Shown here: positions 1 through 64,000 of the stretch, piece after piece
How the letters are laid out: each line of letters opens with the position of its first letter
How positions within the stretch are numbered: position 1 is the stretch's first letter
Source of the DNA: a virus
DNA length: 64,000 nt
Virus record (IMG/VR): IMGVR_UViG_3300012009_000091
Location: 1-64,000 of that record
Direction: 5' to 3' (one strand)
Translations under genes and position numbers: made by a program
The notes under the pieces: generated by a model
Told to the model about the DNA's origin: nothing
Database searches by the model: none
What the model saw: the letters and a program-made list of their open reading frames with translations, nothing else

Positions 1-1
1 G

Positions 2-2674
2 GGAATTCGAACAGCTCGGACAGAGGCACAGCGTCGCCGTCTTGAAGATCGTGGATTTGCTAGTTTGACGGAAGGTCAGGTCGATCTGGGAGAGGACAGG
101 GGTTGGATGATGGCGACTGGCCGACAACATTTTGCATTGAGAATGTCCCGCATGGGGATGACTGTTGATCCAGAGACGCTTCAAGTGGCTCGGCCTTCGC
201 AATCATATATGCAGCTATTTGAAGCTACGATGGATGCACCTCGTGGAGAAGACATTCTTACGTTGATGGAGCGTCATGACAATCCATCGAGGGTGTTATC
301 GACAGCTCTGCATCTCCCCGACGACTTCCTGCAGACTGCGTCGGGAAGGGCGACTCTCCAGGAGATGATGCAAAGCGAGCGTCTCCCTGAATCTGTACGT
401 GAAGAAAGATCGTACAGGACCATTCAAGGTGGAATGGCTGCGATGGCTGCGGAGCATGTGACTGGTCTTTTGACTGCAGGAGGGGAGTCTGACATCGGCG
501 AGGACCGAGTTCGTGAGCTTCTCGGGTCTGCTAGAGGTAGAAGGGCCATTCGTATGGTGTCAGCCGCGTCAGAAGCGCGGAGTATGTTCGGGGGATCGAA
601 CTTCTTTGCTCAATCTCAGGGTCAAGAGGCCTTGACCGACGAGCAGATGGAGATACTGGACAATGTGGGTGATGCTCCTCCAGCCTGGCTTCCTTCTCGA
701 GATGAGCGGAGACGTCAGTATCAGGGCGTCCAAAATCTCCGGACGGTGGGAGAGAGGGGGATTCCTAATGCACCGGGAACGATGTTCGAGGCTTGGACTG
801 AAGAGTGGGTAAGAAATGACGTGCCGGTTGTTTCGCAGGACAATGTGAGGGATCGGGAGGCCAGACGTTTCCTTGAAGATGAAGGGGTCCGTTTTCCTGA
901 AGATATTGATCAGCATGAAATCCGGGCATATGGGTATAGGCCGATTGATTTAGAACGTCAAGCAGCTGAAAGAGCTTGGGGTAGTGGAGCGACTGAGCGG
1001 GTTTGGGTTGCTGCAGATCCGGACACGTATGGGAATCAAAATGAGCGTAATATGCTTACTGGTACTACTTCCCGGGAAATGCAGGCCATTTCTATTATGC
1101 AGCGAGGCCAGGAGTTAGGCTATACGCCGGACGAAATGGCTTTTATGGCCTTGGCTGCGAGGATGGATCCTACAGATGAAGAACAGGTCAATCTGTTTCG
1201 GGAAGCTGGCGGGCGTTCTGAAGGTAGGGAGAGGCGTCTTCGTCGAGAATTGGTTACAAGTGGCCGTACAGATGAGCTGACAAACGTGCTGGCGATGGAA
1301 CGGGATTTGCGGAGGGTGGAACGGGAGTACGACATAGATCGTTCAGATCCAGGTACTATAGATACTTTACAGATAAATAACCCGGAGCTTGCAGGCAGAT
1401 ACTCTAGAACTCGGAGAACCGTCCTTGAGACACGGGAGAGGTGGGAAGAGGAGGGTCTAAGCAGGAGTTTGGAATCTGTATCGGAGGAGACGGCCGAAGC
1501 CACTGCCGCGGCATTTGAACGTTTGAATATTCCCGAGGCGGATGCAGAACAGCTCCAACAGTTTTATCAAACTCTCTTAACTTCGGAAGCGGGGCTAAGT
1601 AACAGGGAGATGTCCGCTTTTGCTAATTTGATTGAACAGGCTGGGGGAGAAGTGTCGAGTTTGCCTAGGGTCCTTGAGTATGTGACTGCTACTCAAGTTG
1701 AGGCAGTTCGTGCTGAGCAGTTTGCTGAGACCGCAGAGGCGTTGCGGGCCGAAGGGGCTGAGCGATTATTTCAGAGTGACGATTTCCTCTCTGCTCAAGG
1801 ATACGAAGAGTTCCTTCAAATTCGGGAGGAACAGAGGGATAGGGCCAGCACTCAAGGAAGAGATCCAAGTTCAGTGACCAATGCCGACGTCATGGACGAG
1901 CTGATGGAGAGGGCGCGAAACGAAGGACGGATGGATGGGGTCGACTCCTATTTTGAGACGGGCGCTTCCGGAGCTGCGGAATTGTATATGCGTTTGCAAG
2001 GAACCGGAGATGTTTCTTCGGAAGGTATGGCAGCTCTAGATGCATTGGTGGACCGGGAGAGGCGGGAGAGAATGCAAGCACTGGAAGGTAGGGATCTGGA
2101 TCCCGACCAGCTCGGTGCGGAGATAGATGACATAGAGGAAGAGCTTGCACAGTATCGTAAGGACTTAGCTGCCGACTGGTCCAATGTTAGCTTCGCTGAC
2201 GTCATGTACGGCTCAGGTGCGTCGATGGCTGAAGGGGGGATAAATGACGTAGAGAGGGAAATCCTTTCCATATTGCCTGGTTCCGAACGTGTATTCGGAT
2301 TGCAAGCCACTATGGAAGGCGGTGGGGATGCAGAGCAGCTTCAAACAGTTCTCGCTAGTATGATTGGGGGAGGTGCTGAAAGGCAGCAGCAGTTTGCCGA
2401 GAGTATGGGTGCGGAGAGTATAGAAGATCTTGCTGCTCAATTGCAGGAAGAGGGCGTCGGCGGACAGACGTTCCAGGAGCTTGTCGGCCGAGCGATTGCG
2501 GAGGGTACGCTTTCTACACAATCCATGGAACAGTTCGAGGAACGCTCGATGCAGCAGAAGCGTGATCAGGCTACGATTCGTATGGATGAAAACCTCGATT
2601 CGGTTATCGCTGGATCAGGACGTCGAGCTCTTGTTACGGTGGCGCATGATGATGTCGACGAGCTAGCCGAATGA
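2..2674 (+). CDS. Large tape-measure-like virion protein, 5' end missing
   Basis: The reading frame is open from base 2 to the stop at 2674, so the gene enters from upstream; the TTG at 65 is only the first in-window start-like codon. About 890 residues are visible, with no recognisable enzyme motif. The chain is highly charged (Glu, Arg, Gln, Ala rich) with long predicted helical stretches, and the C-terminus is acidic. Such composition, and its place just before baseplate/hub genes, fits the C-terminal part of a tail tape-measure protein or another long internal virion protein. The gene is certain; the role is inferred from context. An ejected internal protein is an alternative. Confidence 0.7.
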   Translation, partial: GIRTARTEAQRRRLEDRGFASLTEGQVDLGEDRGWMMATGRQHFALRMSRMGMTVDPETLQVARPSQSYMQLFEATMDAPRGEDILTLMERHDNPSRVLSTALHLPDDFLQTASGRATLQEMMQSERLPESVREERSYRTIQGGMAAMAAEHVTGLLTAGGESDIGEDRVRELLGSARGRRAIRMVSAASEARSMFGGSNFFAQSQGQEALTDEQMEILDNVGDAPPAWLPSRDERRRQYQGVQNLRTVGERGIPNAPGTMFEAWTEEWVRNDVPVVSQDNVRDREARRFLEDEGVRFPEDIDQHEIRAYGYRPIDLERQAAERAWGSGATERVWVAADPDTYGNQNERNMLTGTTSREMQAISIMQRGQELGYTPDEMAFMALAARMDPTDEEQVNLFREAGGRSEGRERRLRRELVTSGRTDELTNVLAMERDLRRVEREYDIDRSDPGTIDTLQINNPELAGRYSRTRRTVLETRERWEEEGLSRSLESVSEETAEATAAAFERLNIPEADAEQLQQFYQTLLTSEAGLSNREMSAFANLIEQAGGEVSSLPRVLEYVTATQVEAVRAEQFAETAEALRAEGAERLFQSDDFLSAQGYEEFLQIREEQRDRASTQGRDPSSVTNADVMDELMERARNEGRMDGVDSYFETGASGAAELYMRLQGTGDVSSEGMAALDALVDRERRERMQALEGRDLDPDQLGAEIDDIEEELAQYRKDLAADWSNVSFADVMYGSGASMAEGGINDVEREILSILPGSERVFGLQATMEGGGDAEQLQTVLASMIGGGAERQQQFAESMGAESIEDLAAQLQEEGVGGQTFQELVGRAIAEGTLSTQSMEQFEERSMQQKRDQATIRMDENLDSVIAGSGRRALVTVAHDDVDELAE

Positions 2675-2692
2675 GTCTGACAGGAAATGCGG

Positions 2693-2911
2693 ATGGCTGA
2701 GTATACTGTATTGGAAACCAAACGACTGCCGTTTACACGCGGCGTCTTTGTGCAGCGGATCTACGATCGTTTGAGTCCTGACTTCGTGGTCCATAACTGG
2801 ACGAGAACCTATGTGAGGGCACTTAAAGCTGGTCGTCCACCGATGTTGACAACGATCAAACGGGCGATGCGGCTTCCGTTGGTTCGCCGTGTCTACCCGT
2901 CCGAGGAATAA
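2693..2911 (+). CDS. Small basic tail-operon protein, 72 aa
   Basis: Unrecognised short protein, rich in Arg and aromatic residues (motifs VRRVYPSEE and VFVQRIYDRL). An upstream in-frame ATG at 2687 lies directly against the AGGAA site, so the ATG at 2693, about 7 bases from that site, is the better start. The stop at 2909-2911 is followed after one base by the next start codon, so the two are probably translationally coupled. Its position between the tape-measure-like gene and a baseplate-type protein suggests a minor tail or baseplate component. No membrane segment or metal motif is seen. Confidence 0.65.
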   Translation: MAEYTVLETKRLPFTRGVFVQRIYDRLSPDFVVHNWTRTYVRALKAGRPPMLTTIKRAMRLPLVRRVYPSEE

Positions 2912-2912
2912 T

Positions 2913-3830
2913 ATGCCGTACGTTTTTTTGGATGTTGAGCCGTTTGATCCGGGTTTGACTCGCGCCAACGTGTTCGACCAAAGCAGCATCCCTATTCGTC
3001 GTCCATTCATGGGCCTCTCTATCAACAAGGAGACGCATGCTGCTTTACAGGTGATTAGTCGTTCTTCGACGGCTCGTGCGCATTGGTTTCGTCTGCTTAA
3101 CTCAAGCGACAATCAGGGCGAATCTTTCGGGAGCACGAATTTTATCATCACTACAGTGCGCCATGCTCGGAAAGAGGCGATTCAGCTCGTTCAATCTTTC
3201 TCTAAAACCTTTCTGTATACGTTCGGGGATACGCCTCAGTATCTCAATGTGCAGGGGGTCTTGTTGAAGTCCGAGAATTTTCCGTGGAAGACGGAATGGC
3301 TTCGGAATTACAACGAACGAATGCGGGCGAGTAAAACCGTTCAGTCCCTCGCTAGCGTCTATTTGACCGTTGAAGATGTGATCTATGAAGGCCAGATGTT
3401 AGGGTGTGATGTGGTGGATCAGGCGGACAGTAACAACATGAGTCCGCTGACTTTCTTGATGTATCTTACTAACGTCATCTATACCGATGTTGGGCCTGCC
3501 CGTTTTCCGGGTGAGGAAGGCGGAGAAGATACGACCCGAGCTTCTCGCTCGGAGTATATCCGGCTGCCGTTGTCAGAGAGAACACGAATGATCGCTGCTG
3601 GAATGGATCCGGATGAACAACATACGTACTACATCGACAGTGCGGGTAATCTTTCTTCAGCGTCTATAGAGCGGATCCGGCAGTGGGAGTTGGCTCACCA
3701 GCTTCAATGGTTGAATGACGGGCGATCATTTACAGAAGCCGCCCTACAGATTGAAAGGCTGATCAACAGCCGTGTTGGCGGGTTCGCTGCGCGTCTAGAA
3801 GAATTTGAATCGGAGATGGAAGATCTATGA
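2913..3830 (+). CDS. Tail/baseplate structural protein, 305 aa
   Basis: Start ATG 2913 is preferred over the in-frame GTG at 2889. It has a GAGGAA site at good spacing, follows the upstream stop by one base, and avoids a 23-base overlap. A central segment (roughly residues 90-155) reads TFGDTPQYLNVQGVLL, then W..EW..NYN..MR, then a short beta-rich stretch ending YEGQMLGC. I associate this pattern with structural proteins next to the tape measure in large myoviruses. The C-terminal 70 residues are helical and acidic. It overlaps the next gene by ATGA. A baseplate or tail-tube-end role is inferred, not proven. Confidence 0.7.
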   Translation: MPYVFLDVEPFDPGLTRANVFDQSSIPIRRPFMGLSINKETHAALQVISRSSTARAHWFRLLNSSDNQGESFGSTNFIITTVRHARKEAIQLVQSFSKTFLYTFGDTPQYLNVQGVLLKSENFPWKTEWLRNYNERMRASKTVQSLASVYLTVEDVIYEGQMLGCDVVDQADSNNMSPLTFLMYLTNVIYTDVGPARFPGEEGGEDTTRASRSEYIRLPLSERTRMIAAGMDPDEQHTYYIDSAGNLSSASIERIRQWELAHQLQWLNDGRSFTEAALQIERLINSRVGGFAARLEEFESEMEDL

Positions 3831-6604
3831 GTTCTGGTGATGTGAACCTCCGAGCGTTCATCGAAGGGGTAGAGATTCCTATTATCAGCTGCCAGGTTTC
3901 TGAACAACTGTGGCAGGTCACATCGGCTAATTTGACGGTTCCCTATCATCGGTTGGGGAAGCAGATCCTCGCCCGGTCGGTGGTGCATGTCTTTGTCAAA
4001 GAACCGACTCCTATCGATTTCAAACGAAAGGAAGCGGTCGAATCTGATCAAGGGGCGGCCGGTACGTTCGATGGAACCAATCCTCTTTGGGGGTTTTTTG
4101 ATACAGAAGACGCTCGTCGGTATCGAACGTTCTTCTGGGGTGAAGTTCAAGGTGACGGAAGTTTCCGAAACCCGGTTTCCGGGCAGTTGACCATCTCTGC
4201 AATCGGTTTCTCGAACTACTTTGATTTCATCCGGCAGTATCAAGCTCTTCGTGGAACTGGCTCTCTGTCCGATGAGGAGCGGCGATTTGCGGGTGTAGAG
4301 GACGCCTTCACCTCCAGTTCAGGTCGTTATGCTTCCCCTGATCGGATTGTAAATATCCTTCGTCAAGCAGAGGGAGACCTGCAAACAGGAATCCGCGATC
4401 TTCTCACGGAATTCGTTGTGCGGACGAATTGGTTTTGGAAGGATCGTTTTGCTCTTCTTCGATTTGAGGATTTGTTCCGGTCCGTCTTGAACGATGACAC
4501 GGCGGAGACTTTGATGGATCTTCGTGTCTTCAAGAAGTTCATCCGTAATACGATTGGTCGCGCGGGACTCCAGATGAATGTGCGAGGTATCCTTCAGACC
4601 CTCGGACAGTTCCTGTTTCATGATCTGATTGAACATGCAGCGCCTACGTATTTTCCTTATGTCTCAGAGGAGATATTCAATACCCTCTCATCCAATGAGT
4701 ATGACGAGACTGAGCCCGTTGTGACTCGTGCGGCTCAAGTTGATCAGATGACCAGTCTTGTTTATAAGCCGGAACTCTGGTGGACGTCCCCTCCTGCTTG
4801 CAACATTCTGTTCCCGTCTCAATACTCTGCAGAATCAATGACGCGGGACAAGATCAGCCAGCCTACGCGCACCGTGCTTAAAATCCGTCCCGGTGTATCT
4901 GGATCGCGGAGGACTATCGCAGATCGGTATTTTGCACCGGACACCACGGCGTTAAACAGCCTAGTCAGTTCGACACCGGAAAGCGAACAACATGTATTTC
5001 TCTTACCTCATGAGAAGTTTCAGGGGATCAATACCAACTTTGTTTTTCTCAACGAGATCGCGCGGCTGACTCGACGCGATTCGGCGCAAGACTATCTTCG
5101 TTCTTACGCCCAGTTCATGCATTGGAAAACCTCGTATCAGGGACGCCAGGTGACGTTTGATAGTCAGAAGATCCTCACTCAGGTTCTAGTGGGCTATCCA
5201 GCTGTGGCTCTTGACCCGTCCTGTGCTCAAGGAGACTGGTCACAAGATCCGAATTTGGCGGAGAAGATTCGATTGCGACGGTTGCTTGCGGCGTTGTATG
5301 CATGTCTCGAAAGATGGGAACGGAGACTTCGACGTCTCCGAGCGGAATTGGCTATCGCTAGAGCGCATCTTCAATATTTGGACTGGTTTCTGTGGGGATA
5401 TCCTAGTAGCGCTCCAAATCGGTCGTCGAGTATTCGTGATCTGCTCGCTCAATCGTGGAATAATAACAACGAGGAGCCTAGGTTTTCTATCAGCAATGCG
5501 ATTCAACGCATGAATCAAAATCGTTGGAGAGCTGTGGGTTGTTGGACCCCTTCTTATGATCCTGAAGCGCTTGAGAGGTTCTTTGGAGAAGCAGGTAGGG
5601 ACATCATTCCTAGCGGTTCGAGGGACTGGATTACGCTAGAACCGAGCGCGTCAAATAGCGGATATGAAGAATATATTGAACATCTCCGCGGCATTCTACT
5701 TGCGTACATTGACCGTCTCTTGCGACAGATTGCGGAGGCTGAGGCGAATATTGAACGTTTGAATGAGGGGATTGCGTGGGTTAATGCCCGGTTGCGAGAG
5801 CTTGGCTGGGACACCGGGCAGCACGAACATGTTTTGTTTTATGTTGTGCAGAAGATCATGCAGGTCAAGAATGACGCCGAAAGTCCTGTAACTCGAACAT
5901 CAATCACCGGGTCTTTTGCGCGAGTACATGATGAAGACATTGATCTCGATGGTGTACGGGGGGACAGTTTTGAGCAAGTCATCAAAACCGGGTCCGGAGG
6001 ATTCTTTTCGGATATGTACGCTCCTGATAAGATTGGTCAGGACTTCTACTACCCTCTCTACGGTGTTGAATCAGTGGTTGATCTAGGGGCGGCTTTAGGT
6101 TCAGAACAGGCGTCAGATGAACCGCCGGAAGCGGAAGCGGATATCGGTGCAGAGGAGCAGCGTTGGCATGATCTCATACTCGAGATTTGTAGAGATCGCT
6201 CGGAGGACACAGAGACGTCCGGATTGACCGTGAAAGAAGCCTTGAGTGCGATAGTTGATACGTACCGGGATCTTGTGACGTCTGGAGCAGACCCGACTCG
6301 ATTTGTGGAAACAGCAACTGCTAGACCAACAGCTACACTCTTTGATATGTTTGGGTCAGGAACTCTGGACCAGGCCTCGCAGGAGGTGTACGGTAATCAC
6401 CAGGGATCTAACAAGCCGTCTGGGGTAGGTTTCCATGAATTTGTCTTCTTACAAGGGAACAATACCGCGGATACGGAGGAAATGTTTGACACCGGTGGAC
6501 TGGAAGGTGGAGAATCAGACCACCTTGATGTAGCCACGGCTCGACGTCAACGGGTTTTGGAGTACGTACGAGCGTTGGAGAACGAGATACAGTCGGGGAA
6601 TTAG
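3827..6604 (+). CDS. Large baseplate hub-like protein, 925 aa
   Basis: Starts in an ATGA overlap. The N-terminal 60 residues (FIEGVEIPIISCQVSEQL, then alternating beta strands) resemble the first domain of hub proteins of the gp27/gpD type, which define a tail-tube-like ring. The middle (about residues 480-530 and 620-665) contains two Arg/Glu/Leu-rich coiled-coil helices (ERRLRRLRAELAIARAHL; AEAEANIERLNEG). The C-terminus is acidic and low in complexity. Gene order (tape measure, small protein, baseplate protein, hub) matches contractile-tailed phages. The hub call is by weak similarity plus position; a large baseplate wedge protein is the alternative. Confidence 0.55.
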   Translation: MSSGDVNLRAFIEGVEIPIISCQVSEQLWQVTSANLTVPYHRLGKQILARSVVHVFVKEPTPIDFKRKEAVESDQGAAGTFDGTNPLWGFFDTEDARRYRTFFWGEVQGDGSFRNPVSGQLTISAIGFSNYFDFIRQYQALRGTGSLSDEERRFAGVEDAFTSSSGRYASPDRIVNILRQAEGDLQTGIRDLLTEFVVRTNWFWKDRFALLRFEDLFRSVLNDDTAETLMDLRVFKKFIRNTIGRAGLQMNVRGILQTLGQFLFHDLIEHAAPTYFPYVSEEIFNTLSSNEYDETEPVVTRAAQVDQMTSLVYKPELWWTSPPACNILFPSQYSAESMTRDKISQPTRTVLKIRPGVSGSRRTIADRYFAPDTTALNSLVSSTPESEQHVFLLPHEKFQGINTNFVFLNEIARLTRRDSAQDYLRSYAQFMHWKTSYQGRQVTFDSQKILTQVLVGYPAVALDPSCAQGDWSQDPNLAEKIRLRRLLAALYACLERWERRLRRLRAELAIARAHLQYLDWFLWGYPSSAPNRSSSIRDLLAQSWNNNNEEPRFSISNAIQRMNQNRWRAVGCWTPSYDPEALERFFGEAGRDIIPSGSRDWITLEPSASNSGYEEYIEHLRGILLAYIDRLLRQIAEAEANIERLNEGIAWVNARLRELGWDTGQHEHVLFYVVQKIMQVKNDAESPVTRTSITGSFARVHDEDIDLDGVRGDSFEQVIKTGSGGFFSDMYAPDKIGQDFYYPLYGVESVVDLGAALGSEQASDEPPEAEADIGAEEQRWHDLILEICRDRSEDTETSGLTVKEALSAIVDTYRDLVTSGADPTRFVETATARPTATLFDMFGSGTLDQASQEVYGNHQGSNKPSGVGFHEFVFLQGNNTADTEEMFDTGGLEGGESDHLDVATARRQRVLEYVRALENEIQSGN

Positions 6605-9172
6605 ATGTCAACCGCCATAGCTATGTATCCATCTGCCATGCGTCAAGTAGGTTTTGACGCTCCGTCTGGAATTCTCAAGATTGCTTCCAACCAGATGCTG
6701 ATTCCCCGTAATCGGGGCATTTTGAACCCAGTCGATCCGGAGCTTGAAAAGATCGCGTTGGGCACGCTCCTCAAAGGGCTTGGTAAAGGGCTTGGTAAAG
6801 GTTTAGGATCTCTAGGTAGAACAGGGGCTCGCGGTTTGGGAATGGCTGCGCGTGCGCCGGGTCGGGCGGCAGGGGCCGGGTTGCGTGGTACTGGAAAGCT
6901 TTTGCAGGGGGCGGGAAAACGCCTGACTTCCAAACCATTACTTGGGCGGTTAGGAGGATCTTTACAGCGTAGTGGGATGAAAACTGAGTTGCTCGGTCAG
7001 CAAATGGGATCCTCGACTGCTAGAGCGGGAGCCAGAGCTGCGAAAAGATGGCAACCTGGTGTTTTAGACCGTTCGGCGGAAAGTGTTCGACGGGCTGTTG
7101 GAGGCCGCGCGAGCAAGGCGATGGGGAAACAGCAGTTCAATCAACTCAACCGATTAAAGCACACGGATCCTAAGACATTCTCGCGTTTGGGGCTAGGCAC
7201 ACGCGTTCGGCACGGTATAGCTCGGCGAGGGCGGACTATGACTGATGTCGCTGATGTTCAGCGGAAAACCCGAGGTTTGGGTCAAGTCGGTGCTGATACC
7301 TCGCGCCGGTCTATGGGTCGTTTGCGAGGGCAGATCGAGCGCGTCCGGAAGTATAGTCCGCGGAAAGCACAAAGACTAGAAAGCAGACTTGGTCGAGCTC
7401 ACGAGTCCCGATTTCGAGCGCAGGCGGCGGCTGGTAAAAACCCGAGCGCCTCTCGGTTCTTTAAGGATCCGACCGGAGCTCAGATTCCGAAAACGCCTCG
7501 TCAAGCCCCGTCTTCGGGATCGGCATCGGCGGCTTATAGTCCAACTCAAACTTCCTCGGCCGCCGGTTCGGCTGCTGGACGTGGACCACGGCCTGTGAAC
7601 CGCTCTCGTCGTATTCGTACCCAACAACCGGGTCGACAGACGGGTCGGACAGTGGCGGAGCAGCACGGTCTTTCGCAGTCACAGTCGGCTCCGATCCGTA
7701 GTGCACGTCAGGGAACGCAACTAGAATGGCGGGATGCATCGGGCAAGATTCAACGCGGGTCACCGGAGAGATTTCGTGCCGACCGGGATTGGGCTAGAGG
7801 GACCGGAGCGGATCTACCGACAGCCAGTCCGGTAACTGGACCGGTAACTGGATCCCATCGCTCGTATGCACCGACTGCGGCGCAGAGAGTGCAACCTGTA
7901 GCGACTGGTGCTACTGGGGCTACTGGTGCGACTGGTACAGTCGTGAAAGGACGATTTCAACCAGGAAGAGGCTTAAGCGGACCTACCCAGCCGGTTATGG
8001 GTAAAACGACGACGACGACTCCAGTGAGTCAAACAGCTACACCGACTTCGGCCTCTTCTAGGCAAGCTCCAACTAGTGGCACTTCGGGCGCTAGTCCCAC
8101 TCAGCAGGCCCCCACTCAGCAGGCCCCCACTCGGGCCCAGCAGGCTCAAACGCAGCGGGCCCAGCGGGTTCATTCCTCGGCACAGCAGCAGCGGGCTCAA
8201 ATCCGAGCGGAACGAGCTGCCCATCGGCGGGCACAGCAACGGCAGCAGGGTCAGCAAGGTCAAACGCCGCAAGGTCAAACGCCGCAAGGTCAACAGGGTC
8301 AACAGGGGACGTCGGGTCAGCAAGGTCAGCAGGGGACGTCGGGTCAACAGGGGACGTCGGGTCAACAGGGTCAGCAAGGTCAAACGTCGCAAGGTCAACA
8401 GGGTCAAACGCCGCAAAGTCAACAGGGTCAAACGCCGCAAGGTCAACAGGGTCAACAGGGGGCGTCGGGGTCTACTGGCGAAGGCGCAGAAGGCCCTAGC
8501 TGGTTCTCTCAGCCGTTATGGGAAGGAGCGCCGGCATGGGCTACAAGAGGCATGGGTCTTGGTGCCGGCGGACTGTACTACATGACGAATAAACAAAGCA
8601 GTCAGCGCAATCACGATGGTCGTGAAGTGTTGGCATCAGTGAATCAACATACAGGACGTGTTGATATGGAAAAGAAAGCATTGAATCTTCGTGGATTGGC
8701 CGCTCCGGCCGCTGCTGGTTTGGGGGGAGCTGGACTGGGCGCGTTGTTGGCAAGTCGGGTCCAATCCGATCGGTATGAGCCGTCTCGTATGCCAATGGGC
8801 GCGGGTGCGGTTTATGGACCTCGATACGCCTTGGAAGAGTTCGTTGATGAAGCGGAGGAAGCCGAGAACGAAGCCGCCTTGCAAGAGGCTTTAGCAGAAC
8901 TTCAAGGGAGTGGCGCTGTGTATGATCCCTACGATGAAATGGTCTACAAAGGAGCCAGTGATCGTGGGCGCCAGCGCGCGCGCGTTTTTACTGATGAATT
9001 GTCCAAGCTCGCCTCGGCGGCGTTGGATACGCTGGTTGAGAGTGAGTTGATTTCCCCACAGGTGGCTGCAGAATTCGGGCAGAGTCATGACGTTAGCAAG
9101 TTGGCCAACGTATTTTATGCGTTTGGGACTGCCGCCGCTGCCGCCGACGCTGCCGCGGAGGACCCTACGTAA
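6605..9172 (+). CDS. Gly/Gln-repeat virion protein, 855 aa
   Basis: Begins at the base after the previous stop. Three regions are visible. Residues 1-330 are very basic and Gly/Arg/Ala rich, with LGKGLGKGLG repeats. Residues 330-545 are a Ser/Thr/Pro/Gln/Ala-rich disordered stretch. Residues about 549-622 are a tandem array of GQQ, GQTPQ and GTS units encoded by near-identical 9- and 15-base repeats. After the array come two Gly/Ala-rich hydrophobic segments (about 650 and 705) that could insert in a membrane, and an acidic Ala-rich tail. KIA/KLA motifs recur at both ends. No known family. The composition would suit a DNA- or membrane-interacting internal virion protein, but that is speculation. 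Confidence 0.75.
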   Translation: MSTAIAMYPSAMRQVGFDAPSGILKIASNQMLIPRNRGILNPVDPELEKIALGTLLKGLGKGLGKGLGSLGRTGARGLGMAARAPGRAAGAGLRGTGKLLQGAGKRLTSKPLLGRLGGSLQRSGMKTELLGQQMGSSTARAGARAAKRWQPGVLDRSAESVRRAVGGRASKAMGKQQFNQLNRLKHTDPKTFSRLGLGTRVRHGIARRGRTMTDVADVQRKTRGLGQVGADTSRRSMGRLRGQIERVRKYSPRKAQRLESRLGRAHESRFRAQAAAGKNPSASRFFKDPTGAQIPKTPRQAPSSGSASAAYSPTQTSSAAGSAAGRGPRPVNRSRRIRTQQPGRQTGRTVAEQHGLSQSQSAPIRSARQGTQLEWRDASGKIQRGSPERFRADRDWARGTGADLPTASPVTGPVTGSHRSYAPTAAQRVQPVATGATGATGATGTVVKGRFQPGRGLSGPTQPVMGKTTTTTPVSQTATPTSASSRQAPTSGTSGASPTQQAPTQQAPTRAQQAQTQRAQRVHSSAQQQRAQIRAERAAHRRAQQRQQGQQGQTPQGQTPQGQQGQQGTSGQQGQQGTSGQQGTSGQQGQQGQTSQGQQGQTPQSQQGQTPQGQQGQQGASGSTGEGAEGPSWFSQPLWEGAPAWATRGMGLGAGGLYYMTNKQSSQRNHDGREVLASVNQHTGRVDMEKKALNLRGLAAPAAAGLGGAGLGALLASRVQSDRYEPSRMPMGAGAVYGPRYALEEFVDEAEEAENEAALQEALAELQGSGAVYDPYDEMVYKGASDRGRQRARVFTDELSKLASAALDTLVESELISPQVAAEFGQSHDVSKLANVFYAFGTAAAAADAAAEDPT
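8249..8468 (+). repeat. Short tandem coding repeats (GQQ / GQTPQ / GTS units)
   Basis: About 220 bases built from near-perfect copies of GGTCAACAG, GGTCAAACGCCGCAA and GGGACGTCG in variable order, all in the frame of the 855-aa gene. Unit lengths are multiples of three, so copy number can change without breaking the frame. Synonymous CAA/CAG alternation shows some drift between copies. The array also creates long spurious open frames on the other frames and strand. Confidence 0.9.
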
Positions 9173-9210
9173 CCTCCGCGGAAAGCCCACCCGACGGAGG
9201 GGTTAAAGTG
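9170..9210 (+). promoter_or_regulatory. Hairpin covering the ribosome-binding site of the small gene before the sigma factor
   Basis: TAACCTCCG (9170-9178) can pair with CGGAGG-GG-TTA (9195-9205): six continuous G-C-rich pairs, then three A-T pairs across a two-base bulge. The 3' arm contains the whole GGAGG site of the GTG start at 9208. The loop is about 16 bases and no T-run follows, so it does not look like a terminator. It could hold the site closed and limit translation of the small gene and, by ATGA coupling, of the sigma factor. Confidence 0.45.
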
Positions 9211-9462
9211 GCAGCAGGTACCGCGTCATGGATTACCAACGCTCTGACTCGGGCCAGACGTGGAGCAGGACATCTTCCTGATATTTGGAGGCACGCAACC
9301 AAAGCGGGAGTACCAGCGGGTCAGCGTTGGGACGCTATCAAGAGGTACGTCCAGAGCCATCCAAGCGGGGCTGGGGATCTGGCGACGTTAGGTGCTATGG
9401 CGGTTCCTATGGGAGTCGGTACCTATGATATTGGATCGTCAGTGCTCGATCAACTAACATGA
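9208..9462 (+). CDS. Small protein upstream of sigma factor, 84 aa
   Basis: GTG start with a strong GGAGGGG site six bases upstream. The N-terminal half is amphipathic and basic (ITNALTRARRG, IKRYVQ). The C-terminal third is Gly/Ala/Met-rich and hydrophobic (DLATLGAMAVPMGVG) and could be a membrane or packing segment. The family is not recognised. It overlaps the sigma-factor gene by ATGA, so the two are likely made together. It could be a sigma partner or simply a minor virion protein; nothing in the sequence decides. Confidence 0.7.
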   Translation: MAAGTASWITNALTRARRGAGHLPDIWRHATKAGVPAGQRWDAIKRYVQSHPSGAGDLATLGAMAVPMGVGTYDIGSSVLDQLT

Positions 9463-10178
9463 CACTCAGTCGAGCAGAACGCGATATCGAGATATGGCGC
9501 GCGTGGCGTGCGGATCCTGGTCCACACACAACAGAACCACTGCTCGATTCGATTGAACCCATCGTGGAAAGTACTGTACGCAGTGTTTATGGTCGAGGTT
9601 TGACTGGCGGACGTATGCGTGTTCCGCGGGTGGTTGTGAAAGGGATGGCGAATAACCTTGCCTTAAAGCAACTCGAGACAAATTACAGTCCCGACAAATC
9701 CCAGATCAATACCTACCTGACCAACTGGTTGAGTCGAAAGTTAGCTCCCGAATTAAACACGTATCAAAATATCGTACGTATTCCACACGGGAAAGCTGAG
9801 GATATTAAACCGATTCAGCGTGTTACTAATGAGTTGGAAGAGAAGCTTCAACGGACCCCTTCTGATCAAGATATCGCTGACTACATGAAGTTGCCGGAGA
9901 AACACATACAGGCCGTTCGTCATCAAGCGTCTCAGAAGGATTACATCGCCAGTAAGGCGGAGCTCGAAACTGGATTATTCCAGACGCCGTTTCAGCGCGC
10001 GCTACGGCAGACATACATCGATTTACCGTCTCAGGATCGAGCGCTCTTTGATCTGTGGGTCAAACAAAACAAAAAGCCGGATGAGCTGATGAACTTGCTG
10101 AACGTCAATCGACGACAGTTGTCTGAAAGTCAGTCGAGAATTCGGTCTCATCTCTCCGAGAACTTGGCATTCTCATGA
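9459..10178 (+). CDS. Phage sigma-70-family RNA polymerase sigma factor
   Basis: A 239-aa protein with the order of a compact group-3 (FliA-sized) sigma. Region 2 spans about residues 24-108: YSPDKSQINTYLTNWLSRKL matches the F.P.KG..F.TY...WI pattern of region 2.3-2.4, followed by NIVRIPHG. Region 3 spans about 109-165, where EEKLQRTPSDQDIADYMKL matches the L.R.PT..EIA..L signature. A weaker region 4 spans about 186-235 (LPSQDRALFDL, then LLNVNRRQLSES). Region 1.1 is absent. It would direct a core polymerase to phage promoters. Because this phage also encodes a full core enzyme at 50236, that enzyme is the obvious candidate partner, with host core as the alternative. Starts in an ATGA overlap. 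Confidence 0.87.
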   Translation: MTLSRAERDIEIWRAWRADPGPHTTEPLLDSIEPIVESTVRSVYGRGLTGGRMRVPRVVVKGMANNLALKQLETNYSPDKSQINTYLTNWLSRKLAPELNTYQNIVRIPHGKAEDIKPIQRVTNELEEKLQRTPSDQDIADYMKLPEKHIQAVRHQASQKDYIASKAELETGLFQTPFQRALRQTYIDLPSQDRALFDLWVKQNKKPDELMNLLNVNRRQLSESQSRIRSHLSENLAFS

Positions 10179-10372
10179 CGGATGAACAAGAACAGTTGCT
10201 TACTGATTTAGAGACTGCGGCGAATGAGTACGCTGAGAGGGAAACGCTCCGACTCCAAAAACGGGCCGCCCTTCTGAGACGTCTAAACACGCGAGTTGAT
10301 GATTTTGTCAACTCGGTGGTGTCTACCCAGGCACGTCTGGTACTCTCAGATATCGACTCTTTGTTGGGGTAG
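10175..10372 (+). CDS. Small coiled-coil protein, 65 aa
   Basis: ATGA overlap with the sigma-factor stop. Nearly the whole protein is one charged amphipathic helix (LLTDLETAANEYAERETLRL, then QKRAALLRRL), so it probably forms a coiled coil. No family is recognised. Tight coupling to the sigma gene makes a sigma-associated role (for example anti-sigma or adaptor) worth considering. It also lies directly before the appendage genes, and a virion role is equally possible. Confidence 0.65.
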   Translation: MTDEQEQLLTDLETAANEYAERETLRLQKRAALLRRLNTRVDDFVNSVVSTQARLVLSDIDSLLG

Positions 10373-10375
10373 CAC

Positions 10376-10987
10376 ATGTCCTTGGTTGAAGTCACAGTTC
10401 AAGTCCAGACAGACGATGCTGCTCCTGTGCCCATTGAGGATGCGTATTACACCCTTCAGGATGACGGGCAGACGCAAGTTCTAGAGGAGGGGGCAACAGA
10501 TGCGTCAGGCGAGGCTGGGCCTTTCGCGTTGACCGCTGGCGAGACGTACAAGCTTTTGCTGCGCAAAGACAGGGTGACATTCACCGTACCCGAGTCTTTC
10601 GCAGTCACTGGTCCGCTTCCGGAAACTCAGACTTTCACAGGATCGCCGTTTACCGTTGGTACACCCTCTGATCCGTCTTTATGTCGGGTCTATGGGGATG
10701 TCCGACGATTGGATGTGTTTCCTTGGGAGGGTTGCACGGTCCTGGTTGACAATCTGTATAACAACGCTGTGATTGGCGATTTGTTGATCCTTCATCCCCG
10801 GCTTGAGGCGCAGACGGACTCTTCCGGCGTTTGGTGGATTGATCTGTTGCGTGGTTCGGTAGTGCGCTTCTCGTTTCAATACGCTAGGTTGATTATGCGG
10901 GTGCAGGTACCCGATCAATCATCGATAGATCTGGCTACTCTCTATCAATCGGCAGAATCGGAGATCGGTGAAGTGGTAAGAGGCTGA
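10376..10987 (+). CDS. Two-domain Ig-like tail appendage protein, 203 aa
   Basis: Two beta domains. Residues 1-85 have the carboxypeptidase-regulatory/transthyretin-like pattern (VPIEDAYYTL, GATDASGEAG, LTAGETYKLLL). Residues 98-190 begin LCRVYGDVR, contain TDSSGVWWIDLLRG and end VQVPD. That second module recurs at the start of the protein encoded at 15278-15931 (LCRVAADFR, TDRYGHVEFDLVQGG, VCPD). Such modules are usually decorations on tail fibres or baseplates. The gene lies three bases after the previous stop. The appendage role is inferred from fold and context. Confidence 0.65.
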   Translation: MSLVEVTVQVQTDDAAPVPIEDAYYTLQDDGQTQVLEEGATDASGEAGPFALTAGETYKLLLRKDRVTFTVPESFAVTGPLPETQTFTGSPFTVGTPSDPSLCRVYGDVRRLDVFPWEGCTVLVDNLYNNAVIGDLLILHPRLEAQTDSSGVWWIDLLRGSVVRFSFQYARLIMRVQVPDQSSIDLATLYQSAESEIGEVVRG

Positions 10988-10988
10988 T

Positions 10989-13049
10989 ATGACCGAACGA
11001 AGACTCAGATGGCACCAACGATACCCGCGCCTAGCGACCAAAGACGCCTCGGAGGACATCACTCTCGAGTCGGATCGAGATGTGTTTGTTCAAGCGGTCG
11101 GCGAAATCTCTTTGATGACAACGGCTGGATCTGGTTCGGACATTACCCTTAATGCTGCGGGAAAGATCTTCACTGCAGCCAGCGAGAACATTGAGTCATA
11201 CTCAGGTACATATATTTATCTGGAGAGTGGGACGTTCGTTAGTATCCATACAGATACGTATTTTCGGCTCTTCTCTGATGAGTATGTTTATCTGCGCGCG
11301 AAGATGCAAGAAGCTCTTTTAGCTGCTACCTCGTCGGCTGTCCCGCTGACGGGAAATCAAGACGTGATCCTGGCGGCAGATGCCGATATCAGAAAGATTG
11401 CTACAGGTGACGTACTGTCACTTTCTTCGTCTGGAGGCATCTGTTTGAGTACGGACGACACGGTAGCTTCTCCGTATTCTGGATGGACTCCTGTATCGCC
11501 GGGTACTATTGAAATTCAGGCGCATTCCACGGCCCCTGTGAACAACAGGATCTCGTTGAGTTCTAAGCTTGAGGGATCCGCTCTTAGTGCGGAAATTCAT
11601 CTGGCTGCAGATGAAGATATTTCCATTGACTCGAATGGTGCGCTATCCTTGGATACCACGGGAGGGAGCGGCGACGTCACAATCTCCTCAGGCGGTGCGA
11701 TTGATGTGCGAGCACTGCTCTCTACGTTTCATGTGGTCACAGGGGCGGGAGTTCAGATCTCGTCTAAGACAGGCATTGGGCTCCCTGGTGCGGGGATGGG
11801 AAACTATCTCCATTTTTACTCCGACGACAAGACTGGAATCTCCAGTGAAGACGATATCAACCTCCTGACAACTGTCGCGACGGCTGGGATTCGACTGTCG
11901 ACGCAAGCGACTGAAACGTACAATAATCCGACGAATATCACTACCGGGAACATTGAGATTCTCTCTAGTGAGAGTATCGATATCACGGCTGCGGATGACG
12001 TGACCATAACCGGAACAACCGGCAATGGGGGTATGATCTTTACTTCTGGTTGGCTGGTTCTACAGGGCGACTATACGCAGGTAATGGGGCTGGGCGCATC
12101 GGGACTCACTCTTGCGGGTAATACGGGCCCATTGTCCGGATCGGCTGGCACGAATATCACTTTCTCTGCTGACGAGGATATCCGTCTTCGCGCAGAAACC
12201 GGTCATGCATATCTAGCGACTGCTCACAGTCCTACGCCTAGTGACGGTCACATCATCATCACGGCGGATGTTGATGGTCGACTCTTGTGTGATCGACATA
12301 TCATTCTTCAAGGCAATACACCTGTTTATTCCGGAGCAGCGGGTACAGGTGGGATTCTCTTGGATCTCGAGGGTGAGCTAGTTGATTCTGAGTCAGGTGT
12401 GCCTGGGTCGGACTACGAAAACCGGGTGACGTGTTGTGCTCCCGAAGGTTTTCATTCTCGTGTCGGACAAGATGATACCTATACTGACCCTAAGCTCATC
12501 AAGTTGGCTGTAGCTCCCATGTCTGGGTCTCCGTTTGGAGTTGTGTCGTTATCTACTTCGTGGTCTACCGGGTTGGTAGATCTGGAGCCGTCGGCGGCGG
12601 TCATGTACGGCTTGGTTCATCTCCCTTTTGATGTTGAGTTGGTCATGGTCTATGTTCAACTCAGAGGAGATGCGGCAGGAGTTTCGTTTACAATTGGTTT
12701 GATGCGGAAGGATGTGGATTCTGGTGGTGATCCAACTCCAACACAGTTAGTCATTGCCAGCGGTTCTAATTCGGTGAGTACGACTGCGACGTACTTTGCT
12801 TTGCACGGCAATGGGGCTGGATCTACAATCATGACTACTATTGGAAGTAGCCCGCCATCGGATTCTTTTGTAGGCAATCAATCCAACTGGTTTAATGCAG
12901 TCAACAACGAATCGCGAGGTGACGGTTCTGGCGATACGAAATGGGAGGAGCATGGTTTTCTCATTGGCATTCACAACGACGATAGCGTTGATGATCTGCA
13001 CGTTCATGATATTGTCGTTGTGTACCGTGCAAAGGCATCGTATCCATAG
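10989..13049 (+). CDS. Beta-helical tail fibre/appendage protein, 686 aa
   Basis: From about residue 20 to 440 the sequence is a run of irregular rungs of the type I-L-A-A-D-E-D-I-S-I or D-V-T-I-S-S-G-G, rich in Gly, Ser, Thr, Asp and Ile (for example SADEDIRLRAETG and AADEDISIDSNG). This is typical of a parallel beta-helix or triple-stranded beta-prism fibre. After about residue 490 a separate globular beta domain follows, ending with HDIVVVYRAK. Gly-Asp-rich loops would suit a host-binding shaft. No endosialidase or lyase active site is recognised. Confidence 0.65.
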   Translation: MTERRLRWHQRYPRLATKDASEDITLESDRDVFVQAVGEISLMTTAGSGSDITLNAAGKIFTAASENIESYSGTYIYLESGTFVSIHTDTYFRLFSDEYVYLRAKMQEALLAATSSAVPLTGNQDVILAADADIRKIATGDVLSLSSSGGICLSTDDTVASPYSGWTPVSPGTIEIQAHSTAPVNNRISLSSKLEGSALSAEIHLAADEDISIDSNGALSLDTTGGSGDVTISSGGAIDVRALLSTFHVVTGAGVQISSKTGIGLPGAGMGNYLHFYSDDKTGISSEDDINLLTTVATAGIRLSTQATETYNNPTNITTGNIEILSSESIDITAADDVTITGTTGNGGMIFTSGWLVLQGDYTQVMGLGASGLTLAGNTGPLSGSAGTNITFSADEDIRLRAETGHAYLATAHSPTPSDGHIIITADVDGRLLCDRHIILQGNTPVYSGAAGTGGILLDLEGELVDSESGVPGSDYENRVTCCAPEGFHSRVGQDDTYTDPKLIKLAVAPMSGSPFGVVSLSTSWSTGLVDLEPSAAVMYGLVHLPFDVELVMVYVQLRGDAAGVSFTIGLMRKDVDSGGDPTPTQLVIASGSNSVSTTATYFALHGNGAGSTIMTTIGSSPPSDSFVGNQSNWFNAVNNESRGDGSGDTKWEEHGFLIGIHNDDSVDDLHVHDIVVVYRAKASYP

Positions 13050-13057
13050 GAGCTGAC

Positions 13058-13597
13058 ATGCAGGAAGTACGCAAAAACACCGTCAGCGAACTTGTAGTTC
13101 AGCTCCTGGACTACTCTGGTGCTCCTAAGACTGGGGCAGTCAAAGGAGACGTCGATCCTTACTACCGTAAGATGGGTGGTGCGAGTACTCAATTACCAGG
13201 TACGGATTTTGATTGGACAGAAATCGATTCAACCAACATGCCTGGTTTGTATTTGTTCACGTTCAATGCGACAGCGGTCGCTAACAATGTTCTGGATACT
13301 CTTGGACAAACAACCATCGTGCTGAATGATCAGACTGGAGGCGTGTTTTCTCGTCATCAAGAGATCATCATCGTGACCGCCGATTACTCGTGGCTATCTC
13401 TACAGCGCATTTTGGGGCTCAACCTCGAGAACGCGAAGTTGAAGCCTACTGCTGTTAACAGTGCTGGGTTCATGACGACCGGTACTTTGGAAATCTACGA
13501 GGACAACGGGCTAACGACCCTTGTGGCTACCTACAATGTGGCGGTGACATATAGTCCGGCCAACGTTCTTCAGCTGCATCAGGTGACGAAGATATGA
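13058..13597 (+). CDS. Tail appendage protein, 179 aa
   Basis: ATG with a GGAGCTGAC site. Residues 1-110 form a beta-rich domain (ELVVQLLDYSGAPKTGAV, then PGLYLFTFNATAV and QEIIIVTAD). The rest looks like a second small beta domain (TGTLEIYEDNGLTTLVATYNV). It overlaps the next start by ATGA. The pattern is like small collar or fibre-attachment proteins in myovirus fibre clusters, but I do not recognise a specific family. Confidence 0.6.
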   Translation: MQEVRKNTVSELVVQLLDYSGAPKTGAVKGDVDPYYRKMGGASTQLPGTDFDWTEIDSTNMPGLYLFTFNATAVANNVLDTLGQTTIVLNDQTGGVFSRHQEIIIVTADYSWLSLQRILGLNLENAKLKPTAVNSAGFMTTGTLEIYEDNGLTTLVATYNVAVTYSPANVLQLHQVTKI

Positions 13598-13857
13598 GTG
13601 TATCTGATCACATTCGTATGGCGGCCAATGGGGCTTGGGGAGACCTTACAGGCGGGATGCTGTCTTCTGGCGGGATGATTGTTGAGATTGGATCTGTATC
13701 TGTATCTACTTCTGGTCTGTTCGCTCGTCCGTATGAGAGGCACCCCATGTCCGCTGTCGATGGGGCTCCCGAGGCGCCAGCACCCGCTAATGTAGACACG
13801 GCTTCTGCTGAACCTAGTGTCAATTCTCGGGCCGGCAAATTCATCGTGAGGAGGTAA
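13594..13857 (+). CDS. Small appendage-cluster protein, 87 aa
   Basis: Starts in an ATGA overlap and ends just before a strong GAGGAGG site for the next gene. The N-terminal half is Gly/Met/Ser-rich (GAWGDLTGGMLSSGG). The C-terminal half is Pro/Ala-rich and probably disordered, ending in a basic KFIVRR. Family unknown. Its size and position suggest a linker or minor component of the appendage built by its neighbours. Confidence 0.6.
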   Translation: MSVSDHIRMAANGAWGDLTGGMLSSGGMIVEIGSVSVSTSGLFARPYERHPMSAVDGAPEAPAPANVDTASAEPSVNSRAGKFIVRR

Positions 13858-13859
13858 GC

Positions 13860-14762
13860 ATGGCTTCGTATGTAAAACGGGCCATTGTCGATACAGAGGA
13901 TATGTTCTGGAAGATCCAGTATTTCCTCCGTAGTAGCTTATTGGCCAGCTGGGCCTATGTCGACGGTCGATACAACAGCCTGGACGGTGTAGCTGAATCG
14001 ACTTTCGGTGGTGAGACGGCCGGAGGAAGTTTGGCTGACGGTGACTATGTTGTGCTTCATATCCCTGCTACGACTGATTCCGATCGAGGTGTAGTACAGG
14101 TGAAGTTCAACACGACAGGCAGTCGACGGGTTGAGCTGTATGCTCACCCAGGAGGCTGGGATGCAGGCGTGCATGCTCCGAAAGAGCTTACTCAAGTGTT
14201 GGGGGACAGCACCACGATTGCCTGTGGTGATGATGACATCGACGAGATTCATCTCATTGTCGACTCAACTCGAGCGATCATTTGGGGTCGGGTTACTGGC
14301 GGCGTAACGCCCTACTACTTCGGCTATCTCGGGTTCATCCAATCTCACTATGGAGACATCGATTCCACTCCCGATCCGAACCCGCTTCTGGTGACAGGAG
14401 GCAGGAATATTCCTGGTGAACTGGGTTCGGCAGCTCCGATGTACATGCTTACTTCTGATCCAATCTCTGTCGTTACTTACAAAGTCCTTCGGTCCACTGG
14501 GCTATTGGATACTGACGGTGCTGATATGTTGGACACCATGCAGTACAACTACCGAGAAGACCCACCGATCGCGTCGAGAACTTTGATTGCGTGTCTGATC
14601 GGTACTGCTACTGTTCTCCAGAAGGAAATCCGTGGTGAGTTGACCGGGGTGTTCTATTATGGCCCTCATGGTTCCCTGTCTGATGAAACACCTGTAGGCC
14701 GTTCGGATGGGCAATACATGGTGTACAATGACGTTGTGACTGGCCCCATTGCCCCTGCGTGA
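13860..14762 (+). CDS. Tail appendage protein, 300 aa
   Basis: Strong GAGGAGG site eight bases before the ATG. Sequence is beta-rich, with one segment (about residues 60-175) reading like a carbohydrate-binding-type jelly-roll (DGDYVVLHIPA, RRVELYAHPGGW, DEIHLIVDSTRAIIWG). The C-terminal 120 residues are less regular. No catalytic motif is recognised. Lying between fibre and Ig-like genes, it is probably part of the host-recognition or baseplate-decoration assembly. Confidence 0.6.
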   Translation: MASYVKRAIVDTEDMFWKIQYFLRSSLLASWAYVDGRYNSLDGVAESTFGGETAGGSLADGDYVVLHIPATTDSDRGVVQVKFNTTGSRRVELYAHPGGWDAGVHAPKELTQVLGDSTTIACGDDDIDEIHLIVDSTRAIIWGRVTGGVTPYYFGYLGFIQSHYGDIDSTPDPNPLLVTGGRNIPGELGSAAPMYMLTSDPISVVTYKVLRSTGLLDTDGADMLDTMQYNYREDPPIASRTLIACLIGTATVLQKEIRGELTGVFYYGPHGSLSDETPVGRSDGQYMVYNDVVTGPIAPA

Positions 14763-14765
14763 CCT

Positions 14766-15278
14766 ATGGTTCGTTTTGTAGTCAAGACTCCGACTGGTGA
14801 TCCGATCCCCGATGTTTCCGTTCGAGTGCTTGACGCCTCTGGCATTCTGGCGGCTTCTGGCACAACAGACGGTTTCGGCTATCTCGATTTAGATCTTGTC
14901 GTTGGATCATATTCTGTCTGGTATTCACGAGGTGGATATGCTCGACCTTCTGCTCCATATAATTTGGAAGTGCCAGCTGACGAAATCATTCTCAGCTCGG
15001 GTTGGCCAGACCCTTTGATTCCAGATCAATCTCTGGTATTGATAGGGTCTGGATTTGAGTCAACTCCGGCAGACAATATTGTGCGTTTCACTACTGAAAT
15101 AGGAACCATCGACAAAGCAGGAGCGGACGTCTCCATGGCCAACGATGTGCTCGTTGTGACTGCCCCTTCGGCTGTAGAGCTTGGGGCTGTTGCAGAGACT
15201 AGTGTGTTGGTGATCAAGTCTAATCCAACGCCGCCGCCAGCTGAGATTGAGAGTAACACCATTACGTTGAACATCTGA
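14766..15278 (+). CDS. Ig-like tail protein (transthyretin-like plus IPT/TIG-like), 170 aa
   Basis: Residues 1-70 are a carboxypeptidase-regulatory-like module (GDPIPDVSVRVLDASG, TTDGFGYLDLDLVVGSYSVW). Residues 75-170 resemble an IPT/TIG domain (LVLIGSGFESTPADNIVRF, ending ESNTITLNI). Both are common in phage adhesive appendages and probably give weak carbohydrate contact or spacing. The stop overlaps the next start (TGATG). Confidence 0.65.
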   Translation: MVRFVVKTPTGDPIPDVSVRVLDASGILAASGTTDGFGYLDLDLVVGSYSVWYSRGGYARPSAPYNLEVPADEIILSSGWPDPLIPDQSLVLIGSGFESTPADNIVRFTTEIGTIDKAGADVSMANDVLVVTAPSAVELGAVAETSVLVIKSNPTPPPAEIESNTITLNI

Positions 15279-15931
15279 TGCCACAGATAGTAAACTTGAC
15301 ATTGACGCCCTCCACAGAACCGGAGCTGTGTCGTGTTGCTGCCGACTTTCGCTTGCCGGACGGACGTCCCATCAATCGTCTTCATGTTCGGATTTTGACT
15401 TGGCCAGATGACCAGGGTGCGCTTGTAGCGCAGTCTCTTTCTGTCCTAGGGGCAGTAGATTACTACACCGACCGGTATGGACATGTCGAATTTGATTTGG
15501 TTCAAGGCGGCACGTTTGTTATCTGGCTGGGGTTGCAGACGGAGGTTCGGCATAAATTCGTTTGCCCTGACGTTGCTGAAGCGAATTTGTTCGACTACCT
15601 CTATCCGTATCTTGCCAGCATCGAAATGTCCGAGTCTTCTTACGCTATGGAAGTAGGAGAGACAATCGGGTTGTTAGCAACCGGAACGTACAGCGACGGA
15701 TCGACATGTAATGTGACTAGCGCTGTGACGTTTCAGAGTGGGAATTCGAGTATTGCTTCTATCAGCAATGCCAGTGTCACAGGAGAGTCAGTCGGATCTA
15801 CGACTATCAACATTGATTCTGTTCTCGATTCTGCCCTCCCAGAACATGAAGATATGTTGGAGCGCTCCTATGTGCACATTCCTTCTCCTTTCTATGTGAT
15901 TGGTACGAATCGCACTGTTACTGTGTCGTGA
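15278..15931 (+). CDS. Ig-like (Big2-type) tail protein, 217 aa
   Basis: Residues 10-105 carry the same LCRV...TD..G...DL..G...CPD module as the protein at 10376. Residues about 112-185 match a bacterial Ig-like group 2 domain: SYAMEVGETIGLLATGTYSDG, then VTFQSGNSSIASISN and GSTTINI. Big2 domains in phages are usually surface adhesion modules on virions. Starts in a TGATG overlap and ends in a GTGA overlap. Confidence 0.7.
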   Translation: MPQIVNLTLTPSTEPELCRVAADFRLPDGRPINRLHVRILTWPDDQGALVAQSLSVLGAVDYYTDRYGHVEFDLVQGGTFVIWLGLQTEVRHKFVCPDVAEANLFDYLYPYLASIEMSESSYAMEVGETIGLLATGTYSDGSTCNVTSAVTFQSGNSSIASISNASVTGESVGSTTINIDSVLDSALPEHEDMLERSYVHIPSPFYVIGTNRTVTVS

Positions 15932-16401
15932 ATGAAGCCGGGGCTGTCAGCCAGTTTGTCAGGCAACGACTGGAGGGCTACCTGAGGGACCGGCAAAGTG
16001 TGCTTCCTCCCCATACTAAATTGCTCATCCAACTCTTGATTCATGCCATTCGCGAATGGATGGGTGTTCGCGATGAGATATTGAAACCCAGAGACGCCAG
16101 ATGTATGCAGCGGATGGAGATCTACCATCAAGTGCATGACTGGTTCTGGTCGGACTCGGATTTCATTGGTACTGTGTGGGTGGTAACTCGAAAGCGCGGC
16201 AAAGAGAAAACTAGCCGCGCTGGTCTTATCACTTTTGGGGCCATTTGTATGGCTCTAGATGTGAACCCAAAGACGATTCGACGGCTCTTGGAAGCTCGTA
16301 CGTTCGGAGATATAGAGGACATCTACTATGGAGTTTTCGGTACAGAGCATCGAACAGGAGCTACGGACTCTGCTTCGTGGTGGGATCCGGACAGCCTTTG
16401 A
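15928..16401 (+). CDS. Small protein with helix-turn-helix-like C-terminus, 157 aa
   Basis: GTG start in a GTGA overlap, without its own clear ribosome site, so coupled to the gene before. The protein is helical and rich in Arg and Trp. Residues about 100-140 (TFGAICMALDVNPKTIRRLL) have the spacing of a helix-turn-helix, a pattern I associate with small phage proteins of the form W...F..IC..L...P..IR. The final 74 bases overlap the next gene. It could bind DNA or be a virion assembly factor; its place inside a structural operon is odd for a regulator. Confidence 0.6.
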   Translation: MNEAGAVSQFVRQRLEGYLRDRQSVLPPHTKLLIQLLIHAIREWMGVRDEILKPRDARCMQRMEIYHQVHDWFWSDSDFIGTVWVVTRKRGKEKTSRAGLITFGAICMALDVNPKTIRRLLEARTFGDIEDIYYGVFGTEHRTGATDSASWWDPDSL

Positions 16402-19261
16402 TCAGAATGGTCTGGTCAATGTCGACGAAAAGGTGGCATCCATCTTCGAGCAGCTCGCATTGATCATGCTGCTCAATCCCGAGAGTATCTACACGCTCTT
16501 TGGTAAGTATGTATCTTTTCACATTGATGCCCTCAATAACCTTCTGGAAGAAATTCGCCTCTTTTATCATGAACGGTACCTTGCTGGGTTGCCTGCTCAA
16601 ACGGATGGATCTTCGCTGTCGATTGATGCGGTGGTGGGCGCTGAACGGTCGTTCTTTGTGTATAACCAAGCGGTGGCAGGAACCGCCCCCTCTTCACGAG
16701 ATGTCGAGACGTCTCAACAGGCCATTCAAACGTGCATAGATGAGCTTCTCCCAAATGTGAATGCTCTTACAAAAAGACAAGCACGTTCGACTTTAATTGC
16801 CGCCCTGAATAGCTTGGAGACCTTCTATGAGAGAGTTTCGTGGCAAGACCTCGAGGCCTACGTGGAAAAGTTCGATCGGAGCGCGTTGAGCTCTGCTACA
16901 TTCTATTCACTCGCGGCACGGATTCGACATCGACTCCAGAAGACGTCGTTCGATCTCTATTATCGTCGTGAGGACGCCCGGGTTGCAATCAGCGATCAGG
17001 TTCTGGTAGTTATGGCGACGGCCAAACGTATACTGGAACTTCTGACGGATTTTCCCGATGTAGACGGATCTGTAGTCGTCCCTCCGTTTGAGGATATGGT
17101 TCTTGTTGACGACGATTTGATCGTTAGAGGGATAAGTGGCCAAACTCACCCTCTCCTTCTTGTGTTAGATGGTACACCGTCGGCTTTGTTGAAAGTCACC
17201 GCACAGCCGCTTTCAGCATCTGATCCATATACCCGTCGTGTGGGTGTTACTCTTCCTGTTCAAGCAGCGCTCTCGTTCTCTGTTGAGGTGGTTGAAGAAC
17301 CCCTTATTTCCAGTACTTTTGAGTCTGTTCCAGATCAAAAATTGGCGGGCTCGGGAGCGACACCTATCGCGCCGTTTCCCACGGGTGGGGTTTACGGGCC
17401 GCATCTTCAACATGTCGGTGCATCCTTCTTGGCAAATGGAGTTGAGAGTGGGGATCGACTCTACCAATCTGCTGCTGGAGCGACTTATAACGGGTATTGG
17501 GAGACCGTCCTTAGTCTTCCATCATCTAACCCGCATGAGCTGTTGGATATTGTGGATGACCACTTCGAAGATGGTACGTCGGTGACGTACTATATCTATG
17601 CAGAGGCCACTAATATTCTCCGTGATACTGAGGCGAATTTTGGTTTCTCCCTTTTAGGTGCTCGTATAGATGTGGCTGGAGGAACTACTTATGTGCGCCG
17701 TGTTCTCAGTGAAACTGAGCTCGAGCTGGGAGATGCTATTCTCCCTCTTCGCTTTGTCAACGGGGTGTCTACGCCGTCTGGATTGGATGCGTCCGGTCAG
17801 AAGTACGCGTATGCGGTTTATGAGAGTCCAACGAGTTTGGGACGCACTGTCCAAACGACAGAGATCAATTTTTTCACGTATCACGTTCCACCTCGAACCT
17901 TGTTTCGTTTGAATGACGGCTCATCTAACTATCGCGTGTCTGTGTCCACGATTGTGGACGATCGTGAGCTGAGAATCCGCGAAGCAGTTCCACCAGGAAC
18001 CTATACGGCTTTACTGCTACATCAGATCTTGCCGGGTGACGTGTTGTTGGTAGATAGACGGCGCTATCGCATCACAGATGTTTTAGCTCAAGATCTGATT
18101 GCTGTTTCGCCAGGTGTTCCGTCTGGTCTTGCTAATGCCCGCGCTCGCGTTTTGCCGGCAGGCATCGGTATGAGTACGAAGCAGTTTCATGATCCGGCAG
18201 CGACATTCATCTCGGACGGAGTACACGCGGGCCATCTGTTGATCGTATCTGTCGAAAGTAGCCAGATGAAGTTGGGGATCACCGCTGTAGTATCCGAGAC
18301 TACATTGATTCTTCGCCAGCCGATCCCAGCGGATGAAAAGGATCTCGAGTATACGATTGTTTCGGAAGATGATGACAATACGGAGTGGATATCGACTACC
18401 TCGACTTCTTTGGCACCCGCCGCTGCTGATGATGTTCTAGCAGTCAACGGGCTGCGTCCGTCCATCGTCAAGGGGTTTCAATCCAGTGATACCCTGATCG
18501 CTCGTCCTGGTTTTCCGCTGATTACGGACGCTTCTCCAGCACTCATTGCGCGTGGGGGCGTGTCTGGGTACGCACACTATGCGTTGGTGCAAGAACGTCT
18601 CTTTGGTTCCGGAGCCCCGTCTTGGCCAACTTTGGAAAACTTTCGCTTGCAACTCAGCGATGTGTTGTACAATCTTGATGACACCGGCGTGTTATTGCTG
18701 ACAGACACCATGACCTTGCAGGATCTTAAAGAGGGGACGACTGTCACGTCGTGGATTCGCCCATCCACTTGGGATTTGTCGGGGATTCGTTTTGGGGACA
18801 TGTTGTACTTCGAGATTTTGGATGGATCGGGCGACGTTGTTCCGTTCACTCGATACATTCGGGATTGGTCGTCTTCTGATAGGTTGATCACATTCTTTCC
18901 TCCAGTTGATTTCGGACAACTTTCTACAAGAGAGGCAAGTGTACAAAGGCGACGGTCTGCCGTTTCTAACGCGTTTTATGAACTCCATATGGTTGAGGTG
19001 GCGGCAGAGAACGTTCGAGAGATTCTATTGGGTTTGGTTTCTCCGACAGTGCCACCTCTCGAGTCGTTTTTAGGTTATCTCGAGGAGCATGGCCTTCAAC
19101 GGGCACGAGACCTCTTGTTAGCTGCAGACATAGAGACACTCGCCCAATCGACTGGTCAAGGCCTGTCATATGCTGGTAGGTTAGAAGAGCTGATCGAACA
19201 GGGCGTCGGCCTTCTAGGCTCCGAAGAAGACTCGCTGTTGGATTCAGACGAATCTTGGTAG
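16328..19261 (+). CDS. Large tail/baseplate protein, 977 aa
   Basis: ATG with a GAGG site about ten bases upstream, inside the end of the preceding gene. The first 240 residues are helical (EQELRTLLRGGIRTAFDQ; LALIMLLNPESIYTLFGKY). From about residue 250 on, the chain is beta-rich with repeated small domains (DQVLVVMATAKR, then VVVPPFEDMVLVDDDLIV). The C-terminus is helical again and acidic. The helical head plus beta modules resembles long baseplate or fibre-anchoring proteins. No specific family is recognised. Confidence 0.65.
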   Translation: MEFSVQSIEQELRTLLRGGIRTAFDQNGLVNVDEKVASIFEQLALIMLLNPESIYTLFGKYVSFHIDALNNLLEEIRLFYHERYLAGLPAQTDGSSLSIDAVVGAERSFFVYNQAVAGTAPSSRDVETSQQAIQTCIDELLPNVNALTKRQARSTLIAALNSLETFYERVSWQDLEAYVEKFDRSALSSATFYSLAARIRHRLQKTSFDLYYRREDARVAISDQVLVVMATAKRILELLTDFPDVDGSVVVPPFEDMVLVDDDLIVRGISGQTHPLLLVLDGTPSALLKVTAQPLSASDPYTRRVGVTLPVQAALSFSVEVVEEPLISSTFESVPDQKLAGSGATPIAPFPTGGVYGPHLQHVGASFLANGVESGDRLYQSAAGATYNGYWETVLSLPSSNPHELLDIVDDHFEDGTSVTYYIYAEATNILRDTEANFGFSLLGARIDVAGGTTYVRRVLSETELELGDAILPLRFVNGVSTPSGLDASGQKYAYAVYESPTSLGRTVQTTEINFFTYHVPPRTLFRLNDGSSNYRVSVSTIVDDRELRIREAVPPGTYTALLLHQILPGDVLLVDRRRYRITDVLAQDLIAVSPGVPSGLANARARVLPAGIGMSTKQFHDPAATFISDGVHAGHLLIVSVESSQMKLGITAVVSETTLILRQPIPADEKDLEYTIVSEDDDNTEWISTTSTSLAPAAADDVLAVNGLRPSIVKGFQSSDTLIARPGFPLITDASPALIARGGVSGYAHYALVQERLFGSGAPSWPTLENFRLQLSDVLYNLDDTGVLLLTDTMTLQDLKEGTTVTSWIRPSTWDLSGIRFGDMLYFEILDGSGDVVPFTRYIRDWSSSDRLITFFPPVDFGQLSTREASVQRRRSAVSNAFYELHMVEVAAENVREILLGLVSPTVPPLESFLGYLEEHGLQRARDLLLAADIETLAQSTGQGLSYAGRLEELIEQGVGLLGSEEDSLLDSDESW

Positions 19262-19270
19262 GAGAGCCGT

Positions 19271-19567
19271 ATGTCTGACTCTGAAGAGGCTCAAAGAATC
19301 GCGTCGCGCCAGCATTTGCGAGAGAGACTCGCGCGGGGCTACTCGTTCGTACAATCGACACATGTAACAGAGACCATTGCCGGCTTGACCTTAGATGACG
19401 TTCGGCAGATGGAGCTGGAGCAAATTGAAGGGCCAGCGGATCCCGAATTTCCGAGATCGATCTATATAAACCGCCGTTTATCCAAATTACAGCGGATAGA
19501 AGAAGTTCGGCTAGGAGTGGTGTCAGCTGTTCACGCATTGCTCCATAACGAAGACTTGATCGCATGA
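19271..19567 (+). CDS. Small tail-operon protein, 98 aa
   Basis: ATG with a TAGGAGAG site. The protein is acidic-basic mixed and mostly helical (RQHLRERLARGYSFVQST; LSKLQRIEEVRLGVVSAVHALL). Family unknown. It is ATGA-coupled to the next gene and sits just upstream of the baseplate wedge genes, so a small baseplate component is plausible. Confidence 0.65.
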   Translation: MSDSEEAQRIASRQHLRERLARGYSFVQSTHVTETIAGLTLDDVRQMELEQIEGPADPEFPRSIYINRRLSKLQRIEEVRLGVVSAVHALLHNEDLIA

Positions 19568-20223
19568 AAGATATCCAGGTATTCAAAGCGGTGGACGTGA
19601 TTAAGGGACAGATCATTACTGACGACCTGGTGGCCGGAGTCCGAACTGTTTCATTGAAGCTGAAACAGTTGGCTGCATACGTAGCTGAGGTCACTGTGAA
19701 CGGTTATCAATCTTCTTCGTTTACTCCGACTGAATCACACGCACTCGAAGTTGTGCTGCCTTCCCTCTTGAACTCTTATGCAGTCGAAAACCTCGAGTTT
19801 AGTATTCTGAGCAATGAATACTCGAACCGCGCTGAGGTTCATGAGATTCTCTATGATATTGGACGCCATTCGAAGGTAATCGGGGGGAATGATTACCTGA
19901 TTCAACGATGGATTCGCTTTCTTTTGATGTCTCCTGGAACAGATAAGAAGGATGAGGATGCGGGAGTCGGGTTGCTCCAGTTTGCCGGAGCAGTAACTTC
20001 CGCCAATCTATCGGAGGTTCGGACGATTATTGCGCGTATGCATCACGATTGTAAGTCGCAGATTTTGTCTCGACAAATACGATCCATCGCCAAGAAACCC
20101 TCTGAGACTCTCCGAGATGCACGCCTGTTGAGTGTGTCGTTGAATCAGAATAGTCAGTTAGTGATCCGTTCGACCCTGGTGGACGGCAACAATCGAGCAC
20201 TGAACGCTGAGGTAAGTATCTGA
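19564..20223 (+). CDS. Probable baseplate component, 219 aa
   Basis: Between two coupled genes (ATGA in, TGATG out), directly before the baseplate J homologue. In myoviruses the gp25/W-type wedge gene often precedes J, but I do not see the gp25 signature, so the call is by position only. The chain has an N-terminal beta-rich part (VRTVSLKLKQLAAYVAEVTV) and a helical middle (HEILYDIGRHSKVIGG). Its C-terminal half is basic (ILSRQIRSIAKKPSETLRD). Confidence 0.6.
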   Translation: MKDIQVFKAVDVIKGQIITDDLVAGVRTVSLKLKQLAAYVAEVTVNGYQSSSFTPTESHALEVVLPSLLNSYAVENLEFSILSNEYSNRAEVHEILYDIGRHSKVIGGNDYLIQRWIRFLLMSPGTDKKDEDAGVGLLQFAGAVTSANLSEVRTIIARMHHDCKSQILSRQIRSIAKKPSETLRDARLLSVSLNQNSQLVIRSTLVDGNNRALNAEVSI

Positions 20224-22868
20224 TGGCCTCCGGAATCCACGAGTCATTCGCGCAGTTTCTAATCGAGAAGATGCAAGAGTGGGATCCCAATCTTGATATT
20301 TCGAAGGGGTCGCAGTTCTATCAGCAGGTGATTGCTCCCGCTTTGCTTCGGCTGGGTCCAGATCCGACACATACAGATGCAGAACAGGTCATTATTGACC
20401 GTGTGCAGTCGCATGATCCAGAGATCACGATTGAACAGGGGAGTGGTGTTCGTGATATCCTTATTACGCCTCTTGATGCAGTTCTGGAACCTTTACGACG
20501 TTTTGCTCGGACACTGGTACTTCGCGGTAGCTGGCTGAATGTAGATAGCTTGACCGAAGAAGAAGTGGATGATTTGGCGGCCAGAATTTTTCTGACGCGG
20601 GACATGGGAGAATATGCGACGGGCTCGCTTCGATTGAAGTTTGCGTCTCCTCGTTCTGTGACTGTGACAACGACTAACATCTCATATGCTGGATCGCTTC
20701 GATTCATCCCCAGTTCTGCACAGTCGATTTCTATCAGCGAGATGGCGTCTAATCGAGCGGGTGCTTACTATTACTTCGATGTGAATCTGATCGCTGAAAA
20801 TGCCGGAGATGCTTACAACGTGGAAGCGGGTTCTATTACTTCCATGGACGGGGTCCCAGGTCTTTTGAGCGTGGAACAGCGTTTTGATTTCTCGAAGGGG
20901 CGTGCGAAGCAGACCAATGCCGAACTGAGAGATGCCGCTGAGATCGCTATTGCCGTCCGAAATTTGGTGACAGAGAGGAGTTTGCGAACGGTTCTTCCTC
21001 AGCAGTTTCCGGCAGCCATCGTTCAGGAGGTGGTGGGGCGGAATAGTGCATTGATGGAGAGGGATCTGGTTCGAGGGCCGACGCAAGTAGCAGGAATCCC
21101 GCAAGGGATTATCGGGCCAGAAGCACCGGACCTTGTTCTTTCGGACAAGTTGCACATCGGCGGATTCACGGATATTTGGATTCGTCCTTCTGCTTCCTCA
21201 AGCTCGATTCAAGAGACTGTGGATGTTGAAAACCTGACTGACGAAGGGGTGTTGGTTTTCCATTCGATGACGGGAGCTGTCAACGGTGGGACACCTGAAG
21301 TACTGAATGATGTACGAGGCTTCTTTACAGAAGAGGACGGAGGCTTTCTGCCAGTTCAAGCAGGAGACTTCGCCATCGTTGAAGGCCTCCTTACCAGCGG
21401 CCACCATACGGAGTTTACAGTAGACTCGGGCGGCGTGGCAGACAAGAGTCTGACCATGTCTTCGAATATCTCCATCACGAGCCTATCCAATCGATCTTAT
21501 GAGATTCGGCGTCGGATAGATGGGTGGATTCATATCAGCTTAGACACGTTGGTGGCTGAACAAGACGGATCCGCTCTTTCGGATGGCAACGGGGATCCGT
21601 ATCTTCCAGTCCCTGGCAAACTCTTGTCGTCCGAGGGGATTGTGTCGGATCAGAATATTGGGCTCAATAACGTTTCTCTACCGCTATTCTACATTGAGCA
21701 AATTGAGATCCTCGATGCGATCACCAAACAGCCCACCGGAGAGCTAGTTCCAGAAGCAGATCCTGTTGTTCACTACCTCATGGATCGTGTTTCCTCCTCC
21801 AAGGTTTGGATTCGGACGATTTATCGCCTTCCGACACGCTATTCCCCTGGAGCTGGAACTAAGTTCTACACACTCGATGCAACGACCTATTATGAGGGAG
21901 CGGAGCAAACGGGAACCGGAACCGTTTCGGGCGTTGACACGGTTTCTACGACTGTCGACTATGCAACGGCTTACGCTTCTGAATATGCCAGTCGACAAAT
22001 TCAAGTTGGCGATCTGTTGATCTTCAACGATGGCGGTACTCTCTATTCTCACCACATCACGGAGGTTAATGTTGGTGGGGATCCTTTGGAGTATCGTGTG
22101 GACGGTTCTCTTCCTGTTCCTACTACTGGTGGAACAGTTACGTTCGTTCAAGCGACTACTGCCGCGCTCATGACGTTGCAGAATGACATGGATCTATACT
22201 ATTTCGACTTTATCGCGGAGCGTGTGACGGGTAGTCGTCAAGAGATTGGTACCACGGTTTCGACACCAACCGGTGGGGTCATTGCGCAAGGTTGGCGTGT
22301 TATTCCGCGGCTTGAAGGATACAGCTTTTCGACCTTGGAAGAGCCTATCCTGCAAATTTCAGAACTGGTTAATGATACGGTAGATCTGACAACCGGCGCT
22401 CGGCATATTCGTTTGACGTACCGAACAACTCCGCTCGTTGCTGAGATCCAAGCTTTCCTTGATGAGGATGAAGAGCGTGTTCCATCGGCTCATCTTTTGG
22501 CGCGTCGAACTATTCCGGCGCGTGTTCACATTGCGATGCACTACACTCCGGGTACAGTGACTAATCAACCCGCGGTATCTGTCGCTCGCACAGCGTTGGA
22601 AGAGTTCATAGAGGAGGGTAGCCACGCCTTGAATGCGACCAATCTTTCCAATGTGCTCGAAGATTTAGGAGCGTCCAAAGTAGTCTACCCGTTTTCTGTC
22701 GTGGTGGAGTATGCGGGGAAGTCTCGATCGGGCAAGTATGGATATGGAAAGTTCATGAGCTTTCATGGATATGACGGTGCCGTTCTTCCTTTGGCTGTCG
22801 ATTCGATTGTGGGATGGTATAGTGTGGCTGACTATACACCCGGTTCTGTGGAGCCGATCAATTCATGA
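20223..22868 (+). CDS. Baseplate wedge protein, J/gp6-like, 881 aa
   Basis: The region around residues 120-220 carries the Baseplate_J signature: strands ATGSLRLKFASPRSV and SLRFIPSS, then YYFDVNLIAENAGDAYNVEA followed by an inserted loop. That strand pair plus YNVEAGSI is the hallmark of P2 gpJ/T4 gp6 wedge proteins, which form the inner ring around the hub. After residue about 300 there are several extra beta domains, making it about twice the length of P2 J. The C-terminal domain (IPARVHIAMHYTPGTV and after) is also J-like. Coupled by ATGA to the I-like gene. Confidence 0.75.
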   Translation: MASGIHESFAQFLIEKMQEWDPNLDISKGSQFYQQVIAPALLRLGPDPTHTDAEQVIIDRVQSHDPEITIEQGSGVRDILITPLDAVLEPLRRFARTLVLRGSWLNVDSLTEEEVDDLAARIFLTRDMGEYATGSLRLKFASPRSVTVTTTNISYAGSLRFIPSSAQSISISEMASNRAGAYYYFDVNLIAENAGDAYNVEAGSITSMDGVPGLLSVEQRFDFSKGRAKQTNAELRDAAEIAIAVRNLVTERSLRTVLPQQFPAAIVQEVVGRNSALMERDLVRGPTQVAGIPQGIIGPEAPDLVLSDKLHIGGFTDIWIRPSASSSSIQETVDVENLTDEGVLVFHSMTGAVNGGTPEVLNDVRGFFTEEDGGFLPVQAGDFAIVEGLLTSGHHTEFTVDSGGVADKSLTMSSNISITSLSNRSYEIRRRIDGWIHISLDTLVAEQDGSALSDGNGDPYLPVPGKLLSSEGIVSDQNIGLNNVSLPLFYIEQIEILDAITKQPTGELVPEADPVVHYLMDRVSSSKVWIRTIYRLPTRYSPGAGTKFYTLDATTYYEGAEQTGTGTVSGVDTVSTTVDYATAYASEYASRQIQVGDLLIFNDGGTLYSHHITEVNVGGDPLEYRVDGSLPVPTTGGTVTFVQATTAALMTLQNDMDLYYFDFIAERVTGSRQEIGTTVSTPTGGVIAQGWRVIPRLEGYSFSTLEEPILQISELVNDTVDLTTGARHIRLTYRTTPLVAEIQAFLDEDEERVPSAHLLARRTIPARVHIAMHYTPGTVTNQPAVSVARTALEEFIEEGSHALNATNLSNVLEDLGASKVVYPFSVVVEYAGKSRSGKYGYGKFMSFHGYDGAVLPLAVDSIVGWYSVADYTPGSVEPINS

Positions 22869-25800
22869 TTTTTGATTCTACATACGTTGATGAGAACGGA
22901 CTGGCGCTGTTGTTATCGGACAACGTCTTAGATGTTCTCGTTGTTGATCTCATCGGTTCAAGCTTTTGGTCTCCCGACTCTGCGTTCAATGGATACGGAG
23001 CAGACGGCAATAAGTATCTTGCCGGCGAAGCTACTGTAGATCGAGCCAGTTGGGCGTCTGAAGTGCAGAGTGCGCATAGAGGTCCTCACAATCGGTTCCC
23101 GCAGAAGTTCATCGTGGTGCTAACGGATCGCGAAGTCTCTTTGATCGATGCTTCTGACTATTCTCTCTTCTTGCGCGTGGTAGCGTCAGAAGTCCCGTCT
23201 TTTGCCGCACCGGCTGAGAACGGTATCTTCTTGGAATGGGTCGCCGACGAAGCGGTCTCTTCGGCTGGGTCAGCGCTTGGATTCATTGGGAACACTTTTT
23301 ATCGATTAGGATGGGGTGCTGGTCGTCTCTCAATCGTGACTGATTCTGGTACTCGAGTTATCGACTTCAAAGCGGATCAGTGTTTCCTGTTCCACGATGC
23401 GGGACATTACCGAGCCAATCTTTCGTATCAGAAAGGTGTCGCCTTCCGAAATGGATCTCACTATTTTTCGACCTCCAATCAGCCTGACCCCATTGGGGTG
23501 ACCGACAGTCTTTGTACTGCATCGATTGTCATTGGCACGTCTGTGTATTTTGTTTTCGGCACTGCAGCCCCGGGTGGATCGCCGGGAGGAGTTGTTGTTT
23601 ATCGATGGACGGGCCCGTCTGAGATCGGCGGGGAGCTGGTCATCGACTTGACGGTGGACATTGTCGACCGCCTGACGTCTTTGAGCGGGACTCCTCTGGA
23701 TGTGTTGATTACTACTGAATGCGTGCTTTATCTGTTGCTCAGGTACAACGATGGGGTTCAGGATCGTTTGCGGGTCGTTCGGAGTATTTCTGAATGGCAG
23801 ACGCCGTCTGGGGGCGGTTTTAGTGAAGGGTCGCCGATTGATCTTCCCGTCCAGGCTGGAGGGGCAGGTCGACTTGAGATTCGTGGATCTGATCTCTTGA
23901 TAGCCGGAGAATCAGGGGTCTGGTCTATTGATATAGACACGTTCCAGTCACCTGAGTATACATACGGGAGTACCAGTTCGACAGTTGAACCGCTTGCGCC
24001 AAAGTACGATCTGTTGGTGTCAGATGCTCAACCAATTCTGGACTTGCAGGTTGATCGAACTACAGGTCACTTGGGGGTGGTCCACGGAGACTATCTCGAG
24101 ATCATTGATGTAGGTCGTCAAACCATTTCGGCTCGCTATACGCAGGCATCGGATACTCCAATCCCGTCCGCTCCTGTCACGTTGACTACGTTTTTGAGTT
24201 TTGCTATCGGCGGCAGCGATGGGTTGGGTATCATTACCACCGCTGCAGTGTCGGTGTCTGAATACGATCCTGTGGTCCGGGGACAAGATGAACTAGATGG
24301 GCGTCTGTTCTATGAGATCCTTCCAGATACTTTTTCGCTTTTGGCGGACTACGACCTTCTTCCACGAATTTGGGAAGGGTACGTTCAGTTGGGTGCAGAC
24401 CTCTTCCAATCTTTGTTGAGTGCCGACGCATCTCGCAGCTTGTTGGATGTGCCGATCGATTATCAGCAGAAGTATCAGCACTTCGACTTGGATTTCCCGA
24501 AGACATTTCTGGCGGATCCGGGCTTGTCTTTCTATGGACTCGGTTACCGCGCCTTCCAAGTGGATACTACAAATCAAGTTTTGGACTGTTGCTGGACGAC
24601 AAAGTTGGATACCGAGAAGTCGTATTGGCTCTTACGCTCGCAGTTAGATTACCGGTCGTCTCTTCGGTGGTCTTGGACAGCGTCATATTCTCAGTTCGAC
24701 GAAGGCAGTTATGGTCTGCTTGGCTATCTCTCAACTGATGCTTCCGCCATTGAAAATAGCCTACTGGTTGGCGTGGGAAACAGTGGAAGAGTTGGTATTC
24801 TCCACGTCTCTCCTACTGGAGCACCGAACTTTGTGGAGACCCCGCCTGTTGTGTCTGTGGATACGGAAGTCGAGATCGAGGTGACGTATGATTCGTCTAC
24901 TTCGACTGTCGCTGTGACTGTTACAGAAGCCGATAGTGGGGTTGAAGTCCTGTCTGCATACACGTATGCTCTCCTCAGTGGGCCGAGCAGTGAGGATTTC
25001 TACTCCGACAGCTTTGGATTTGTGAATCTGAATGTATCGCGAACGGACTTGACTACATCCCCGACGTTCACCCCTAAAGTCGGGCAAATGGTTTTGGGGA
25101 CTGTGTCTGCTGTTTCATTTTTGGACGCGTCTTTGCCGGCTGACATTCAAGCGATACCCTTTCTACAGGATTCATGGAGGGAACCGTCTGTGTTTTGGAC
25201 GGAGTCTGTCGACTATTCGCACTACTACGACGAAGAGGCTGGTTGGTCCTTCATCGCGTTCCAGGAGCAGCCAGAGGCCTTTCTGCTGGCCGAGTATGTC
25301 AGCTACAACCAAAGCCTCATCAAGAACAACTTCGGCCTGGATGTTGACTTCTCAGGCCCAAATACGGTGACGTACAAGAGCCAGGTTCAAGCCCTTCACA
25401 GTATCTACTGGAAAGGGCCAACTATTCGAGGCATCCAACTTGGCATTCAAGTTCTCCTTGGATTACCCTTTGTGGAAGAGGCAGGAGAAGTCACGATTGT
25501 CAATCCTTCCTACTCAGGCGATTTCGGGGAGATCGTGATTATTGGTGTGTCTGGAGCTCGAGCGTATCGCTACAGTTTGGCTGTCTCTCCGCTTGTGACA
25601 GTGGGAGACACTGTCGAGCAGTTTCAGCCGCTCACAGATGGAGTCGAAGTTCGGGATTGGGTTAATAGTCCAGATTGGTTCCTCCCGTTTTTAGGGGATT
25701 CCAGTTCATCTAGTAGTGACCATTTTGCGACAGCGTTGAATTACCGTGAGCCGACACAGGTTGTAGACAGCGAACTCCAGAAGTATCACATGTTTGCTGT

Positions 25801-26221
25801 GGTTGTGTTGAATGATATTTTTTCGGTCGCGCAGTTACCGGCAATCCAAGGGTTCCTCGATGCGATTCGTCAAACATGGAAGGCGATTGTCCTGACTGTT
25901 GTTGCGTCGATTGAAGATGATGTGAGTATTGACGATGAACTTGAGTTGCTCATGGGCGCCAACATTTTTGATCATGGTGGCGGTTCATTGGTCACGCATC
26001 CTAAGTATGACGACATCTCCGGCCCATCGTCTTATGCGTATCACTACGACGGGGTACCCTCTCCTTTGATCTACTACGACATGTTTCATGATCTGTTCCC
26101 TGATGACCCCATCGAGGTTATATTGGAGAAAGTCGCCGGCGCTCCCGAAACAATCTACGTGAATGGCGTGGCGACTTTGGTTACTTTAGGGGATCCTCCT
26201 ATAACGGAGAATATTCCATGA
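22865..26221 (+). CDS. Baseplate wedge protein, I/gp7-like with propeller-like head, 1118 aa
   Basis: The first 700 residues are beta-rich with repeats (RLEIRGSDLLIAGESGVWSI; LDLQVDRTTGHLGVVHGDYL) that could form a propeller-like domain. Residues about 760-900 carry the gpI/gp7 pattern: helical stretch with W, NNFGLDVDF, then YKSQVQALHSIYWKGPTIRG, GIQVLLGLPFVEEAGEV. The Y..QV.AL...GPT...GI..LLG.P..E.G.V motif is typical of wedge proteins that partner gp6/J. The gene pair J-I supports a contractile baseplate. The long N-terminal extension is unusual. Confidence 0.7.
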   Translation: MIFDSTYVDENGLALLLSDNVLDVLVVDLIGSSFWSPDSAFNGYGADGNKYLAGEATVDRASWASEVQSAHRGPHNRFPQKFIVVLTDREVSLIDASDYSLFLRVVASEVPSFAAPAENGIFLEWVADEAVSSAGSALGFIGNTFYRLGWGAGRLSIVTDSGTRVIDFKADQCFLFHDAGHYRANLSYQKGVAFRNGSHYFSTSNQPDPIGVTDSLCTASIVIGTSVYFVFGTAAPGGSPGGVVVYRWTGPSEIGGELVIDLTVDIVDRLTSLSGTPLDVLITTECVLYLLLRYNDGVQDRLRVVRSISEWQTPSGGGFSEGSPIDLPVQAGGAGRLEIRGSDLLIAGESGVWSIDIDTFQSPEYTYGSTSSTVEPLAPKYDLLVSDAQPILDLQVDRTTGHLGVVHGDYLEIIDVGRQTISARYTQASDTPIPSAPVTLTTFLSFAIGGSDGLGIITTAAVSVSEYDPVVRGQDELDGRLFYEILPDTFSLLADYDLLPRIWEGYVQLGADLFQSLLSADASRSLLDVPIDYQQKYQHFDLDFPKTFLADPGLSFYGLGYRAFQVDTTNQVLDCCWTTKLDTEKSYWLLRSQLDYRSSLRWSWTASYSQFDEGSYGLLGYLSTDASAIENSLLVGVGNSGRVGILHVSPTGAPNFVETPPVVSVDTEVEIEVTYDSSTSTVAVTVTEADSGVEVLSAYTYALLSGPSSEDFYSDSFGFVNLNVSRTDLTTSPTFTPKVGQMVLGTVSAVSFLDASLPADIQAIPFLQDSWREPSVFWTESVDYSHYYDEEAGWSFIAFQEQPEAFLLAEYVSYNQSLIKNNFGLDVDFSGPNTVTYKSQVQALHSIYWKGPTIRGIQLGIQVLLGLPFVEEAGEVTIVNPSYSGDFGEIVIIGVSGARAYRYSLAVSPLVTVGDTVEQFQPLTDGVEVRDWVNSPDWFLPFLGDSSSSSSDHFATALNYREPTQVVDSELQKYHMFAVVVLNDIFSVAQLPAIQGFLDAIRQTWKAIVLTVVASIEDDVSIDDELELLMGANIFDHGGGSLVTHPKYDDISGPSSYAYHYDGVPSPLIYYDMFHDLFPDDPIEVILEKVAGAPETIYVNGVATLVTLGDPPITENIP

Positions 26222-26430
26222 GAAGCCGCATTCTTCGATCTGTTCGTCGCTGGCTTCGTGGTTGTCTACGGGCAATACATGGCCTCAACGACTCAGCGTA
26301 TGGTAAGATTCCAGCTGGAGCGGGACCGGGAGAGAAGTTCTCGATTGATCTACGTCCGGTTGAGGGGCCAGGACGGAGAATCGAATTCGGGACCGAACGG
26401 CCCACCAAGATTACGAGGATGGAAGAATGA
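26218..26430 (+). CDS. Small basic protein, 70 aa
   Basis: Coupled at both ends by ATGA (26218 and 26427), which is the main evidence that this frame, rather than a longer one at 26258-26503, is real. The N-terminal 20 residues are Arg-rich (MRSRILRSVRRWLRGCLR) and the rest is polar with Gly/Pro (IPAGAGPGEKF). Family unknown. Probably a minor baseplate or fibre-attachment component. Confidence 0.55.
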   Translation: MRSRILRSVRRWLRGCLRAIHGLNDSAYGKIPAGAGPGEKFSIDLRPVEGPGRRIEFGTERPTKITRMEE

Positions 26431-27137
26431 TCCAGCGGCTTCATGCACTACAACAGAGACTTCAGCGATTCCTGTTCAAACGCTTCCTGTACGATCCTCG
26501 TGACTTCTATATTCAAGGGCATGTGGGGATCATCAAGAGGTACTCTGACATCTATCCCAACTCCAAGCTGCGCGGGGATGTGTATCGCTACTATGATCTT
26601 GGTCATAACTTGGTAGTCAATCGCGGTCGACACATGTCTGCAGGTTTGTGGGCAGGGTCGGATGGCCCGGCTCCGTCCTTTCCCTTTACTCAGGGATTCA
26701 ACGAACTTAACGGTCCGAACTTTGGATGGGTGATCCGCGGTATGGCTCTGGGTGAAGGTACGACCCCAGAGGCAGATGAGGATGATTCTCTGGAAACCCC
26801 ACACATTAATCCAGACATCGGCGTAGCTCCAGGGACAGAGTACCATGCGCTCGACAGCGTGACGTTTGAGCCGTGGTCAACCCCGTCCCCGTCAACTTCT
26901 GTGATCTTCACAAAGACATTCGGCATCAACGAGCCGTTGGGATCTGGAGTCACTGCTGAGGTCTATGAATTTGGGCTCTATACGGCGGCGCCCGACCCTG
27001 GAGGAGCAGCCGGTCCGCCTGAAACGAATCCACCTGGACCTCCAGGAGGTCCGTTTCTGGTTGCCAGGAAGACCCATGGGCTCATCACGAAGAGTCCGAA
27101 CTTCACCCTGCAGGTGAACTGGACGATAGAGTTCTGA
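26427..27137 (+). CDS. Fibre-attachment/connector protein, 236 aa
   Basis: Residues 60-236 follow the order NLVVNRGRHMSAGLW, then IRGMALGEGTTPEADEDD, FTKTFGINEPLGSG, EVYEFGLYTA, and the end LITKSPNFTLQVNWTIEF. That layout (VN.G....L, W.I.GMALG.GT, VYEFGL, LI.K...F.L.V.W.I.F) is typical of connector proteins lying between baseplate and tail fibre genes in many myoviruses. A short Pro/Gly linker (PETNPPGPPGGP) precedes the last strand. One base separates its stop from the fibre gene. Confidence 0.65.
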   Translation: MIQRLHALQQRLQRFLFKRFLYDPRDFYIQGHVGIIKRYSDIYPNSKLRGDVYRYYDLGHNLVVNRGRHMSAGLWAGSDGPAPSFPFTQGFNELNGPNFGWVIRGMALGEGTTPEADEDDSLETPHINPDIGVAPGTEYHALDSVTFEPWSTPSPSTSVIFTKTFGINEPLGSGVTAEVYEFGLYTAAPDPGGAAGPPETNPPGPPGGPFLVARKTHGLITKSPNFTLQVNWTIEF

Positions 27138-27138
27138 T

Positions 27139-29589
27139 ATGGCATTCAAAGATTCAGCACAAGCGGCAGCAGATCATAATATTCAATCGGGGGATCCCGT
27201 TGCGCAAGCAGTGGCGAATGAGCCCCATGAACAGTCATACAAGAATTCAGACTGGTTGTGCTCCATTGCGAATGCGGATCGGAATCTAACGCTCCAGGGT
27301 GGTGGAACGATCATCTGGAACAAGAACACGGCCCTACTTTCTTTTTCTTCTGATGTGACTATCCAGTTTCCGAATGAAGTTGTCTCGGCCGGTGTTGGCG
27401 GTGCTAAGTCCCATACGATTTCTCTGGGTGGTCAGTTGCTGTCTTTCGGCGCATCTGGCCGTATCGCTGCGATCAAAGTATCGCGGACGTCTACTGGGGT
27501 TTCTTACGCTCATACAGCGGTCCAGATCTACAACTCTATTTCAGCCTATGAGTCTGCTATTAGTGCTGGAGCCTTGGCGACTGATCGGTTTGGATGGATT
27601 CTGATCGCGATCCGTATCGCTTCGCCGGCCCCCGCTGGAGATAATGATCATGTCGTTTTGTGGGATAATCGTCGCGTTCGGCATCATGATGGCACTAACA
27701 ATGTCTACGGGCAGATTGAAGGAGCAGGGTCCGTAGAGTCGCAGTATGCTCAGCAATCTGAACACCATCTTCTTCGCTGGCGAGACAATCAGAATCGTAA
27801 TGAGTTCTTGGTGCAAGGTGGTGTTCTGTCCTGGGCTGGAAGAGCTACGGGACTATCCATTTCGACGCATCTGCACATTTTGTGTCCAGGCTTCGCTCCA
27901 GGAGATCCCTTGACTGTCCGGGTGGCCGGGCCTACTACACTGCCTGCTATCGATAACGATCTGTGTTACTACATGGACATTGATCGGACGGTTGGAGGAC
28001 CGCAGACGCCCGCCGTTAATGTGGGTATGTTTGAGCTCTTGGTCCGCGATACAGACGATCGCATCGTTCTCGGTGTTTGCAGGTCGGGTCGTTTGTATTT
28101 GATGGATGGGACAGTCCTGGATTCAGGCGCGACGATGACGCTTGGCGGGCTGGCTCAAGGCGTTCGATGGATTCTGCACGGGCCAGGGGACGGGGCTGCT
28201 CTCTACGATCTTCAAAATCCTCCGACTGGAACCTATGTTCGACCTGCCGGATCTACGCCTTCTTACGTTACTGGCGGCGCTGAGCTCATGGTGTTTGTCA
28301 ATGGCGTTCGACAAGCAGAGTCGTTGTTTCTCAGTGGTGGGGCCGGGAATGGGGACTATCAAGAGGAATCGTCGACGCCGGGATTGGATGCGACAACGAT
28401 CACATGGGAGTCTGGTAATATTCCCGAATCCCATCATGACATTACGATCTTTGTTGGTATGGCAGTGCCTAATCAAGGCGTAGTTCCTACGTTAGAAGCT
28501 GCTGATTCATCTGGAACATCGAGTGGTGAGGTACAGCTAGCGGATACAGCTCAGTTGCGTCAGGATGCGAATGTGACGGTGGAGTTGGGTACAGGCATCG
28601 ACGCAGGGATGCCTTGGATGAGCTTTAGCGCTGGTGAATACATTCAAGGACCTGTGCGCGGCTGGACATCTAATGCAGGCGCCACTGAGCGTGGGTTGAA
28701 TGTCTATTCACAACGGCCTTACTTGATGTTCGGCCAGACAGGCAATCTCTATGTTAGCCCAGGTGAGATTCCTCTGCCGACAGACCCCACACGCATCTCT
28801 TTTCTAGTGCATCGACGGCATCAACCTCTGGCCATTGTACCGAATGATAGACCTTCAGGTGACCCAGCGCCGACATCTTGGCCTGCACTGATGTACGTGT
28901 ATCTTCAGCCTGCTGGTGCGACGATGGGTTCGGCCTTTGATGCCGTAATTTCGTCTCTGAGTCCGTACCAAATGGTCGACTCCGATTTGAAGTGGGGTGA
29001 GAATCCTAACGATATTGGCGGCATCTTCATAGGGTCTGTGTTGGCCAACGGAGCAGCCAATACCATCTCGGATTTTATCCCGTTTGACCGATATGGGAAT
29101 GCAACTCACTATCGGTCGGGATCGATCCCTGCACTGACAGCGGTGGGTCTGCCTGGAGATGCGACACAAAATCAAGTGGTCGTGGATCTGAGTAATTACG
29201 TACCGATCACAGCGCATGCAGCTCTGCTACAAGTTGAGTTCCAGCTTCAGGTTGTCAACTATGTGGCTGCCGGCGGTAACGTAGTCACTGGTATCAATGT
29301 GTATACTGCAGAGGCGACTGTCCCCGGTACGTGGCCGGCAGATGTGAGCGGCGATTATGATGTCCAGTTTTTGTTTTCGCCGTTTATGGCGGCTCCTGCT
29401 ATTGCTGGAACGTACATTCAGAGCTTCGGGCCATTCTGGGTGGCCGTAAATGATCAAGATGCGTCTGGTGTCCCCTTGAGTCCAGCGAGTACCCGTCTTT
29501 ATGTCGGCCCCTTCTGTGATCAGATTCGGGTTCGTGTGTTGGGGTATATGGAACACGCCACGGGTATTTATCGCCACAACCGACCCTGA
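27139..29589 (+). CDS. Tail fibre protein, 816 aa
   Basis: N-terminal 35 residues are polar and anchor-like. Two copies of the same beta domain follow (about 40-190 and 215-330): each begins with GG.L.W or GGTIIWNKN, continues with a strand pair ending in a P (TIQFPNEVV; HILCPGFAPGD), and ends with a short strand and DG or DN. A third domain (about 350-450) reads ELMVFVNGVRQAES, a pattern of fibre middle domains. The last 370 residues are beta-rich tip-like. No lyase or sialidase motif is seen. Adhesion is the likely role. Confidence 0.7.
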   Translation: MAFKDSAQAAADHNIQSGDPVAQAVANEPHEQSYKNSDWLCSIANADRNLTLQGGGTIIWNKNTALLSFSSDVTIQFPNEVVSAGVGGAKSHTISLGGQLLSFGASGRIAAIKVSRTSTGVSYAHTAVQIYNSISAYESAISAGALATDRFGWILIAIRIASPAPAGDNDHVVLWDNRRVRHHDGTNNVYGQIEGAGSVESQYAQQSEHHLLRWRDNQNRNEFLVQGGVLSWAGRATGLSISTHLHILCPGFAPGDPLTVRVAGPTTLPAIDNDLCYYMDIDRTVGGPQTPAVNVGMFELLVRDTDDRIVLGVCRSGRLYLMDGTVLDSGATMTLGGLAQGVRWILHGPGDGAALYDLQNPPTGTYVRPAGSTPSYVTGGAELMVFVNGVRQAESLFLSGGAGNGDYQEESSTPGLDATTITWESGNIPESHHDITIFVGMAVPNQGVVPTLEAADSSGTSSGEVQLADTAQLRQDANVTVELGTGIDAGMPWMSFSAGEYIQGPVRGWTSNAGATERGLNVYSQRPYLMFGQTGNLYVSPGEIPLPTDPTRISFLVHRRHQPLAIVPNDRPSGDPAPTSWPALMYVYLQPAGATMGSAFDAVISSLSPYQMVDSDLKWGENPNDIGGIFIGSVLANGAANTISDFIPFDRYGNATHYRSGSIPALTAVGLPGDATQNQVVVDLSNYVPITAHAALLQVEFQLQVVNYVAAGGNVVTGINVYTAEATVPGTWPADVSGDYDVQFLFSPFMAAPAIAGTYIQSFGPFWVAVNDQDASGVPLSPASTRLYVGPFCDQIRVRVLGYMEHATGIYRHNRP

Positions 29590-29597
29590 GGTAAGCA

Positions 29598-31334
29598 ATG
29601 TCCACCAGACTAGCGAGGTTTCAGACTGACCATCAATCACAACCGTTTGCGATGGCGGTCTATGAGGCGCGGCGAGGCGCTGCCCGCTTGACCAGCGGAG
29701 GGGTCCTGACATGGGACTCGACAACCGGTACCTTCACGTGGACCTACGATATCATAGTTGAGTTTCCTACCTTGGCCGCTAACGTGATCATTCCGGCAGG
29801 TTCTGAAACTGGTATCACTGTAGGGCAGTCGTTGTATTTCGCTCTTCCCTATCTGCAAGCAGATGATGTGTCTCCCACGGGTGCTTGGAATTTATCTCTC
29901 GGCGACTACACGCTGACCGCTCCAGAAATTCTTATCGGGGCTCCTGCTCCAGAGAATGAACAGCTGTTCATTGTTGCCACGCACGGGGTAGACGGGCAGC
30001 TGTATTGTCGACATCATTTAGTTCTGACAGACGGAGTTCCTTCTGGTTTTGGTAATGGCGGGCTGGGCTCGAGTCGATACATTGTGACGTCGGATGGCAC
30101 CGCTGGACAGGTTTCGGATATGGGGTTCGACTACCTTCCAGACCGAAGACATATCGACGTCTATCTCAACGGTCAGTTGTTGACTCCGGGAGTATCCGGC
30201 GGAGGGACTGGGTATCGAGATTCAGATATTTCGGGGGAAGCTGATTACTACGAGATCCAAGGTGCGGGCACGTTGCCGTGGTATCGTGGTATTTACATCC
30301 AGAAGACAGTCGCTTCTGGCGAAGAGATCATCATCATTCTCAATGTGGGTGGACAAGGGCCACAAGGCCCTCCCGGTCCGTTGGGAGGGTTAGATGACAG
30401 CTACAATGCCGGGAATGAGATCGACATTCATGATCTCGGTTCAGACCTGCGCCCGATCGTCCTTAACGAGGGGACGCCGGGAGCTAAGATCACTGGTTCT
30501 CCGTTGGAGCTAGACAGTTATCGAGTACCCCTTCTTCAGTGTCAGCGGACCCCTGATCATCCGAATTCAAATTACCGCGATAAGACGGCGTTAGCCTTGA
30601 TGGCGTCTGGTGATGTGGGCGCTGGTGGACTGTTTCTTTACAACTTGAAGAACTATTCGACGCTGGACAATGAGCTCGACGGTACTGGAATAGCTCCTGC
30701 AGATGGGGTTTATTTCATTGGACAAGGATTTGGATCCGGCTCGGCTATTCCGGAAGAGAAGCTTGTCGTCTCGTTCGCTCGTCGGTCCGACATCGATGCT
30801 GGGAAACGCGAAGCGCAATACTTGCCGCAGATTCGGCAGGACGAATCTTTCGCTCCTCATATGGATACAGGAGTTTTCTACGGTCAATTGGCTGTAAATG
30901 AGCACGGTGAGATCGCAACAGGATGGGGGAGGGACTTTCTCAGATGGCATACTATGACGTTCACTCTTCCCTCTTTTCCCGTTGGAGAAACAGGTGATTC
31001 CCTTGCTTTAGATCCGATCCCGCTTAATACGGATGTTGTCGAGCCCACCGCTGAATTCTTGGGTGGGATTTGTGCTGCTCCACATCGCGATGATGTGAAC
31101 AAGGAAGTGTTCTTTCATGTCAATCCATCGAATGTGTACGCAGGGGACAATCCGTTTGAGATCGAGTTGGCGATGACCAAGGTCGGTGGCGAGTGGAATA
31201 TCTTGATTACATACGGGCGAGATATGGAAACGACGACGATCAAAGTGACTATATTTTTCTCTGCCGAGTATGCAGTCGGGGCCTCTGCGCCGGATGAAGG
31301 CGACTTTTCAGATCTAACCAGTTACTTGCCGTAG
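29598..31334 (+). CDS. Tail fibre protein, 578 aa, with the same N-domain as its neighbour
   Basis: GAGGTAAGCA site before ATG. Residues about 15-145 are a third copy of the fibre domain seen twice in the upstream gene (ARLTSGGVLTWDSTTG, DIIVEFPTLAANVII, then TDG). Residues about 180-255 resemble the second module (IDVYLNGQLLTPGV). A short collagen-like linker GGQGPQGPPGPLGG sits near residue 255. The C-terminal part is beta-rich. Pairing of two fibre genes sharing domains suggests duplication and divergence of receptor binding. Confidence 0.7.
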   Translation: MSTRLARFQTDHQSQPFAMAVYEARRGAARLTSGGVLTWDSTTGTFTWTYDIIVEFPTLAANVIIPAGSETGITVGQSLYFALPYLQADDVSPTGAWNLSLGDYTLTAPEILIGAPAPENEQLFIVATHGVDGQLYCRHHLVLTDGVPSGFGNGGLGSSRYIVTSDGTAGQVSDMGFDYLPDRRHIDVYLNGQLLTPGVSGGGTGYRDSDISGEADYYEIQGAGTLPWYRGIYIQKTVASGEEIIIILNVGGQGPQGPPGPLGGLDDSYNAGNEIDIHDLGSDLRPIVLNEGTPGAKITGSPLELDSYRVPLLQCQRTPDHPNSNYRDKTALALMASGDVGAGGLFLYNLKNYSTLDNELDGTGIAPADGVYFIGQGFGSGSAIPEEKLVVSFARRSDIDAGKREAQYLPQIRQDESFAPHMDTGVFYGQLAVNEHGEIATGWGRDFLRWHTMTFTLPSFPVGETGDSLALDPIPLNTDVVEPTAEFLGGICAAPHRDDVNKEVFFHVNPSNVYAGDNPFEIELAMTKVGGEWNILITYGRDMETTTIKVTIFFSAEYAVGASAPDEGDFSDLTSYLP

Positions 31335-31344
31335 GAGTGGTTAC

Positions 31345-31674
31345 ATGTATTACGTATTCCGTAAGACAGACGGATGGATTCTACAGCAAGTTGCTACGCC
31401 TCCGGTGGTAGGCAAAGCGCCTCATCTTGATATTCTGGAGGTGGACCATGAAACTATTCCGTCTCAGGAATTGAAGTGGTTCCGTGTGGAGAACGGCAAG
31501 GTTGTGCGCCATTCTACAGCAGGACAGGCCGTGCGTTCGTCAGAGAAAAAGGCAGCGAGGCGAGAGAAGATTCGGGAATTCTGGCAGTTGCTAGCTCAGG
31601 AGCAGGCGACGGTGAGCGATATGCAGAACGCGCTCCGGCTTCTCGCCGCTATCTTGAATGTTCCCAGACGCTAA
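31345..31674 (+). CDS. Small protein at end of fibre operon, 109 aa
   Basis: TAGGAGTGG site before the ATG at 31345. Short N-terminal beta segment (MYYVFRKTDGWILQQV), then a basic helix (SSEKKAARREKIREFWQLL) and a C-terminal helix. Proteins of this size directly after fibre genes are often fibre-assembly chaperones or caps, but there is no family signature here. It is the last gene before the convergent terminator. Confidence 0.6.
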   Translation: MYYVFRKTDGWILQQVATPPVVGKAPHLDILEVDHETIPSQELKWFRVENGKVVRHSTAGQAVRSSEKKAARREKIREFWQLLAQEQATVSDMQNALRLLAAILNVPRR

Positions 31675-31698
31675 GAGGAAGGGCGATTCCCTTCCTCT
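31674..31698. terminator. Perfect 10-bp hairpin between converging operons
   Basis: AGAGGAAGGG (31674-31683) and CCCTTCCTCT (31689-31698) are perfect reverse complements with loop CGATT. It lies between the stop of the + strand tail operon and the stop (31705-31707) of the - strand replication operon. On the + strand it is followed by CGCTTTCT, a weak T-rich tail. The - strand side lacks a T-run. A bidirectional terminator, or a barrier to opposing transcription, is the likely role. Confidence 0.65.
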
Positions 31699-31704
31699 CG
31701 CTTT

Positions 31705-32796
31705 CTATTGGCGGTTCTGGACCGTGTCGATGATCAATTGAGCGATCACAATTCGGTCTTGCTCAGGCCGCACTTCTCCTGCTCCGACGGCTGCTGCCAC
31801 CTGTACCAACTTGGACCGTGGGAACTTCTTCGCGTTGGCCAGATCTCCCAACCGAATTGTGGTGACTTCTTCGTCGATGGTGACTTGGAATTCATCCACG
31901 GCTGAAGCAGGGTTGCGTTTCGACCGTCTCTTCGTAGTAGCACTTTCATCTTTCTTGGCTGCCTCCTGGGGAGAGTCGACTTTTTCCTTGTTAGAAGGAG
32001 GCGACTCGGGCTTCTTTGATTTCTTGACGCTCTCTTCGGTTTCTTTGGTTCGCAAGATTACGGCGTTCTGTAAGTGGTCCAAAGCCTCCTGCAAAACAGT
32101 CGGACACTCCTCCTCTGAGAGCGGCGGATCTTCACCCTTGACAGCGGCGTCTGTTGATCCAATGAGGAGGAGGATGGCTTTGTGGATGTCCAGAAGGGTC
32201 TTATGTTGGGCGGCCAAGACTTGGACCATTTGCCGCAGATCTTCGATGGAGCTGTCAACTCCGTCGAACCGCTTCCCGATATGTTTTGCTACGGGGGTCA
32301 GTACCTCGAACAGGGTTTCTTGAACTTCTTTTTTGGTCAAGTGAGTCACAGGTTCTCCTCCGGAGACGGTCATTGTGACTGTGGAGGGTTTTGTCTCTTC
32401 CGGCTCTTTTTCTACCGGTTTGTTCTCCACCTTCTCTACCTTCTCCGTTTTTGTCTTCTCCGGCGCTTCTTCGACTTTCTCTTCCTCTTTCGGTGTATCG
32501 TTGACTTCTGCGTCTTTGATGTCCGGACGAGGTGCTGTGTTCTTCAACGTAGTACTGCCGGCATGCCCCTCCTCTTGGTATTTCTCCCAGATGAAGTCGA
32601 TGCACTGTTCTGGCTTACGCAGATCCCCGGTGAATGGGCCACTAGAAGGGTACCCGGGAGGTGCTTTGGATTTGCCACGGGGGACATCCCATCTTTCCTC
32701 GATGTATTTCATCAAGGGGACGCGATTGATCTGGCGCAATTCTGGTCGCGTGTAACAGAATTGTGGGTCAAGAGATGTTACTTGTTGAGTAGCCAT
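31705..32796 (-). CDS. Charged-linker protein, 363 aa, last gene of replication operon
   Basis: Start ATG at 32796 is chosen because GGAGGACCA lies directly upstream; an in-frame start 31 codons earlier would sit inside the next gene. Residues 1-85 look globular with aromatic residues (YIEERWDVPRGKS). Two Lys/Glu/Pro-rich disordered linkers (about 95-145 and 255-295) flank a helical middle (EVQETLFEVLTPVAKHIGKRF; LRQMVQVLAAQHKTLLDIHKAI), and a small C-terminal domain follows. Family unknown. Its position ends the replication operon; it may be a scaffold or DNA-metabolism adaptor. Confidence 0.65.
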   Translation of the reverse strand: MATQQVTSLDPQFCYTRPELRQINRVPLMKYIEERWDVPRGKSKAPPGYPSSGPFTGDLRKPEQCIDFIWEKYQEEGHAGSTTLKNTAPRPDIKDAEVNDTPKEEEKVEEAPEKTKTEKVEKVENKPVEKEPEETKPSTVTMTVSGGEPVTHLTKKEVQETLFEVLTPVAKHIGKRFDGVDSSIEDLRQMVQVLAAQHKTLLDIHKAILLLIGSTDAAVKGEDPPLSEEECPTVLQEALDHLQNAVILRTKETEESVKKSKKPESPPSNKEKVDSPQEAAKKDESATTKRRSKRNPASAVDEFQVTIDEEVTTIRLGDLANAKKFPRSKLVQVAAAVGAGEVRPEQDRIVIAQLIIDTVQNRQ

Positions 32797-33104
32797 TGGT
32801 CCTCCACTGGAAGATAGCCTCCTCTTTTCATGGTTCTGTGCTGGAGCAGGAAGCAATGCGCCAGCACACCAAATGGACACGCAATACAATCCAGTTCACC
32901 TGGATGTTGCGCTTTGATCCGGTCCCAATGATCTTCGATCCAATCAAACATCAGGACACGGAGTTCACGTTCCGGGTCTTCACCGCCCATCCCTTCGCCG
33001 GTTTTCAGACAGCGTAGAGCCTCACGAGCGGTCGCCGCGGAGGAGATCTGCAATCCTTGCAGCCGAGCTGTGTGGATCAGATCCCGTCTGTTCAGTCGCT
33101 TCAT
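32778..33104 (-). CDS. Small protein, 108 aa, with Cys/His cluster
   Basis: ATG at 33104 has an AGGAGGACT site. The upstream end overlaps the RusA-like gene by 83 bases, and the 3' end overlaps the next start by 19 bases. It is helical at the N-terminus (RRDLIHTARLQGLQISSAAT), and near residue 80 has CIACPFGVLAHC, a Cys/His arrangement that might bind a metal. No family recognised. Confidence 0.55.
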   Translation of the reverse strand: MKRLNRRDLIHTARLQGLQISSAATAREALRCLKTGEGMGGEDPERELRVLMFDWIEDHWDRIKAQHPGELDCIACPFGVLAHCFLLQHRTMKRGGYLPVEDQWLLNK

Positions 33105-33594
33105 AGTCCTCCTGTGTAACCGGATTTTCATTCTCCGGCAAGAGTTGAATACGTACTTCGACGCGCGGGTCACTGGCGTCTTCTTTCTTGTCCAGTGTCC
33201 ATGGGAAGAAGTTGCTATCGTCGATGCCCAACAGGTCCTCGAGGCAATCTGAGAACAGCTTGATGAAGTTCTGGACATCCTCCCGTCGGTAGATGGATGT
33301 CCATTTGGCCCGACGTTTGGGTCCCGGATCTTTCTTCAGCAGGCGGGGCAGCCAAAACAAAGCCGTGACCGAATAGTGTGCGTCGATCCTTTTGAAATCG
33401 TCGGTCAACTTTAGGAGGTCAACGTTACGTGGATCTTCAAGTACGGTCTGAGTAAAGGCTGTCTCATACTTGCGTGCCTCCGACGTTTTCAGAATCGTAG
33501 CAATCTGTTTCCCGTTAATCTCTTGAATGGCCGGCTTGTAGAGCTTGTTTGAGCTCGGCGGCAATGGACAAACAAATGTGAGTTCATGATCCAC
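33022..33594 (-). CDS. RusA-like Holliday junction resolvase
   Basis: A 190-aa protein starting at GTG 33594 (weak GGAA site; no in-frame ATG). Residues 11-19 LPPSSNKLY match the PPS.N..Y opening of RusA. The core is RREDVQNFIK (103-112) followed by GIDDSN (123-128), then strand VEVRI. Against E. coli RusA (RRDLDNLQK...LDD), D106, N109, K112 and D125/D126 align with D70, N73, K76 and the DD containing D91. The residue equal to the catalytic D72 is Gln108. It would cut recombination or replication junctions. The extended C-terminus is polar and overlaps the next gene. Confidence 0.65.
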   Translation of the reverse strand: MDHELTFVCPLPPSSNKLYKPAIQEINGKQIATILKTSEARKYETAFTQTVLEDPRNVDLLKLTDDFKRIDAHYSVTALFWLPRLLKKDPGPKRRAKWTSIYRREDVQNFIKLFSDCLEDLLGIDDSNFFPWTLDKKEDASDPRVEVRIQLLPENENPVTQEDYEATEQTGSDPHSSAARIADLLRGDRS

Positions 33595-34288
33595 GGCGTA
33601 ATTTCCGTCTGTCTGCGGGGCTTATACTTCTTCTCTCGCGCCCGGGGGCCGCTCCTAGTCCAGGACTGTCGGAGTCGCGAGCCATGCGTTGTCGGTTCAA
33701 GCTCTCGACGATGTCTTTGCGACCGGACACAATGGCAGAGGCGTAGTCGTAGGTAGTGTCTCCTATCAACACTCGTTCTTCTGCCTCCTCGACTCGAGGA
33801 TCTGTTTCCGCTGCTTGTTTTCGGGCCGCGTCGGTGTACTTTTTGTCTGTTGATGGGTCGATTTCTCCCTTTAGTGTCGCCAAGATCATCTTCTTGGTCT
33901 GTTTCAGGTTGGCTCTTGCGATGTCTCGATCTGCTTGGAGATCAGCCAGTTTGTCTCGATATGCCGCCAGTTCTGCATGGAAGAATTGACTTAGACCTCG
34001 AAGAGTTTCGTCATCTAGTTTGTCTGCGTTTGCTGGCGGAACGAGGGAGAGTTCTTCTTCGGGGATATTCTCACCCAGATCGCTCAGGTAGTACTTACGG
34101 CCTTCCCACTCAACCTGGATGTGGGCTTTCAAGTACTCGGGTATGTCTGGCATGGCCAATCCCCGTAGTCGTTTACTGGCCAGAAGTGCGTGGACTCGGG
34201 CCTTGAGTTCGTCTACACCCGCGCTCGCTCTTGAAATGTCGTCGGCGAGCGGCACTTGGAATCGTCGTATTTGGAAGTTGTCGCTCAC
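33584..34288 (-). CDS. Coiled-coil protein beside recombination genes, 234 aa
   Basis: GTG start with GGAGGACG upstream, in a GTGA overlap with the nuclease gene. After an N-terminal globular part (about 1-85), residues 95-145 form a charged helix (AELAAYRDKLADLQADRDIA) continuing to Lys-rich KYTDAARKQAAETDPR. The Ser/Arg-rich tail is probably disordered. The helix-loop-helix size is roughly like recombination mediators of the UvsY kind, and the RecA-like gene is nearby, but I cannot confirm homology. Treat as an unknown with a possible mediator role. Confidence 0.5.
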   Translation of the reverse strand: MSDNFQIRRFQVPLADDISRASAGVDELKARVHALLASKRLRGLAMPDIPEYLKAHIQVEWEGRKYYLSDLGENIPEEELSLVPPANADKLDDETLRGLSQFFHAELAAYRDKLADLQADRDIARANLKQTKKMILATLKGEIDPSTDKKYTDAARKQAAETDPRVEEAEERVLIGDTTYDYASAIVSGRKDIVESLNRQRMARDSDSPGLGAAPGRERRSISPADRRKLRRGS

Positions 34289-35058
34289 CAGACGTCCTCC
34301 TTACAAGGTTGAGCGTACGGGCACCGGTAGCACCAGCTCCCCTCGCTCTTTTCGGGGGCTTCTCCCAGTTCATCGATCGGAGCGGTCACTCGGTTTCGGA
34401 TGCGGTCTTCGAAGTATGTCCAGCGAGCCTCCTCGAATGTAGCGACTATTGGTTCCACGTCGGCTTTCTCGAGTTCCCCCTGAATATACTCTTCAGAGAC
34501 GTAATCAGCGGGCAACATGATTTGGGTTTCGAGGTCATTCAACGCGTCCATATTGATGTACAGATACGTACAAGCTTCCCACCCGAAGCCTTTGAACAGG
34601 AACAGCCCTTGATCCAGGTGTTGCCGTGTTGGCTTTCCGGATCGTACGACGGCGTCGAACACTCGAGCAGAGGCGGTTTTGATCTCTAGTCCAAAGCGTT
34701 TGTCCAGAATGCCATCTGCGAACATCCGCAGGTACAGATCTGGAATTCGAGCTTCGGACTCGACGGACACCCTGTTGCCTCCGTAGATGTCAACTATATA
34801 GTTCTGGTACAGCTTATGGATTGCGCTGCCTGCATCCATTCGCCGACGCATAGCGGGTTCGATTTTGGGTGTCCCCGGCATACCGACTAGTTTGTATCCC
34901 AGAAACAGGTCACACCTCGGCCCCTGTTCTGTGGACAGAATGAGTGACGGCGACAGGTTAGCAGAGCCTGTATAGATCTTTTCTGCCGGTTTGTTCTTCT
35001 CAAGATGGTACTTGAGAATCTTTCGTTTGAGATCCCACGGATCTCGGATGTGTATCAT
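34285..35058 (-). CDS. Cas4/AddB-like PD-(D/E)XK nuclease with Fe-S cysteines
   Basis: Start ATG 35058 has AGGAGGACC; upstream in-frame starts lack a site. A 257-aa protein of the RecB-nuclease clan: GSAIHKLYQNYI (helix with His), FADGILD then LEIKTAS (D..and E-x-K), and a Gln motif TRQHLDQG. Cysteines C49 and the C-terminal C243-x2-C246-x5-C252 fit the one-plus-three ligand layout of Cas4 and AddB, which hold a 4Fe-4S cluster. It is probably a DNA end-processing exonuclease for recombination or replication. There is no CRISPR array here, so a Cas4 adaptation role is not implied. Confidence 0.75.
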   Translation of the reverse strand: MIHIRDPWDLKRKILKYHLEKNKPAEKIYTGSANLSPSLILSTEQGPRCDLFLGYKLVGMPGTPKIEPAMRRRMDAGSAIHKLYQNYIVDIYGGNRVSVESEARIPDLYLRMFADGILDKRFGLEIKTASARVFDAVVRSGKPTRQHLDQGLFLFKGFGWEACTYLYINMDALNDLETQIMLPADYVSEEYIQGELEKADVEPIVATFEEARWTYFEDRIRNRVTAPIDELGEAPEKSEGSWCYRCPYAQPCKEDVW

Positions 35059-35567
35059 TGGTCCTCCTTGTATGTGGCGACAAACCGTTCCCACGTTGTC
35101 AATAGAAGAAACCCTAAAGGGGTATCAAGCAGTAGGCTCTCCTCAGGTTCTAGGATGCGGACAAGTCCGCTATGGATACGGAAGCTTTTCCGTCCCTTGT
35201 TTAGCTGGAGGGGTACGAGATCTAGTGAAGGTTTTCCGCTGATCTCTTCCCAATCAGATGGCATGAGGACGGCTACCGGTTCTTGCCGTTCGACTGTGAT
35301 TCGGAAGACGGGGATCTTTCCTCCTTTAGCTTGTGCCCCGTCTTTCAGTTTTTGCCAATCGATTTTGGTCAAGTAGAAATGGCCCGTTCTATACTTGTCC
35401 TCTATCAGCAAGTCGTCACAGTAAACATCCCCAAACCATCCGCGTGCAGCCCCGCTATTAGGGGTAGTTTGCCCGTTTAGGTCGGCGGCTGCACGCTTCT
35501 CGGAATGGAGAGATCTACGCTTCCTCTCCTTCTGGGATTTCTTCCTCTTTTCCCACATTGAGCGCAT
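35055..35567 (-). CDS. Hjc-like PD-(D/E)XK nuclease, 170 aa
   Basis: Pattern of archaeal-Hjc-type and related phage resolvases: SEKRAAADLNG with Glu23, PNSGAARGWFGDVYC with Asp47, then LIEDKY with Glu56/Lys58, and a later helix ending GKIPVFRI. This is the E...GD...E-x-K catalytic layout of a Holliday-junction-type nuclease. The first ATG at 35567 (GAAGG site) overlaps the RecA-like gene by 53 bases; a later start would shorten only the basic N-terminus. Forms a cluster with the Cas4-like and RusA-like nucleases. Confidence 0.65.
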   Translation of the reverse strand: MRSMWEKRKKSQKERKRRSLHSEKRAAADLNGQTTPNSGAARGWFGDVYCDDLLIEDKYRTGHFYLTKIDWQKLKDGAQAKGGKIPVFRITVERQEPVAVLMPSDWEEISGKPSLDLVPLQLNKGRKSFRIHSGLVRILEPEESLLLDTPLGFLLLTTWERFVATYKEDQ

Positions 35568-36825
35568 TCAGTACCTTCTCACGAAGCGCGTGATCATTTC
35601 GAAGCCGTGCATCTACATGGTTCCTTTTGCCAGGGATGACGACCATCTCGTCGGTTCCTGGGACGGTCAGGTGGTACTCAGATCCTCTTCTGACCAAGAA
35701 TTTCTGTTTCACCAGCTCAGCGCGCAATGTGCCGCTCTCATCAATGGTTCCTATCGGCACGGTGAGCTCTTTTCCGTCGTAGTGATTGTGGTGATAAAAT
35801 CGGAATTCACACATCTCGCCTGTGGCGATCCCATATTTCCCTTTGTTGATGTATACGCGGTGCATATCAGACGTGGGAACGTGGGATGGGTTGCGGTCGT
35901 CTTTCGGGCCTATATATGTGCGTTCGTCCTTTTTCCCTTTCTCCACTTCAATGGTCACTGCTGAGTAGTACTGAACAGATTGACCACCACTGATTGATTT
36001 GTGGCTGACGGAATATGAAGATGTGTGAGCCATTCGAAATTGAGATACCCAGAAGAATGTCGTCTCTCGAAGTTTGTCCTCCTCTTCCATTTCTTCAAAA
36101 GGAGCCATCATGATTGCGTTCTGATTACGGTAGTGGGCGCTGAGAAGTAGTGCGCGCCCTTCGCCTCCTCTACCTTTACCAAACTCTCCAATGCCGCCTT
36201 CATCTACAGCGTCCCGTTCAGCGGCAGATGACATAGCGTCGATTGAGTTGAGAATTACGATTTGATAGATCCCGCTCTCCGCGAAGAGGCGCATGTAATC
36301 GAGTGCCGCTTCGGTCGTATCTGGCGTAACGACGTCGACTTCGCCAATCTGACACGATTTCATGGATTTCTTCTCAGCGGCCGTGAACTTTTTCTGTTCA
36401 ATCTCCTCTAGAATGTTGAGCTCTTCTGAGCTGTAGTTCACCTGCACACCGACATTGCGGGCGTGCTGCTTGTCCCATCCACCCTGTTCTAGGTAGATAA
36501 TGCCGACTGCGGATTCGTCTCCGTATCGTCTCTGGTTCTCTCGGATAGCGAGGTTCAAGAGGAGGTCTTTGCCAGAGCCTGGTTTTCCCACTAGTACAAC
36601 ATTGCATCCATGGGGGTAACCGCCGTTGGTGATCCGATCCAGTCCTATGACTCCGGTACTGCGTCTACGTAGGTAGACATTGGTGAGGTCTGATGCAGGG
36701 GTGAATACTGATCCGTCCAAATGCTTACGGGCATTTCGGATAAGTTCTTGTCGTTTTTTCCTTCTCCAGGCTAGACGGTCAGTCTTGTTGGCCTTCGATG
36801 TCTTCTTCGTTTTCTTCGTAGTCAT
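35515..36825 (-). CDS. RecA/UvsX-like recombinase ATPase with altered Walker motifs
   Basis: A 436-aa protein with a RecA-type ATPase core. It has the usual TGVIGLDRITNGGYPHG lead-in, then Walker A GKPGSGKD (80-87), YLEQGGWD, and the Walker B-like strand QIVILNSIDAM. The invariant Thr/Ser after the Walker A Lys is Asp87, and the Walker B Asp is Asn. A Gly-Arg-rich loop (GGIGEFGKGRGGEGRALLL) falls where RecA has its L1/L2 DNA loops. The C-terminal 150 residues are a beta-rich extension. It would drive strand exchange in phage recombination-dependent replication. The paired motif changes may mean modified metal binding. Confidence 0.75.
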   Translation of the reverse strand: MTTKKTKKTSKANKTDRLAWRRKKRQELIRNARKHLDGSVFTPASDLTNVYLRRRSTGVIGLDRITNGGYPHGCNVVLVGKPGSGKDLLLNLAIRENQRRYGDESAVGIIYLEQGGWDKQHARNVGVQVNYSSEELNILEEIEQKKFTAAEKKSMKSCQIGEVDVVTPDTTEAALDYMRLFAESGIYQIVILNSIDAMSSAAERDAVDEGGIGEFGKGRGGEGRALLLSAHYRNQNAIMMAPFEEMEEEDKLRETTFFWVSQFRMAHTSSYSVSHKSISGGQSVQYYSAVTIEVEKGKKDERTYIGPKDDRNPSHVPTSDMHRVYINKGKYGIATGEMCEFRFYHHNHYDGKELTVPIGTIDESGTLRAELVKQKFLVRRGSEYHLTVPGTDEMVVIPGKRNHVDARLRNDHALREKVLNALNVGKEEEIPEGEEA

Positions 36826-36964
36826 GGTCCTCCCATGGTTCTGTGCCGCATCGCGGACACCAGGTGACGGGGCCGTGGTGTTGTACTTCGGCTCCGCACG
36901 AACAGGTACCGCTTGGGGCTGCTGTCTTCTTGGTGACTTTTTGTTCTACTCCATACTTGTCCAT
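36779..36964 (-). CDS. Zinc-ribbon miniprotein, 61 aa
   Basis: Start ATG 36964 (no strong site seen; coupled to the end of the polymerase gene eight bases away). Cysteines C21-x-C23 and C36-x2-C39 make a small zinc ribbon (TCSCGAEV and WCPRCG), with a basic N-terminus and a strongly acidic tail of about 17 residues. It overlaps the RecA-like start by 47 bases. Similar small ribbons occur in phage replication and transcription accessory proteins. The acidic tail could mimic DNA or bind a basic partner. Function unknown. Confidence 0.6.
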   Translation of the reverse strand: MDKYGVEQKVTKKTAAPSGTCSCGAEVQHHGPVTWCPRCGTEPWEDHDYEENEEDIEGQQD

Positions 36965-36971
36965 GATGCAC

Positions 36972-38927
36972 CTATGGTTTTGCGTTTGCCCATTCCCTGG
37001 CCCAGCCACCGTCTGATTCAATGGGGACATCGAATGGCAGGCCTGGCCAGCCAATGGGATTATCCATAATTTGACCATAGCGTGCATCCGCTTCTTCTGC
37101 ATATTTTTCTGGACACTCAGCAGCCAGCTCGTCATGCACTTGAAGGACGGTCCGTACGCCCATTCTACGGAGTTCCTCGTCTTCTTCGATTTGAATCATC
37201 GCCAGTGTGATGAGATCGGCTGCTGTACCCTGAATCGGCGTGTTTATGGATTGCCTCTCTGCTCGAAGTCTTGAGGACCAGTTTGAATCGTAGATCCCGC
37301 CCGGACGACGCTTGCGCCCCAAAATGGTTGTGATGAATCCGTTCTGGAATACTTCTCGTTTGTACCGTTCAATACCCTCTTGGATACCTGGACGGACTTG
37401 GAAATAGAGTTCGATGAGTTGTTCGCCTTCGGTGCGTGTGGTGGCGATACCTGTCTCTTGTGAGATCTGCGAGGCGAGTTTGGCGGGCCCTACGCCATAG
37501 TTGATGCCAAAGCCTGTCCGTTTGGCTGCCGTTCGGCAGTTCACTAGGTAGTTCTGGTGCTGCGTAGGATTGTCAGCTTTCTTAGCTTCGATGATCTCCT
37601 CATAGTCGAGATTATACATCATAGAGGCAGTGAGGGCGTGTAAATCACGGCCCGCGAAGATGTCTTCGATCATCCCTTCATCACCGAATAATGCGGCGGC
37701 GATGCGCATTTCAAGACCGCTGTAATCTCGACAAAGGAGCACATGATTCTCAGGTGCAATGAATGCCCGTCGAATGCGTTTCCCTTCTTCACTTCTCGCA
37801 GGGATATTCTGTAGATTGGGACTGCTCATACGCAGACGACCACTGACTGTGGTATGTAGCAGAGAACCGTGGACTCGGCTATCCGCTTGTACTGCTTTTT
37901 GAAGACCTACAATGTACGTGGAGTGTAGCTTCTTTAGATCGCGGTATATGAGGATATCGGTTGCGACTTGGTGACCGTCGGCTTGGATGTCTTCCAGTAC
38001 TTCTCTCTTCACTGAGTAAGCGCCTTTGGCTGTTCGTATTGTTCCTTTGAGTCCGAGGTCTTCAAATAGCAGTTTGCGTATTTGTGCGTCACTGCCTGGA
38101 TTGACCGGGCTGTTGGTGGACTCGCAGATCCGTTGGGTAATTTCCACCAACCTCCGCTTCATGGGAGCGTCCTGAGATTCGAGATAGCCGACATCGACGA
38201 GTACACCTCTCTGTGCGTACTTTTGGAGTACGGTATTCAAGGGCATGTCAAACACTTGATGGAGGTCCCAGTAATTGTGCGGAGGATCGGGCAGGTATTC
38301 TTCAGGTGTATTCCATTCCTCGTCCTCAAGGATTTCCCGGAAGTACTCGTAGAGTTCCAAAGTGGCCCAGGCATCGAGAGTGGCATACTCCACCGCTCGT
38401 GGACGACGTTCTGGGTCGTCGAAGACCTCTTTGACTTTGTCTCGAACTTTCCCCCCTGGCTTGATGTCAAAGACTTTTGTGAATGCTAGTAGGTTGAGGT
38501 GAAGAATGTTTTTGGCCAAGGTTTTTAGATCGTGTCGTTCCTCTTCATCTATCAAGTGGTGCATCTTCATGGTGTCCGCGATCACATTGTTGACCTGGAT
38601 CTGGTGACGCTTCATGACTCGATAGTCGTACGGGGCGTTGTGGGCGATTTTGCTACAGTTTGTCGATTCAAACCATGGTTGAAGCAAATCGAAGAACTGG
38701 TATTGCTGTGGGTGTATGACCGGGACCACAAGACGTCGACTTCCATGCACAGGAGACCGATAGGCGAGAGCGATGAGGTAACAAACAACCGCCCACTCGA
38801 GCCCACTGGTCTCTGTGTCATAGGCCACAGGGCCGGGGGACGACATCATGTCGTCCACCAGCGCCTGTACGCCTTCAGGAGTGTCGACAATCTCCGGTTC
38901 CGGTAAGTCTAACCGGAATCGTGGCAT
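36972..38927 (-). CDS. Family A DNA polymerase with 3'-5' exonuclease
   Basis: A 651-aa replicative polymerase I type enzyme without a 5'-nuclease domain. Exonuclease: Exo I YDTETSGL (D37, E39), Exo II HNAPYD (N97, D101), Exo III YATLDAWATL (Y181, D185), so proofreading looks intact. Polymerase: motif A RDYSGLEMRI (D401), motif B RTAAKRTGFGINYG (R465, K469, F473, Y477), motif C QVHDEL (H598-D599-E600). Phe473 sits where E. coli Phe762 sets discrimination against dideoxynucleotides. A GGAGAAG site precedes the ATG. It should copy the phage genome with the helicase and primase upstream. Confidence 0.95.
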   Translation of the reverse strand: MPRFRLDLPEPEIVDTPEGVQALVDDMMSSPGPVAYDTETSGLEWAVVCYLIALAYRSPVHGSRRLVVPVIHPQQYQFFDLLQPWFESTNCSKIAHNAPYDYRVMKRHQIQVNNVIADTMKMHHLIDEEERHDLKTLAKNILHLNLLAFTKVFDIKPGGKVRDKVKEVFDDPERRPRAVEYATLDAWATLELYEYFREILEDEEWNTPEEYLPDPPHNYWDLHQVFDMPLNTVLQKYAQRGVLVDVGYLESQDAPMKRRLVEITQRICESTNSPVNPGSDAQIRKLLFEDLGLKGTIRTAKGAYSVKREVLEDIQADGHQVATDILIYRDLKKLHSTYIVGLQKAVQADSRVHGSLLHTTVSGRLRMSSPNLQNIPARSEEGKRIRRAFIAPENHVLLCRDYSGLEMRIAAALFGDEGMIEDIFAGRDLHALTASMMYNLDYEEIIEAKKADNPTQHQNYLVNCRTAAKRTGFGINYGVGPAKLASQISQETGIATTRTEGEQLIELYFQVRPGIQEGIERYKREVFQNGFITTILGRKRRPGGIYDSNWSSRLRAERQSINTPIQGTAADLITLAMIQIEEDEELRRMGVRTVLQVHDELAAECPEKYAEEADARYGQIMDNPIGWPGLPFDVPIESDGGWAREWANAKP

Positions 38928-38935
38928 GTCTTCTC

Positions 38936-40093
38936 CTACTGATTACGCCGACTACGACGGCGCTTGCTCCGAGGATCTTCCTTCGGAGCATTGTTGTTTT
39001 GTGAGTTGGTGTATTCTTTCCCGTAAGCCCTAGCGGCCGAGTCGAATGGGAATGCCATTCCTAGTTCTTTTGCTTGGTCTTCCAAGGAGAGGATGCGGAG
39101 CGAGCTAGTGAAGTCCCTGCCTTCCGCGAAAGCGTCCCAGGCTCCTTGAGGGACTTCGTAGTTCACCCAATCTTGCCAGGAGATGCGGTCGTCCCGAGTC
39201 CAGATGTAGACCGTGTCTTGTGCTTCCCCCGTCCGGTTGACCAGGGCGGGTTTCATGAAGGGAGAGCATGGGGTAGCGCCTGGGCAGGCGGTTTCTCCGT
39301 TCTCCACATGGTTGAGACAGGAATATTCCGGCTTCAGAATGTAGCCAGGGTGGTCATTTGCCACCTTGTCCTGGTTCCAGCACCCGCCTTCGTCTTCGTC
39401 TAAGCAGGGGTGTAGCTCATTCAGGATGTTGTCCCGAATCTGTTGGGCGGTTCCTTCCGCGTCCAGATCGTCAACGTCGAAGACGACGGCTCCGCATTCC
39501 GGACACACGGCCTGCTCGACGGTGCAGAGAGACAGATCCGGATTGTTCGTTTTGGCGACGCAGGTACACACGTCCTCGAGGGTGCCGACGTACTTCATGA
39601 AGTTCATCCAATGGGTGATGCCCATCCGAAAATCACGAGCGCCGCCGATGATCGCCCCGTCCGGTGCTTTGGTTCCTGTCCGTCTGGGTTGCCAGATGGT
39701 GTACCGTTCTCGGCCATTGCGACCTGTTTCGATGACGTAGTGGTTCGGGTCCCAAACGCCGAGGAAAACGTATTCTATCTCTTGGATTTGGTACTTTCGA
39801 TCGTTCCACTTGGTTCCAGCTTCCGCCTCACGGCCCGCACAGAAAACGCAGTGACCGTCGAAACCGTCAACTTCGGCGGTACATCGGAAGAGGGATCGTC
39901 CTGTCACTTTCGACTTGTGAGCGACCAGCATCTCGAGCTGCTGATTACCTTCAGCATCTTCCATGGGAATGAAGGGCGCAGTCACGCCATTCGGAACCGC
40001 GATAGGCCACTTTCGCAGGGACTGTAGTGCGTAGTCTTTGTTACGTGCTTTGCCACGGAGTGCGCTTCGTTTTCTCATCTCTGCGATACTCAT
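38936..40093 (-). CDS. Zinc-rich putative ssDNA-binding protein, 385 aa
   Basis: ATG 40093 with a GGAG site; it overlaps the primase end by 53 bases and its stop overlaps the polymerase ribosome site. Two Cys clusters, GHCVFC and CTVEQAVCPECG, plus further Cys, make zinc binding likely. Aromatic residues are scattered between them (YTIWQPRRTG, HWMNFMKYVG). Phage gp32-type ssDNA-binding proteins often carry such clusters and sit between primase and polymerase, which is the basis of the call. The C-terminus is basic (SKRRRSRRNQ) rather than acidic, which is unlike typical SSBs. An alternative is a zinc-binding primase accessory. Confidence 0.5.
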   Translation of the reverse strand: MSIAEMRKRSALRGKARNKDYALQSLRKWPIAVPNGVTAPFIPMEDAEGNQQLEMLVAHKSKVTGRSLFRCTAEVDGFDGHCVFCAGREAEAGTKWNDRKYQIQEIEYVFLGVWDPNHYVIETGRNGRERYTIWQPRRTGTKAPDGAIIGGARDFRMGITHWMNFMKYVGTLEDVCTCVAKTNNPDLSLCTVEQAVCPECGAVVFDVDDLDAEGTAQQIRDNILNELHPCLDEDEGGCWNQDKVANDHPGYILKPEYSCLNHVENGETACPGATPCSPFMKPALVNRTGEAQDTVYIWTRDDRISWQDWVNYEVPQGAWDAFAEGRDFTSSLRILSLEDQAKELGMAFPFDSAARAYGKEYTNSQNNNAPKEDPRSKRRRSRRNQ

Positions 40094-41060
40094 GTTGTTT
40101 TCTCCATTCGAGAAATGTTTGAGGTTTGCGGACTAGACGTGTGATCTCTCTGAGATCTGATACATCACTGATGTCCTTTACCTCTTTTGTTAGGACGACT
40201 TTCGGATGAGTAAACCGAAGAAGTCGCCGGCCCAATTTGTCGACAGCTTGCTGTCCCGGTTTATCATTGTCTAGAGCAATAATGAACCGACACTTAGTTC
40301 GGTAGTGCAGCCGTCTGAGGATGTCTACTTGTTGGCGGGTGAATTGAACTCCCAAAAGCCCTACTCCAACGATCCCAGCTTGATGCAGTCTCATTACTTC
40401 CTTGAACCCTTCACAGATCAGCACAGATTCTCGTGCGTTGACAGTGTACGCTCGTTGGATGTTGTAGATCAGCTGAGCCCGTTTTGGGGTGTAGTCTTCT
40501 GGAGCTAGGTTGTATAGGTCCTCCTCTCGATAGATTTTGTATTTCGGAATGACGTTCGGATATGGGGTCCTCCCTGATATGGCCATGAGTTGATTGTATT
40601 GGTTTCGGATGGGAAATGTGATTCGTCCAATGCCTGTATCGTAACCGATTTCAAAGGCGTAGAGGAGTTCTTCCGGCCATCCGTCATTCAGCATGGTCTT
40701 CGGACATTTGTGAAACAAAGCGAGGGTTTCTTCCGGAAGAATGGAGTCGGCATTCCGCTGTCCGACCGGTGTGATCTGCTTGCGTTTAGCTGGACGTCTT
40801 GGCCTTTTGGCTCCTTGTAGAAGCTGTTTGACTTGTTCCTGACTGTATCCCAAGCGGAGCAGTAAAGAATCGATCCAACCACCGCCACACCCAGACCAGC
40901 ACACCCACGTCCCCATATTGAGGCTCATTCCAAAACTGGGATTACGATCTGGATGGAGGGGACAACACGCACGTATACGCGGGTGCCCGTCACCTCCTAT
41001 GTAGTGATTAACTCTCTCCAGCTGGTCGACTACTAGTTGTACTGCAGTCTCTAAGCTCAT
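40041..41060 (-). CDS. DnaG-type primase (CHC2 zinc finger plus TOPRIM)
   Basis: A 339-aa compact primase. The N-terminus has a CHC2 zinc finger with C33-x2-H36, C54 and C58 (CPLHPDRNPSFG, then WVCWSGCGGGW). The TOPRIM core has LICEGFKEV (Glu217) and IIALDNDKPG (D264-N265-D266), which would hold the catalytic metal ions. The linker is basic (AKRPRRPAKRKQ). It lacks a helicase domain, but the DnaB-like gene ends one base upstream, so primase and helicase are made as a pair. Confidence 0.88.
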   Translation of the reverse strand: MSLETAVQLVVDQLERVNHYIGGDGHPRIRACCPLHPDRNPSFGMSLNMGTWVCWSGCGGGWIDSLLLRLGYSQEQVKQLLQGAKRPRRPAKRKQITPVGQRNADSILPEETLALFHKCPKTMLNDGWPEELLYAFEIGYDTGIGRITFPIRNQYNQLMAISGRTPYPNVIPKYKIYREEDLYNLAPEDYTPKRAQLIYNIQRAYTVNARESVLICEGFKEVMRLHQAGIVGVGLLGVQFTRQQVDILRRLHYRTKCRFIIALDNDKPGQQAVDKLGRRLLRFTHPKVVLTKEVKDISDVSDLREITRLVRKPQTFLEWRKQHEYRRDEKTKRTPWQST

Positions 41061-41061
41061 G

Positions 41062-42357
41062 TCAGTCCCTCTCGTAGAGCTTATCTTGTGGTTTTTTCCG
41101 TCGTCTTCTCCTTGGACTAGTGTCTGATGATGACTTCTGAATTCTCGGGTCGTCGTAAGGAATCTCTGCTAAATTGGTGCAGGGTTCCCACGCTGTGTAC
41201 CAGTCGTCGACGTCTGCTTCTCTGGCAGCACGTACCTCAAATTTTCGGTAGCCTTGCTTCTTATATAGTTCGACGTAGATCACGGCGTCCACTACTTGTC
41301 CGATTTGGCTGGACTCGCCGACCTCTTTCTCTGTGTTTGCTTGTGTAGAAAGGATGATCGGTATGTCTTGTTTGCGGGAGAACTTTTTCAACCGTTTGCA
41401 GATGGCGCCCAATAGATGGCGTAATTCTTTATATCCGCTGAACCCGTCCATGTAGATATATTGCATCTGATCAATCAAGACTATGTCTGGTGTCACCTCT
41501 TCGATGATCCCCTCAACAGAGTCGACGGACATGGTTGCTTCATCATCTCCGCTGTCGTAGATGATGAAGTTCTTCATTTCCGAGAATGATGTAATAACCT
41601 GCAAGAGTTTAAGTCGGTTTTGTTCTGCCGCTGGACTGTCACCGAGGAACAGTTCGCGAGTTCGAAATTCTCGGTAGGGGAACTGTCCTCGAATGGCGTG
41701 GGTACGATCGGTAAGAGTTGAAGCTCGCATTTCCGCAGGTGAGATGAGGAGTACGCGGTATCCTTTCCATGACATGTATTCTGCGATCTCGAGTAGAGCG
41801 AATGTCTTGCCTTGCTTTTTCAAACCGTAGAAGACAAAGACTTCTCCGCCGTGAATGCCGAGAGTGGCATGTTGTAGTGTTTTCCATGGAAGAGGTATGG
41901 ACGTTTCCATTGCGTCTAGAGAAATGCGGCGCTCGAACTCTGCGTCCGCATGAGATCCGACAGTATACAGAGGGGTCTTTCCAAATTTCGCACTCAAAGC
42001 ACTGAACTCACGCGCAAGTTTGCGCGCAGCCTCTTGTGGTGTGTATTGCATCAGCAAGTCTTCTGAGCGCAACTGTAGATCTCGATACCCGATTTCGGTT
42101 AGTTCGGCGGCGACGTGCTCACAGAGAATATCAATGTGCGTGTCGACATGATCTACTAGTTCAACATTAGGCAGGCTGCGCAACAGCGCCTGACGAGACG
42201 GTATTTCTCCTGTTGTTTGGTAGCAATAGGAAATGTACTCGAGTGCATCTTGTGCATCTGGATCAGTGAGTGCCTGCGGCGCGATGTGGTACGTACGTAG
42301 GGTACGAAGATCTCCTGTATCGATGACCCTGGTGATGAGGGCCATTTGATGACTCAT
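41062..42357 (-). CDS. DnaB-like replicative helicase
   Basis: A 431-aa protein. The N-terminal 150 residues are helical, in the place of the DnaB N-domain. The RecA-fold part has Walker A GLKKQGKT (178-185), strand GYRVLLISPAEM, Walker B DIVLIDQMQYI and the helicase motif IPIILSTQANTEKE. The C-terminus is Lys/Arg-rich and disordered. It would unwind the phage fork with the primase next to it. A GGAGG site five bases before the ATG is strong. It is smaller than bacterial DnaB, as in many phages. Confidence 0.85.
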   Translation of the reverse strand: MSHQMALITRVIDTGDLRTLRTYHIAPQALTDPDAQDALEYISYCYQTTGEIPSRQALLRSLPNVELVDHVDTHIDILCEHVAAELTEIGYRDLQLRSEDLLMQYTPQEAARKLAREFSALSAKFGKTPLYTVGSHADAEFERRISLDAMETSIPLPWKTLQHATLGIHGGEVFVFYGLKKQGKTFALLEIAEYMSWKGYRVLLISPAEMRASTLTDRTHAIRGQFPYREFRTRELFLGDSPAAEQNRLKLLQVITSFSEMKNFIIYDSGDDEATMSVDSVEGIIEEVTPDIVLIDQMQYIYMDGFSGYKELRHLLGAICKRLKKFSRKQDIPIILSTQANTEKEVGESSQIGQVVDAVIYVELYKKQGYRKFEVRAAREADVDDWYTAWEPCTNLAEIPYDDPRIQKSSSDTSPRRRRRKKPQDKLYERD

Positions 42358-42403
42358 TCAACCCTCCGTATTGGATCATGTAAGGTACTCCGATCAGGCC
42401 TTT

Positions 42404-42700
42404 TCAAGAGTCCATGGTGATGCGGGGAGATTTGTTCTTGGGTGCCTCTTGTCCACTTTCGCCGAGTGTATTCTCCACGTCTCGCTGTACCGACTGTACG
42501 AGCTCTTTCATCTTGGCCGCTGTTTCTGGAGACCATGTTACCACCACCATCGCATCCATGAGCGCGTTGAACTCGACATCAGCCGTCGAGATCTTCACCT
42601 CCGGGATACGTACATCTACTGGCTGATCGTCCCAGTCAAATGCCGCGGTGACTCTGAAGTCGACGGATGGGATATATTTGACCTTACTACTCTTCAACAT
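42404..42700 (-). CDS. Small beta-rich protein, 98 aa
   Basis: ATG 42700 is chosen because GGAGGATCAAG precedes it; the longer frame to 42763 lies in the next gene. Sequence is beta-rich (YIPSVDFRVTAAFDW; PVDVRIPEVKIST), followed by a helical Glu/Lys part. Family unknown. It overlaps its upstream neighbour by 14 bases and lies next to the replicative helicase, separated by about 46 bases that show no clear terminator. It could be a helicase loader or clamp-like accessory, but this is a guess. Confidence 0.55.
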   Translation of the reverse strand: MLKSSKVKYIPSVDFRVTAAFDWDDQPVDVRIPEVKISTADVEFNALMDAMVVVTWSPETAAKMKELVQSVQRDVENTLGESGQEAPKNKSPRITMDS

Positions 42701-43067
42701 CTTGATCCTCCATGAATGGGAAACCGCGCCGTTCGGGACGTCCATATTCTGGGATCCACCCATCTTCTAGGGCTTCTATCCAATCCAACGCCCGGTCGGC
42801 ACACAACTCGGCTAGCATACTATGAGGACCTCCGTCAAAGAAGTCTTCATCGTTGACTGCCAGTTTGGCGGACATTTCGACTGTCACCGATTGGTAGTCT
42901 CCGGTTGCCGTGAACCGAACAGTCGCGCCGATCTCATTGTTGCGGTCGGTCTTTCGCGCTATCTTATGTAGATTATCCAATCCAGGATAGTCTACTTCAG
43001 CCACTCTCGTGCCTGTGTTTCGATCTTTGAGTTCGATTCGTCCAGACCAGTAGTTTCTTCTTGTCAT
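42687..43067 (-). CDS. Small beta-rich replication-operon protein, 126 aa
   Basis: ATG 43067 sits in a TGATG overlap and has a GGAGACA site; the TTG at 43070 is rejected. Beta strands dominate the first 80 residues (YWSGRIELKDRNTG; IGATVRFTATGDYQSVTVEMSA), then an acidic helical tail (ALDWIEALEDGWIPEYG). Family unknown. Together with its neighbour it forms a pair of small beta-rich proteins of unknown role. Confidence 0.6.
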   Translation of the reverse strand: MTRRNYWSGRIELKDRNTGTRVAEVDYPGLDNLHKIARKTDRNNEIGATVRFTATGDYQSVTVEMSAKLAVNDEDFFDGGPHSMLAELCADRALDWIEALEDGWIPEYGRPERRGFPFMEDQDVEE

Positions 43068-43621
43068 CAATTGTCTCCTGTCGGTTTGAATGATGCTCGC
43101 CGTGTATTCGGTTCGCGGGTGACGATCCCTGCGTCTATGAGTGCTTCTTCGTCGATCTCTCCGGCCTTGACGAGCTTCTTCCAGACGCCGCGATCGACTT
43201 TTATTTCACGTCGGAGAAGGGGCTTTCCTTTGTGTTCCATTTTGAGATCTACATGTTGCTCGAGTTTTTCCAGATCGAATGTGTAGCCGTATCCTCCAGA
43301 CGTACTTTTGCACTTCCATCCCTTGTATTCGATTGCCCTTTGTGTTTTGCGGGCGAGTTCATGGCCCCGAGCTACGAGTGTGTTTCGTCGACTGAGCAAA
43401 GTCGATTCTTGTTCTTCCCAGCTCGTAGGCGCGGGAGTGTTGGTTGAGAGGTCCTCTACTTGCTCGAGGAGATCGGGATGCTGCTTCAGCGTCTCGTAGA
43501 GCAGATGGGCCTGGTTTTTTTCCTGCTGAAGGATCGATAATTTGCCGTCTATTATGTGGATGTTGTCGATGATGCGACGTACAGATCCGGTGCCACGATC
43601 CATTTTCATCGTTGTCTTCAT
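43067..43621 (-). CDS. Coiled-coil protein, 184 aa
   Basis: ATG 43621 has a GGAGACCCC site; the longer frame to 43735 would overlap the glycosylase gene. Residues 15-100 are a helical coiled-coil (RIIDNIHIIDGKLSILQQEK; EEQESTLLSRRNTLVARGHE). A globular C-terminal half follows, with an aromatic core (YKGWKCKSTSGGYGYTF). Family unknown; no ATPase or nuclease motif. Confidence 0.6.
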   Translation of the reverse strand: MKTTMKMDRGTGSVRRIIDNIHIIDGKLSILQQEKNQAHLLYETLKQHPDLLEQVEDLSTNTPAPTSWEEQESTLLSRRNTLVARGHELARKTQRAIEYKGWKCKSTSGGYGYTFDLEKLEQHVDLKMEHKGKPLLRREIKVDRGVWKKLVKAGEIDEEALIDAGIVTREPNTRRASFKPTGDN

Positions 43622-43629
43622 GGGGTCTC

Positions 43630-44382
43630 CTATACGACGTACTTGGCGACATCTTTGATGTAGCTGCTGATTTGACTGCCGGTGTATTGCGCCTGGATGT
43701 AATCCACGACCGCTTGGGCTCGAACCAGACTCCACACAAATTGGTAGTAGGGGTGCGTACCTTGAGCCAGTTTGTGGCCATTGGTGATCGATGGGTAGTC
43801 GTCAGTACGGCTGTCCAGTTTGCGGTTCACGTAGGACGGGTGCCATGTGATCATCGCTTCATATGTCAAGTTTCCCTTTACGCGACTAGGAATGGTAAAC
43901 GCGGCCACTTCTCCTCTTACACTGCCGATCGACACATTACCTAGAAGCGCTTTGGCCGCGTGGGTGCCCATAGCAATAATGAGAAGAGGGTCTACGTGGT
44001 AGATTTCTTCGTATAGTCGAGGTCGGCATGCTTTTACTTCGGCATCTGTTGGGGCGATGCTTTTTTTCCAATTGTCGTGATCGCACGGTCGACACATCAC
44101 CGCGTTGGTGATCCGAATGGAGCTTCTATCGATGTCGATAATGCTCAATACATCGTCGAGTAGCTCCCCTGATTGACCGGTAAATGGCATGCCAGTTTTC
44201 TCATCATGTCGTCCTGGGGCTTCCCCGATGATCATGATGTCGGCATTCAAATCACCTGCCCCCCAAACTGGAGGGCCTCTCCGTCTGGCCGCAATTTCGC
44301 AACGTTCACACTCTTCGTTCCAGCCCTCCTCATCCATCCAGGACTCGAACCGGTTGGGGTCCAGAATTCCTATGTTTTCCAT
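43630..44382 (-). CDS. Uracil-DNA glycosylase, family 4/5-like with Fe-S cluster
   Basis: A 250-aa protein with ADIMIIGEAPGRHDEKTG (GEAPG 53-57) and PFTGQSGELLD, the first catalytic region of family 4/5 UDGs, and TWHPSYVNR (HPS 181-183) as the second motif. Cysteines C25-x2-C28, C97 and C119 fit the 4Fe-4S site of this family. The enzyme should remove uracil from DNA in base-excision repair, perhaps protecting the phage genome. AGGAGGACC precedes the ATG. Its gene lies between the SF2 helicase and replication genes. Very strong family call. Confidence 0.9.
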   Translation of the reverse strand: MENIGILDPNRFESWMDEEGWNEECERCEIAARRRGPPVWGAGDLNADIMIIGEAPGRHDEKTGMPFTGQSGELLDDVLSIIDIDRSSIRITNAVMCRPCDHDNWKKSIAPTDAEVKACRPRLYEEIYHVDPLLIIAMGTHAAKALLGNVSIGSVRGEVAAFTIPSRVKGNLTYEAMITWHPSYVNRKLDSRTDDYPSITNGHKLAQGTHPYYQFVWSLVRAQAVVDYIQAQYTGSQISSYIKDVAKYVV

Positions 44383-45722
44383 GTGGTCCTCCTGATTTGA
44401 TATGCATAGCGAATACAGTTCCGTTCAAACCCACGAAAGGTGCGATTGAGCAGCGGAACGTCTGTGGGGTTGTAGGCGAAAACCATGGGTTGTTTCTTGT
44501 CAGGGTGCTCTCTGACGATTCTTCCTAGTCCTTGGATGAATCGCCGTGTCCCAGACCACGGCAGACAGATGTGTAGCGTGTCCAACTCCGGTTTATCGAG
44601 CCCTTCTGTTGCAATCGACGCGCTGGCGAGAATCGTGTCACATGTTGTGAGGATGTCTTGCCGTTTCTTTGCGTCCGTATCGCCGACGAGGACTTTTGAG
44701 TTCGGTATACGGTTGGACAAGAGACGCAACTGTTCGATTCGATCACTCAAGATTAATTGAAGTCGTCCGTTTTTTTGATTCTCTACAATGTAGTGGGTGA
44801 TAGCGTCGTTGATGCGGCTGGCCGCCACTTCGTTAATGGTGCGCGCACGTTCAGAATCTACACCAGCGTCGAAGGCAAAGATCCGCCGCTTCGCCAATGC
44901 GGATAATTGCGCTTCGACATCTACGATAGTGACCATCGGGTCTAGATCCGTCTCTTCACTTCGATAGATGACGCGGCCGATATGGTTCAAGAAAACTCTT
45001 TCTCGACCGGCCATCGCCACTGTTGCGCTGAGACCAACTCGAACACCGTTGCAGATTGGAAGGGCATGTCGAAATGATCGGCCTTGATAGTGGTGAACCT
45101 CATCGTAAATGGCCAATCCGAATTGCCCGCTGAGGTGTAGGCTTTTATCTCGATTGCGGGATAAAGATTGAGCCATACCGACTACCAGATCTTTTCCTTG
45201 CCAGGTCCACTTCCCTCGCTCCCCACCGATGCTCCCGATCTTCTCTTCTGGAAGCCCCATGAGTTGGACAGCCCCTTTTATCCATTGCGATTGGATAATG
45301 GCTGTGTTTACCACTACGAGTGTTGGAACTGCGTAGTGTTGCATGAGTTGATATCCAACGGCCGTCTTTCCTGTGCCTGGCGGTAACTCGATGATACCTC
45401 CTCCAGCTTCGAGGAGACAGTCAATTGCCTCGGCTTGTACGCGCTGAGCCCGCACTGATTTGGCGCCTTGTGGGCTTACGGAGCGCGTACAAGCCGCAAA
45501 GGCCACGGGGACTGGCGGATCCAGTCGATCTACTGGCAGACTGAGCTGCGCCATTGTTTCGTCTGTCAGTAACTCACGAGGTACTGCCCACACATCCCCC
45601 AGATCCCGGAATTCTTGAATGACCGTGTTGTCTGGATAAACACACGCTGCTTTGCGTTTCAAGAAGTGCGGATTGAGGGATCCTTTGGGAAAGTAGGCCC
45701 ATGACCCTTTGATGACCTTCAT
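44370..45722 (-). CDS. SF2 helicase, XPB/UvsW-like, DEVH box
   Basis: A 450-aa SF2 translocase. It has motif I PPGTGKT (114-120), motif II YDEVHH (D207-E208), motif III LSATV (231-235), and motif VI QGLGRIVREH, with a second RecA lobe (TLHICLPWSG). The family includes UvsW and XPB-type helicases, which remodel branched DNA and stalled forks. It overlaps the glycosylase start by 13 bases and is ATGA-coupled to the leader gene, so repair and fork-restart functions are made early. Its partner could be the RecA-like protein. Confidence 0.88.
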   Translation of the reverse strand: MKVIKGSWAYFPKGSLNPHFLKRKAACVYPDNTVIQEFRDLGDVWAVPRELLTDETMAQLSLPVDRLDPPVPVAFAACTRSVSPQGAKSVRAQRVQAEAIDCLLEAGGGIIELPPGTGKTAVGYQLMQHYAVPTLVVVNTAIIQSQWIKGAVQLMGLPEEKIGSIGGERGKWTWQGKDLVVGMAQSLSRNRDKSLHLSGQFGLAIYDEVHHYQGRSFRHALPICNGVRVGLSATVAMAGRERVFLNHIGRVIYRSEETDLDPMVTIVDVEAQLSALAKRRIFAFDAGVDSERARTINEVAASRINDAITHYIVENQKNGRLQLILSDRIEQLRLLSNRIPNSKVLVGDTDAKKRQDILTTCDTILASASIATEGLDKPELDTLHICLPWSGTRRFIQGLGRIVREHPDKKQPMVFAYNPTDVPLLNRTFRGFERNCIRYAYQIRRTTWKT

Positions 45723-46219
45723 TTGATGTCCTTCTTAGTGAGCCAGTCATTTGTCAGTACCATCAAGCCGACTCCGTATGCTCCGTTCAGGAGCGCTTTT
45801 GTTTTATCGGCGATCCGGGCTTCCATCGGTCGTTTGCGCTCCGCGGGTTTCGACCGGCCGGTGAACAGTGTACTACTGATGTCCAGCAGAGTCTCGCGGT
45901 TCACCATTCGCTGGACCCGCCTTCTTCTTTTCTGATACTCGAACTCTTCGGCGTCCAGTTCATCCACCTCTTCTTCTTCGTCCTCCTCGTCCTCCTCGTC
46001 CTTCGCGTCCACAAGGACGTCTCCGTATTCTTCTTCCAGTAGGGCAAGCTCTTCCTCTAACTCGCGTTCCTTTTTTCTTTTGCGCCTTCGCCTGTGTGCT
46101 AGAGTCTCTCGAACAGATCGTCGATGTCGTTTTCGGCGACGTCTCTTCTGGGGACTTTCTTCGTTTTCGTCAAGGGCATCTGTGTCGTCTCCATACTTCG
46201 ACGTGTACCAGTCATTCAT
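45719..46219 (-). CDS. Highly charged leader-gene protein, 166 aa
   Basis: First gene of the replication operon (GGAGG site ten bases before the ATG), ATGA-coupled to the helicase. The N-terminal third is acidic then very basic (QKRRRRKRHRR), the middle is an uninterrupted acidic tract of Glu/Asp (about residues 70-90), and the C-terminal 60 residues are more ordered (RIADKTKALLNGAYGVGLMV). Family unknown. Early position and acidic-basic blocks suggest an effector that binds nucleic acid or a host protein. Function is unproven. Confidence 0.65.
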   Translation of the reverse strand: MNDWYTSKYGDDTDALDENEESPQKRRRRKRHRRSVRETLAHRRRRKRKKERELEEELALLEEEYGDVLVDAKDEEDEEDEEEEVDELDAEEFEYQKRRRRVQRMVNRETLLDISSTLFTGRSKPAERKRPMEARIADKTKALLNGAYGVGLMVLTNDWLTKKDIK

Positions 46220-46325
46220 AGCGTCGTAACCTCCGGTTTAGGTGCTGCCACTTATACGGAGTGTCCACTCGTTGACGCCCCTGATTTCTCAGGGTAAGCT
46301 GGGGATCGAATAACGGAGGATAGTC
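46220..46325. promoter_or_regulatory. Divergent control region with promoter-like boxes and two inverted repeats
   Basis: 106 bases separate the two divergent operons. On + there is TTGACG (46272-46277), a 17-base spacer and TAAGCT (46295-46300), a fair -35 with a poor -10. The spacer holds the inverted repeat CCCTGA-TTTC-TCAGGG (46279-46294). Just upstream is GAGTG-TC-CACTC (46259-46270). On - there is a TATAAG box (46256-46251) without an obvious -35. Operators or phage-polymerase promoters are both possible. GGAGG sites for both first genes lie at its edges. Confidence 0.5.
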
Positions 46326-47429
46326 ATGCTTCAAGTAGATCCTTACGACGATAATCGAGAGCGGTTGAATCAACTTCCAGTCGAACTACGTGATGAATTG
46401 CTCAAAACAGGAGCAGATTTGACGTCGACACTCAATTCTCTTCCAGATGTTGACTTTGCTTTGGTCGTAGTGGCTCCCGGTGAGGACAATCGGATTCATA
46501 AGTTTCGGAAGTTTGCGTGTGTGGATGAGGGAAACACAGCCCAGTCCGTGTGGTACTTTTTACAGACGCGCAATCATCTGCCGGATGAGATGCGGAAGGT
46601 GGCTGCACAAAATCTTTTGCGAAGTGCGCGGGATTTTGAGCTCACCCCACCGCCCGATTTGGTGCTGTTGGCCGAAGAGGAAGATCCTTTGCCCGTCACC
46701 AATGTTGTTATCTCCTCTATGGACAAGATCGCGTCGTTTCTTCCTCCGCCAGAAACGGTGGAAAAGATCGCGTCCGAACCTGTTCCTGTGATCAACTGCA
46801 AAGAAGATGTCTTCGACGCTCTTGCTTACTACCACGACAACGCCTTTGCTTTGGATGGGTGGGAAAAGCAAGCACTGGCCCGTCTGCTCGTTCCAGCGGC
46901 CGAAAGATTCGAGGTATCTGTGCCGACGGAGATCGAAAAGCGCGCGGCAGATACCTATGCCGCGGATCTGGTGGAAGCCGTTGTGTGTCGTCAGGTTATG
47001 TTGGCTCCTGAGGATGACTCAGAAGAGTCTTTCCAGAAGGTCGCTCATGTGAACGGCCAGTATCAAAGTCTACTGTGGAGCCGAGCTGATATGGGCCCTA
47101 CCGAATTCGCGCATGAACTTGATCGGATCGACAGTCTGGCTCAACTAGACGGATTTGTTCCAGATGCGGTGTATTCGACCTTCGGGAAGGTTGCGCAAAC
47201 TCAGCCAGATCCTATTTTTGATAACGGGGTCAACAAGCTTTATGAGGACGAGCTCGTCTGGTTTTGTCAGAGCTATCCCAAGATGGTGGAAAACCAATTC
47301 GGAGAGGAGCTTGCAACCGCCATTCTGAAGAAGCCCGTTGTGATTTTTCAATCCCTACCGAAGCCAGTTCAGGTCGCGTTAGCTCGTCTGATTGCTCAGA
47401 AGAAGTCTGAGTACGGGGTTCAACTGTGA
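46326..47429 (+). CDS. Virion-associated protein, 367 aa, rich in KIA/KVA motifs
   Basis: GGAGGATAGTC site before ATG. The first 110 residues contain HKFRKFACVDEGNTAQSVWY and then LPDEMRKVAAQNLL. I link this order (a basic-aromatic segment, then a Y/F..R..L helix) with structural proteins preceding the portal in large phages. KVA/KIA occurs five times. The middle is acidic, the C-terminus helical. Family assignment uncertain; a head-assembly or internal protein is likely from position two genes before the portal. Confidence 0.6.
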   Translation: MLQVDPYDDNRERLNQLPVELRDELLKTGADLTSTLNSLPDVDFALVVVAPGEDNRIHKFRKFACVDEGNTAQSVWYFLQTRNHLPDEMRKVAAQNLLRSARDFELTPPPDLVLLAEEEDPLPVTNVVISSMDKIASFLPPPETVEKIASEPVPVINCKEDVFDALAYYHDNAFALDGWEKQALARLLVPAAERFEVSVPTEIEKRAADTYAADLVEAVVCRQVMLAPEDDSEESFQKVAHVNGQYQSLLWSRADMGPTEFAHELDRIDSLAQLDGFVPDAVYSTFGKVAQTQPDPIFDNGVNKLYEDELVWFCQSYPKMVENQFGEELATAILKKPVVIFQSLPKPVQVALARLIAQKKSEYGVQL

Positions 47430-48235
47430 CGAAGGACGCCAAACCGGAAGTTCGTGTTCTGACGATCCACGGCTGGTTGGACGATCTGGATACTCTTTTC
47501 CAGGATGTCCCCGAAGGGACAGTAGATGATTTTGAGATCGACGAAGATCCTGATGAGGATCTCGATCCAGGCGTGCCCGAAGTAGTCACTACAACGTTTA
47601 CGTTGACAGATCTAGAACCGACCACCCTTCTTTTTATTCTCCGACATCAATTCGGAAAAGATTGGTGGCAGCAAGATCGAGAAGCTCTGTTTGAGCTACT
47701 ACGCACTATCGGGCAGACGGTGGATGAGCCTGACAAAGACGCTATTCGTGCGCTGCAACTTCTTCATGTGGATGAGGCGTTTTGGACAGAGTGGGAAGTA
47801 TTTAACTGGATCACGCAGGGGCTGACCGACGGACAAGTCGATTTCACCAATCTGCCTGTTCTCTCGCTGAAAGACATCATGCGATCGATGTTGATGGCCA
47901 TGATCGTAGCACAGAGTCAAAAGGTAGAAGCACATTACAGCGAGGAGACTCTCTCGTACATTGCTGCAACGTGCGTGGAGCACGGTCTTTGGGCTTTGCC
48001 CTTCCCTATGGATGTGGCACAATCCCGCATTCAGCAGATCTTGAAGTGGCGGGGAGCGTCGGATCTGCCTATTGGTCACGTGAAGCAGCTCGTCAAAGAG
48101 AGTGCGACTCCTACGCCCGTAGACGAAGTGTCTACGCAAGCGTACCGATTCCGACTCCTCTTGGATTTTGCCATTCAAGGTCTGAAAGAGACGAAGTCGG
48201 AAATTGACGCTTACAGAGACGCAGTCAAGGAATAG
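47426..48235 (+). CDS. Acidic helical protein upstream of portal, 269 aa
   Basis: GTG start in a GTGA overlap. Residues 30-60 are an acidic stretch (DDFEIDEDPDEDLD), then mostly helical (LFELLRTIGQTVDEPDKD; MRSMLMAMIVAQSQKVEAHY). A portal, a polymerase and a spike follow. Unknown family; a scaffold-type or head-completion role is a positional guess. Confidence 0.6.
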   Translation: MTKDAKPEVRVLTIHGWLDDLDTLFQDVPEGTVDDFEIDEDPDEDLDPGVPEVVTTTFTLTDLEPTTLLFILRHQFGKDWWQQDREALFELLRTIGQTVDEPDKDAIRALQLLHVDEAFWTEWEVFNWITQGLTDGQVDFTNLPVLSLKDIMRSMLMAMIVAQSQKVEAHYSEETLSYIAATCVEHGLWALPFPMDVAQSRIQQILKWRGASDLPIGHVKQLVKESATPTPVDEVSTQAYRFRLLLDFAIQGLKETKSEIDAYRDAVKE

Positions 48236-48238
48236 AAT

Positions 48239-50236
48239 ATGTTCGGATCTTCGGCCAGTCTTTCCTCTCCGATGACCCAGCGGCATAATACACGCGGCTC
48301 TGGGCGAATCGGGATTAACTACCCGAACCCCTTCTTTGATTTGTCGCAGATTTACCTACCCCAGAACATGCGCTCGTTGTTCAAGTGGTGTAGATACTAT
48401 GCACTCACGTACGGGCCCATTTTCGCGTTTGTCACCAAGATGGCCTCGTACGCATTGACTCGGTTAGTATGGGGAAGTGATGCCCAGGCAGACCCTGAAA
48501 GGAGGGCTAATCAGAATCTAGCGACGCAGTGGAAAGATTTCTTTGAAGATACGCTGCAGATCTACAAGGCGTGTTATCGAGGTGGGCTGCATTACTGGAC
48601 GTACGGTAATTGGTACTTGTCTATTCACTATCCGTTTGATCGGTGGCTCGCCTGTCCTTCATGTAAACATGAGATGCTGGCGAGAAGATTCCCCAAGAAG
48701 GGGTATCGGTGGCATAGTTACAAGTTCCACGGTAGGTGTACAGCATGCGGATCTGATGTGACTTTCAAAGTCAAGGATGTGCCAGTCCGTTCAAGCAAAC
48801 GCATCAAGCTCAAGCTGTGGAATCCCGAACGTGTGTATCCAGTCGTCAATGAAGCGACGGACGATGTGGAATACTACTATAAGCCGACTCAACAGCTCAT
48901 CAAACGTATCGATCGAGGCGATCGGAAAGTCGTAGAAACTACGCCTTGGCCTTTTATTCAAGCGGCTAAGAAAAATAAAGACGGGTTGGTCAAGTTCAAC
49001 AATCGGAACTTCTTGCACATCTCCGCTCCATCACCCGACGGAAACGAGACGGGGATGGGGCACCCGCCGATACTAGCGGCCATCAAGGATGTGTTTCACT
49101 TACAGTTGATGAAGAGGGCACAGGAGGCTAATGCTGTAGAGCGGACTATTCCTCTTACCGTAGTGCACCCTCTCCCGATGGGAGATGATACGATCAATCC
49201 TCTTCAGTCCACGAATTTAGTCAACTTGATGGACTTCCTCAAAGATGAGGTGGCGATCGCGCGCCGAGATCCCAACTACATTCCATTTTCTCCTCTTCCT
49301 GTCGGCACGTCGCATATCTGGGGAGAAGGGAAGAATCTCCTCCTCGTCCCGGAGATTCGTGGGTGGACCGAGTTGATTGCAGCTGATCTCGCGGTGCCCA
49401 TTGAGTTTATGTTTGGCGGGATGCAATGGTCAGGGTCCAACGTCAGCTTGCGTATGCTCGAGAATCAGATCCTGACTTTCACGACTGGGTACAAGCAGGT
49501 CACTAGGTTCGTCACCAAAGCTGTGGCTAGATTCTTATGGTGGCCTGAGTGTCCGCATGACTGGACTCCGTTCAAAATGGCCGATGACATACAGCTCAAG
49601 CAGCACATGTTGATGTTGTCGCAGCTGAACAAGATTGGTGATTCTACTCTACTCTCTCACTTCGGGAAGAACCCTGTCGATGAAAAAGCCGACATCGAAG
49701 CTAGCATGAAGCAAGCGAATCGCATCGCAAAAGATCAGTTGCTTGCTCAAGCGGAGGCTCAGGTTGAGGCCATGGAGATGCAGCAGAATGCTCAGATGGA
49801 GATGCAGCAACAGCAGAGTACGGGACTTCCTACCGAAACCAGTCAGGCTGCGGCGGGAGCGCCACCTCCTGTGCAAGAGGAGGAATCACAAGAGGAGTTT
49901 GCATATCGTATGGCGGAGCAGCTTGTGAATCAGTCTGAAGATGTGATCCAGCAGACGTTACAACAGGTGTCTGCTCAGTCTCCAGAATTAGCTCAGTTCA
50001 TCTATCAGTTGATTCAACAGCTTCGCGCGGAGACGCAGCAGCCTGTGCAATATGGTCAGCAGCCTGCCCAACAGCCTGCCCAACAGCCTGCTATGGGCGG
50101 ATACAATCAAGCTCAGGTTGTTAGCGGTCCAGAAGGCCAGCTACATCAACAATATGCAGCATCGACTCGACAGATGATGCAGCCTCAACCGCAGATGCGT
50201 CCTCCACAGCGGGGACCTGCTAGTACAGCAATCTGA
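48239..50236 (+). CDS. Portal protein with embedded zinc ribbon, 665 aa
   Basis: Long N-terminal helix region (LFKWCRYYALTYGPIFAFVT), then the portal-type core with GMGHPPILAAIKDVF and, near residues 370-400, IPEFM-like VPIEFMFGGMQWSG. The latter resembles the portal stem/crown segment. An inserted zinc ribbon has C139-x2-C142 and C167-x2-C170 (ACPSC, CTACG). The C-terminal 170 residues are Gln/Met-rich and low in complexity (QPAQQPAQQPA). Portals sit at the head vertex and pass DNA. A TGATG overlap couples it to the RNA polymerase. Confidence 0.7.
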   Translation: MFGSSASLSSPMTQRHNTRGSGRIGINYPNPFFDLSQIYLPQNMRSLFKWCRYYALTYGPIFAFVTKMASYALTRLVWGSDAQADPERRANQNLATQWKDFFEDTLQIYKACYRGGLHYWTYGNWYLSIHYPFDRWLACPSCKHEMLARRFPKKGYRWHSYKFHGRCTACGSDVTFKVKDVPVRSSKRIKLKLWNPERVYPVVNEATDDVEYYYKPTQQLIKRIDRGDRKVVETTPWPFIQAAKKNKDGLVKFNNRNFLHISAPSPDGNETGMGHPPILAAIKDVFHLQLMKRAQEANAVERTIPLTVVHPLPMGDDTINPLQSTNLVNLMDFLKDEVAIARRDPNYIPFSPLPVGTSHIWGEGKNLLLVPEIRGWTELIAADLAVPIEFMFGGMQWSGSNVSLRMLENQILTFTTGYKQVTRFVTKAVARFLWWPECPHDWTPFKMADDIQLKQHMLMLSQLNKIGDSTLLSHFGKNPVDEKADIEASMKQANRIAKDQLLAQAEAQVEAMEMQQNAQMEMQQQQSTGLPTETSQAAAGAPPPVQEEESQEEFAYRMAEQLVNQSEDVIQQTLQQVSAQSPELAQFIYQLIQQLRAETQQPVQYGQQPAQQPAQQPAMGGYNQAQVVSGPEGQLHQQYAASTRQMMQPQPQMRPPQRGPASTAI

Positions 50237-53200
50237 TGCAAGAGATATATAATTTCGATCAAATCAAAGAATCGGTTCAGGAGGCTCTCGGCCAGATTTT
50301 TCCTGTCGCTGGAAGAAACTTGGTTGTCGATCTCAATTCTCTTGATATACGAGATCGGAAGAATCCCGCATCGGTTCATGAGCAGTACGGAGCGTTGACG
50401 TCAGGTCGTTCGTGGACCATCCCGGTCTATGCCAACGTTACGCTTCGCGGCCCGGACGGGGAGTTGGATCGAGGACGGGTTAAAGTACTTGAACTTCCGA
50501 AACTGACCGAGAGAAATACGTTTATCGTCGATGGGAACGAACGTCAGTTGCACAGTGTGCTTCGACGGAAATCCGGAGTGTACACGCGACATGATGAAGT
50601 GGGGGACCTTGTTTCCGAGTTCAATTTGGATAACGGTCTGCATGAGGGAGGAAAGACTGACCGAGGTCGGAAGTTCGCCATACATTTCGACAACACGACC
50701 AACCAGTTCTACACACGTTTAGGTGGAAAGAAGAAAATCAATGCCTACACGCTTCTCGAGTCTCTGGGTCACGATATGGAGGGTCTCCGACAGCGCTTTG
50801 GGGATGAGATCCATTCGAAGAATCTCAAACGGACGTCGAAGAAGATCAAGCAAGATGTTTCGAAGATCTATGACACGATCTACGGATCGAAGGCCAAATC
50901 AGGATTGACTTCAGACCAGATGCGGCAACAGATCCAAGAGGCTTTCCGTAGAACGAAAGTAGATCCGGATACGACTAAAGTTACCCTTGGTACGCCAGCC
51001 GATTCCATTGACTCTAACATCCTCGTGAGAAGCATGGACAAGTTGTTGAACATCTCTCGCGGTCAGGAGAAGGAAGATGATCGTGAGAGTTTGGTGTTCA
51101 AGAAGGTCGTGTTCCCCCCGCAATTGATTGCGGAACGTGTGTCGCATCACCGCAACATCGAGCAGATTCGAGGGAAGATTCGGGCCAAGCTCAATGTCCG
51201 CGGTCGTGGTCGGAAATCACCTGAGCGAGTTGGCGAAGCTGTACCTACGCGCTTGTTGGATAAACCTTTACATGATCTCTTCGCTGAGTCGACCGAATCC
51301 GATCTGGTTGATCAACCTAACCCTGTAGGGATTGCGTCGGGCTACAATCGGATCAGCATGTTGGGTACAGGTGCAATTCGGTCTCTTGATCAGATCCCAT
51401 CAAGTGCTCCTCTGATTTCTCCGTCTCACTTAGGATATATTGATCCGCTACATACTCCAGAGTCGCATAAGGCCGGCGTGTCTGTACATCTCCCGATGAA
51501 CACCAAGATGGGAGAGGACAAACGCCTCGTTTCTCGTATGTTGACTCCGGATGGAGAGGAGAAGTGGGTAGCCGCGGAAGACGCTGCTCAAGCGGTGGTT
51601 GCTGCTCCTGATAGTTACGATATGCGTAGCGGTCGTCCTGTGCCCCGCGGTAAGACTGTTCAAGTTCAGCGAAATGGAGAGATTGAAGACGTCGATCCGA
51701 CTGAAGTAGATTACATCATCCCTCATGCGCGTGATGTGTTCGATGTTGCTACGAACTTGGTGCCTTATCTTCAGAACAACCAAGGGAATCGCGCGATGAT
51801 GGCCGGAAAACATGCTACTCAGGCGCTTCCCTTGAAATACAGAGATACTCCTCCAATTCAAACAGGAATCGAAGGAGATTTAGGCGAGACTGCCGGTGCA
51901 CGGAGGTCGCCTGTTTCAGGGCGTGTTTCTGATATCACTGAAGTGGATGGCGCGTATGAAATCCGCATCCAAGAATCAGGAAAGACCCGTCCGACCATCG
52001 TTCGTGCGTATCGCAACTATCCCATGGCGAAAGGCGTGGTGATGGATTCAGACTTGAAGGTCCAACCAGGGGACTCAGTCAAAACGGGTGATCTTCTAGC
52101 GGATTCGTCTTTCACCAAGGATGGTATGCTGTCTATGGGGACGCCTCTTCGTACAGCTTACATGCCTTGGTATGGCAGGAACTTTGAGGATGGGGTCGTC
52201 ATTTCGGATCGGGCCGCAGACCAGCTCACGTCTCTTCATCTCCATGAAAAGTCAAAGTATGAACCTGAGGCTATCAGTGATAAAACTCGGTTTCTGGATT
52301 GGTATCGGGCTCGATTTCAATCGCAAGATGAGATCAATGCTCTTGATGGAAGTGGTGTGATTCAGAAAGGGCAGACTGTCCAACCTGGTCAGATCCTGAT
52401 GGCTCGACTCAAACAGGTCGAGCGAGATAGTGAGGAAGCTAGACTTCGCAAACGGATGAAGCTAACGCCGTTTGATCCAGTCGTCATGACCTGGGATAAG
52501 GAGGTGCCGGGGACAGTCACTGATGTTCGGAAGAACCGAGACGGTACTGTCCGCGTCTTTGTGAAGACCGAAGAGAAGATGCGGGAAGGAGACAAGCTGG
52601 TCAGCCGCAATGCAAATAAAGGGATTGTGGTGAAGATCCTACCTGACGCAGAGATGCCACAAACAAAAGACGGGAAGCAAGTGGATGTTCTCTTGTCACC
52701 ATTAGGTATTCCTAGTCGCATTAATCTAGGACAAGTACTTGAGACGGCGGCGTCCAAAGTCGTAGAGAAAACAGGGAAACCGATCAATCTGTCGGATCAG
52801 ATGTTTGGCCCCAATAGCGATATTAAACATGTCCAACGATTACTGAAAGACGCTAAAATCACTGATACAGAAGAGCTGGTCGATCCTACTCGAGGGAACA
52901 AATCATTCGGGAAGGTTTTTACTGGTCCACAGTATTTCTATAAGTTGGAACATCAAGTCGCAAAGAAAGAGCGCTCTCGAGGACAAGGAAAATATGATCG
53001 ATGGGATGTGCCTGCAGGGGGAGATGGAGGCGCGCAGACCATCGGAGAGTTAGGCACGTACGCCATGTTGTCTCATGGGGCGGTTGAGAATCTACGGGAC
53101 ATGCAGCTCTACAAATCTCAGAAGAATGATGAGCTCTGGGATGCTTTGATCCACGGCCAACCTATCCCGCCTCCTAAACACATTACGCCCAATGTGCGCT

Positions 53201-56200
53201 TCGAGTCTTTATTGCGTACTGCTGGGGTGAAGTTGAAGAAAGGGGATACACTCAGTTTGATCCCACAGACCGACGAGCAGACCGAAAAGCTGGCTCGGGG
53301 ACGTCCTCCGCTGGAGGACGCCGGACGGATGTATGCGTTTCAACGAGATCGGGTTGTGGAAGAGCCTGAAGGCCTGTTTGATCCTGTCAAGACTGGTGGG
53401 TCAGAGGGAGATAGGTGGAGTTACTTTCGGCTTCCGGAACCGATTCCCAATCCAATGTTTGCTCCGGCTATTTCGTCTTTGACGGGTTGGTCTGAGTCTA
53501 CACTCAAACGGGTGGTCGAGGGTAAACAGGAATATGGGGGTTTGATCGGTGGACCGGCGGTCGCGAAGCGCCTTGAGGAGGTAGATCTGGATGCGGAAGA
53601 AGCGAAGCTTCGGGAGCAAGCCCAGAGTGTACAAGGAAGAAAACGCCTCAACATGGAGAACAAAGCCAAGGAGTTGAGTCGGATCTATCGGAGACTTCGG
53701 TATGTAACGGCTTTGAAAGGTCGGGATCTTCGTCCTGAGAAAGTGTATATGATGCAGAATGTTCCTGTTCTGCCGCCAAAGTTGCGTCCTGTTATCGCTC
53801 TTAGTAGTGGGGAGCGGTCGGCTGACGACATGAACAACCTTTATCGAGATCTTGCGCTGGTTTCGAATACTATGAAGGAGAGTCAAGAGCGGGGGGTCTC
53901 TCCTAAGCACCTGCAGCCTTTGCGTGGCGCCTTGTATGATGGCCTCTCTGCTTTGATCTCTGCTAAGAGTGGGGATCGCCCGTTGAGTGGGGCATACAGA
54001 GGGGTCATTGGTTCTATCTCCGGTAAACGCCCTGTAGAGGAGGGAAAAGGCGAAGTAGGGCAGGCCAAAGGCGGATTATTTCAAGATCAAATCACGCGTC
54101 GTCGACAGGATTTCTCAGCTCGGACGACGATCACGGTTGAACCTCGACTCGAGATTGATCAGATTGGTATGCCCTTCAAAATGGCGTACGAGATTTATTC
54201 TCCGTGGGCACAAAAGCGGTTGCGGGAAAAGTATGGGTACGCTACTCGAGACGCGCGTAAGTACTATGAAGAGAAGGGCCCTGATGATCCGCGTGTACGG
54301 GACGTTCTCTCTGATGCGGTAGCCGAGCGGCCTTCACTTGTCAAACGGGATCCCGCTTTGCACAAATTCAACGTGATGGCTTTCAATCCAGTTCTGGTGG
54401 AAGGCAGTGCATTACAAATCCACCCGTTGGTGACCGGAGGATTCAATGCGGACTTTGATGGCGATACGATGTCCGTATACGTGCCTGTGAAAGAGGAGGC
54501 GGTTGAAGAGTCTTATAAGATGTTGCCTTCTAACAACATCTACAATCCGACAAACGGCAAGTTGATGTACGCCCCGAGTCAAGAAATGGTTTGGGGCTTA
54601 CACAGTCTCACTAGCGTAGGAAAGAAGACCAATTGGAAGTTTGGATCTCGCAAAGCAGCGGAAAGCGCGTTGAATCGTGGGGATGTTCACCAAACAGATC
54701 GCATCAAAATAGGCACGCGTGAGACAACTTTAGGGTGGGAAAAAATCAACGACATTCTCCCCGGCCGGTTTCGTTTCAAAGGGTCTTTGGACAATCGAAA
54801 GCCACTTGACAAGCATCGAATTTCTGACTTGTTGAGTAAGGTCGCTGCAAAGGAACCTGAAACATTCGCCCCACTGGTAAACACTCTCAAGGATGTCGGT
54901 AATCAAAACGCTACAGAAGATGCGTCGTCTTTTTCTCTGAAAGACTTTGATGTGGTAGGTCAGGAGTTCCGAGATCGCACTTTTCGGGAAGCCGAAGAAA
55001 AGGCATCTCGAAGTAAAGATCCACTTGGCGTGCTGTCTGATGCGCTCAAGAAAGTTGATCGACACACTCTTGAAGTGCTGAGTTCGCAAAAGAAGCCGAA
55101 TGCGATCTTTCAAATCGTCACGTCGGGATCGAAGGCCAGTTGGCCTCAGCTCAAGCAAATTGTCAGTGCTCCTGCATTGGTGTACGACACTCAAAATCGA
55201 ATTGTCCCGCGATTGATCAAAAAGTCGTACAGTGAAGGTTTACCGTTGATGGATTATTGGACGGGTCTCCACGGAGCCCGAAAAGGGGCTATCAATAAGT
55301 CCATCTCGACGTCCCGTCCCGGATATCTTGGGAAACAGGTGATGCGGTCTGTGATTGATCAGGTTGTTGTGGAAGATGATTGCGGAACGCGACAAGGTCG
55401 ATCGATGTCGCCGGATGATCCAGAAGCGGTTAATCGGTATTTGGCGTCCGGTATTCGAGTTCAGGGCGGGAAGCGAGATCGGAATTTCAATCGTAATTCG
55501 GTGGTAACGCCGAACATAGTGTCCTCTCTTCGTGCCCACAAGACCCCTTCGATACATGTACGATCTCCCATGCGATGCGAAAGTACGGACGGTGTGTGCG
55601 CTAAGTGTATGGGGTTGGACGAGGAAGGACGGGATTATGCCGTTGGAACGAATGTCGGTGTTCAGGCCGCTCAAGGAGTAGGGGAGCCGTCGACGCAGTT
55701 GTCATTGAATGTATTTCATACCGGTGGGGTGGTAGAGGATCCCAATATTCCTGTTGAGAGCGATCGTCTGCAGCGTGCTGAACACTTGTTGCGGCTTACT
55801 CAACGAATCCCCAATAGTGCTGTGCTCTCTCCGAGATCTGGAAAGATCGAAGGAGTACGAGAAGCTCCTCAGGGAGGACATGAGGTTAAGATCGATGGAA
55901 AAGAGATCTACATTCCCCATGAGAAGAAGTTGTTCGGCAGTATCAAACCGGGTCAGGAGATAGGCAAAGGCGATCCGATGACAGCGGGGCCCATCCATCC
56001 GCTCGAGGTATTGAAGTACAAAGGTACGTATGCCGCGCAGGATACTCTCGCGGATCAATTGTACGACCTCTATAAGGGTGCTCGTGGCACCAAGAAGAAA
56101 CACTTTGAGGTGATCGTACGAGGGATGTCCAAGAACACACAGGTATTGGATCCAAAGGACTCTGAGTGGGAGTCTGGACAAGTGACGTCATTGACGAAAG

Positions 56201-56478
56201 TTAAGAAACATAATCGAGAAGCAGGGAAAGACCAGCGGGTCAAACATCTGCCTATCATGCGTGGAATTGGGACGTCTCCCCTGTTGTCTGAAGATTGGAT
56301 AGCTCGGCTCAATGGAGAGCGACTTCGGAGTACTATCGTAGGGGCGGCCACTCAAGGTTGGGAATCTCAGGCGCACAGTACTCACCCTATCCCCGCGATG
56401 ACTTTTTTGAATGAAGAAGAGCTGTCGGAAGAGTCAGGCTTTGGGCGGCCTATCCAACCGATACGATCTCCGTATTAG
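50236..56478 (+). CDS. Single-chain (fused beta-beta-prime) multisubunit-type RNA polymerase, 2080 aa
   Basis: One uninterrupted polypeptide carries both large bacterial RNAP subunits. Beta part (about 1-1030): HLGYIDPLHTPE (398-409), MPWYGRNFED (E651, D652), EGDKLVSRNANKG (K787, K795, equal to E. coli K1065/K1073) and SPLGIPSRINLGQ. Beta-prime part (about 1040-2080): EGLFDP (1045-1050), PVLPPKLRP (1177-1185), DFSARTTITVEP, the catalytic NADFDGDTM (D1406, D1408, D1410), the bridge helix with HGARKG (1679-1684), zinc site C1716, C1781, C1788, C1791, and the trigger loop GEPSTQLSLNVFHTGG (H1828). The N-terminal zinc ribbon is missing, Arg933 is replaced by Asn1825, and the clamp helices (about 1197-1240) are diverged. 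All other catalytic elements look intact. It should transcribe phage genes; no alpha or omega is seen nearby. Confidence 0.95.
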   Translation: MQEIYNFDQIKESVQEALGQIFPVAGRNLVVDLNSLDIRDRKNPASVHEQYGALTSGRSWTIPVYANVTLRGPDGELDRGRVKVLELPKLTERNTFIVDGNERQLHSVLRRKSGVYTRHDEVGDLVSEFNLDNGLHEGGKTDRGRKFAIHFDNTTNQFYTRLGGKKKINAYTLLESLGHDMEGLRQRFGDEIHSKNLKRTSKKIKQDVSKIYDTIYGSKAKSGLTSDQMRQQIQEAFRRTKVDPDTTKVTLGTPADSIDSNILVRSMDKLLNISRGQEKEDDRESLVFKKVVFPPQLIAERVSHHRNIEQIRGKIRAKLNVRGRGRKSPERVGEAVPTRLLDKPLHDLFAESTESDLVDQPNPVGIASGYNRISMLGTGAIRSLDQIPSSAPLISPSHLGYIDPLHTPESHKAGVSVHLPMNTKMGEDKRLVSRMLTPDGEEKWVAAEDAAQAVVAAPDSYDMRSGRPVPRGKTVQVQRNGEIEDVDPTEVDYIIPHARDVFDVATNLVPYLQNNQGNRAMMAGKHATQALPLKYRDTPPIQTGIEGDLGETAGARRSPVSGRVSDITEVDGAYEIRIQESGKTRPTIVRAYRNYPMAKGVVMDSDLKVQPGDSVKTGDLLADSSFTKDGMLSMGTPLRTAYMPWYGRNFEDGVVISDRAADQLTSLHLHEKSKYEPEAISDKTRFLDWYRARFQSQDEINALDGSGVIQKGQTVQPGQILMARLKQVERDSEEARLRKRMKLTPFDPVVMTWDKEVPGTVTDVRKNRDGTVRVFVKTEEKMREGDKLVSRNANKGIVVKILPDAEMPQTKDGKQVDVLLSPLGIPSRINLGQVLETAASKVVEKTGKPINLSDQMFGPNSDIKHVQRLLKDAKITDTEELVDPTRGNKSFGKVFTGPQYFYKLEHQVAKKERSRGQGKYDRWDVPAGGDGGAQTIGELGTYAMLSHGAVENLRDMQLYKSQKNDELWDALIHGQPIPPPKHITPNVRFESLLRTAGVKLKKGDTLSLIPQTDEQTEKLARGRPPLEDAGRMYAFQRDRVVEEPEGLFDPVKTGGSEGDRWSYFRLPEPIPNPMFAPAISSLTGWSESTLKRVVEGKQEYGGLIGGPAVAKRLEEVDLDAEEAKLREQAQSVQGRKRLNMENKAKELSRIYRRLRYVTALKGRDLRPEKVYMMQNVPVLPPKLRPVIALSSGERSADDMNNLYRDLALVSNTMKESQERGVSPKHLQPLRGALYDGLSALISAKSGDRPLSGAYRGVIGSISGKRPVEEGKGEVGQAKGGLFQDQITRRRQDFSARTTITVEPRLEIDQIGMPFKMAYEIYSPWAQKRLREKYGYATRDARKYYEEKGPDDPRVRDVLSDAVAERPSLVKRDPALHKFNVMAFNPVLVEGSALQIHPLVTGGFNADFDGDTMSVYVPVKEEAVEESYKMLPSNNIYNPTNGKLMYAPSQEMVWGLHSLTSVGKKTNWKFGSRKAAESALNRGDVHQTDRIKIGTRETTLGWEKINDILPGRFRFKGSLDNRKPLDKHRISDLLSKVAAKEPETFAPLVNTLKDVGNQNATEDASSFSLKDFDVVGQEFRDRTFREAEEKASRSKDPLGVLSDALKKVDRHTLEVLSSQKKPNAIFQIVTSGSKASWPQLKQIVSAPALVYDTQNRIVPRLIKKSYSEGLPLMDYWTGLHGARKGAINKSISTSRPGYLGKQVMRSVIDQVVVEDDCGTRQGRSMSPDDPEAVNRYLASGIRVQGGKRDRNFNRNSVVTPNIVSSLRAHKTPSIHVRSPMRCESTDGVCAKCMGLDEEGRDYAVGTNVGVQAAQGVGEPSTQLSLNVFHTGGVVEDPNIPVESDRLQRAEHLLRLTQRIPNSAVLSPRSGKIEGVREAPQGGHEVKIDGKEIYIPHEKKLFGSIKPGQEIGKGDPMTAGPIHPLEVLKYKGTYAAQDTLADQLYDLYKGARGTKKKHFEVIVRGMSKNTQVLDPKDSEWESGQVTSLTKVKKHNREAGKDQRVKHLPIMRGIGTSPLLSEDWIARLNGERLRSTIVGAATQGWESQAHSTHPIPAMTFLNEEELSEESGFGRPIQPIRSPY

Positions 56479-56487
56479 AGGACCACC

Positions 56488-58185
56488 GTGCCACAATCGA
56501 GAATACAGCAGCGTGATCGAACGTCGAGACGACAGCCTCCTGCAGCTATCTCTAAGGGCCGGATTCGAGATGTGCATCCTAGATATTGGACGGTAGATGT
56601 GGAGCTCGAGAATGGCGCATTCATCGAGAGCGCACCTGTGGTCTCTCCGTATTTTCACCAGGAAAATGGAGAAGGGTTCAGCGCTCTTCCGGAAATAGGG
56701 GCTCACTGTCTTCTCCTTACTGGTACCGCAGAGGGGTATGAACCGGCGGTGTTAGCGTTCACGCCGCTTCGATCCACGGAGTATCAAGAATCTGAGGAAC
56801 CAGAAGAAGATCATAGTGCTGGGCGAGGTCCTGCTGTCCCTGGGGATATTTACATCCACGGCCGAGATGAGAATTTCGTACGGCTTCGACGTGGGGGAGT
56901 TGTAGAGATCGGGGCGGATGAAGGCACTCGCTCTTGGTACATTCCATTTGGCAATCTCATTCGGCATATCTGCGCTAACTATGAGCTGTCTGTCAGCGGT
57001 TCGGTGGCGCGGATCAATACCCTCGATTCGCCGGAGATCCCGGAAGAGGGGCCGACCCCTCTTCAACTCGATCTGAGATTGCAAGAGTACGTCGAGAAAG
57101 CCCCTCTCATCGACTTGAAAATGGGACACGTGGTGGATGACGAGGGGAGGTCCTTGGCGGCCAATCAGGGGGATATCGTTGCGCGTATGTTGGTGTTTGA
57201 TCAAACAACCGCAGATGCTGCTCAGCGGGATGGCATTGATCCTAGTCCGGATCAAGCCGCTGTGGCGATTCGTTTTGATAAGAACGGAAATGCTGAGCAG
57301 ATCATGTCGGGTCAGTGGCTCGTGCAAGCAGCTGGTCGCCGTCTGTACCTGACCGATTCCGATGTTCAATTAGTCCGAGGAAATCGACGTGAGGAGATCA
57401 CGGGAAATGCAGACCGTCATATCGGAGGCGATGTTATCGATCGTGCTGATGGTTCGCGGGTGATTCAATCACGAGGCCCCTTGACGATCAGTTGTGAACA
57501 ATTACAGATCGAAGAACAGCGAGCGCGACAGACTTCGATGGCCGGGAATCGAGGTACTATTGTAGGTGGGAATTCGGAAGATCAGGTCGCGGGTGATCGA
57601 ACTACTGGATCGGGTGGTGGGGTCAACGATACGTGTTTGGGGAATCGAGCTGTTACTACTGGTGGGAAGGTCATCGAGACAGTGTTGCATGCAGCAGAAC
57701 CGACTAGCATGTTGCAGGGTGCTGTAGCACATCTACTCGACGTCCTGGACGGCACGATTCGTCAAAAAGCGCGGCTGGGAAATATAGAGCTCGAGGTTGG
57801 TCCTCTCGGCTCTCCGATTTGTAAAATTACAGTACACAACAACCCCACACAACCTACAGAGATAGGACGTGTTTCTATTACCTGGGCGAACCCTGCTATG
57901 AAGTTGATTATCGACGGGTTGACGGGAGCGGCCACATTTACGAATATGATAGGGGAGTGGACACTGGGTGCTGACGGTCGGCAGTATGTCGGCCCTCGTG
58001 GTGGAAGCGGGCCTGGTGCAGGGAATGTCGTGACGACGAATACACATCCGTTCTGTTACGTAACCGGCGCGCCCATTATTGGGTGTTCAGGCTCTACTGC
58101 TGCTGGGGTTCCGGCGCCAGGTCCAGCTGCTCCGGTAGTAGGGCCAGCGGATAACATTCCTGATCCTGACATACCGAGGCCGTGA
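56488..58185 (+). CDS. Baseplate central spike (gp5/gpV-like), 565 aa
   Basis: GTG start ten bases after the polymerase stop, with a GAGGACC site. Residues 22-95 have an OB-fold pattern (GRIRDVHPRYWTVDVELENG, then FSALPEIGAHCLLLTG), as in the first domain of spike proteins. A polar middle (to about 300) leads to a beta-helix-like shaft (VQLVRGNRREEITGNADRHI; GNSEDQVAGDRTTG). The end carries THPFCYVTGAPIIGCSGS, which may help cap the tip through a metal site. The protein would pierce the host envelope. A Gly/Pro-rich tail follows. Confidence 0.7.
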   Translation: MPQSRIQQRDRTSRRQPPAAISKGRIRDVHPRYWTVDVELENGAFIESAPVVSPYFHQENGEGFSALPEIGAHCLLLTGTAEGYEPAVLAFTPLRSTEYQESEEPEEDHSAGRGPAVPGDIYIHGRDENFVRLRRGGVVEIGADEGTRSWYIPFGNLIRHICANYELSVSGSVARINTLDSPEIPEEGPTPLQLDLRLQEYVEKAPLIDLKMGHVVDDEGRSLAANQGDIVARMLVFDQTTADAAQRDGIDPSPDQAAVAIRFDKNGNAEQIMSGQWLVQAAGRRLYLTDSDVQLVRGNRREEITGNADRHIGGDVIDRADGSRVIQSRGPLTISCEQLQIEEQRARQTSMAGNRGTIVGGNSEDQVAGDRTTGSGGGVNDTCLGNRAVTTGGKVIETVLHAAEPTSMLQGAVAHLLDVLDGTIRQKARLGNIELEVGPLGSPICKITVHNNPTQPTEIGRVSITWANPAMKLIIDGLTGAATFTNMIGEWTLGADGRQYVGPRGGSGPGAGNVVTTNTHPFCYVTGAPIIGCSGSTAAGVPAPGPAAPVVGPADNIPDPDIPRP

Positions 58186-58199
58186 TGGGCTGGCTCCAA

Positions 58200-58640
58200 A
58201 TTGTGAAAAAACGTGGAGCGAGAACGGACAATGAGTAACACAGTTTTACAGGCTTTTGTAACTGCTTTTGAGAAATGTGCAGTTGATCCTGAATCTGCGT
58301 TGGCTGGAGGAGGCGTCGGCACTTTGGTCGGAGGGGCGGGTGGTGCGACCATTGCGGATCGGGCAATGAAGGCGTATATGGCGCGGAAGTACGGGTTGAA
58401 TAAAATCAATCCTGCGTACTTAAAGCACTTGCGAGGGCGGGCTCGTGGGGCGGGAGCTTTGGGAGCCGCTATTCCACTCGGTCTTGCAGGTGCATTAGCG
58501 GGAGGTATGATAGGGGGGTGAGAAAACGGTCAGCAGTGTGAAGACACGTAGAGTGAGAATGGACAATGAATAACACAGTTTTACAGGCTTTCGTGACTGC
58601 TTTCGAGAAGTGCGCAGCTGATCCTGAATCTGCTTTGGCT
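58200..58640 (+). repeat. Tandem partial duplication of a small gene and its leader
   Basis: The block from about 58202 to 58310 (leader plus first 30 codons) recurs from about 58535 to 58645. In the 32 bases ending at each ATG, 27 match. The two first 24 residues differ at only two positions or so. Downstream the copies diverge. The spacing of about 335 bases is the length of the first gene plus leader. Confidence 0.75.
58231..58521 (+). CDS. Glycine-zipper small protein A (duplicated), 96 aa
   Basis: ATG 58231 is preferred to the GTG at 58213 because the upstream 30 bases match those before the paralogue at 58566. Residues 1-24 SNTVLQAFVTAFEKCAVDPE are nearly identical to that paralogue. 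Two Gly/Ala-rich stretches (GGGVGTLVGGAGG and ALGAAIPLGLAGALAGGM) have GxxxG spacing that would suit a membrane or tightly packed helical hairpin. Function unknown; a holin-like or virion membrane protein cannot be excluded. Confidence 0.65.
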   Translation: MSNTVLQAFVTAFEKCAVDPESALAGGGVGTLVGGAGGATIADRAMKAYMARKYGLNKINPAYLKHLRGRARGAGALGAAIPLGLAGALAGGMIGG

Positions 58641-58991
58641 GCCGAAAGCGTCGGTGCTTTGGTTGGAGGGGGTGAGAAAACGGCCGGTAGGCGGCGGAGG
58701 CTCCTTCTCGGGTTGGGCGGTTTAGGTGCGTTGACAGGTGGAGGGTTGTTAGGTCTGCAAGCATTGGGGACAAAAAGCGGGGACTGGGAGGACTACTTGA
58801 TTCCAAATCCGCAGGCTATAGCTGCGGGAGGGGAGCGTGTAGGCCAGTTGTCTGGGCAGTTGGCCGCTCATTTTGCCCGTCAAAGACCGACTACTATAAG
58901 CGATATGCGCGAAAGCAGTAGAAAGTGGAGGGGCCGACTCGATGGTATCAGTGACCGCATGTCCAATGCCGTTTTAGACTATGATTTGTGA
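58566..58991 (+). CDS. Glycine-rich small protein B (duplicated), 141 aa
   Basis: Begins NNTVLQAFVTAFEKCAADPE, almost the same as the protein at 58231, then diverges. It keeps one Gly-rich hydrophobic segment (LLLGLGGLGALTGGGLLGLQ) after a basic turn (KTAGRRRR), then a polar tail with possible helix (ISDMRESSRKWRGRLDG). The 32 bases before the start match the paralogue's at 27 positions. So a tandem partial duplication created this pair, and the second copy gained a new C-terminus. Confidence 0.7.
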   Translation: MNNTVLQAFVTAFEKCAADPESALAAESVGALVGGGEKTAGRRRRLLLGLGGLGALTGGGLLGLQALGTKSGDWEDYLIPNPQAIAAGGERVGQLSGQLAAHFARQRPTTISDMRESSRKWRGRLDGISDRMSNAVLDYDL

Positions 58992-58993
58992 TA

Positions 58994-59686
58994 ATGCTGG
59001 TTGTGTCCACCATGGCGACTTACATGTTTGACGCATGTGTCGTAGCCTTCCCGGAAATGGCGACTTTCTATCGAGCTAATGCATATAGCGTTCCTATCGT
59101 TTCTGCGCATCGTCCAATCGAAGAGATTTGTTCGGCGATTGCGAGTGCAGTAGTTGACCTTCTCCCCACTTCAATGACCTTTGTAGGGGTCGGTCCAGGC
59201 GCTAATGCATCGCCGGGTCCATTTCCTGTAACCCCCGCTGATTTCTCTGTGGCTGGGCCTGCGGCTAAAACCGACGCTGTACAGGACACGCAGACGGCAC
59301 TTGGCTGGGTTGGAAAGAGTGGTCCATCTTTGATCGAGGTATTGATGCGTGCCATGATGGACTACATCACGCTCAATCTTACGCTCTCAACGTCCACAGG
59401 ATTGACTGACGCAGGTTCGGGAGGGACTATGAGTATTTCAGCGGGATCGCTTCCTTCTGGAAGTGCGATCTCCGCCGCTGCTCTTGCTATTTTGTCTGAC
59501 GCGGGGCAGTTTTATAAGAATGACAATCCGTCTTTAGGGTTGGCCCCTTCGTTGGTAAACATGATCGACGCGTATTGTTCTGGGGTTCCTGGCGTGTGTG
59601 CTGCATTGGGTGGCGTGGTCACCATCTCGCCAATTGGTCCTGCTACGGCCACAACTATGTCCATCGCCGCAGGATCGGTATCATGA
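58994..59686 (+). CDS. Hydrophobic virion protein, 230 aa
   Basis: Reading frame opens at GTG 58988, overlapping the previous stop; ATG 58994 is used here, but ATG 59012 is also possible since none has a clear ribosome site. The N-terminus is hydrophobic (MLVVSTMATYMFDACVVAF). The middle (SPGPFPVTPADFSVAGPA) is small-residue rich, and the rest alternates Gly/Ser/Thr with Ala-rich helices (GSAISAAALAILSDAGQ). Family unknown. It ends by ATGA into the next gene. Tail or head-tail connector role is inferred from position. Confidence 0.55.
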   Translation: MLVVSTMATYMFDACVVAFPEMATFYRANAYSVPIVSAHRPIEEICSAIASAVVDLLPTSMTFVGVGPGANASPGPFPVTPADFSVAGPAAKTDAVQDTQTALGWVGKSGPSLIEVLMRAMMDYITLNLTLSTSTGLTDAGSGGTMSISAGSLPSGSAISAAALAILSDAGQFYKNDNPSLGLAPSLVNMIDAYCSGVPGVCAALGGVVTISPIGPATATTMSIAAGSVS

Positions 59687-60051
59687 CAGAGTGGACATCT
59701 GTCGACCGCTGTCAGATAGAGGTCGTTCTGGACAAGACGTGTTCGCTGTTGTACTCCATAGTGACGAAGGCTATGCAGGCGGAAGGAATCCGTACAGCGA
59801 ATTTATTGAGGGCCGTAGATGAGCATGTCAGAGTGGAAACAGACCAAACTGTTCAGTCCAGACGCCTCGAGGTTCTTGCTCGAACTATCGAGCGGGACCT
59901 CATCTTACGTAAGGGAGGGGAGTCGATGGCTGGACAATTTAGCGGATTTAGCTGGTCCGCTTCGGGCCATCGTCGAAGCTCTCAATCTGGCCAGCCCCTC
60001 GATTGGTATACTGAATGCTGCTGCAGCAGCGATTCAGGCGCTGATCAATGA
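59683..60051 (+). CDS. Small helical protein overlapping the next gene, 122 aa
   Basis: ATG in an ATGA overlap. Residues 1-80 look like a genuine helical protein (QIEVVLDKTCSLLYSIVTKA; QSRRLEVLARTIERDLIL). The last 42 residues (GQFSGFSWSASGHRRSS and after) look like a shadow of the large gene in the next frame. The 233-base overlap with the gene at 59819 is therefore doubtful: the large gene may start later, or a frameshift may join the two. Function unknown. Confidence 0.5.
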   Translation: MTEWTSVDRCQIEVVLDKTCSLLYSIVTKAMQAEGIRTANLLRAVDEHVRVETDQTVQSRRLEVLARTIERDLILRKGGESMAGQFSGFSWSASGHRRSSQSGQPLDWYTECCCSSDSGADQ

Positions 60052-63000
60052 TTTCTTAGAGTCCGGCGCCTACCTCATCATCCACCACAATTTCCAATCT
60101 GTACTCGATTACTTCGGGATTGCCAATGTACACGGAGATGCTGAGGCAGTTAGCAATCTCGATCCAGTGCCGACAGGTCTAGGGCCAGACGCCTCCTGGG
60201 GCGATCAATGGTTGACAGTAGACGAGCTCGACTTTTTCGAGGGGACACATTTCCAAGATGTTCAAGGATTTGAAGAGTGGGTTCGAGACATTCTCAATGC
60301 GTTCCATGATCCGCTGGATCCACGTCGACCTCGTATTGACGCTGACGGACAGATCGGTGGGTTTTTGTTCTTGACCGGCGCTCCAGACCTTCTCTCGTTT
60401 GCGCCGCTCATTGAATCCGTTGCTACTTTGTTTGAGCTTAGAGAGATTCGTTTGTTGTGGGAAGGTCTCAAGAGATTAGAATCGATTGATCTCACTGATC
60501 TAGCTCGTTTGCGCTCTGCTGGTATGTTTTCTTTCGTGCAAGACAGTGCCTTTCAAGGACGAGGTCAAGCTCCTGATTTTATGAGTTTCAAAGTTGGGGA
60601 TTTGATTCCGCAGATCGGCTCAGTACTGGTTTCTTTTGATGCGCTAGCTGACATCCTCCAAGCATCCGATACTGTCGGTAATGTCGTGCAAGCTTTGCTT
60701 ACGATCATTGAACATAAGCTGCGACGACTCAGCGAAGCTGTTGAGAAAGTCGCAGGCCTTACGGATTGGCTTGGGCGTTTTTCTCAAGCGGCGAGTACGT
60801 GGAGTGTTCTTCCTTTGGAAGTCGAGAGTGGTGGAGTTTCCAATCTAGCCACGCGCATTCAACAGTCTATTAACCGGCCGCCATTCGGGGCAGGTTCCCT
60901 ATTGTTTGGCGGTGGGGTATTTGTCACGCGTCCGGAAATCTATGATCTTCTGGAAAGTCTCTTTGAATTCACTGAAGATCCTCGAGCACACACGACACTC
61001 AATCTTACGCCGTTTGATCGGTTGGCCGGTATGGATGTGTCTGAAGCAGTCATTCCGTCGGAAGATTGGGCAGCTTGGAGTGGGACTGAGTTGTCCATGA
61101 GTAGGATAGCTCGAGGTGTGTACAATCGTCAGGGGTTTCTGAACTCAACATCGCGAGGAGTTGCATTGACACCGACAGAAGGCCTATCTCCAGGTCTTCT
61201 CGGCGGTCTCGGTGGAGGAGAGGATGAAGCGGGTGCAGGAGGCGGTAGGCCCGGCATCGCACCTGGCGGGCGTGGAGACACTTTGAACCCCAGTAGTGGC
61301 GGTAGTGGTCGTCCAGGCGTCTCTCGACCTGGTAGCGAAGAAGGTGAATCTATCGGAGGGATCGGTTCTACTGTAGGAGGGATGACTCTCCAGCGCGCCT
61401 CTTGGGGCGCCCACAAAATCGAAGTCACTGATGTACGTATGGGTACAGAAGAAGGCCGAGCTGTGATTTCAGAAACGGGTCGACGAACCTACTTTGTGAA
61501 TCATGCAGCACATGATGTGCCTCGATCAGAACCTTTCGCATTGAGCGGGTCCGGGGTACTCCCTACAGGGCTTCTTTTGGAAGGAGCTGTTAATAACCAG
61601 TTCTGGGATTCTGATCGTTTGAGTCAGACTACGTTAGGATCTTCACTCATCTCGAGAGAGCTGGTTTTGAATGGAGCGCCAACAACGGATCTCAGTAGAT
61701 TCCGAGATGATGCAGGTCCAGTGGCTAAGTTGACTGCTGAACAGGAGATCGTCTCTTGGTTGTACACAGGGTTGACGGGTAGTGTAGATCATTCGGGGTG
61801 TGCTATCTCGAACGTCAACCAGTCTGATGGAAGTCCACTGATACTTGACTCGTCTTTCATTGGGAAGAGGGTGTATGGCCGGCAGCGAACGAATATTCTG
61901 GCAGTTGAGCGGTGGACCCCATTCATCACTAAGATCATTGATGTGGATCCGGCAACACGTACGATCTTTATTGCTCCATCGGTGTTTACCGAGCCTCTAG
62001 CGCTGAACATGATGATCGAAACGTTCAGCATTACGGAGCTGGATAGCGGGCCCTATTACACTTATGTGGAGCAGCTCATTGATTCCTTCGATACAGGTCT
62101 GGGTACGTTTTCTGTATTCGCTCGTGCAGAGAATGCCTATTCGTCTTGGAATACGGTTTGTCTGGGGTTGACTGGGGACCTTCTTGGGCCCGGGTATTTC
62201 GTTGAGCAAAGTTTGGAGCTGCCGTTACTGCGTACGCTGATCGAGCCTAGCAACGGATTTCAGATAGAAGATGGCGTATTGATCGCAGACCCCGGTTCGC
62301 CCGAAATCCCTGAAGGCTCTCTAGTTGAGCTCTATACCACTTCCGATCAGATCACGGTTTTCTATGTTGCGGAGGTTGAGGAAGATGCCACCAGTGTTCG
62401 CATCACTTTAGAGACGGCGGCAGGAGATCCACTTGAGTTTTTGGATCACACCATAGATTCTGTTCTGATTCGCGATGTGTCTGGTACTTATCAAGGATTC
62501 TTGCGAGCGTCGCTTGAATTGCCTGTTCGGCATACATCTCGTTGCGCCATCGTACCGCCACTGACTGATACACCTATGTTGACCCTGGCTCATCAACAGG
62601 TGCAGGACATTGAAGCAGGTGTGGTAGAGCTAGATGAGACGGTCACTTCTCTGACATATGATGCCGCTCTTGGTGGGGTATCATACCGACTAGAGTTGGG
62701 TGTTGGTCTGGAAGGACGCGCTGCAATTCGCCTATCCGCTTCTGCCCACGCTTTGTATGTTGGTCGTTTGATTCAGGTGGACTATCGGATGGATTTTCGC
62801 AGTGGATACGCTCGAATCTATCCCAACAAGTTTCAATATCCTGGAGTGATCTACGCTTGGAGAGCCCAGTGGGAGCAAGGGCCGCTTTCAAGTCCCGTAC
62901 CCACAGCTCCCTCCAGCTCTAGACGAAGAGAGCCAGATAAGCTGTTTGCCGAGGGAGGCGTATTTCGGATCCCCGTTGATGCGGAAGCTCAAGTCACTGC

Positions 63001-63412
63001 GGTGTACTCTCCTACGAATCGACAGCCGGATGTGTTAATCGACGGCCTCCGTCGGATTCTTTTTTATGGAACATCACATTTTGTGGTCTCTCTCGTGGGG
63101 AATGCGACTGACTGTTCACTACGAGTGAGTGTCGGCAGTGTCGACTTTGATTCCACTGGATTCACTTTCGCCGCTGAGGATCAGATTGAACTGGTCGTTG
63201 GTGTGACTTATGGCCTGGCTGATGTAAAGTATAAAGTGACGATCAACGACTCGGTCGAGATCGACGAGACGAAAAACTTCGCGGTTTCTGTACCGTACAT
63301 TGACGACTTGGTGACTCCTGGTGCTAGAATATATGTCGGATCAGATCCAAATGGGGGGCACTCATGTCTCGGTCGGATCATCAATCTGAAAGTAGAGGAT
63401 GAAATCACATGA
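59819..63412 (+). CDS. Large tail protein with Gly-rich hinge and lectin-like C-terminus, 1197 aa
   Basis: First ATG at 59819; the segment from about residue 33 on (REGSRWLDNLADLAGPLRAI) is clearly coding. Residues 40-420 are helical, with a repeated RLRRL type pattern (HKLRRLSEAVEKVAGLTDW). A flexible Gly/Ser/Arg/Pro-rich hinge (about 460-510, GGGEDEAGAGGGRPG) splits it. The C-terminal half is beta-rich. The end, about residues 1040-1190, resembles a concanavalin/LamG-like sandwich (FRIPVDAEAQVTAVY, then ARIYVGSDPNGG). This could bind host sugars. Ends with ATGA into the final gene. Confidence 0.6.
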   Translation: MSMSEWKQTKLFSPDASRFLLELSSGTSSYVREGSRWLDNLADLAGPLRAIVEALNLASPSIGILNAAAAAIQALINDFLESGAYLIIHHNFQSVLDYFGIANVHGDAEAVSNLDPVPTGLGPDASWGDQWLTVDELDFFEGTHFQDVQGFEEWVRDILNAFHDPLDPRRPRIDADGQIGGFLFLTGAPDLLSFAPLIESVATLFELREIRLLWEGLKRLESIDLTDLARLRSAGMFSFVQDSAFQGRGQAPDFMSFKVGDLIPQIGSVLVSFDALADILQASDTVGNVVQALLTIIEHKLRRLSEAVEKVAGLTDWLGRFSQAASTWSVLPLEVESGGVSNLATRIQQSINRPPFGAGSLLFGGGVFVTRPEIYDLLESLFEFTEDPRAHTTLNLTPFDRLAGMDVSEAVIPSEDWAAWSGTELSMSRIARGVYNRQGFLNSTSRGVALTPTEGLSPGLLGGLGGGEDEAGAGGGRPGIAPGGRGDTLNPSSGGSGRPGVSRPGSEEGESIGGIGSTVGGMTLQRASWGAHKIEVTDVRMGTEEGRAVISETGRRTYFVNHAAHDVPRSEPFALSGSGVLPTGLLLEGAVNNQFWDSDRLSQTTLGSSLISRELVLNGAPTTDLSRFRDDAGPVAKLTAEQEIVSWLYTGLTGSVDHSGCAISNVNQSDGSPLILDSSFIGKRVYGRQRTNILAVERWTPFITKIIDVDPATRTIFIAPSVFTEPLALNMMIETFSITELDSGPYYTYVEQLIDSFDTGLGTFSVFARAENAYSSWNTVCLGLTGDLLGPGYFVEQSLELPLLRTLIEPSNGFQIEDGVLIADPGSPEIPEGSLVELYTTSDQITVFYVAEVEEDATSVRITLETAAGDPLEFLDHTIDSVLIRDVSGTYQGFLRASLELPVRHTSRCAIVPPLTDTPMLTLAHQQVQDIEAGVVELDETVTSLTYDAALGGVSYRLELGVGLEGRAAIRLSASAHALYVGRLIQVDYRMDFRSGYARIYPNKFQYPGVIYAWRAQWEQGPLSSPVPTAPSSSRRREPDKLFAEGGVFRIPVDAEAQVTAVYSPTNRQPDVLIDGLRRILFYGTSHFVVSLVGNATDCSLRVSVGSVDFDSTGFTFAAEDQIELVVGVTYGLADVKYKVTINDSVEIDETKNFAVSVPYIDDLVTPGARIYVGSDPNGGHSCLGRIINLKVEDEIT

Positions 63413-64000
63413 TCACCAGCTTGTTCACCCAGCCTGAGAAACTAGCCGCCGGAGCGTCGAGCTCCATCAAGACTCGAGTGGAAGGGCCGCCGGAGACCTG
63501 GGCCGAACAGGCTATGTCAGATCTCTACGAGGAGCACCCGTACGTCGCGGAGTATCAACCAACCATTGATGTGGTACGCATGGATCCGGACCGCGGATAC
63601 ATGGTGGCGTTCATCAGCATTGAAGGGAACAACAAGAAAATCAATATTCCTGTAATCGTACAGGACCATGAGTTGCTTCCCTACGCCACGTTTGCGTCCG
63701 GCGATCAGATCTTTCCTCTTACGGAGGATCGTTTGGCGTCGGAGTTGCTAGATTATGTAGCGGAGCGAGGGGTCGACATGACTGACCGGGAACTGGAACA
63801 GATGCTCCAGTTTCAAGAGCTCGAGCCGCCGGATAGCACAACTTGGGGTGGGAATCGGACTGTTCTTAGCAAACTCAGCTGGGCGCATATGGACGACTTT
63901 CATGACTTCATGGAGAAGTCCAACAGCGCTGTCTATTCGACGGTGAGAGAGCGTGTTCAGCAGCTTGAGAAGAAAGCGAAACCTCTGTCAAACGGCATCA
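63409..64000 (+). CDS. Virion protein, 3' end beyond window
   Basis: ATGA overlap at 63409; open frame to base 64000, so at least 197 residues are visible. It starts MITSLFTQPEKLAAGASS, another protein with a K-[IVL]-A motif near its start. The middle is beta-rich (GYMVAFISIEGNNKKINIP and DHELLPYATFASGDQIFP). A charged helical part (ELEQMLQFQELEPPD; RERVQQLEKKAKP) begins near the end. Family not recognised. Confidence 0.65.
   Translation, partial: MITSLFTQPEKLAAGASSSIKTRVEGPPETWAEQAMSDLYEEHPYVAEYQPTIDVVRMDPDRGYMVAFISIEGNNKKINIPVIVQDHELLPYATFASGDQIFPLTEDRLASELLDYVAERGVDMTDRELEQMLQFQELEPPDSTTWGGNRTVLSKLSWAHMDDFHDFMEKSNSAVYSTVRERVQQLEKKAKPLSNGI

Follow-up and report, generated by a model that had tools for sequence, protein, structure and literature searches.

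The viral DNA analysed here, a window of 64,000 nucleotides (positions 1 to 64,000 of the IMG/VR record IMGVR_UViG_3300012009_000091), raises the question of which RNA polymerase (RNAP) a phage sigma factor serves when the same genome also encodes a core enzyme. The gene at issue (9459-10178, + strand) lies in a virus record of 167,069 bases, here termed genome G000, and encodes 239 residues from an ATG start. Searched alone against Pfam, the protein gives a single match above the cut-off, to Sigma70_r3 (27.6 bits against a cut-off of 25.3; residues 115-157), Sigma70_r4 not being among the matches of this single-sequence search, and against PHROG it weakly matches a sigma family (E 0.004). Regions 2 and 4 become visible at the sequence level because relatives were added to the profile: an 11-member family profile run against PDB sequences retrieves bacterial SigA (8h3v; E 2.1e-12, profile positions 61-223) and WhiG (6pfv; E 1e-11, profile positions 11-156). 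Across 24 family members, Pfam at E 0.01 recognizes Sigma70_r3 in 22, Sigma70_r4 in five, and Sigma70_r2 in four. As a single query the window sigma finds no relative in IMG/VR, and the sigmas of G001 and G003 match only their own contigs; the relatives were gathered with alignments and with the homologous virion protein gp10 of Salmonella phage Arash as queries. The 11-member profile finds no relative in GTDB genomes.

A structural model of the protein (AF2, 10-sequence alignment; mean pLDDT 76, pTM 0.49) places three helices (22-45, 57-74, and 83-106) in region 2 (residues 22-106; 9522-9776, +), a boundary also given by sigma2 alignments, followed by three more (113-130, 136-143, and 147-171) in region 3 (residues 113-171; 9795-9971, +), where the Pfam match lies, and four (177-188, 191-202, 207-214, and 218-238) in a region 4 with a helix-turn-helix (residues 177-238; 9987-10172, +). 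Model residues 4-105 superpose on the sigma2 domain of 5h6x (Z 8.7, rmsd 2.7, 92 aligned) and residues 173-239 on sigma4 of sigmaE (2h27; Z 9.4, rmsd 2.5, 67 aligned). All 50 fold matches listed are, by title, entries with sigma factors, some titles lacking the chain name. For a protein made up of helices alone, Z scores of 8-11 are middling. No whole-chain TM-score rises above 0.36, and the domains are arranged differently, which takes the whole-chain rmsd above 10. Of the two lines of evidence for membership in the sigma family, the sequence profile is the stronger. From profile and predicted fold together, the ORF is best described as a compact sigma-70-family protein with regions 2, 3, and 4, as a preliminary description of this DNA had proposed. 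At the end of region 2, family alignments show a TYQN motif (residues 101-104; 9759-9770, +), whose Y, Q, and N do not vary among the first 11 members; in the wider set of 24, Q103 alone reaches at least 90% conservation. In bacteria, a pair of tryptophans in region 2.3-2.4 captures the -10 element. At the alignment position that matches the first tryptophan of this pair in E. coli, the first 11 phage members have Asn, followed by Tyr-Gln-Asn; hence, the reading of the -10 element by these proteins probably differs in detail.

The core enzyme is encoded by one ORF of 2080 residues (50236-56478, +) with Pfam Rpb2 and Rpb1 domains, a fused beta-beta' polymerase that bears out the earlier claim of a full core RNAP in this genome. 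The catalytic motif NADFDGD (residues 1404-1410; 54445-54465, +) has the counterpart AADYDGD in Arash, and the three catalytic aspartates are therefore kept; by sequence and model the core looks intact. In bacteria, sigma region 2 binds the clamp coiled coil of beta'. The equivalent segment and expected docking site, by alignment with bacterial beta' and by fold comparison, is formed by residues 1197-1241 (53824-53958, +), with predicted helices at 1197-1218 and 1223-1241 (pLDDT about 56-85), which agrees with the approximate span of 1197-1240 given at the outset. The AF2 prediction of the surrounding segment (residues 1100-1450, 34 sequences, mean pLDDT 77) matched bacterial beta' structures with a best Z of 22.4; the 50 matches listed aligned over 283-320 residues with an rmsd of 10-12 and identities of 31-37%, save for two plastid enzymes at 24-27%. 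Two features count against a sigma-core holoenzyme. The beta flap, in bacteria the binding site of sigma region 4, is shorter in the phage than in Thermus, and Pfam finds no alpha subunit in any of the five genomes searched (the control matched in 13 of 14 genomes).

The polymerase gene varies in organization among the relatives. In G003, a 121,041-base IMG/VR record, the RNAP ORF extends to 2500 residues with an insert of about 490 residues directly after NADFDGD; its LAGLIDADG-like stretches make it look like an intein in the RNAP active site. Elsewhere the polymerase is split inside beta' at about window residue 1497, as in Arash (OQ632216, 130093-141261) and Vibrio phage D69 (OZ195729, 143288-150339). 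The stretch matched by RNAP in D181 and D148 includes an annotated homing endonuclease, and the split may therefore stem from a mobile element.

If the sigma serves this enzyme, then the two genes might be expected to travel together, and co-occurrence in related phages had indeed been put forward as a check. Starting from the sigma, we found RNAP in 10 of 12 sigma-bearing records; the two others are fragments of 9.7 and 15.4 kb, and a sigma without the RNAP, looked for as the case that would speak against the pairing, was not seen in any of the 10 records of at least 57 kb. Starting from the RNAP, an alignment run against IMG/VR gave 135 relatives, of which 80 were kept and 43, namely all kept records of at least 51.9 kb, were examined for the sigma. 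It is present in 25 of these 43, a figure that depends on contig size: 16/17 at 160 kb or more, 23/27 at 100 kb or more (20/24 if G006, G009, G011, and G001, which helped to build the sigma profile, are set aside), and 2/16 below 100 kb. A wider sigma profile applied to the 18 RNAP records without a sigma added one partial match, in G046, to region 4 only. The clear exception is G016, an IMG/VR record of 170,766 bases (170.8 kb) with RNAP in which two profiles find no sigma; G021, G030, and G033, contigs that are possibly incomplete, likewise have RNAP and no sigma that we could find. All four count against the reading of the pair as a holoenzyme.

In 10 genomes the sigma and RNAP trees agree in their main groups (G000 with G001, D69 with G009, and five Arash-type genomes), though both trees carry long-branch warnings, and the pairwise identities of the two proteins correlate with r 0.98 over points that are not independent. 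These results support the view that the sigma and the fused RNAP were inherited together. Neither family profile matches anything in T4, Cobetia phage Carin-5, or a Rhizobium phage. Since the RNAPs of the latter two are more distant, the pairing is a trait of this RNAP lineage rather than of phage RNAPs at large. In Carin-5 (PV155638, 119641-126466), a small sigma gene directly adjoins separate beta and beta' genes. Profile searches place that sigma outside the family of the window sigma, and core-plus-sigma pairing may therefore have arisen more than once.

The homologue of the window sigma in Arash is a virion protein, which the earlier reader had not foreseen. Arash gp10 was recovered by tblastn of phage records (E 4e-7, 68% covered), is 20-24% identical to the window sigma, and is encoded together with a related RNAP; D69 0011, which occupies the same slot in that phage, shares 44% identity with gp10 and 27% with the window sigma. 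A large protein, a small ORF, the sigma, and another small ORF follow one another in the window, Arash, and D69 alike. In the window these neighbors, equated by order only, are a large Gln-rich protein before the sigma (6605-9172, +; Arash gp8), the small ORF directly 5' of the sigma (9208-9462, +; Arash gp9, D69 0010), and that directly 3' of the sigma (10175-10372, +; Arash gp11, D69 0012). The large protein has Gln/Gly-rich repeats and weak matches to tail-fibre PHROGs. Ahead of its RNAP, Arash has the portal gene and one small gene; the ORF directly 5' of the window RNAP (48239-50236, +), for which neither Pfam nor PHROG gives a match at E 0.01, was placed by order only.

In sucrose-gradient-purified Arash particles, gp10 was found at 100% coverage with 24 unique peptides and 467 spectra, along with the RNAP subunits gp206 (128 unique peptides, 3516 spectra) and gp216 (40 and 1210) (PMC10585845, Table 2); a second Arash sigma, gp196, is absent from the virion protein table of that paper. 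We normalized the table by length for 113 of its 116 proteins, leaving out Gp061, Gp225.1, and one printed as xxxxx; because it is short, Gp225.1, with 14 unique peptides, could rank near gp10. Ranked by unique peptides per residue, gp10 leads these 113 (10.3 per 100), with the major capsid protein 2nd, the RNA ligase gp143 4th, gp206 5th, a helicase 8th, gp216 14th, and the portal 18th, and with DNA primase and DNA ligase at the bottom. Spectra per residue are 2.00 for gp10, 2.31 for gp206, and 2.00 for gp216, but these similar amounts are a hint only because the spectra look noisy (the primase has two unique peptides and 932 spectra). The Arash authors allow such particle enzymes to be either functional cargo or carry-over, and they suggest early transcription for the virion RNAP (PMC10585845). 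The presence of metabolic enzymes in the particle list, with an RNA ligase in 4th place, counts against a packaged holoenzyme.

A search for 8-mers enriched 5' of ORFs, run with no prior motif on the window's genome, returned CGTATAAG at the top, in eight upstream regions as against 0.1-0.2 in shuffles. Over the whole of G000, GTATAAG occurs 32 times where 8-10 are expected, and GTATAAT once where 6.7 are; A is preferred at the sixth position past the last G (19/32), a preference that would fit the vicinity of a start site. Most of the GTATAAG sites (28/32) lie beyond 90 kb, and only two fall in the window: 33621-33627 (-), which precedes the ORF at 33022-33594 (-) by 26 nt and lies within the end of the preceding ORF, and 46251-46257 (-), which precedes the ORF at 45719-46219 (-) by 31 nt. 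With upstream regions taken from a simple ORF caller rather than from annotation, and with Markov shuffles that keep first-order composition only, the G(G/T)TATAAG-type motif (GTATAAG in this phage) occurs in 14/78 upstream regions in the window's genome (0.9 by shuffle; 6 on the other strand), 13/91 in Arash (1.0; 3), 16/98 in D69 (3.1; 5), and 14/56 in G003 (0.8; 3). The three control phages do not clearly show this specific motif: T4 has it in 4/93 regions (2.2 by shuffle; 4 on the other strand), Carin-5 in 6/79 (2.4; 4), and the Rhizobium phage in 1/100 (1.9; 0). With the less strict pattern (G/T)TATAA(G/A), T4 (27 versus 11.5) and Carin-5 (20 versus 7.2) show an excess too, about equally on both strands. 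Carin-5 also has more GTTATAAA than expected (15 versus 5.8), and these excesses count against a dedicated holoenzyme.

The same blind procedure returned GGTATAAG in Arash, G006, G007, G010, and G011, five closely related, non-independent genomes; GTTATAAG in D69 and, further down its list, in G009; and TGTTATAA in G003. In genomes chosen beforehand, it returned GGTATAAG in G031, G034, and G027 and, weakly, in G012, where six upstream regions have the motif as against five on the other strand and 1.8 by shuffle. The strict motif was not returned in G020 (61% GC; 1 versus 0.2), and degenerate forms, chosen for G020 and G016 after the strict motif had failed there, are in excess genome-wide: GG(N)ATAAG in G020 (20 versus about 1, four forms summed) and GGCATAAG in G016 (9 versus 0.9). 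Leaving out G001 (15 upstream regions) and G002 (8), we count the motif as enriched in 13 of the 14 sigma-bearing genomes tested, G012 weakly. The near-balance of strands in G012 and the merely degenerate form in G020 count against our reading. G016 combines GG(C/T)ATAAG sites and RNAP with the lack of a sigma detectable by two profiles. In Arash, a GGTATAAG site stands just 5' of the small gene before the sigma (11588, +), with a matching site in G010 (53092, -); this could be autoregulation or chance.

In four genomes, a -35-like TCAATA (5 of 6 bases) lies 16-17 bp from TATAAG: at 17 bp in 7/15 sites of Arash, 6/10 of G010, and 6/12 of G009, and at 16-17 bp in 17/31 of D69. No such spacing peak is seen in G000 and G003, and the lack of a -35-like element in G000 again counts against a holoenzyme. 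Promoters of the host type (TTGACA/TATAAT) are in excess in T4 (16 versus 5.6 upstream regions) and few in eight of nine sigma-bearing genomes (1-4 regions, shuffles 0.4-2.2), as they are in the Carin-5 and Rhizobium phage controls; the ninth genome, the 30% GC G003, has many (14 versus 3.0). We also considered whether GTATAAG is a generic host -10 box, which is unlikely given that the specific motif is unclear in the three controls and that GTATAAT is depleted in G000. T4 gp55 resembles the window sigma in being a compact phage sigma and has a TATAAATA-like target; it is annotated as working with the host RNAP, and the profiles of the window sigma family match nothing in T4.

As to the genes served, phage-specific promoters on late genes had been raised as a possibility; promoter-like sites do exist, but they lie mostly away from the structural genes. 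In the seven Arash-/D69-type genomes, five of which are close relatives, the strand that does not carry RNAP holds 195 of 211 G(G/T)TATAAG sites; in Arash, as annotated, RNAP shares its strand with the structural genes. A different motif, CTAAAATA, marks the structural strand in these relatives, with 48 of 55 sites on the RNAP strand, and a placement on late genes finds no support. This second motif stands 5' of structural-strand genes in Arash (137630, 139406, 142676, and 173498, all +) and its relatives, in places arranged back to back with an opposite-strand GGTATAAG. Counting k-mers 5' of 30 structural-strand ORFs in G000, with late promoters in mind, gave no clear motif. The window also encodes replication genes on the - strand (35515-42357), among them a RecA/UvsX-like protein, DNA polymerase A, and a DnaB-like helicase.

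Arash, D69, and others have a second, more ordinary sigma of the Arash gp196 type. Searches of the window's genome with Sigma70_r2, Sigma70_r3, and Arash gp196, one of them without a positive control, found no sigma beyond 9459-10178, and profile searches found no second sigma in G000, G003, G012, and G020, records that are possibly incomplete. The TATAAG motif is present in G000, G003, and G012 and, in degenerate form, in G020. CTAAAATA is in more than 3-fold excess in seven of the ten second-sigma genomes (Arash, G006, G007, G009, G010, G011, and G031), the other three being D69 (11 versus 6.1) and G027 (2 versus 1.1), both 1.8-fold, and G034 (1 versus 1.6). Where the second sigma was not found, its counts are 3 versus 1.3 in G000, which is not a clean absence, 19 versus 21.2 in G003, and 3 versus 3.1 in G012; none are expected in G016 and G020, which are uninformative. 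TATAAG is there with or without the second sigma and is therefore assigned to the virion sigma; CTAAAATA is skewed to second-sigma genomes and is therefore assigned, more loosely, to the second sigma.

Taking these findings together, we propose, with a probability of roughly two in three, that the sigma is dedicated to the fused RNAP of the phage and forms with it a virion-packaged holoenzyme for non-structural, presumably early, genes. Sigma and RNAP would be made along with the structural proteins, packaged jointly in the virion as a holoenzyme, and brought into the cell with the DNA. There, the sigma would read a -10-type element, GTATAAG in the window phage and G(G/T)TATAAG, often after T, in its relatives, several of which would add the -35-like TCAATA 16-17 bp upstream, and the phage polymerase would start the non-structural, presumably early, genes with no need of host sigma-70. 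Packaging in the window phage, binding of sigma to core, recognition of the motif, and timing are what we infer here; the earlier suggestion that the sigma may serve the phage core thus gains support, from co-inheritance and the conserved clamp coil, as far as the pairing goes, while binding is part of the inference. Sigma-bearing phages, then, probably start the reading of their genes with a transcription machine that they bring along.

One rival to this proposal has the injected sigma join the host core polymerase and turn it toward phage promoters, with a different factor serving the phage RNAP. Regions 2-4 are bacterial-like enough to make binding to a host core possible, the phage beta flap is short, and sigma homologues of jumbo phages without an RNAP are thought to act on the host core (PMC7598289). 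However, the near-constant pairing with the phage RNAP, the matching trees, the clamp coil kept in the phage enzyme, and the presence of sigma and RNAP together in the Arash particle (PMC10585845) make us regard a host partner as rather unlikely. Also unlikely is that TATAAG is read by the second phage sigma or by host sigma-70, with the virion sigma reading, for example, late promoters. The existence of the second sigma in Arash, D69, and others and the closeness of TATAA to the host -10 box lend themselves to such a view, but the motif persists in G000, G003, and G012, and in degenerate form in G020, where no second sigma was found, while the excess of CTAAAATA follows the second sigma in seven of ten genomes and is slight or lacking in G000, G003, and G012. 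Further, the last base of the motif is G, not T, which fits a changed reader, and GTATAAT is rare in G000.

The virion sigma could also be a structural or ejection protein derived from a sigma, its fold kept and its initiation function lost. Its location in the structural cassette, its abundance in the Arash particle, its strong divergence, and the Asn at the first tryptophan position of region 2 would suit such a fate. We nevertheless consider it very unlikely, as regions 2, 3, and 4 are retained, the helix-turn-helix included, and the family co-occurs with RNAP and shares a promoter-like motif.

Several parallels are offered by known phage polymerases. Arash, with gp10 and gp206/gp216 (PMC10585845), is like the window phage in having a homologous sigma, an equal gene slot, and a homologous RNAP; in Arash all three proteins are in the particle. 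The window phage differs in that its RNAP is one ORF rather than split after about residue 1497 and that its genome yielded no second sigma. The main text of the Arash paper does not use the word "promoter," and its section on the particle proteins claims no sigma-core pair (PMC10585845). The virion RNAPs of the phiKZ/AR9 type are multisubunit, packaged, and devoted to early genes (PMC7598289, PMC13282480, PMC7824862), as we propose for the window lineage, and their early motif is AT-rich and -10-like, as is the presumed early motif here. A conserved motif before presumed early genes, which serves as a criterion for the role of a phiKZ-like virion RNAP, is found in the window lineage too. Their cores, however, come in at least five beta/beta' pieces (also given as four or five), as against the single ORF of 2080 residues here, and accounts of these phages describe sigma homologues as absent (PMC13282480, PMC7824862), whereas the window lineage has a recognizable sigma-70-family protein. 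AR9 gp226 and phiKZ gp68 are, like the sigma proposed here, dedicated promoter-specificity subunits of a phage core, but they have no sequence similarity to sigma and belong to the late, non-virion enzyme. The preliminary description had called such subunits unrelated; this is too strong a word, in that gp68 is structurally like sigma (PMC13282480). The mReC lineage (PMC7481178) comprises tailed phages in IMG/VR with recognizable beta and beta', and the main text of its description uses neither "sigma" nor "promoter." TerL of G000 (67363-69078) matches PF05876 and phrog_675, not PF03237, the family looked for as a mark of mReC, a weak criterion since Pfam matches are reported for only 17/31 of the mReC TerL proteins (PMC7481178).

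According to reviews, jumbo phages with their own RNAP lack a sigma, and those without RNAP often or usually encode one (PMC7598289, PMC13282480, PMC7824862). The window lineage stands across this broad divide, with sigma and multisubunit RNAP both present and tightly linked. In the open-license literature, we found no description of a sigma-core pair in virions or of its promoter beyond the Arash listing; virion RNAP systems and sigma factors are each known, and what seems not to have been characterized so far is a single packaged viral enzyme that combines them and has promoters of its own. At its broadest, the picture is of a lineage of tailed phages that packages a bacterial-type holoenzyme (a fused or two-piece core with its own sigma-70-family factor), uses a lineage-wide TATAAG-type -10 code, in some members with a -35 element at canonical spacing, and starts infection without the host transcription machinery, part of the lineage having added a second sigma for structural genes in a two-sigma program. 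We hold the odds on this whole to be about even. With sigma and core so linked, the lineage would amount to a viral core-plus-sigma system complete in itself, offer a naturally minimal case of a sigma working with a core for which no alpha was found, and serve as a source of orthogonal promoters; with a cultured relative, Arash, and a written motif at hand, the idea is directly testable.

Follow-up and report, generated by a model that had tools for sequence, protein, structure and literature searches.

Can a tailed phage carry both large subunits of a bacterial-type RNA polymerase (RNAP) in one polypeptide, and what would such an enzyme work with? The question arises from a 64,000-nucleotide stretch of an IMG/VR virus record (IMGVR_UViG_3300012009_000091, positions 1 to 64,000; hereafter the window), in which an earlier note had placed the landmarks of both beta and beta' in a single frame.

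One reading frame for beta and beta'

The frame at 50236–56478 runs from ATG to stop with zero internal stops and encodes, as a single polypeptide, the entire catalytic core of a bacterial-type beta/beta' RNAP. Its Pfam matches include Rpb2_6 (2.8e-51), Rpb1_2 (1.1e-24) and Rpb1_5 (2.4e-24), and it matches bacterial beta' at an E value of 1.8e-107 with the full bacterial domain order. The features of the chain and its neighbors are as follows.

48239..50236, + strand: portal protein gene (blastp to the Arash portal, E 4.6e-72)
50236..56478, + strand: single-chain beta-beta' RNA polymerase, 2080 aa (ORF, Pfam, AlphaFold2 models)
50236..53265, + strand: beta part, aa 1 to ~1010 (Pfam Rpb2_3 and Rpb2_6; alignment of the bacterial beta C-terminus extends to aa 1015)
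52594..52620, + strand: K787 and K795 (E. coli beta K1065 and K1073), conserved without exception across the phage set and bacteria
53235..53280, + strand: fusion junction, aa ~1000–1015, without a linker (overlapping profile alignments)
53266..56475, + strand: beta' part, aa ~1011–2080 (Pfam; Foldseek to bacterial beta', TM <=0.78, E ~1e-61)
53407..53409, + strand: deletion point of the beta' N-terminal zinc ribbon (C70, C72, C85, C88), a profile-alignment gap
53827..53967, + strand: beta' clamp helices, with the residues that dock sigma region 2 replaced (residue map, 19 phages)
54445..54465, + strand: NADFDGD catalytic loop, aa 1404–1410 (D1406, D1408 and D1410 invariant in 58 homologues)
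55381..55608, + strand: zinc site 2, C1716, C1781, C1788 and C1791 (four Cys present in 17 of 19 phages mapped)
55684..55728, + strand: trigger-loop start EPSTQLSLNVFHTGG, with H1828 corresponding to E. coli H936 (residue alignment)
56488..58185, + strand: baseplate hub/gp5-like gene (phrog_430, E 4.9e-5)

Column-by-column alignment with E. coli RpoB and RpoC put the landmarks where the earlier note had them, with HTPE at aa 406–409, the bridge helix at ~1676–1710 and the trigger loop at 1817–1831. In E. coli numbering, the chain keeps beta R678, E813, D814, K1065, K1073, R1106 and H1237, and beta' R425, D460, D462, D464, R780, Q929 and H936. The H526 position carries a residue other than His in all 19 phages compared, and the purified enzyme is accordingly predicted to be insensitive to rifampicin. 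D1406, D1408 and D1410 form the DxDxD Mg-binding motif of two-barrel (DPBB) RNAPs in the beta' barrel, and this triad aligns with the bacterial NADFDGD, the residues whose misalignment would have undone the assignment. From its sequence, the chain is predicted to be catalytically active as an RNA polymerase. Every catalytic residue that we checked is present, but the description of the core as near-complete was overstated, since the chain has lost the zinc ribbon at the N-terminus of beta': none of its four cysteines, invariant in bacteria, is found in any of 19 phages.

In profile alignments the end of bacterial beta reaches aa 1015 and the start of beta' begins at aa 1000, so that the two overlap. 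The fusion point proposed near residue 1030 lies slightly earlier, at about aa 1000–1015. An AlphaFold2 model of aa 1–1200 (pLDDT 86.8, pTM 0.76) resembles bacterial beta in the PDB, a model of aa 880–2079 (pLDDT 88, pTM 0.87) resembles bacterial beta', and the junction itself is modelled as ordered (pLDDT ~88–94).

A single frame of this kind could be produced by an assembly join of two separate genes. We give this explanation next to no weight: the 61%-identical counterpart at locus L005, which comes from a different metagenome, is likewise one uninterrupted ORF (2077 aa), and the single-chain form recurs at about 95 other viral loci. Divergence from L005 by codon position (0.35/0.22/0.67) is also about equal on both sides of the junction, which fits one protein under purifying selection. 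Alternatively, the frame could encode a polyprotein or use an internal start, so that separate beta and beta' chains are at work. An in-frame ATG at 53329 (aa 1032), preceded by an SD-like GGAGGA, would suit this reading, as would relatives of another clade that encode separate pieces. However, the Met at aa 1032 is common only to the closest relative and falls where the N-terminal segment of beta' has already begun, and the junction, ordered in the model, offers no cleavable linker, making separate chains very unlikely.

The portal gene ends in an overlap with the RNAP start (TGATG). Portal homologues, which match phrog_16240, occur at 121 loci, usually directly 5' of the RNAP, and the baseplate hub/gp5-like gene adjoins it at 77 loci, with a median of +7 bp. 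Together with terminase genes nearby, this neighborhood bears out the placement of the enzyme in a tailed phage.

Relatives and known polymerases

A profile scan found relatives of the RNAP in at least 453 IMG/VR stretches. With these and the ~95 single-chain loci, the single-chain phage RNAP is not rare, and the earlier view that a fused core is unusual in phages did not hold. A tree of phage and bacterial sequences places the phage RNAPs in a clade separate from bacteria (support 1.0), and a scan of genome contigs returned only ordinary bacterial rpoB-rpoC, with no cellular origin for the fusion among them.

Two cultured phages, Arash of Salmonella and D69 of Vibrio, have beta joined to the N-terminal part of beta' at the identical junction, with the portal gene upstream. 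They differ from the single-chain phage in carrying the C-terminal part of beta' as a separate gene, at 26–30% identity. Even in three-piece phages, the beta chain extends ~100 residues into beta'. Because none of the 149 loci read has a beta ORF that stops at the beta/beta' boundary, the sequences suggest that fusion of beta and beta' was ancestral and that splitting into pieces came later.

Fused RpoBC proteins are known in bacteria, in Helicobacter and Wolbachia. The corresponding models (NF007172 and NF011417, with 2890 and 2839 positions) likewise join beta to beta', and the phage chain scores below their cut-offs (510 bits vs 5372 and 461 vs 4632), as it does for bacterial RpoB (327 bits vs 801, TIGR02013) and RpoC (496 vs 964, TIGR02386). 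The polymerases of crAss-like phi14:2 (gp66), YonO and P23-45 (gp64/gp96) are phage-encoded and have both barrels in one polypeptide, as here. These single-subunit enzymes are very diverged, with little cellular similarity (PMC7481178; PMC7281927; PMC10770324), unlike the present chain with its strong match to bacterial beta'. The phiKZ and AR9 RNAPs resemble the phage chain in having neither alpha nor omega, and their beta' is divided at a site beyond the barrel, a position shared with the Arash-type relatives (PMC7598289). They are, however, made of four or five weakly similar pieces, with beta/beta' in at least four polypeptides instead of one frame, and the AR9 match covers 11% of the 2080-aa chain.

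A close published counterpart is mReC, a clade of bacterial-type phage RNAPs (Weinheimer and Aylward, 2020; PMC7481178). It too comprises phage-encoded beta/beta' that align to cellular enzymes, form a deep clade of their own and have tailed-phage structural neighbors. Its members are recognized by strong matches to beta and beta' profiles, a length above 800 aa, NADxDGD and a stop codon (PMC7481178), all of which the 2080-aa chain has when NCBIfam models are used instead of COG0085 and COG0086. Our single-chain group likely overlaps with mReC. It is a serious possibility, though short of probable, that we describe a plain mReC member whose fused organization was perhaps known to its authors; this would bear on novelty and not on mechanism. 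The profile matches and the clade separate from bacteria speak for it. However, the main text of that paper describes beta and beta' subunits, and we found in it fusion for crAssphage only, and no single chain, sigma factor or promoter (PMC7481178). The two datasets that the paper names, 3300017989 and 3300000786, are not among our loci, and mReC reference contigs were not among the matches listed in a DNA-pattern scan for GFNADFDGDTM. Neither this fused RNAP family nor GGTATAAG as a phage promoter was found in open-licence papers.

A sigma-family gene and a promoter-like signal

What is new here is the conserved sigma70-family gene and the GTATAAG/GGTATAAG signal that accompany this RNAP. Both were absent from the earlier note. 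Within the window they are represented as follows.

9459..10178, + strand: sigma70-family factor, 239 aa, proposed RNAP partner (Pfam Sigma70_r3, 3.1e-6)
33621..33627, - strand: GTATAAG promoter-like site
46251..46257, - strand: GTATAAG promoter-like site before a leftward replication block

The sigma ORF scores 27.6 bits to Sigma70_r3, above the Pfam cut-off of 25.3, and its regions 2 and 4 alone fall below the Pfam threshold. It was detected only via Arash gp10. A family profile, built from six diverged members with 20–54% identity to the ORF, matches SigA from region 2 to region 4 in order (E 9.9e-15). A contig-wide Pfam search for sigma regions 2 and 4 missed this gene and gave one weak match, at 104880, which we rejected because its protein sequence reads as an XRE-type HTH. 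Stretches were joined for whole-genome analysis. The sigma family is present in 28 of 30 genomes with a single-chain-group RNAP, Arash and D69 sharing it, and in none of six phages whose RNAP is of another kind.

GTATAAG occurs in 32 copies against 7.6 expected. Fourteen lie 20–75 nt before a Shine-Dalgarno start, compared with a mean of 0.79 and a best of 4 for permuted 7-mers. GTATAAG or GGTATAA is the top upstream 7-mer in G000, G018, G001 and Arash and ranks second in G014 and G026; D69 and G019 have variants, the form in Arash and D69 being GGTATAAG/GTTATAAG. The signal is weak in fragments of the closest relatives, a search of G005 and G002, both GC-rich relatives, did not detect it, and three control phages lack it. 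The sites precede non-structural genes: 30 of 31 GGTATAAG sites in Arash are on the non-structural strand, and in G000 the + strand of the structural modules has zero GTATAAG sites.

A proposed two-protein holoenzyme

Bacterial-type RNAPs require alpha for assembly. Neither alpha (PF01000) nor omega (PF01192) was detected in 22 genomes, with controls detected in 13/14 and 14/14. In the mechanism that we propose, beta continues into beta' without a linker to form, in one polypeptide, the core of a DNA-dependent RNA polymerase, and, given the missing linker and the lack of alpha and omega genes, the covalent link probably substitutes for the alpha-dimer assembly platform. Promoter specificity would be supplied by the phage sigma (9459–10178), which we infer pairs with the core, and the resulting two-protein holoenzyme would read the -10-like GTATAAG (GGTATAAG in relatives) before non-structural genes. 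With the sigma gene in most relatives examined and a matching promoter in many, this looks like a compact, self-contained system, and we consider the combination of single-chain core, phage sigma and GTATAAG promoters probable.

The sigma is tied to GTATAAG by co-occurrence as the sole basis, and the docking surface leaves two options. The positions of E. coli R275 and E295 in the clamp helices are substituted in 19 of 19 phages, R271 and R281 are changed too, and the flap tip, which binds sigma in bacteria, is lost or replaced, so the sigma must either dock otherwise or bind the host core. T4 gp55 redirects the host RNAP core, and by that precedent a host enzyme redirected by the phage sigma could use GTATAAG, leaving the single-chain enzyme to serve another class, such as late TAAAATA-type genes. 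Arash and D69 do have a second signal, CTAAAATA/TAAAATA[TC], mostly on the structural strand, and Arash shows a small excess of sigma70-like sites, a pattern also seen in the T4 control, so the host polymerase may contribute. Against this division of labor, the sigma family tracks the single-chain-group RNAP, GTATAAG is common to phages of different hosts, and G000 has no clear excess of sigma70-like sites. We regard it as unlikely, and favor recognition of GTATAAG by the phage sigma with the single-chain core.

The RNAP core and sigma genes are both located in structural modules. Core and sigma may be packaged in the virion and injected to start early transcription, a speculative step that we put forward tentatively and on which gene position and the distribution of promoter sites bear. 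Somewhat more doubtful still is the whole picture taken jointly: a widespread phage lineage with a two-protein holoenzyme, its sigma at a remodelled surface, made late, packaged and injected, reading early GGTATAAG promoters independently of the host enzyme, in which fusion came first and multi-piece forms arose by splitting.

A natural core in one chain that can be aligned with bacterial enzymes and works with one sigma would offer a minimal setting in which to ask what bacterial transcription cannot do without, and would suit the study of sigma docking without the usual clamp-helix contacts. It may also serve as an orthogonal transcription tool. Fused, two-piece and three-piece forms make up an evolutionary series within one phage lineage, and its cultured members, Arash and D69, make these predictions testable now.

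A single-chain RNA polymerase and its relatives

The earlier note had placed both large RNA polymerase (RNAP) subunits of this phage in one uninterrupted reading frame, and the ORF analysis bore this out:

50236-56478, + strand: single-chain beta-beta' RNAP, a single 2080-aa ORF

The virus record holding the window comprises 167,069 bases and has an exact 55-bp repeat at its ends, so the phage genome is probably closed, judging from sequence. Pfam, NCBIfam and PDB searches placed beta domains at aa ~250-1000 and beta' domains at aa 1100-2040. When mapped on E. coli RpoB/RpoC, all 19 phage sequences compared proved to retain every catalytic residue that was checked in the two halves, among them DxDxD, beta K1065 and K1073, beta' R425 and trigger-loop H936 (E. 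coli numbering). AlphaFold2 models built from 58-row alignments were confident for aa 1-1200 (pLDDT 86.8, pTM 0.76) and aa 880-2079 (pLDDT 88, pTM 0.87), and matched bacterial beta' (TM up to 0.78) as well as bacterial beta in the PDB. We consider the core identity of the chain near certain.

An artefactual frame was ruled out, as a phage from a different dataset carries the same single frame (2077 aa) at 61% protein identity. Third codon positions diverge ~3 times as much as second positions, uniformly along the chain. A second IMG/VR profile scan contained at least 453 relatives. We read 149 loci by ORF, drawn from two such scans and two cultured phages: the RNAP is a single chain at 97 (~95 after same-contig duplicates), has beta fused to the N-terminal part of beta' with the C-terminal part (beta'C) separate or unseen at 18, lies in three pieces at 24, and is truncated or broken at 10. 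Two loci, L027 and L078, have contigs 99.98% identical, one with its frame broken near query aa 690-714 by a sequencing error or a real lesion. The homologue at L029:7977-14120 lacks all four zinc site 2 Cys. Unannotated 'phage' records in the phages collection (OR846602, OR844998, OR849902 and similar) matched both subunits in two pieces at ~27-28% identity and are possibly contaminating environmental or bacterial contigs.

Seven of the 97 single chains exceed 2250 aa. Long chains of ~2480-3249 aa (L053:7974-17720, L039, L040, L047, L051, L076, L087) carry inserts at the most conserved sites, namely NADFDGD, beta K787-K795, near HTPE and the trigger loop. These inserts are probably inteins; one in L053 scores as an intein N-terminal region. 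L041:7962-15354 has two overlapping RNAP ORFs (1815 and 690 aa), split where the NADFDGD insert sits; either a split intein or a frameshift might explain this.

The beta/beta' junction and altered surfaces

In profile alignments, bacterial beta aligns through aa 1015 and beta' from aa 1000, an overlap that leaves no linker. The zinc ribbon that bacterial beta' carries right after the junction (C70, C72, C85, C88) is deleted in all phages compared. Even the 'beta' ORF of three-piece phages continues ~100 residues into beta' before it stops, and no beta ORF at the 149 loci stops where beta naturally ends. A bacteria-rooted tree unites the phage proteins in one clade (support 1.0), with three-piece RNAPs nested inside the two-piece clade. 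The simplest reading of these sequences is one ancestral beta-beta' fusion followed by splits. A less likely history, in which the single-chain group regained beta'C by re-fusion, keeps its standing because the basal branch order is weakly supported (0.29-0.91).

The E. coli beta' clamp helices (R275, E295 and neighbours) are known to bind sigma region 2, and the flap-tip helix to bind sigma region 4. In every phage compared, both surfaces are replaced, these residues included. None of these phages has His at the Rif-pocket position H526, and the bridge helix has Pro before the hinge Gly, where bacteria have Ser or Ala. Searches for alpha and omega genes found none in 22 genomes; the same searches score in 13 and 14 of 14 controls.

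A sigma factor and a promoter-like signal

The cultured relative Salmonella phage Arash encodes an annotated sigma factor, gp10, amid structural genes (gp196 is its second annotated sigma). The window holds a homologue:

9459-10178: sigma70-family factor (family A6), homologue of Arash gp10 (E 1.3e-10)

Sigma70_r3 occurs in 6/6 A6 members, with the window's member above cut-off, and the match of the family profile to SigA spans regions 2 to 4 (E 9.9e-15). A6 was present in 28/30 genomes of this RNAP group, one of the two negatives being a 27-kb fragment, and in 0/6 phages with other RNAPs.

This phage has 32 copies of GTATAAG, where dinucleotides predict 7.6. Of these, 14 sit 20-75 nt upstream of a Shine-Dalgarno start, a placement for which permuted words average 0.79. 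In unbiased 7-mer counts, GTATAAG or GGTATAA ranks first in this phage, G018, G001 and Arash, and second in G014 and G026; variants appear in Vibrio phage D69 (GTTATAAG) and G019 (GGTCATAAG). The counts found no such signal in two GC-rich relatives or three control phages. Arash has the extended form GGTATAAGtAA.gTGtAa, with 30/31 sites on the non-structural-gene strand; the remaining site precedes gp9-gp10, the sigma operon. The structural modules of our phage, RNAP and sigma inside, have no + strand site. A site at 46257 heads a leftward block (31705-46219) that includes:

35515-36825, leftward: RecA-like protein
36972-38927, leftward: DNA polymerase A
40041-41060, leftward: primase-like Toprim protein
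41062-42357, leftward: DnaB-like helicase
44370-45722, leftward: helicase

A second upstream signal, CTAAAATA / TAAAATA[TC], lies mainly on the structural strand in Arash (L280-L283) and D69, resembles T4 late promoters, and also precedes gp216, the beta'C gene. In Vibrio phage Va2 the upstream 7-mer CCTTGCT is strong (21 regions vs 0.9 expected) and may be the promoter for the diverged RNAP that Va2 itself encodes.

Implications for phage transcription

The known single-chain two-barrel phage RNAPs have been characterised as very diverged (PMC7281927, PMC10770324). Fusion is a recurrent event in RNAP evolution (PMC7281927), and PMC7481178 describes mReC, a clade of bacterial-type phage RNAPs. 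Within open-licence papers, we found no report of this single-chain bacterial-type phage RNAP group, its sigma or its promoter.

From co-occurrence and placement, we infer that the sigma pairs with this core and that a holoenzyme of the single chain plus one sigma would read GTATAAG. Host RNAP may initiate phage transcription. As RNAP and sigma lie in structural modules while the promoters precede other genes, gene order suggests that both proteins may be packaged in the virion.
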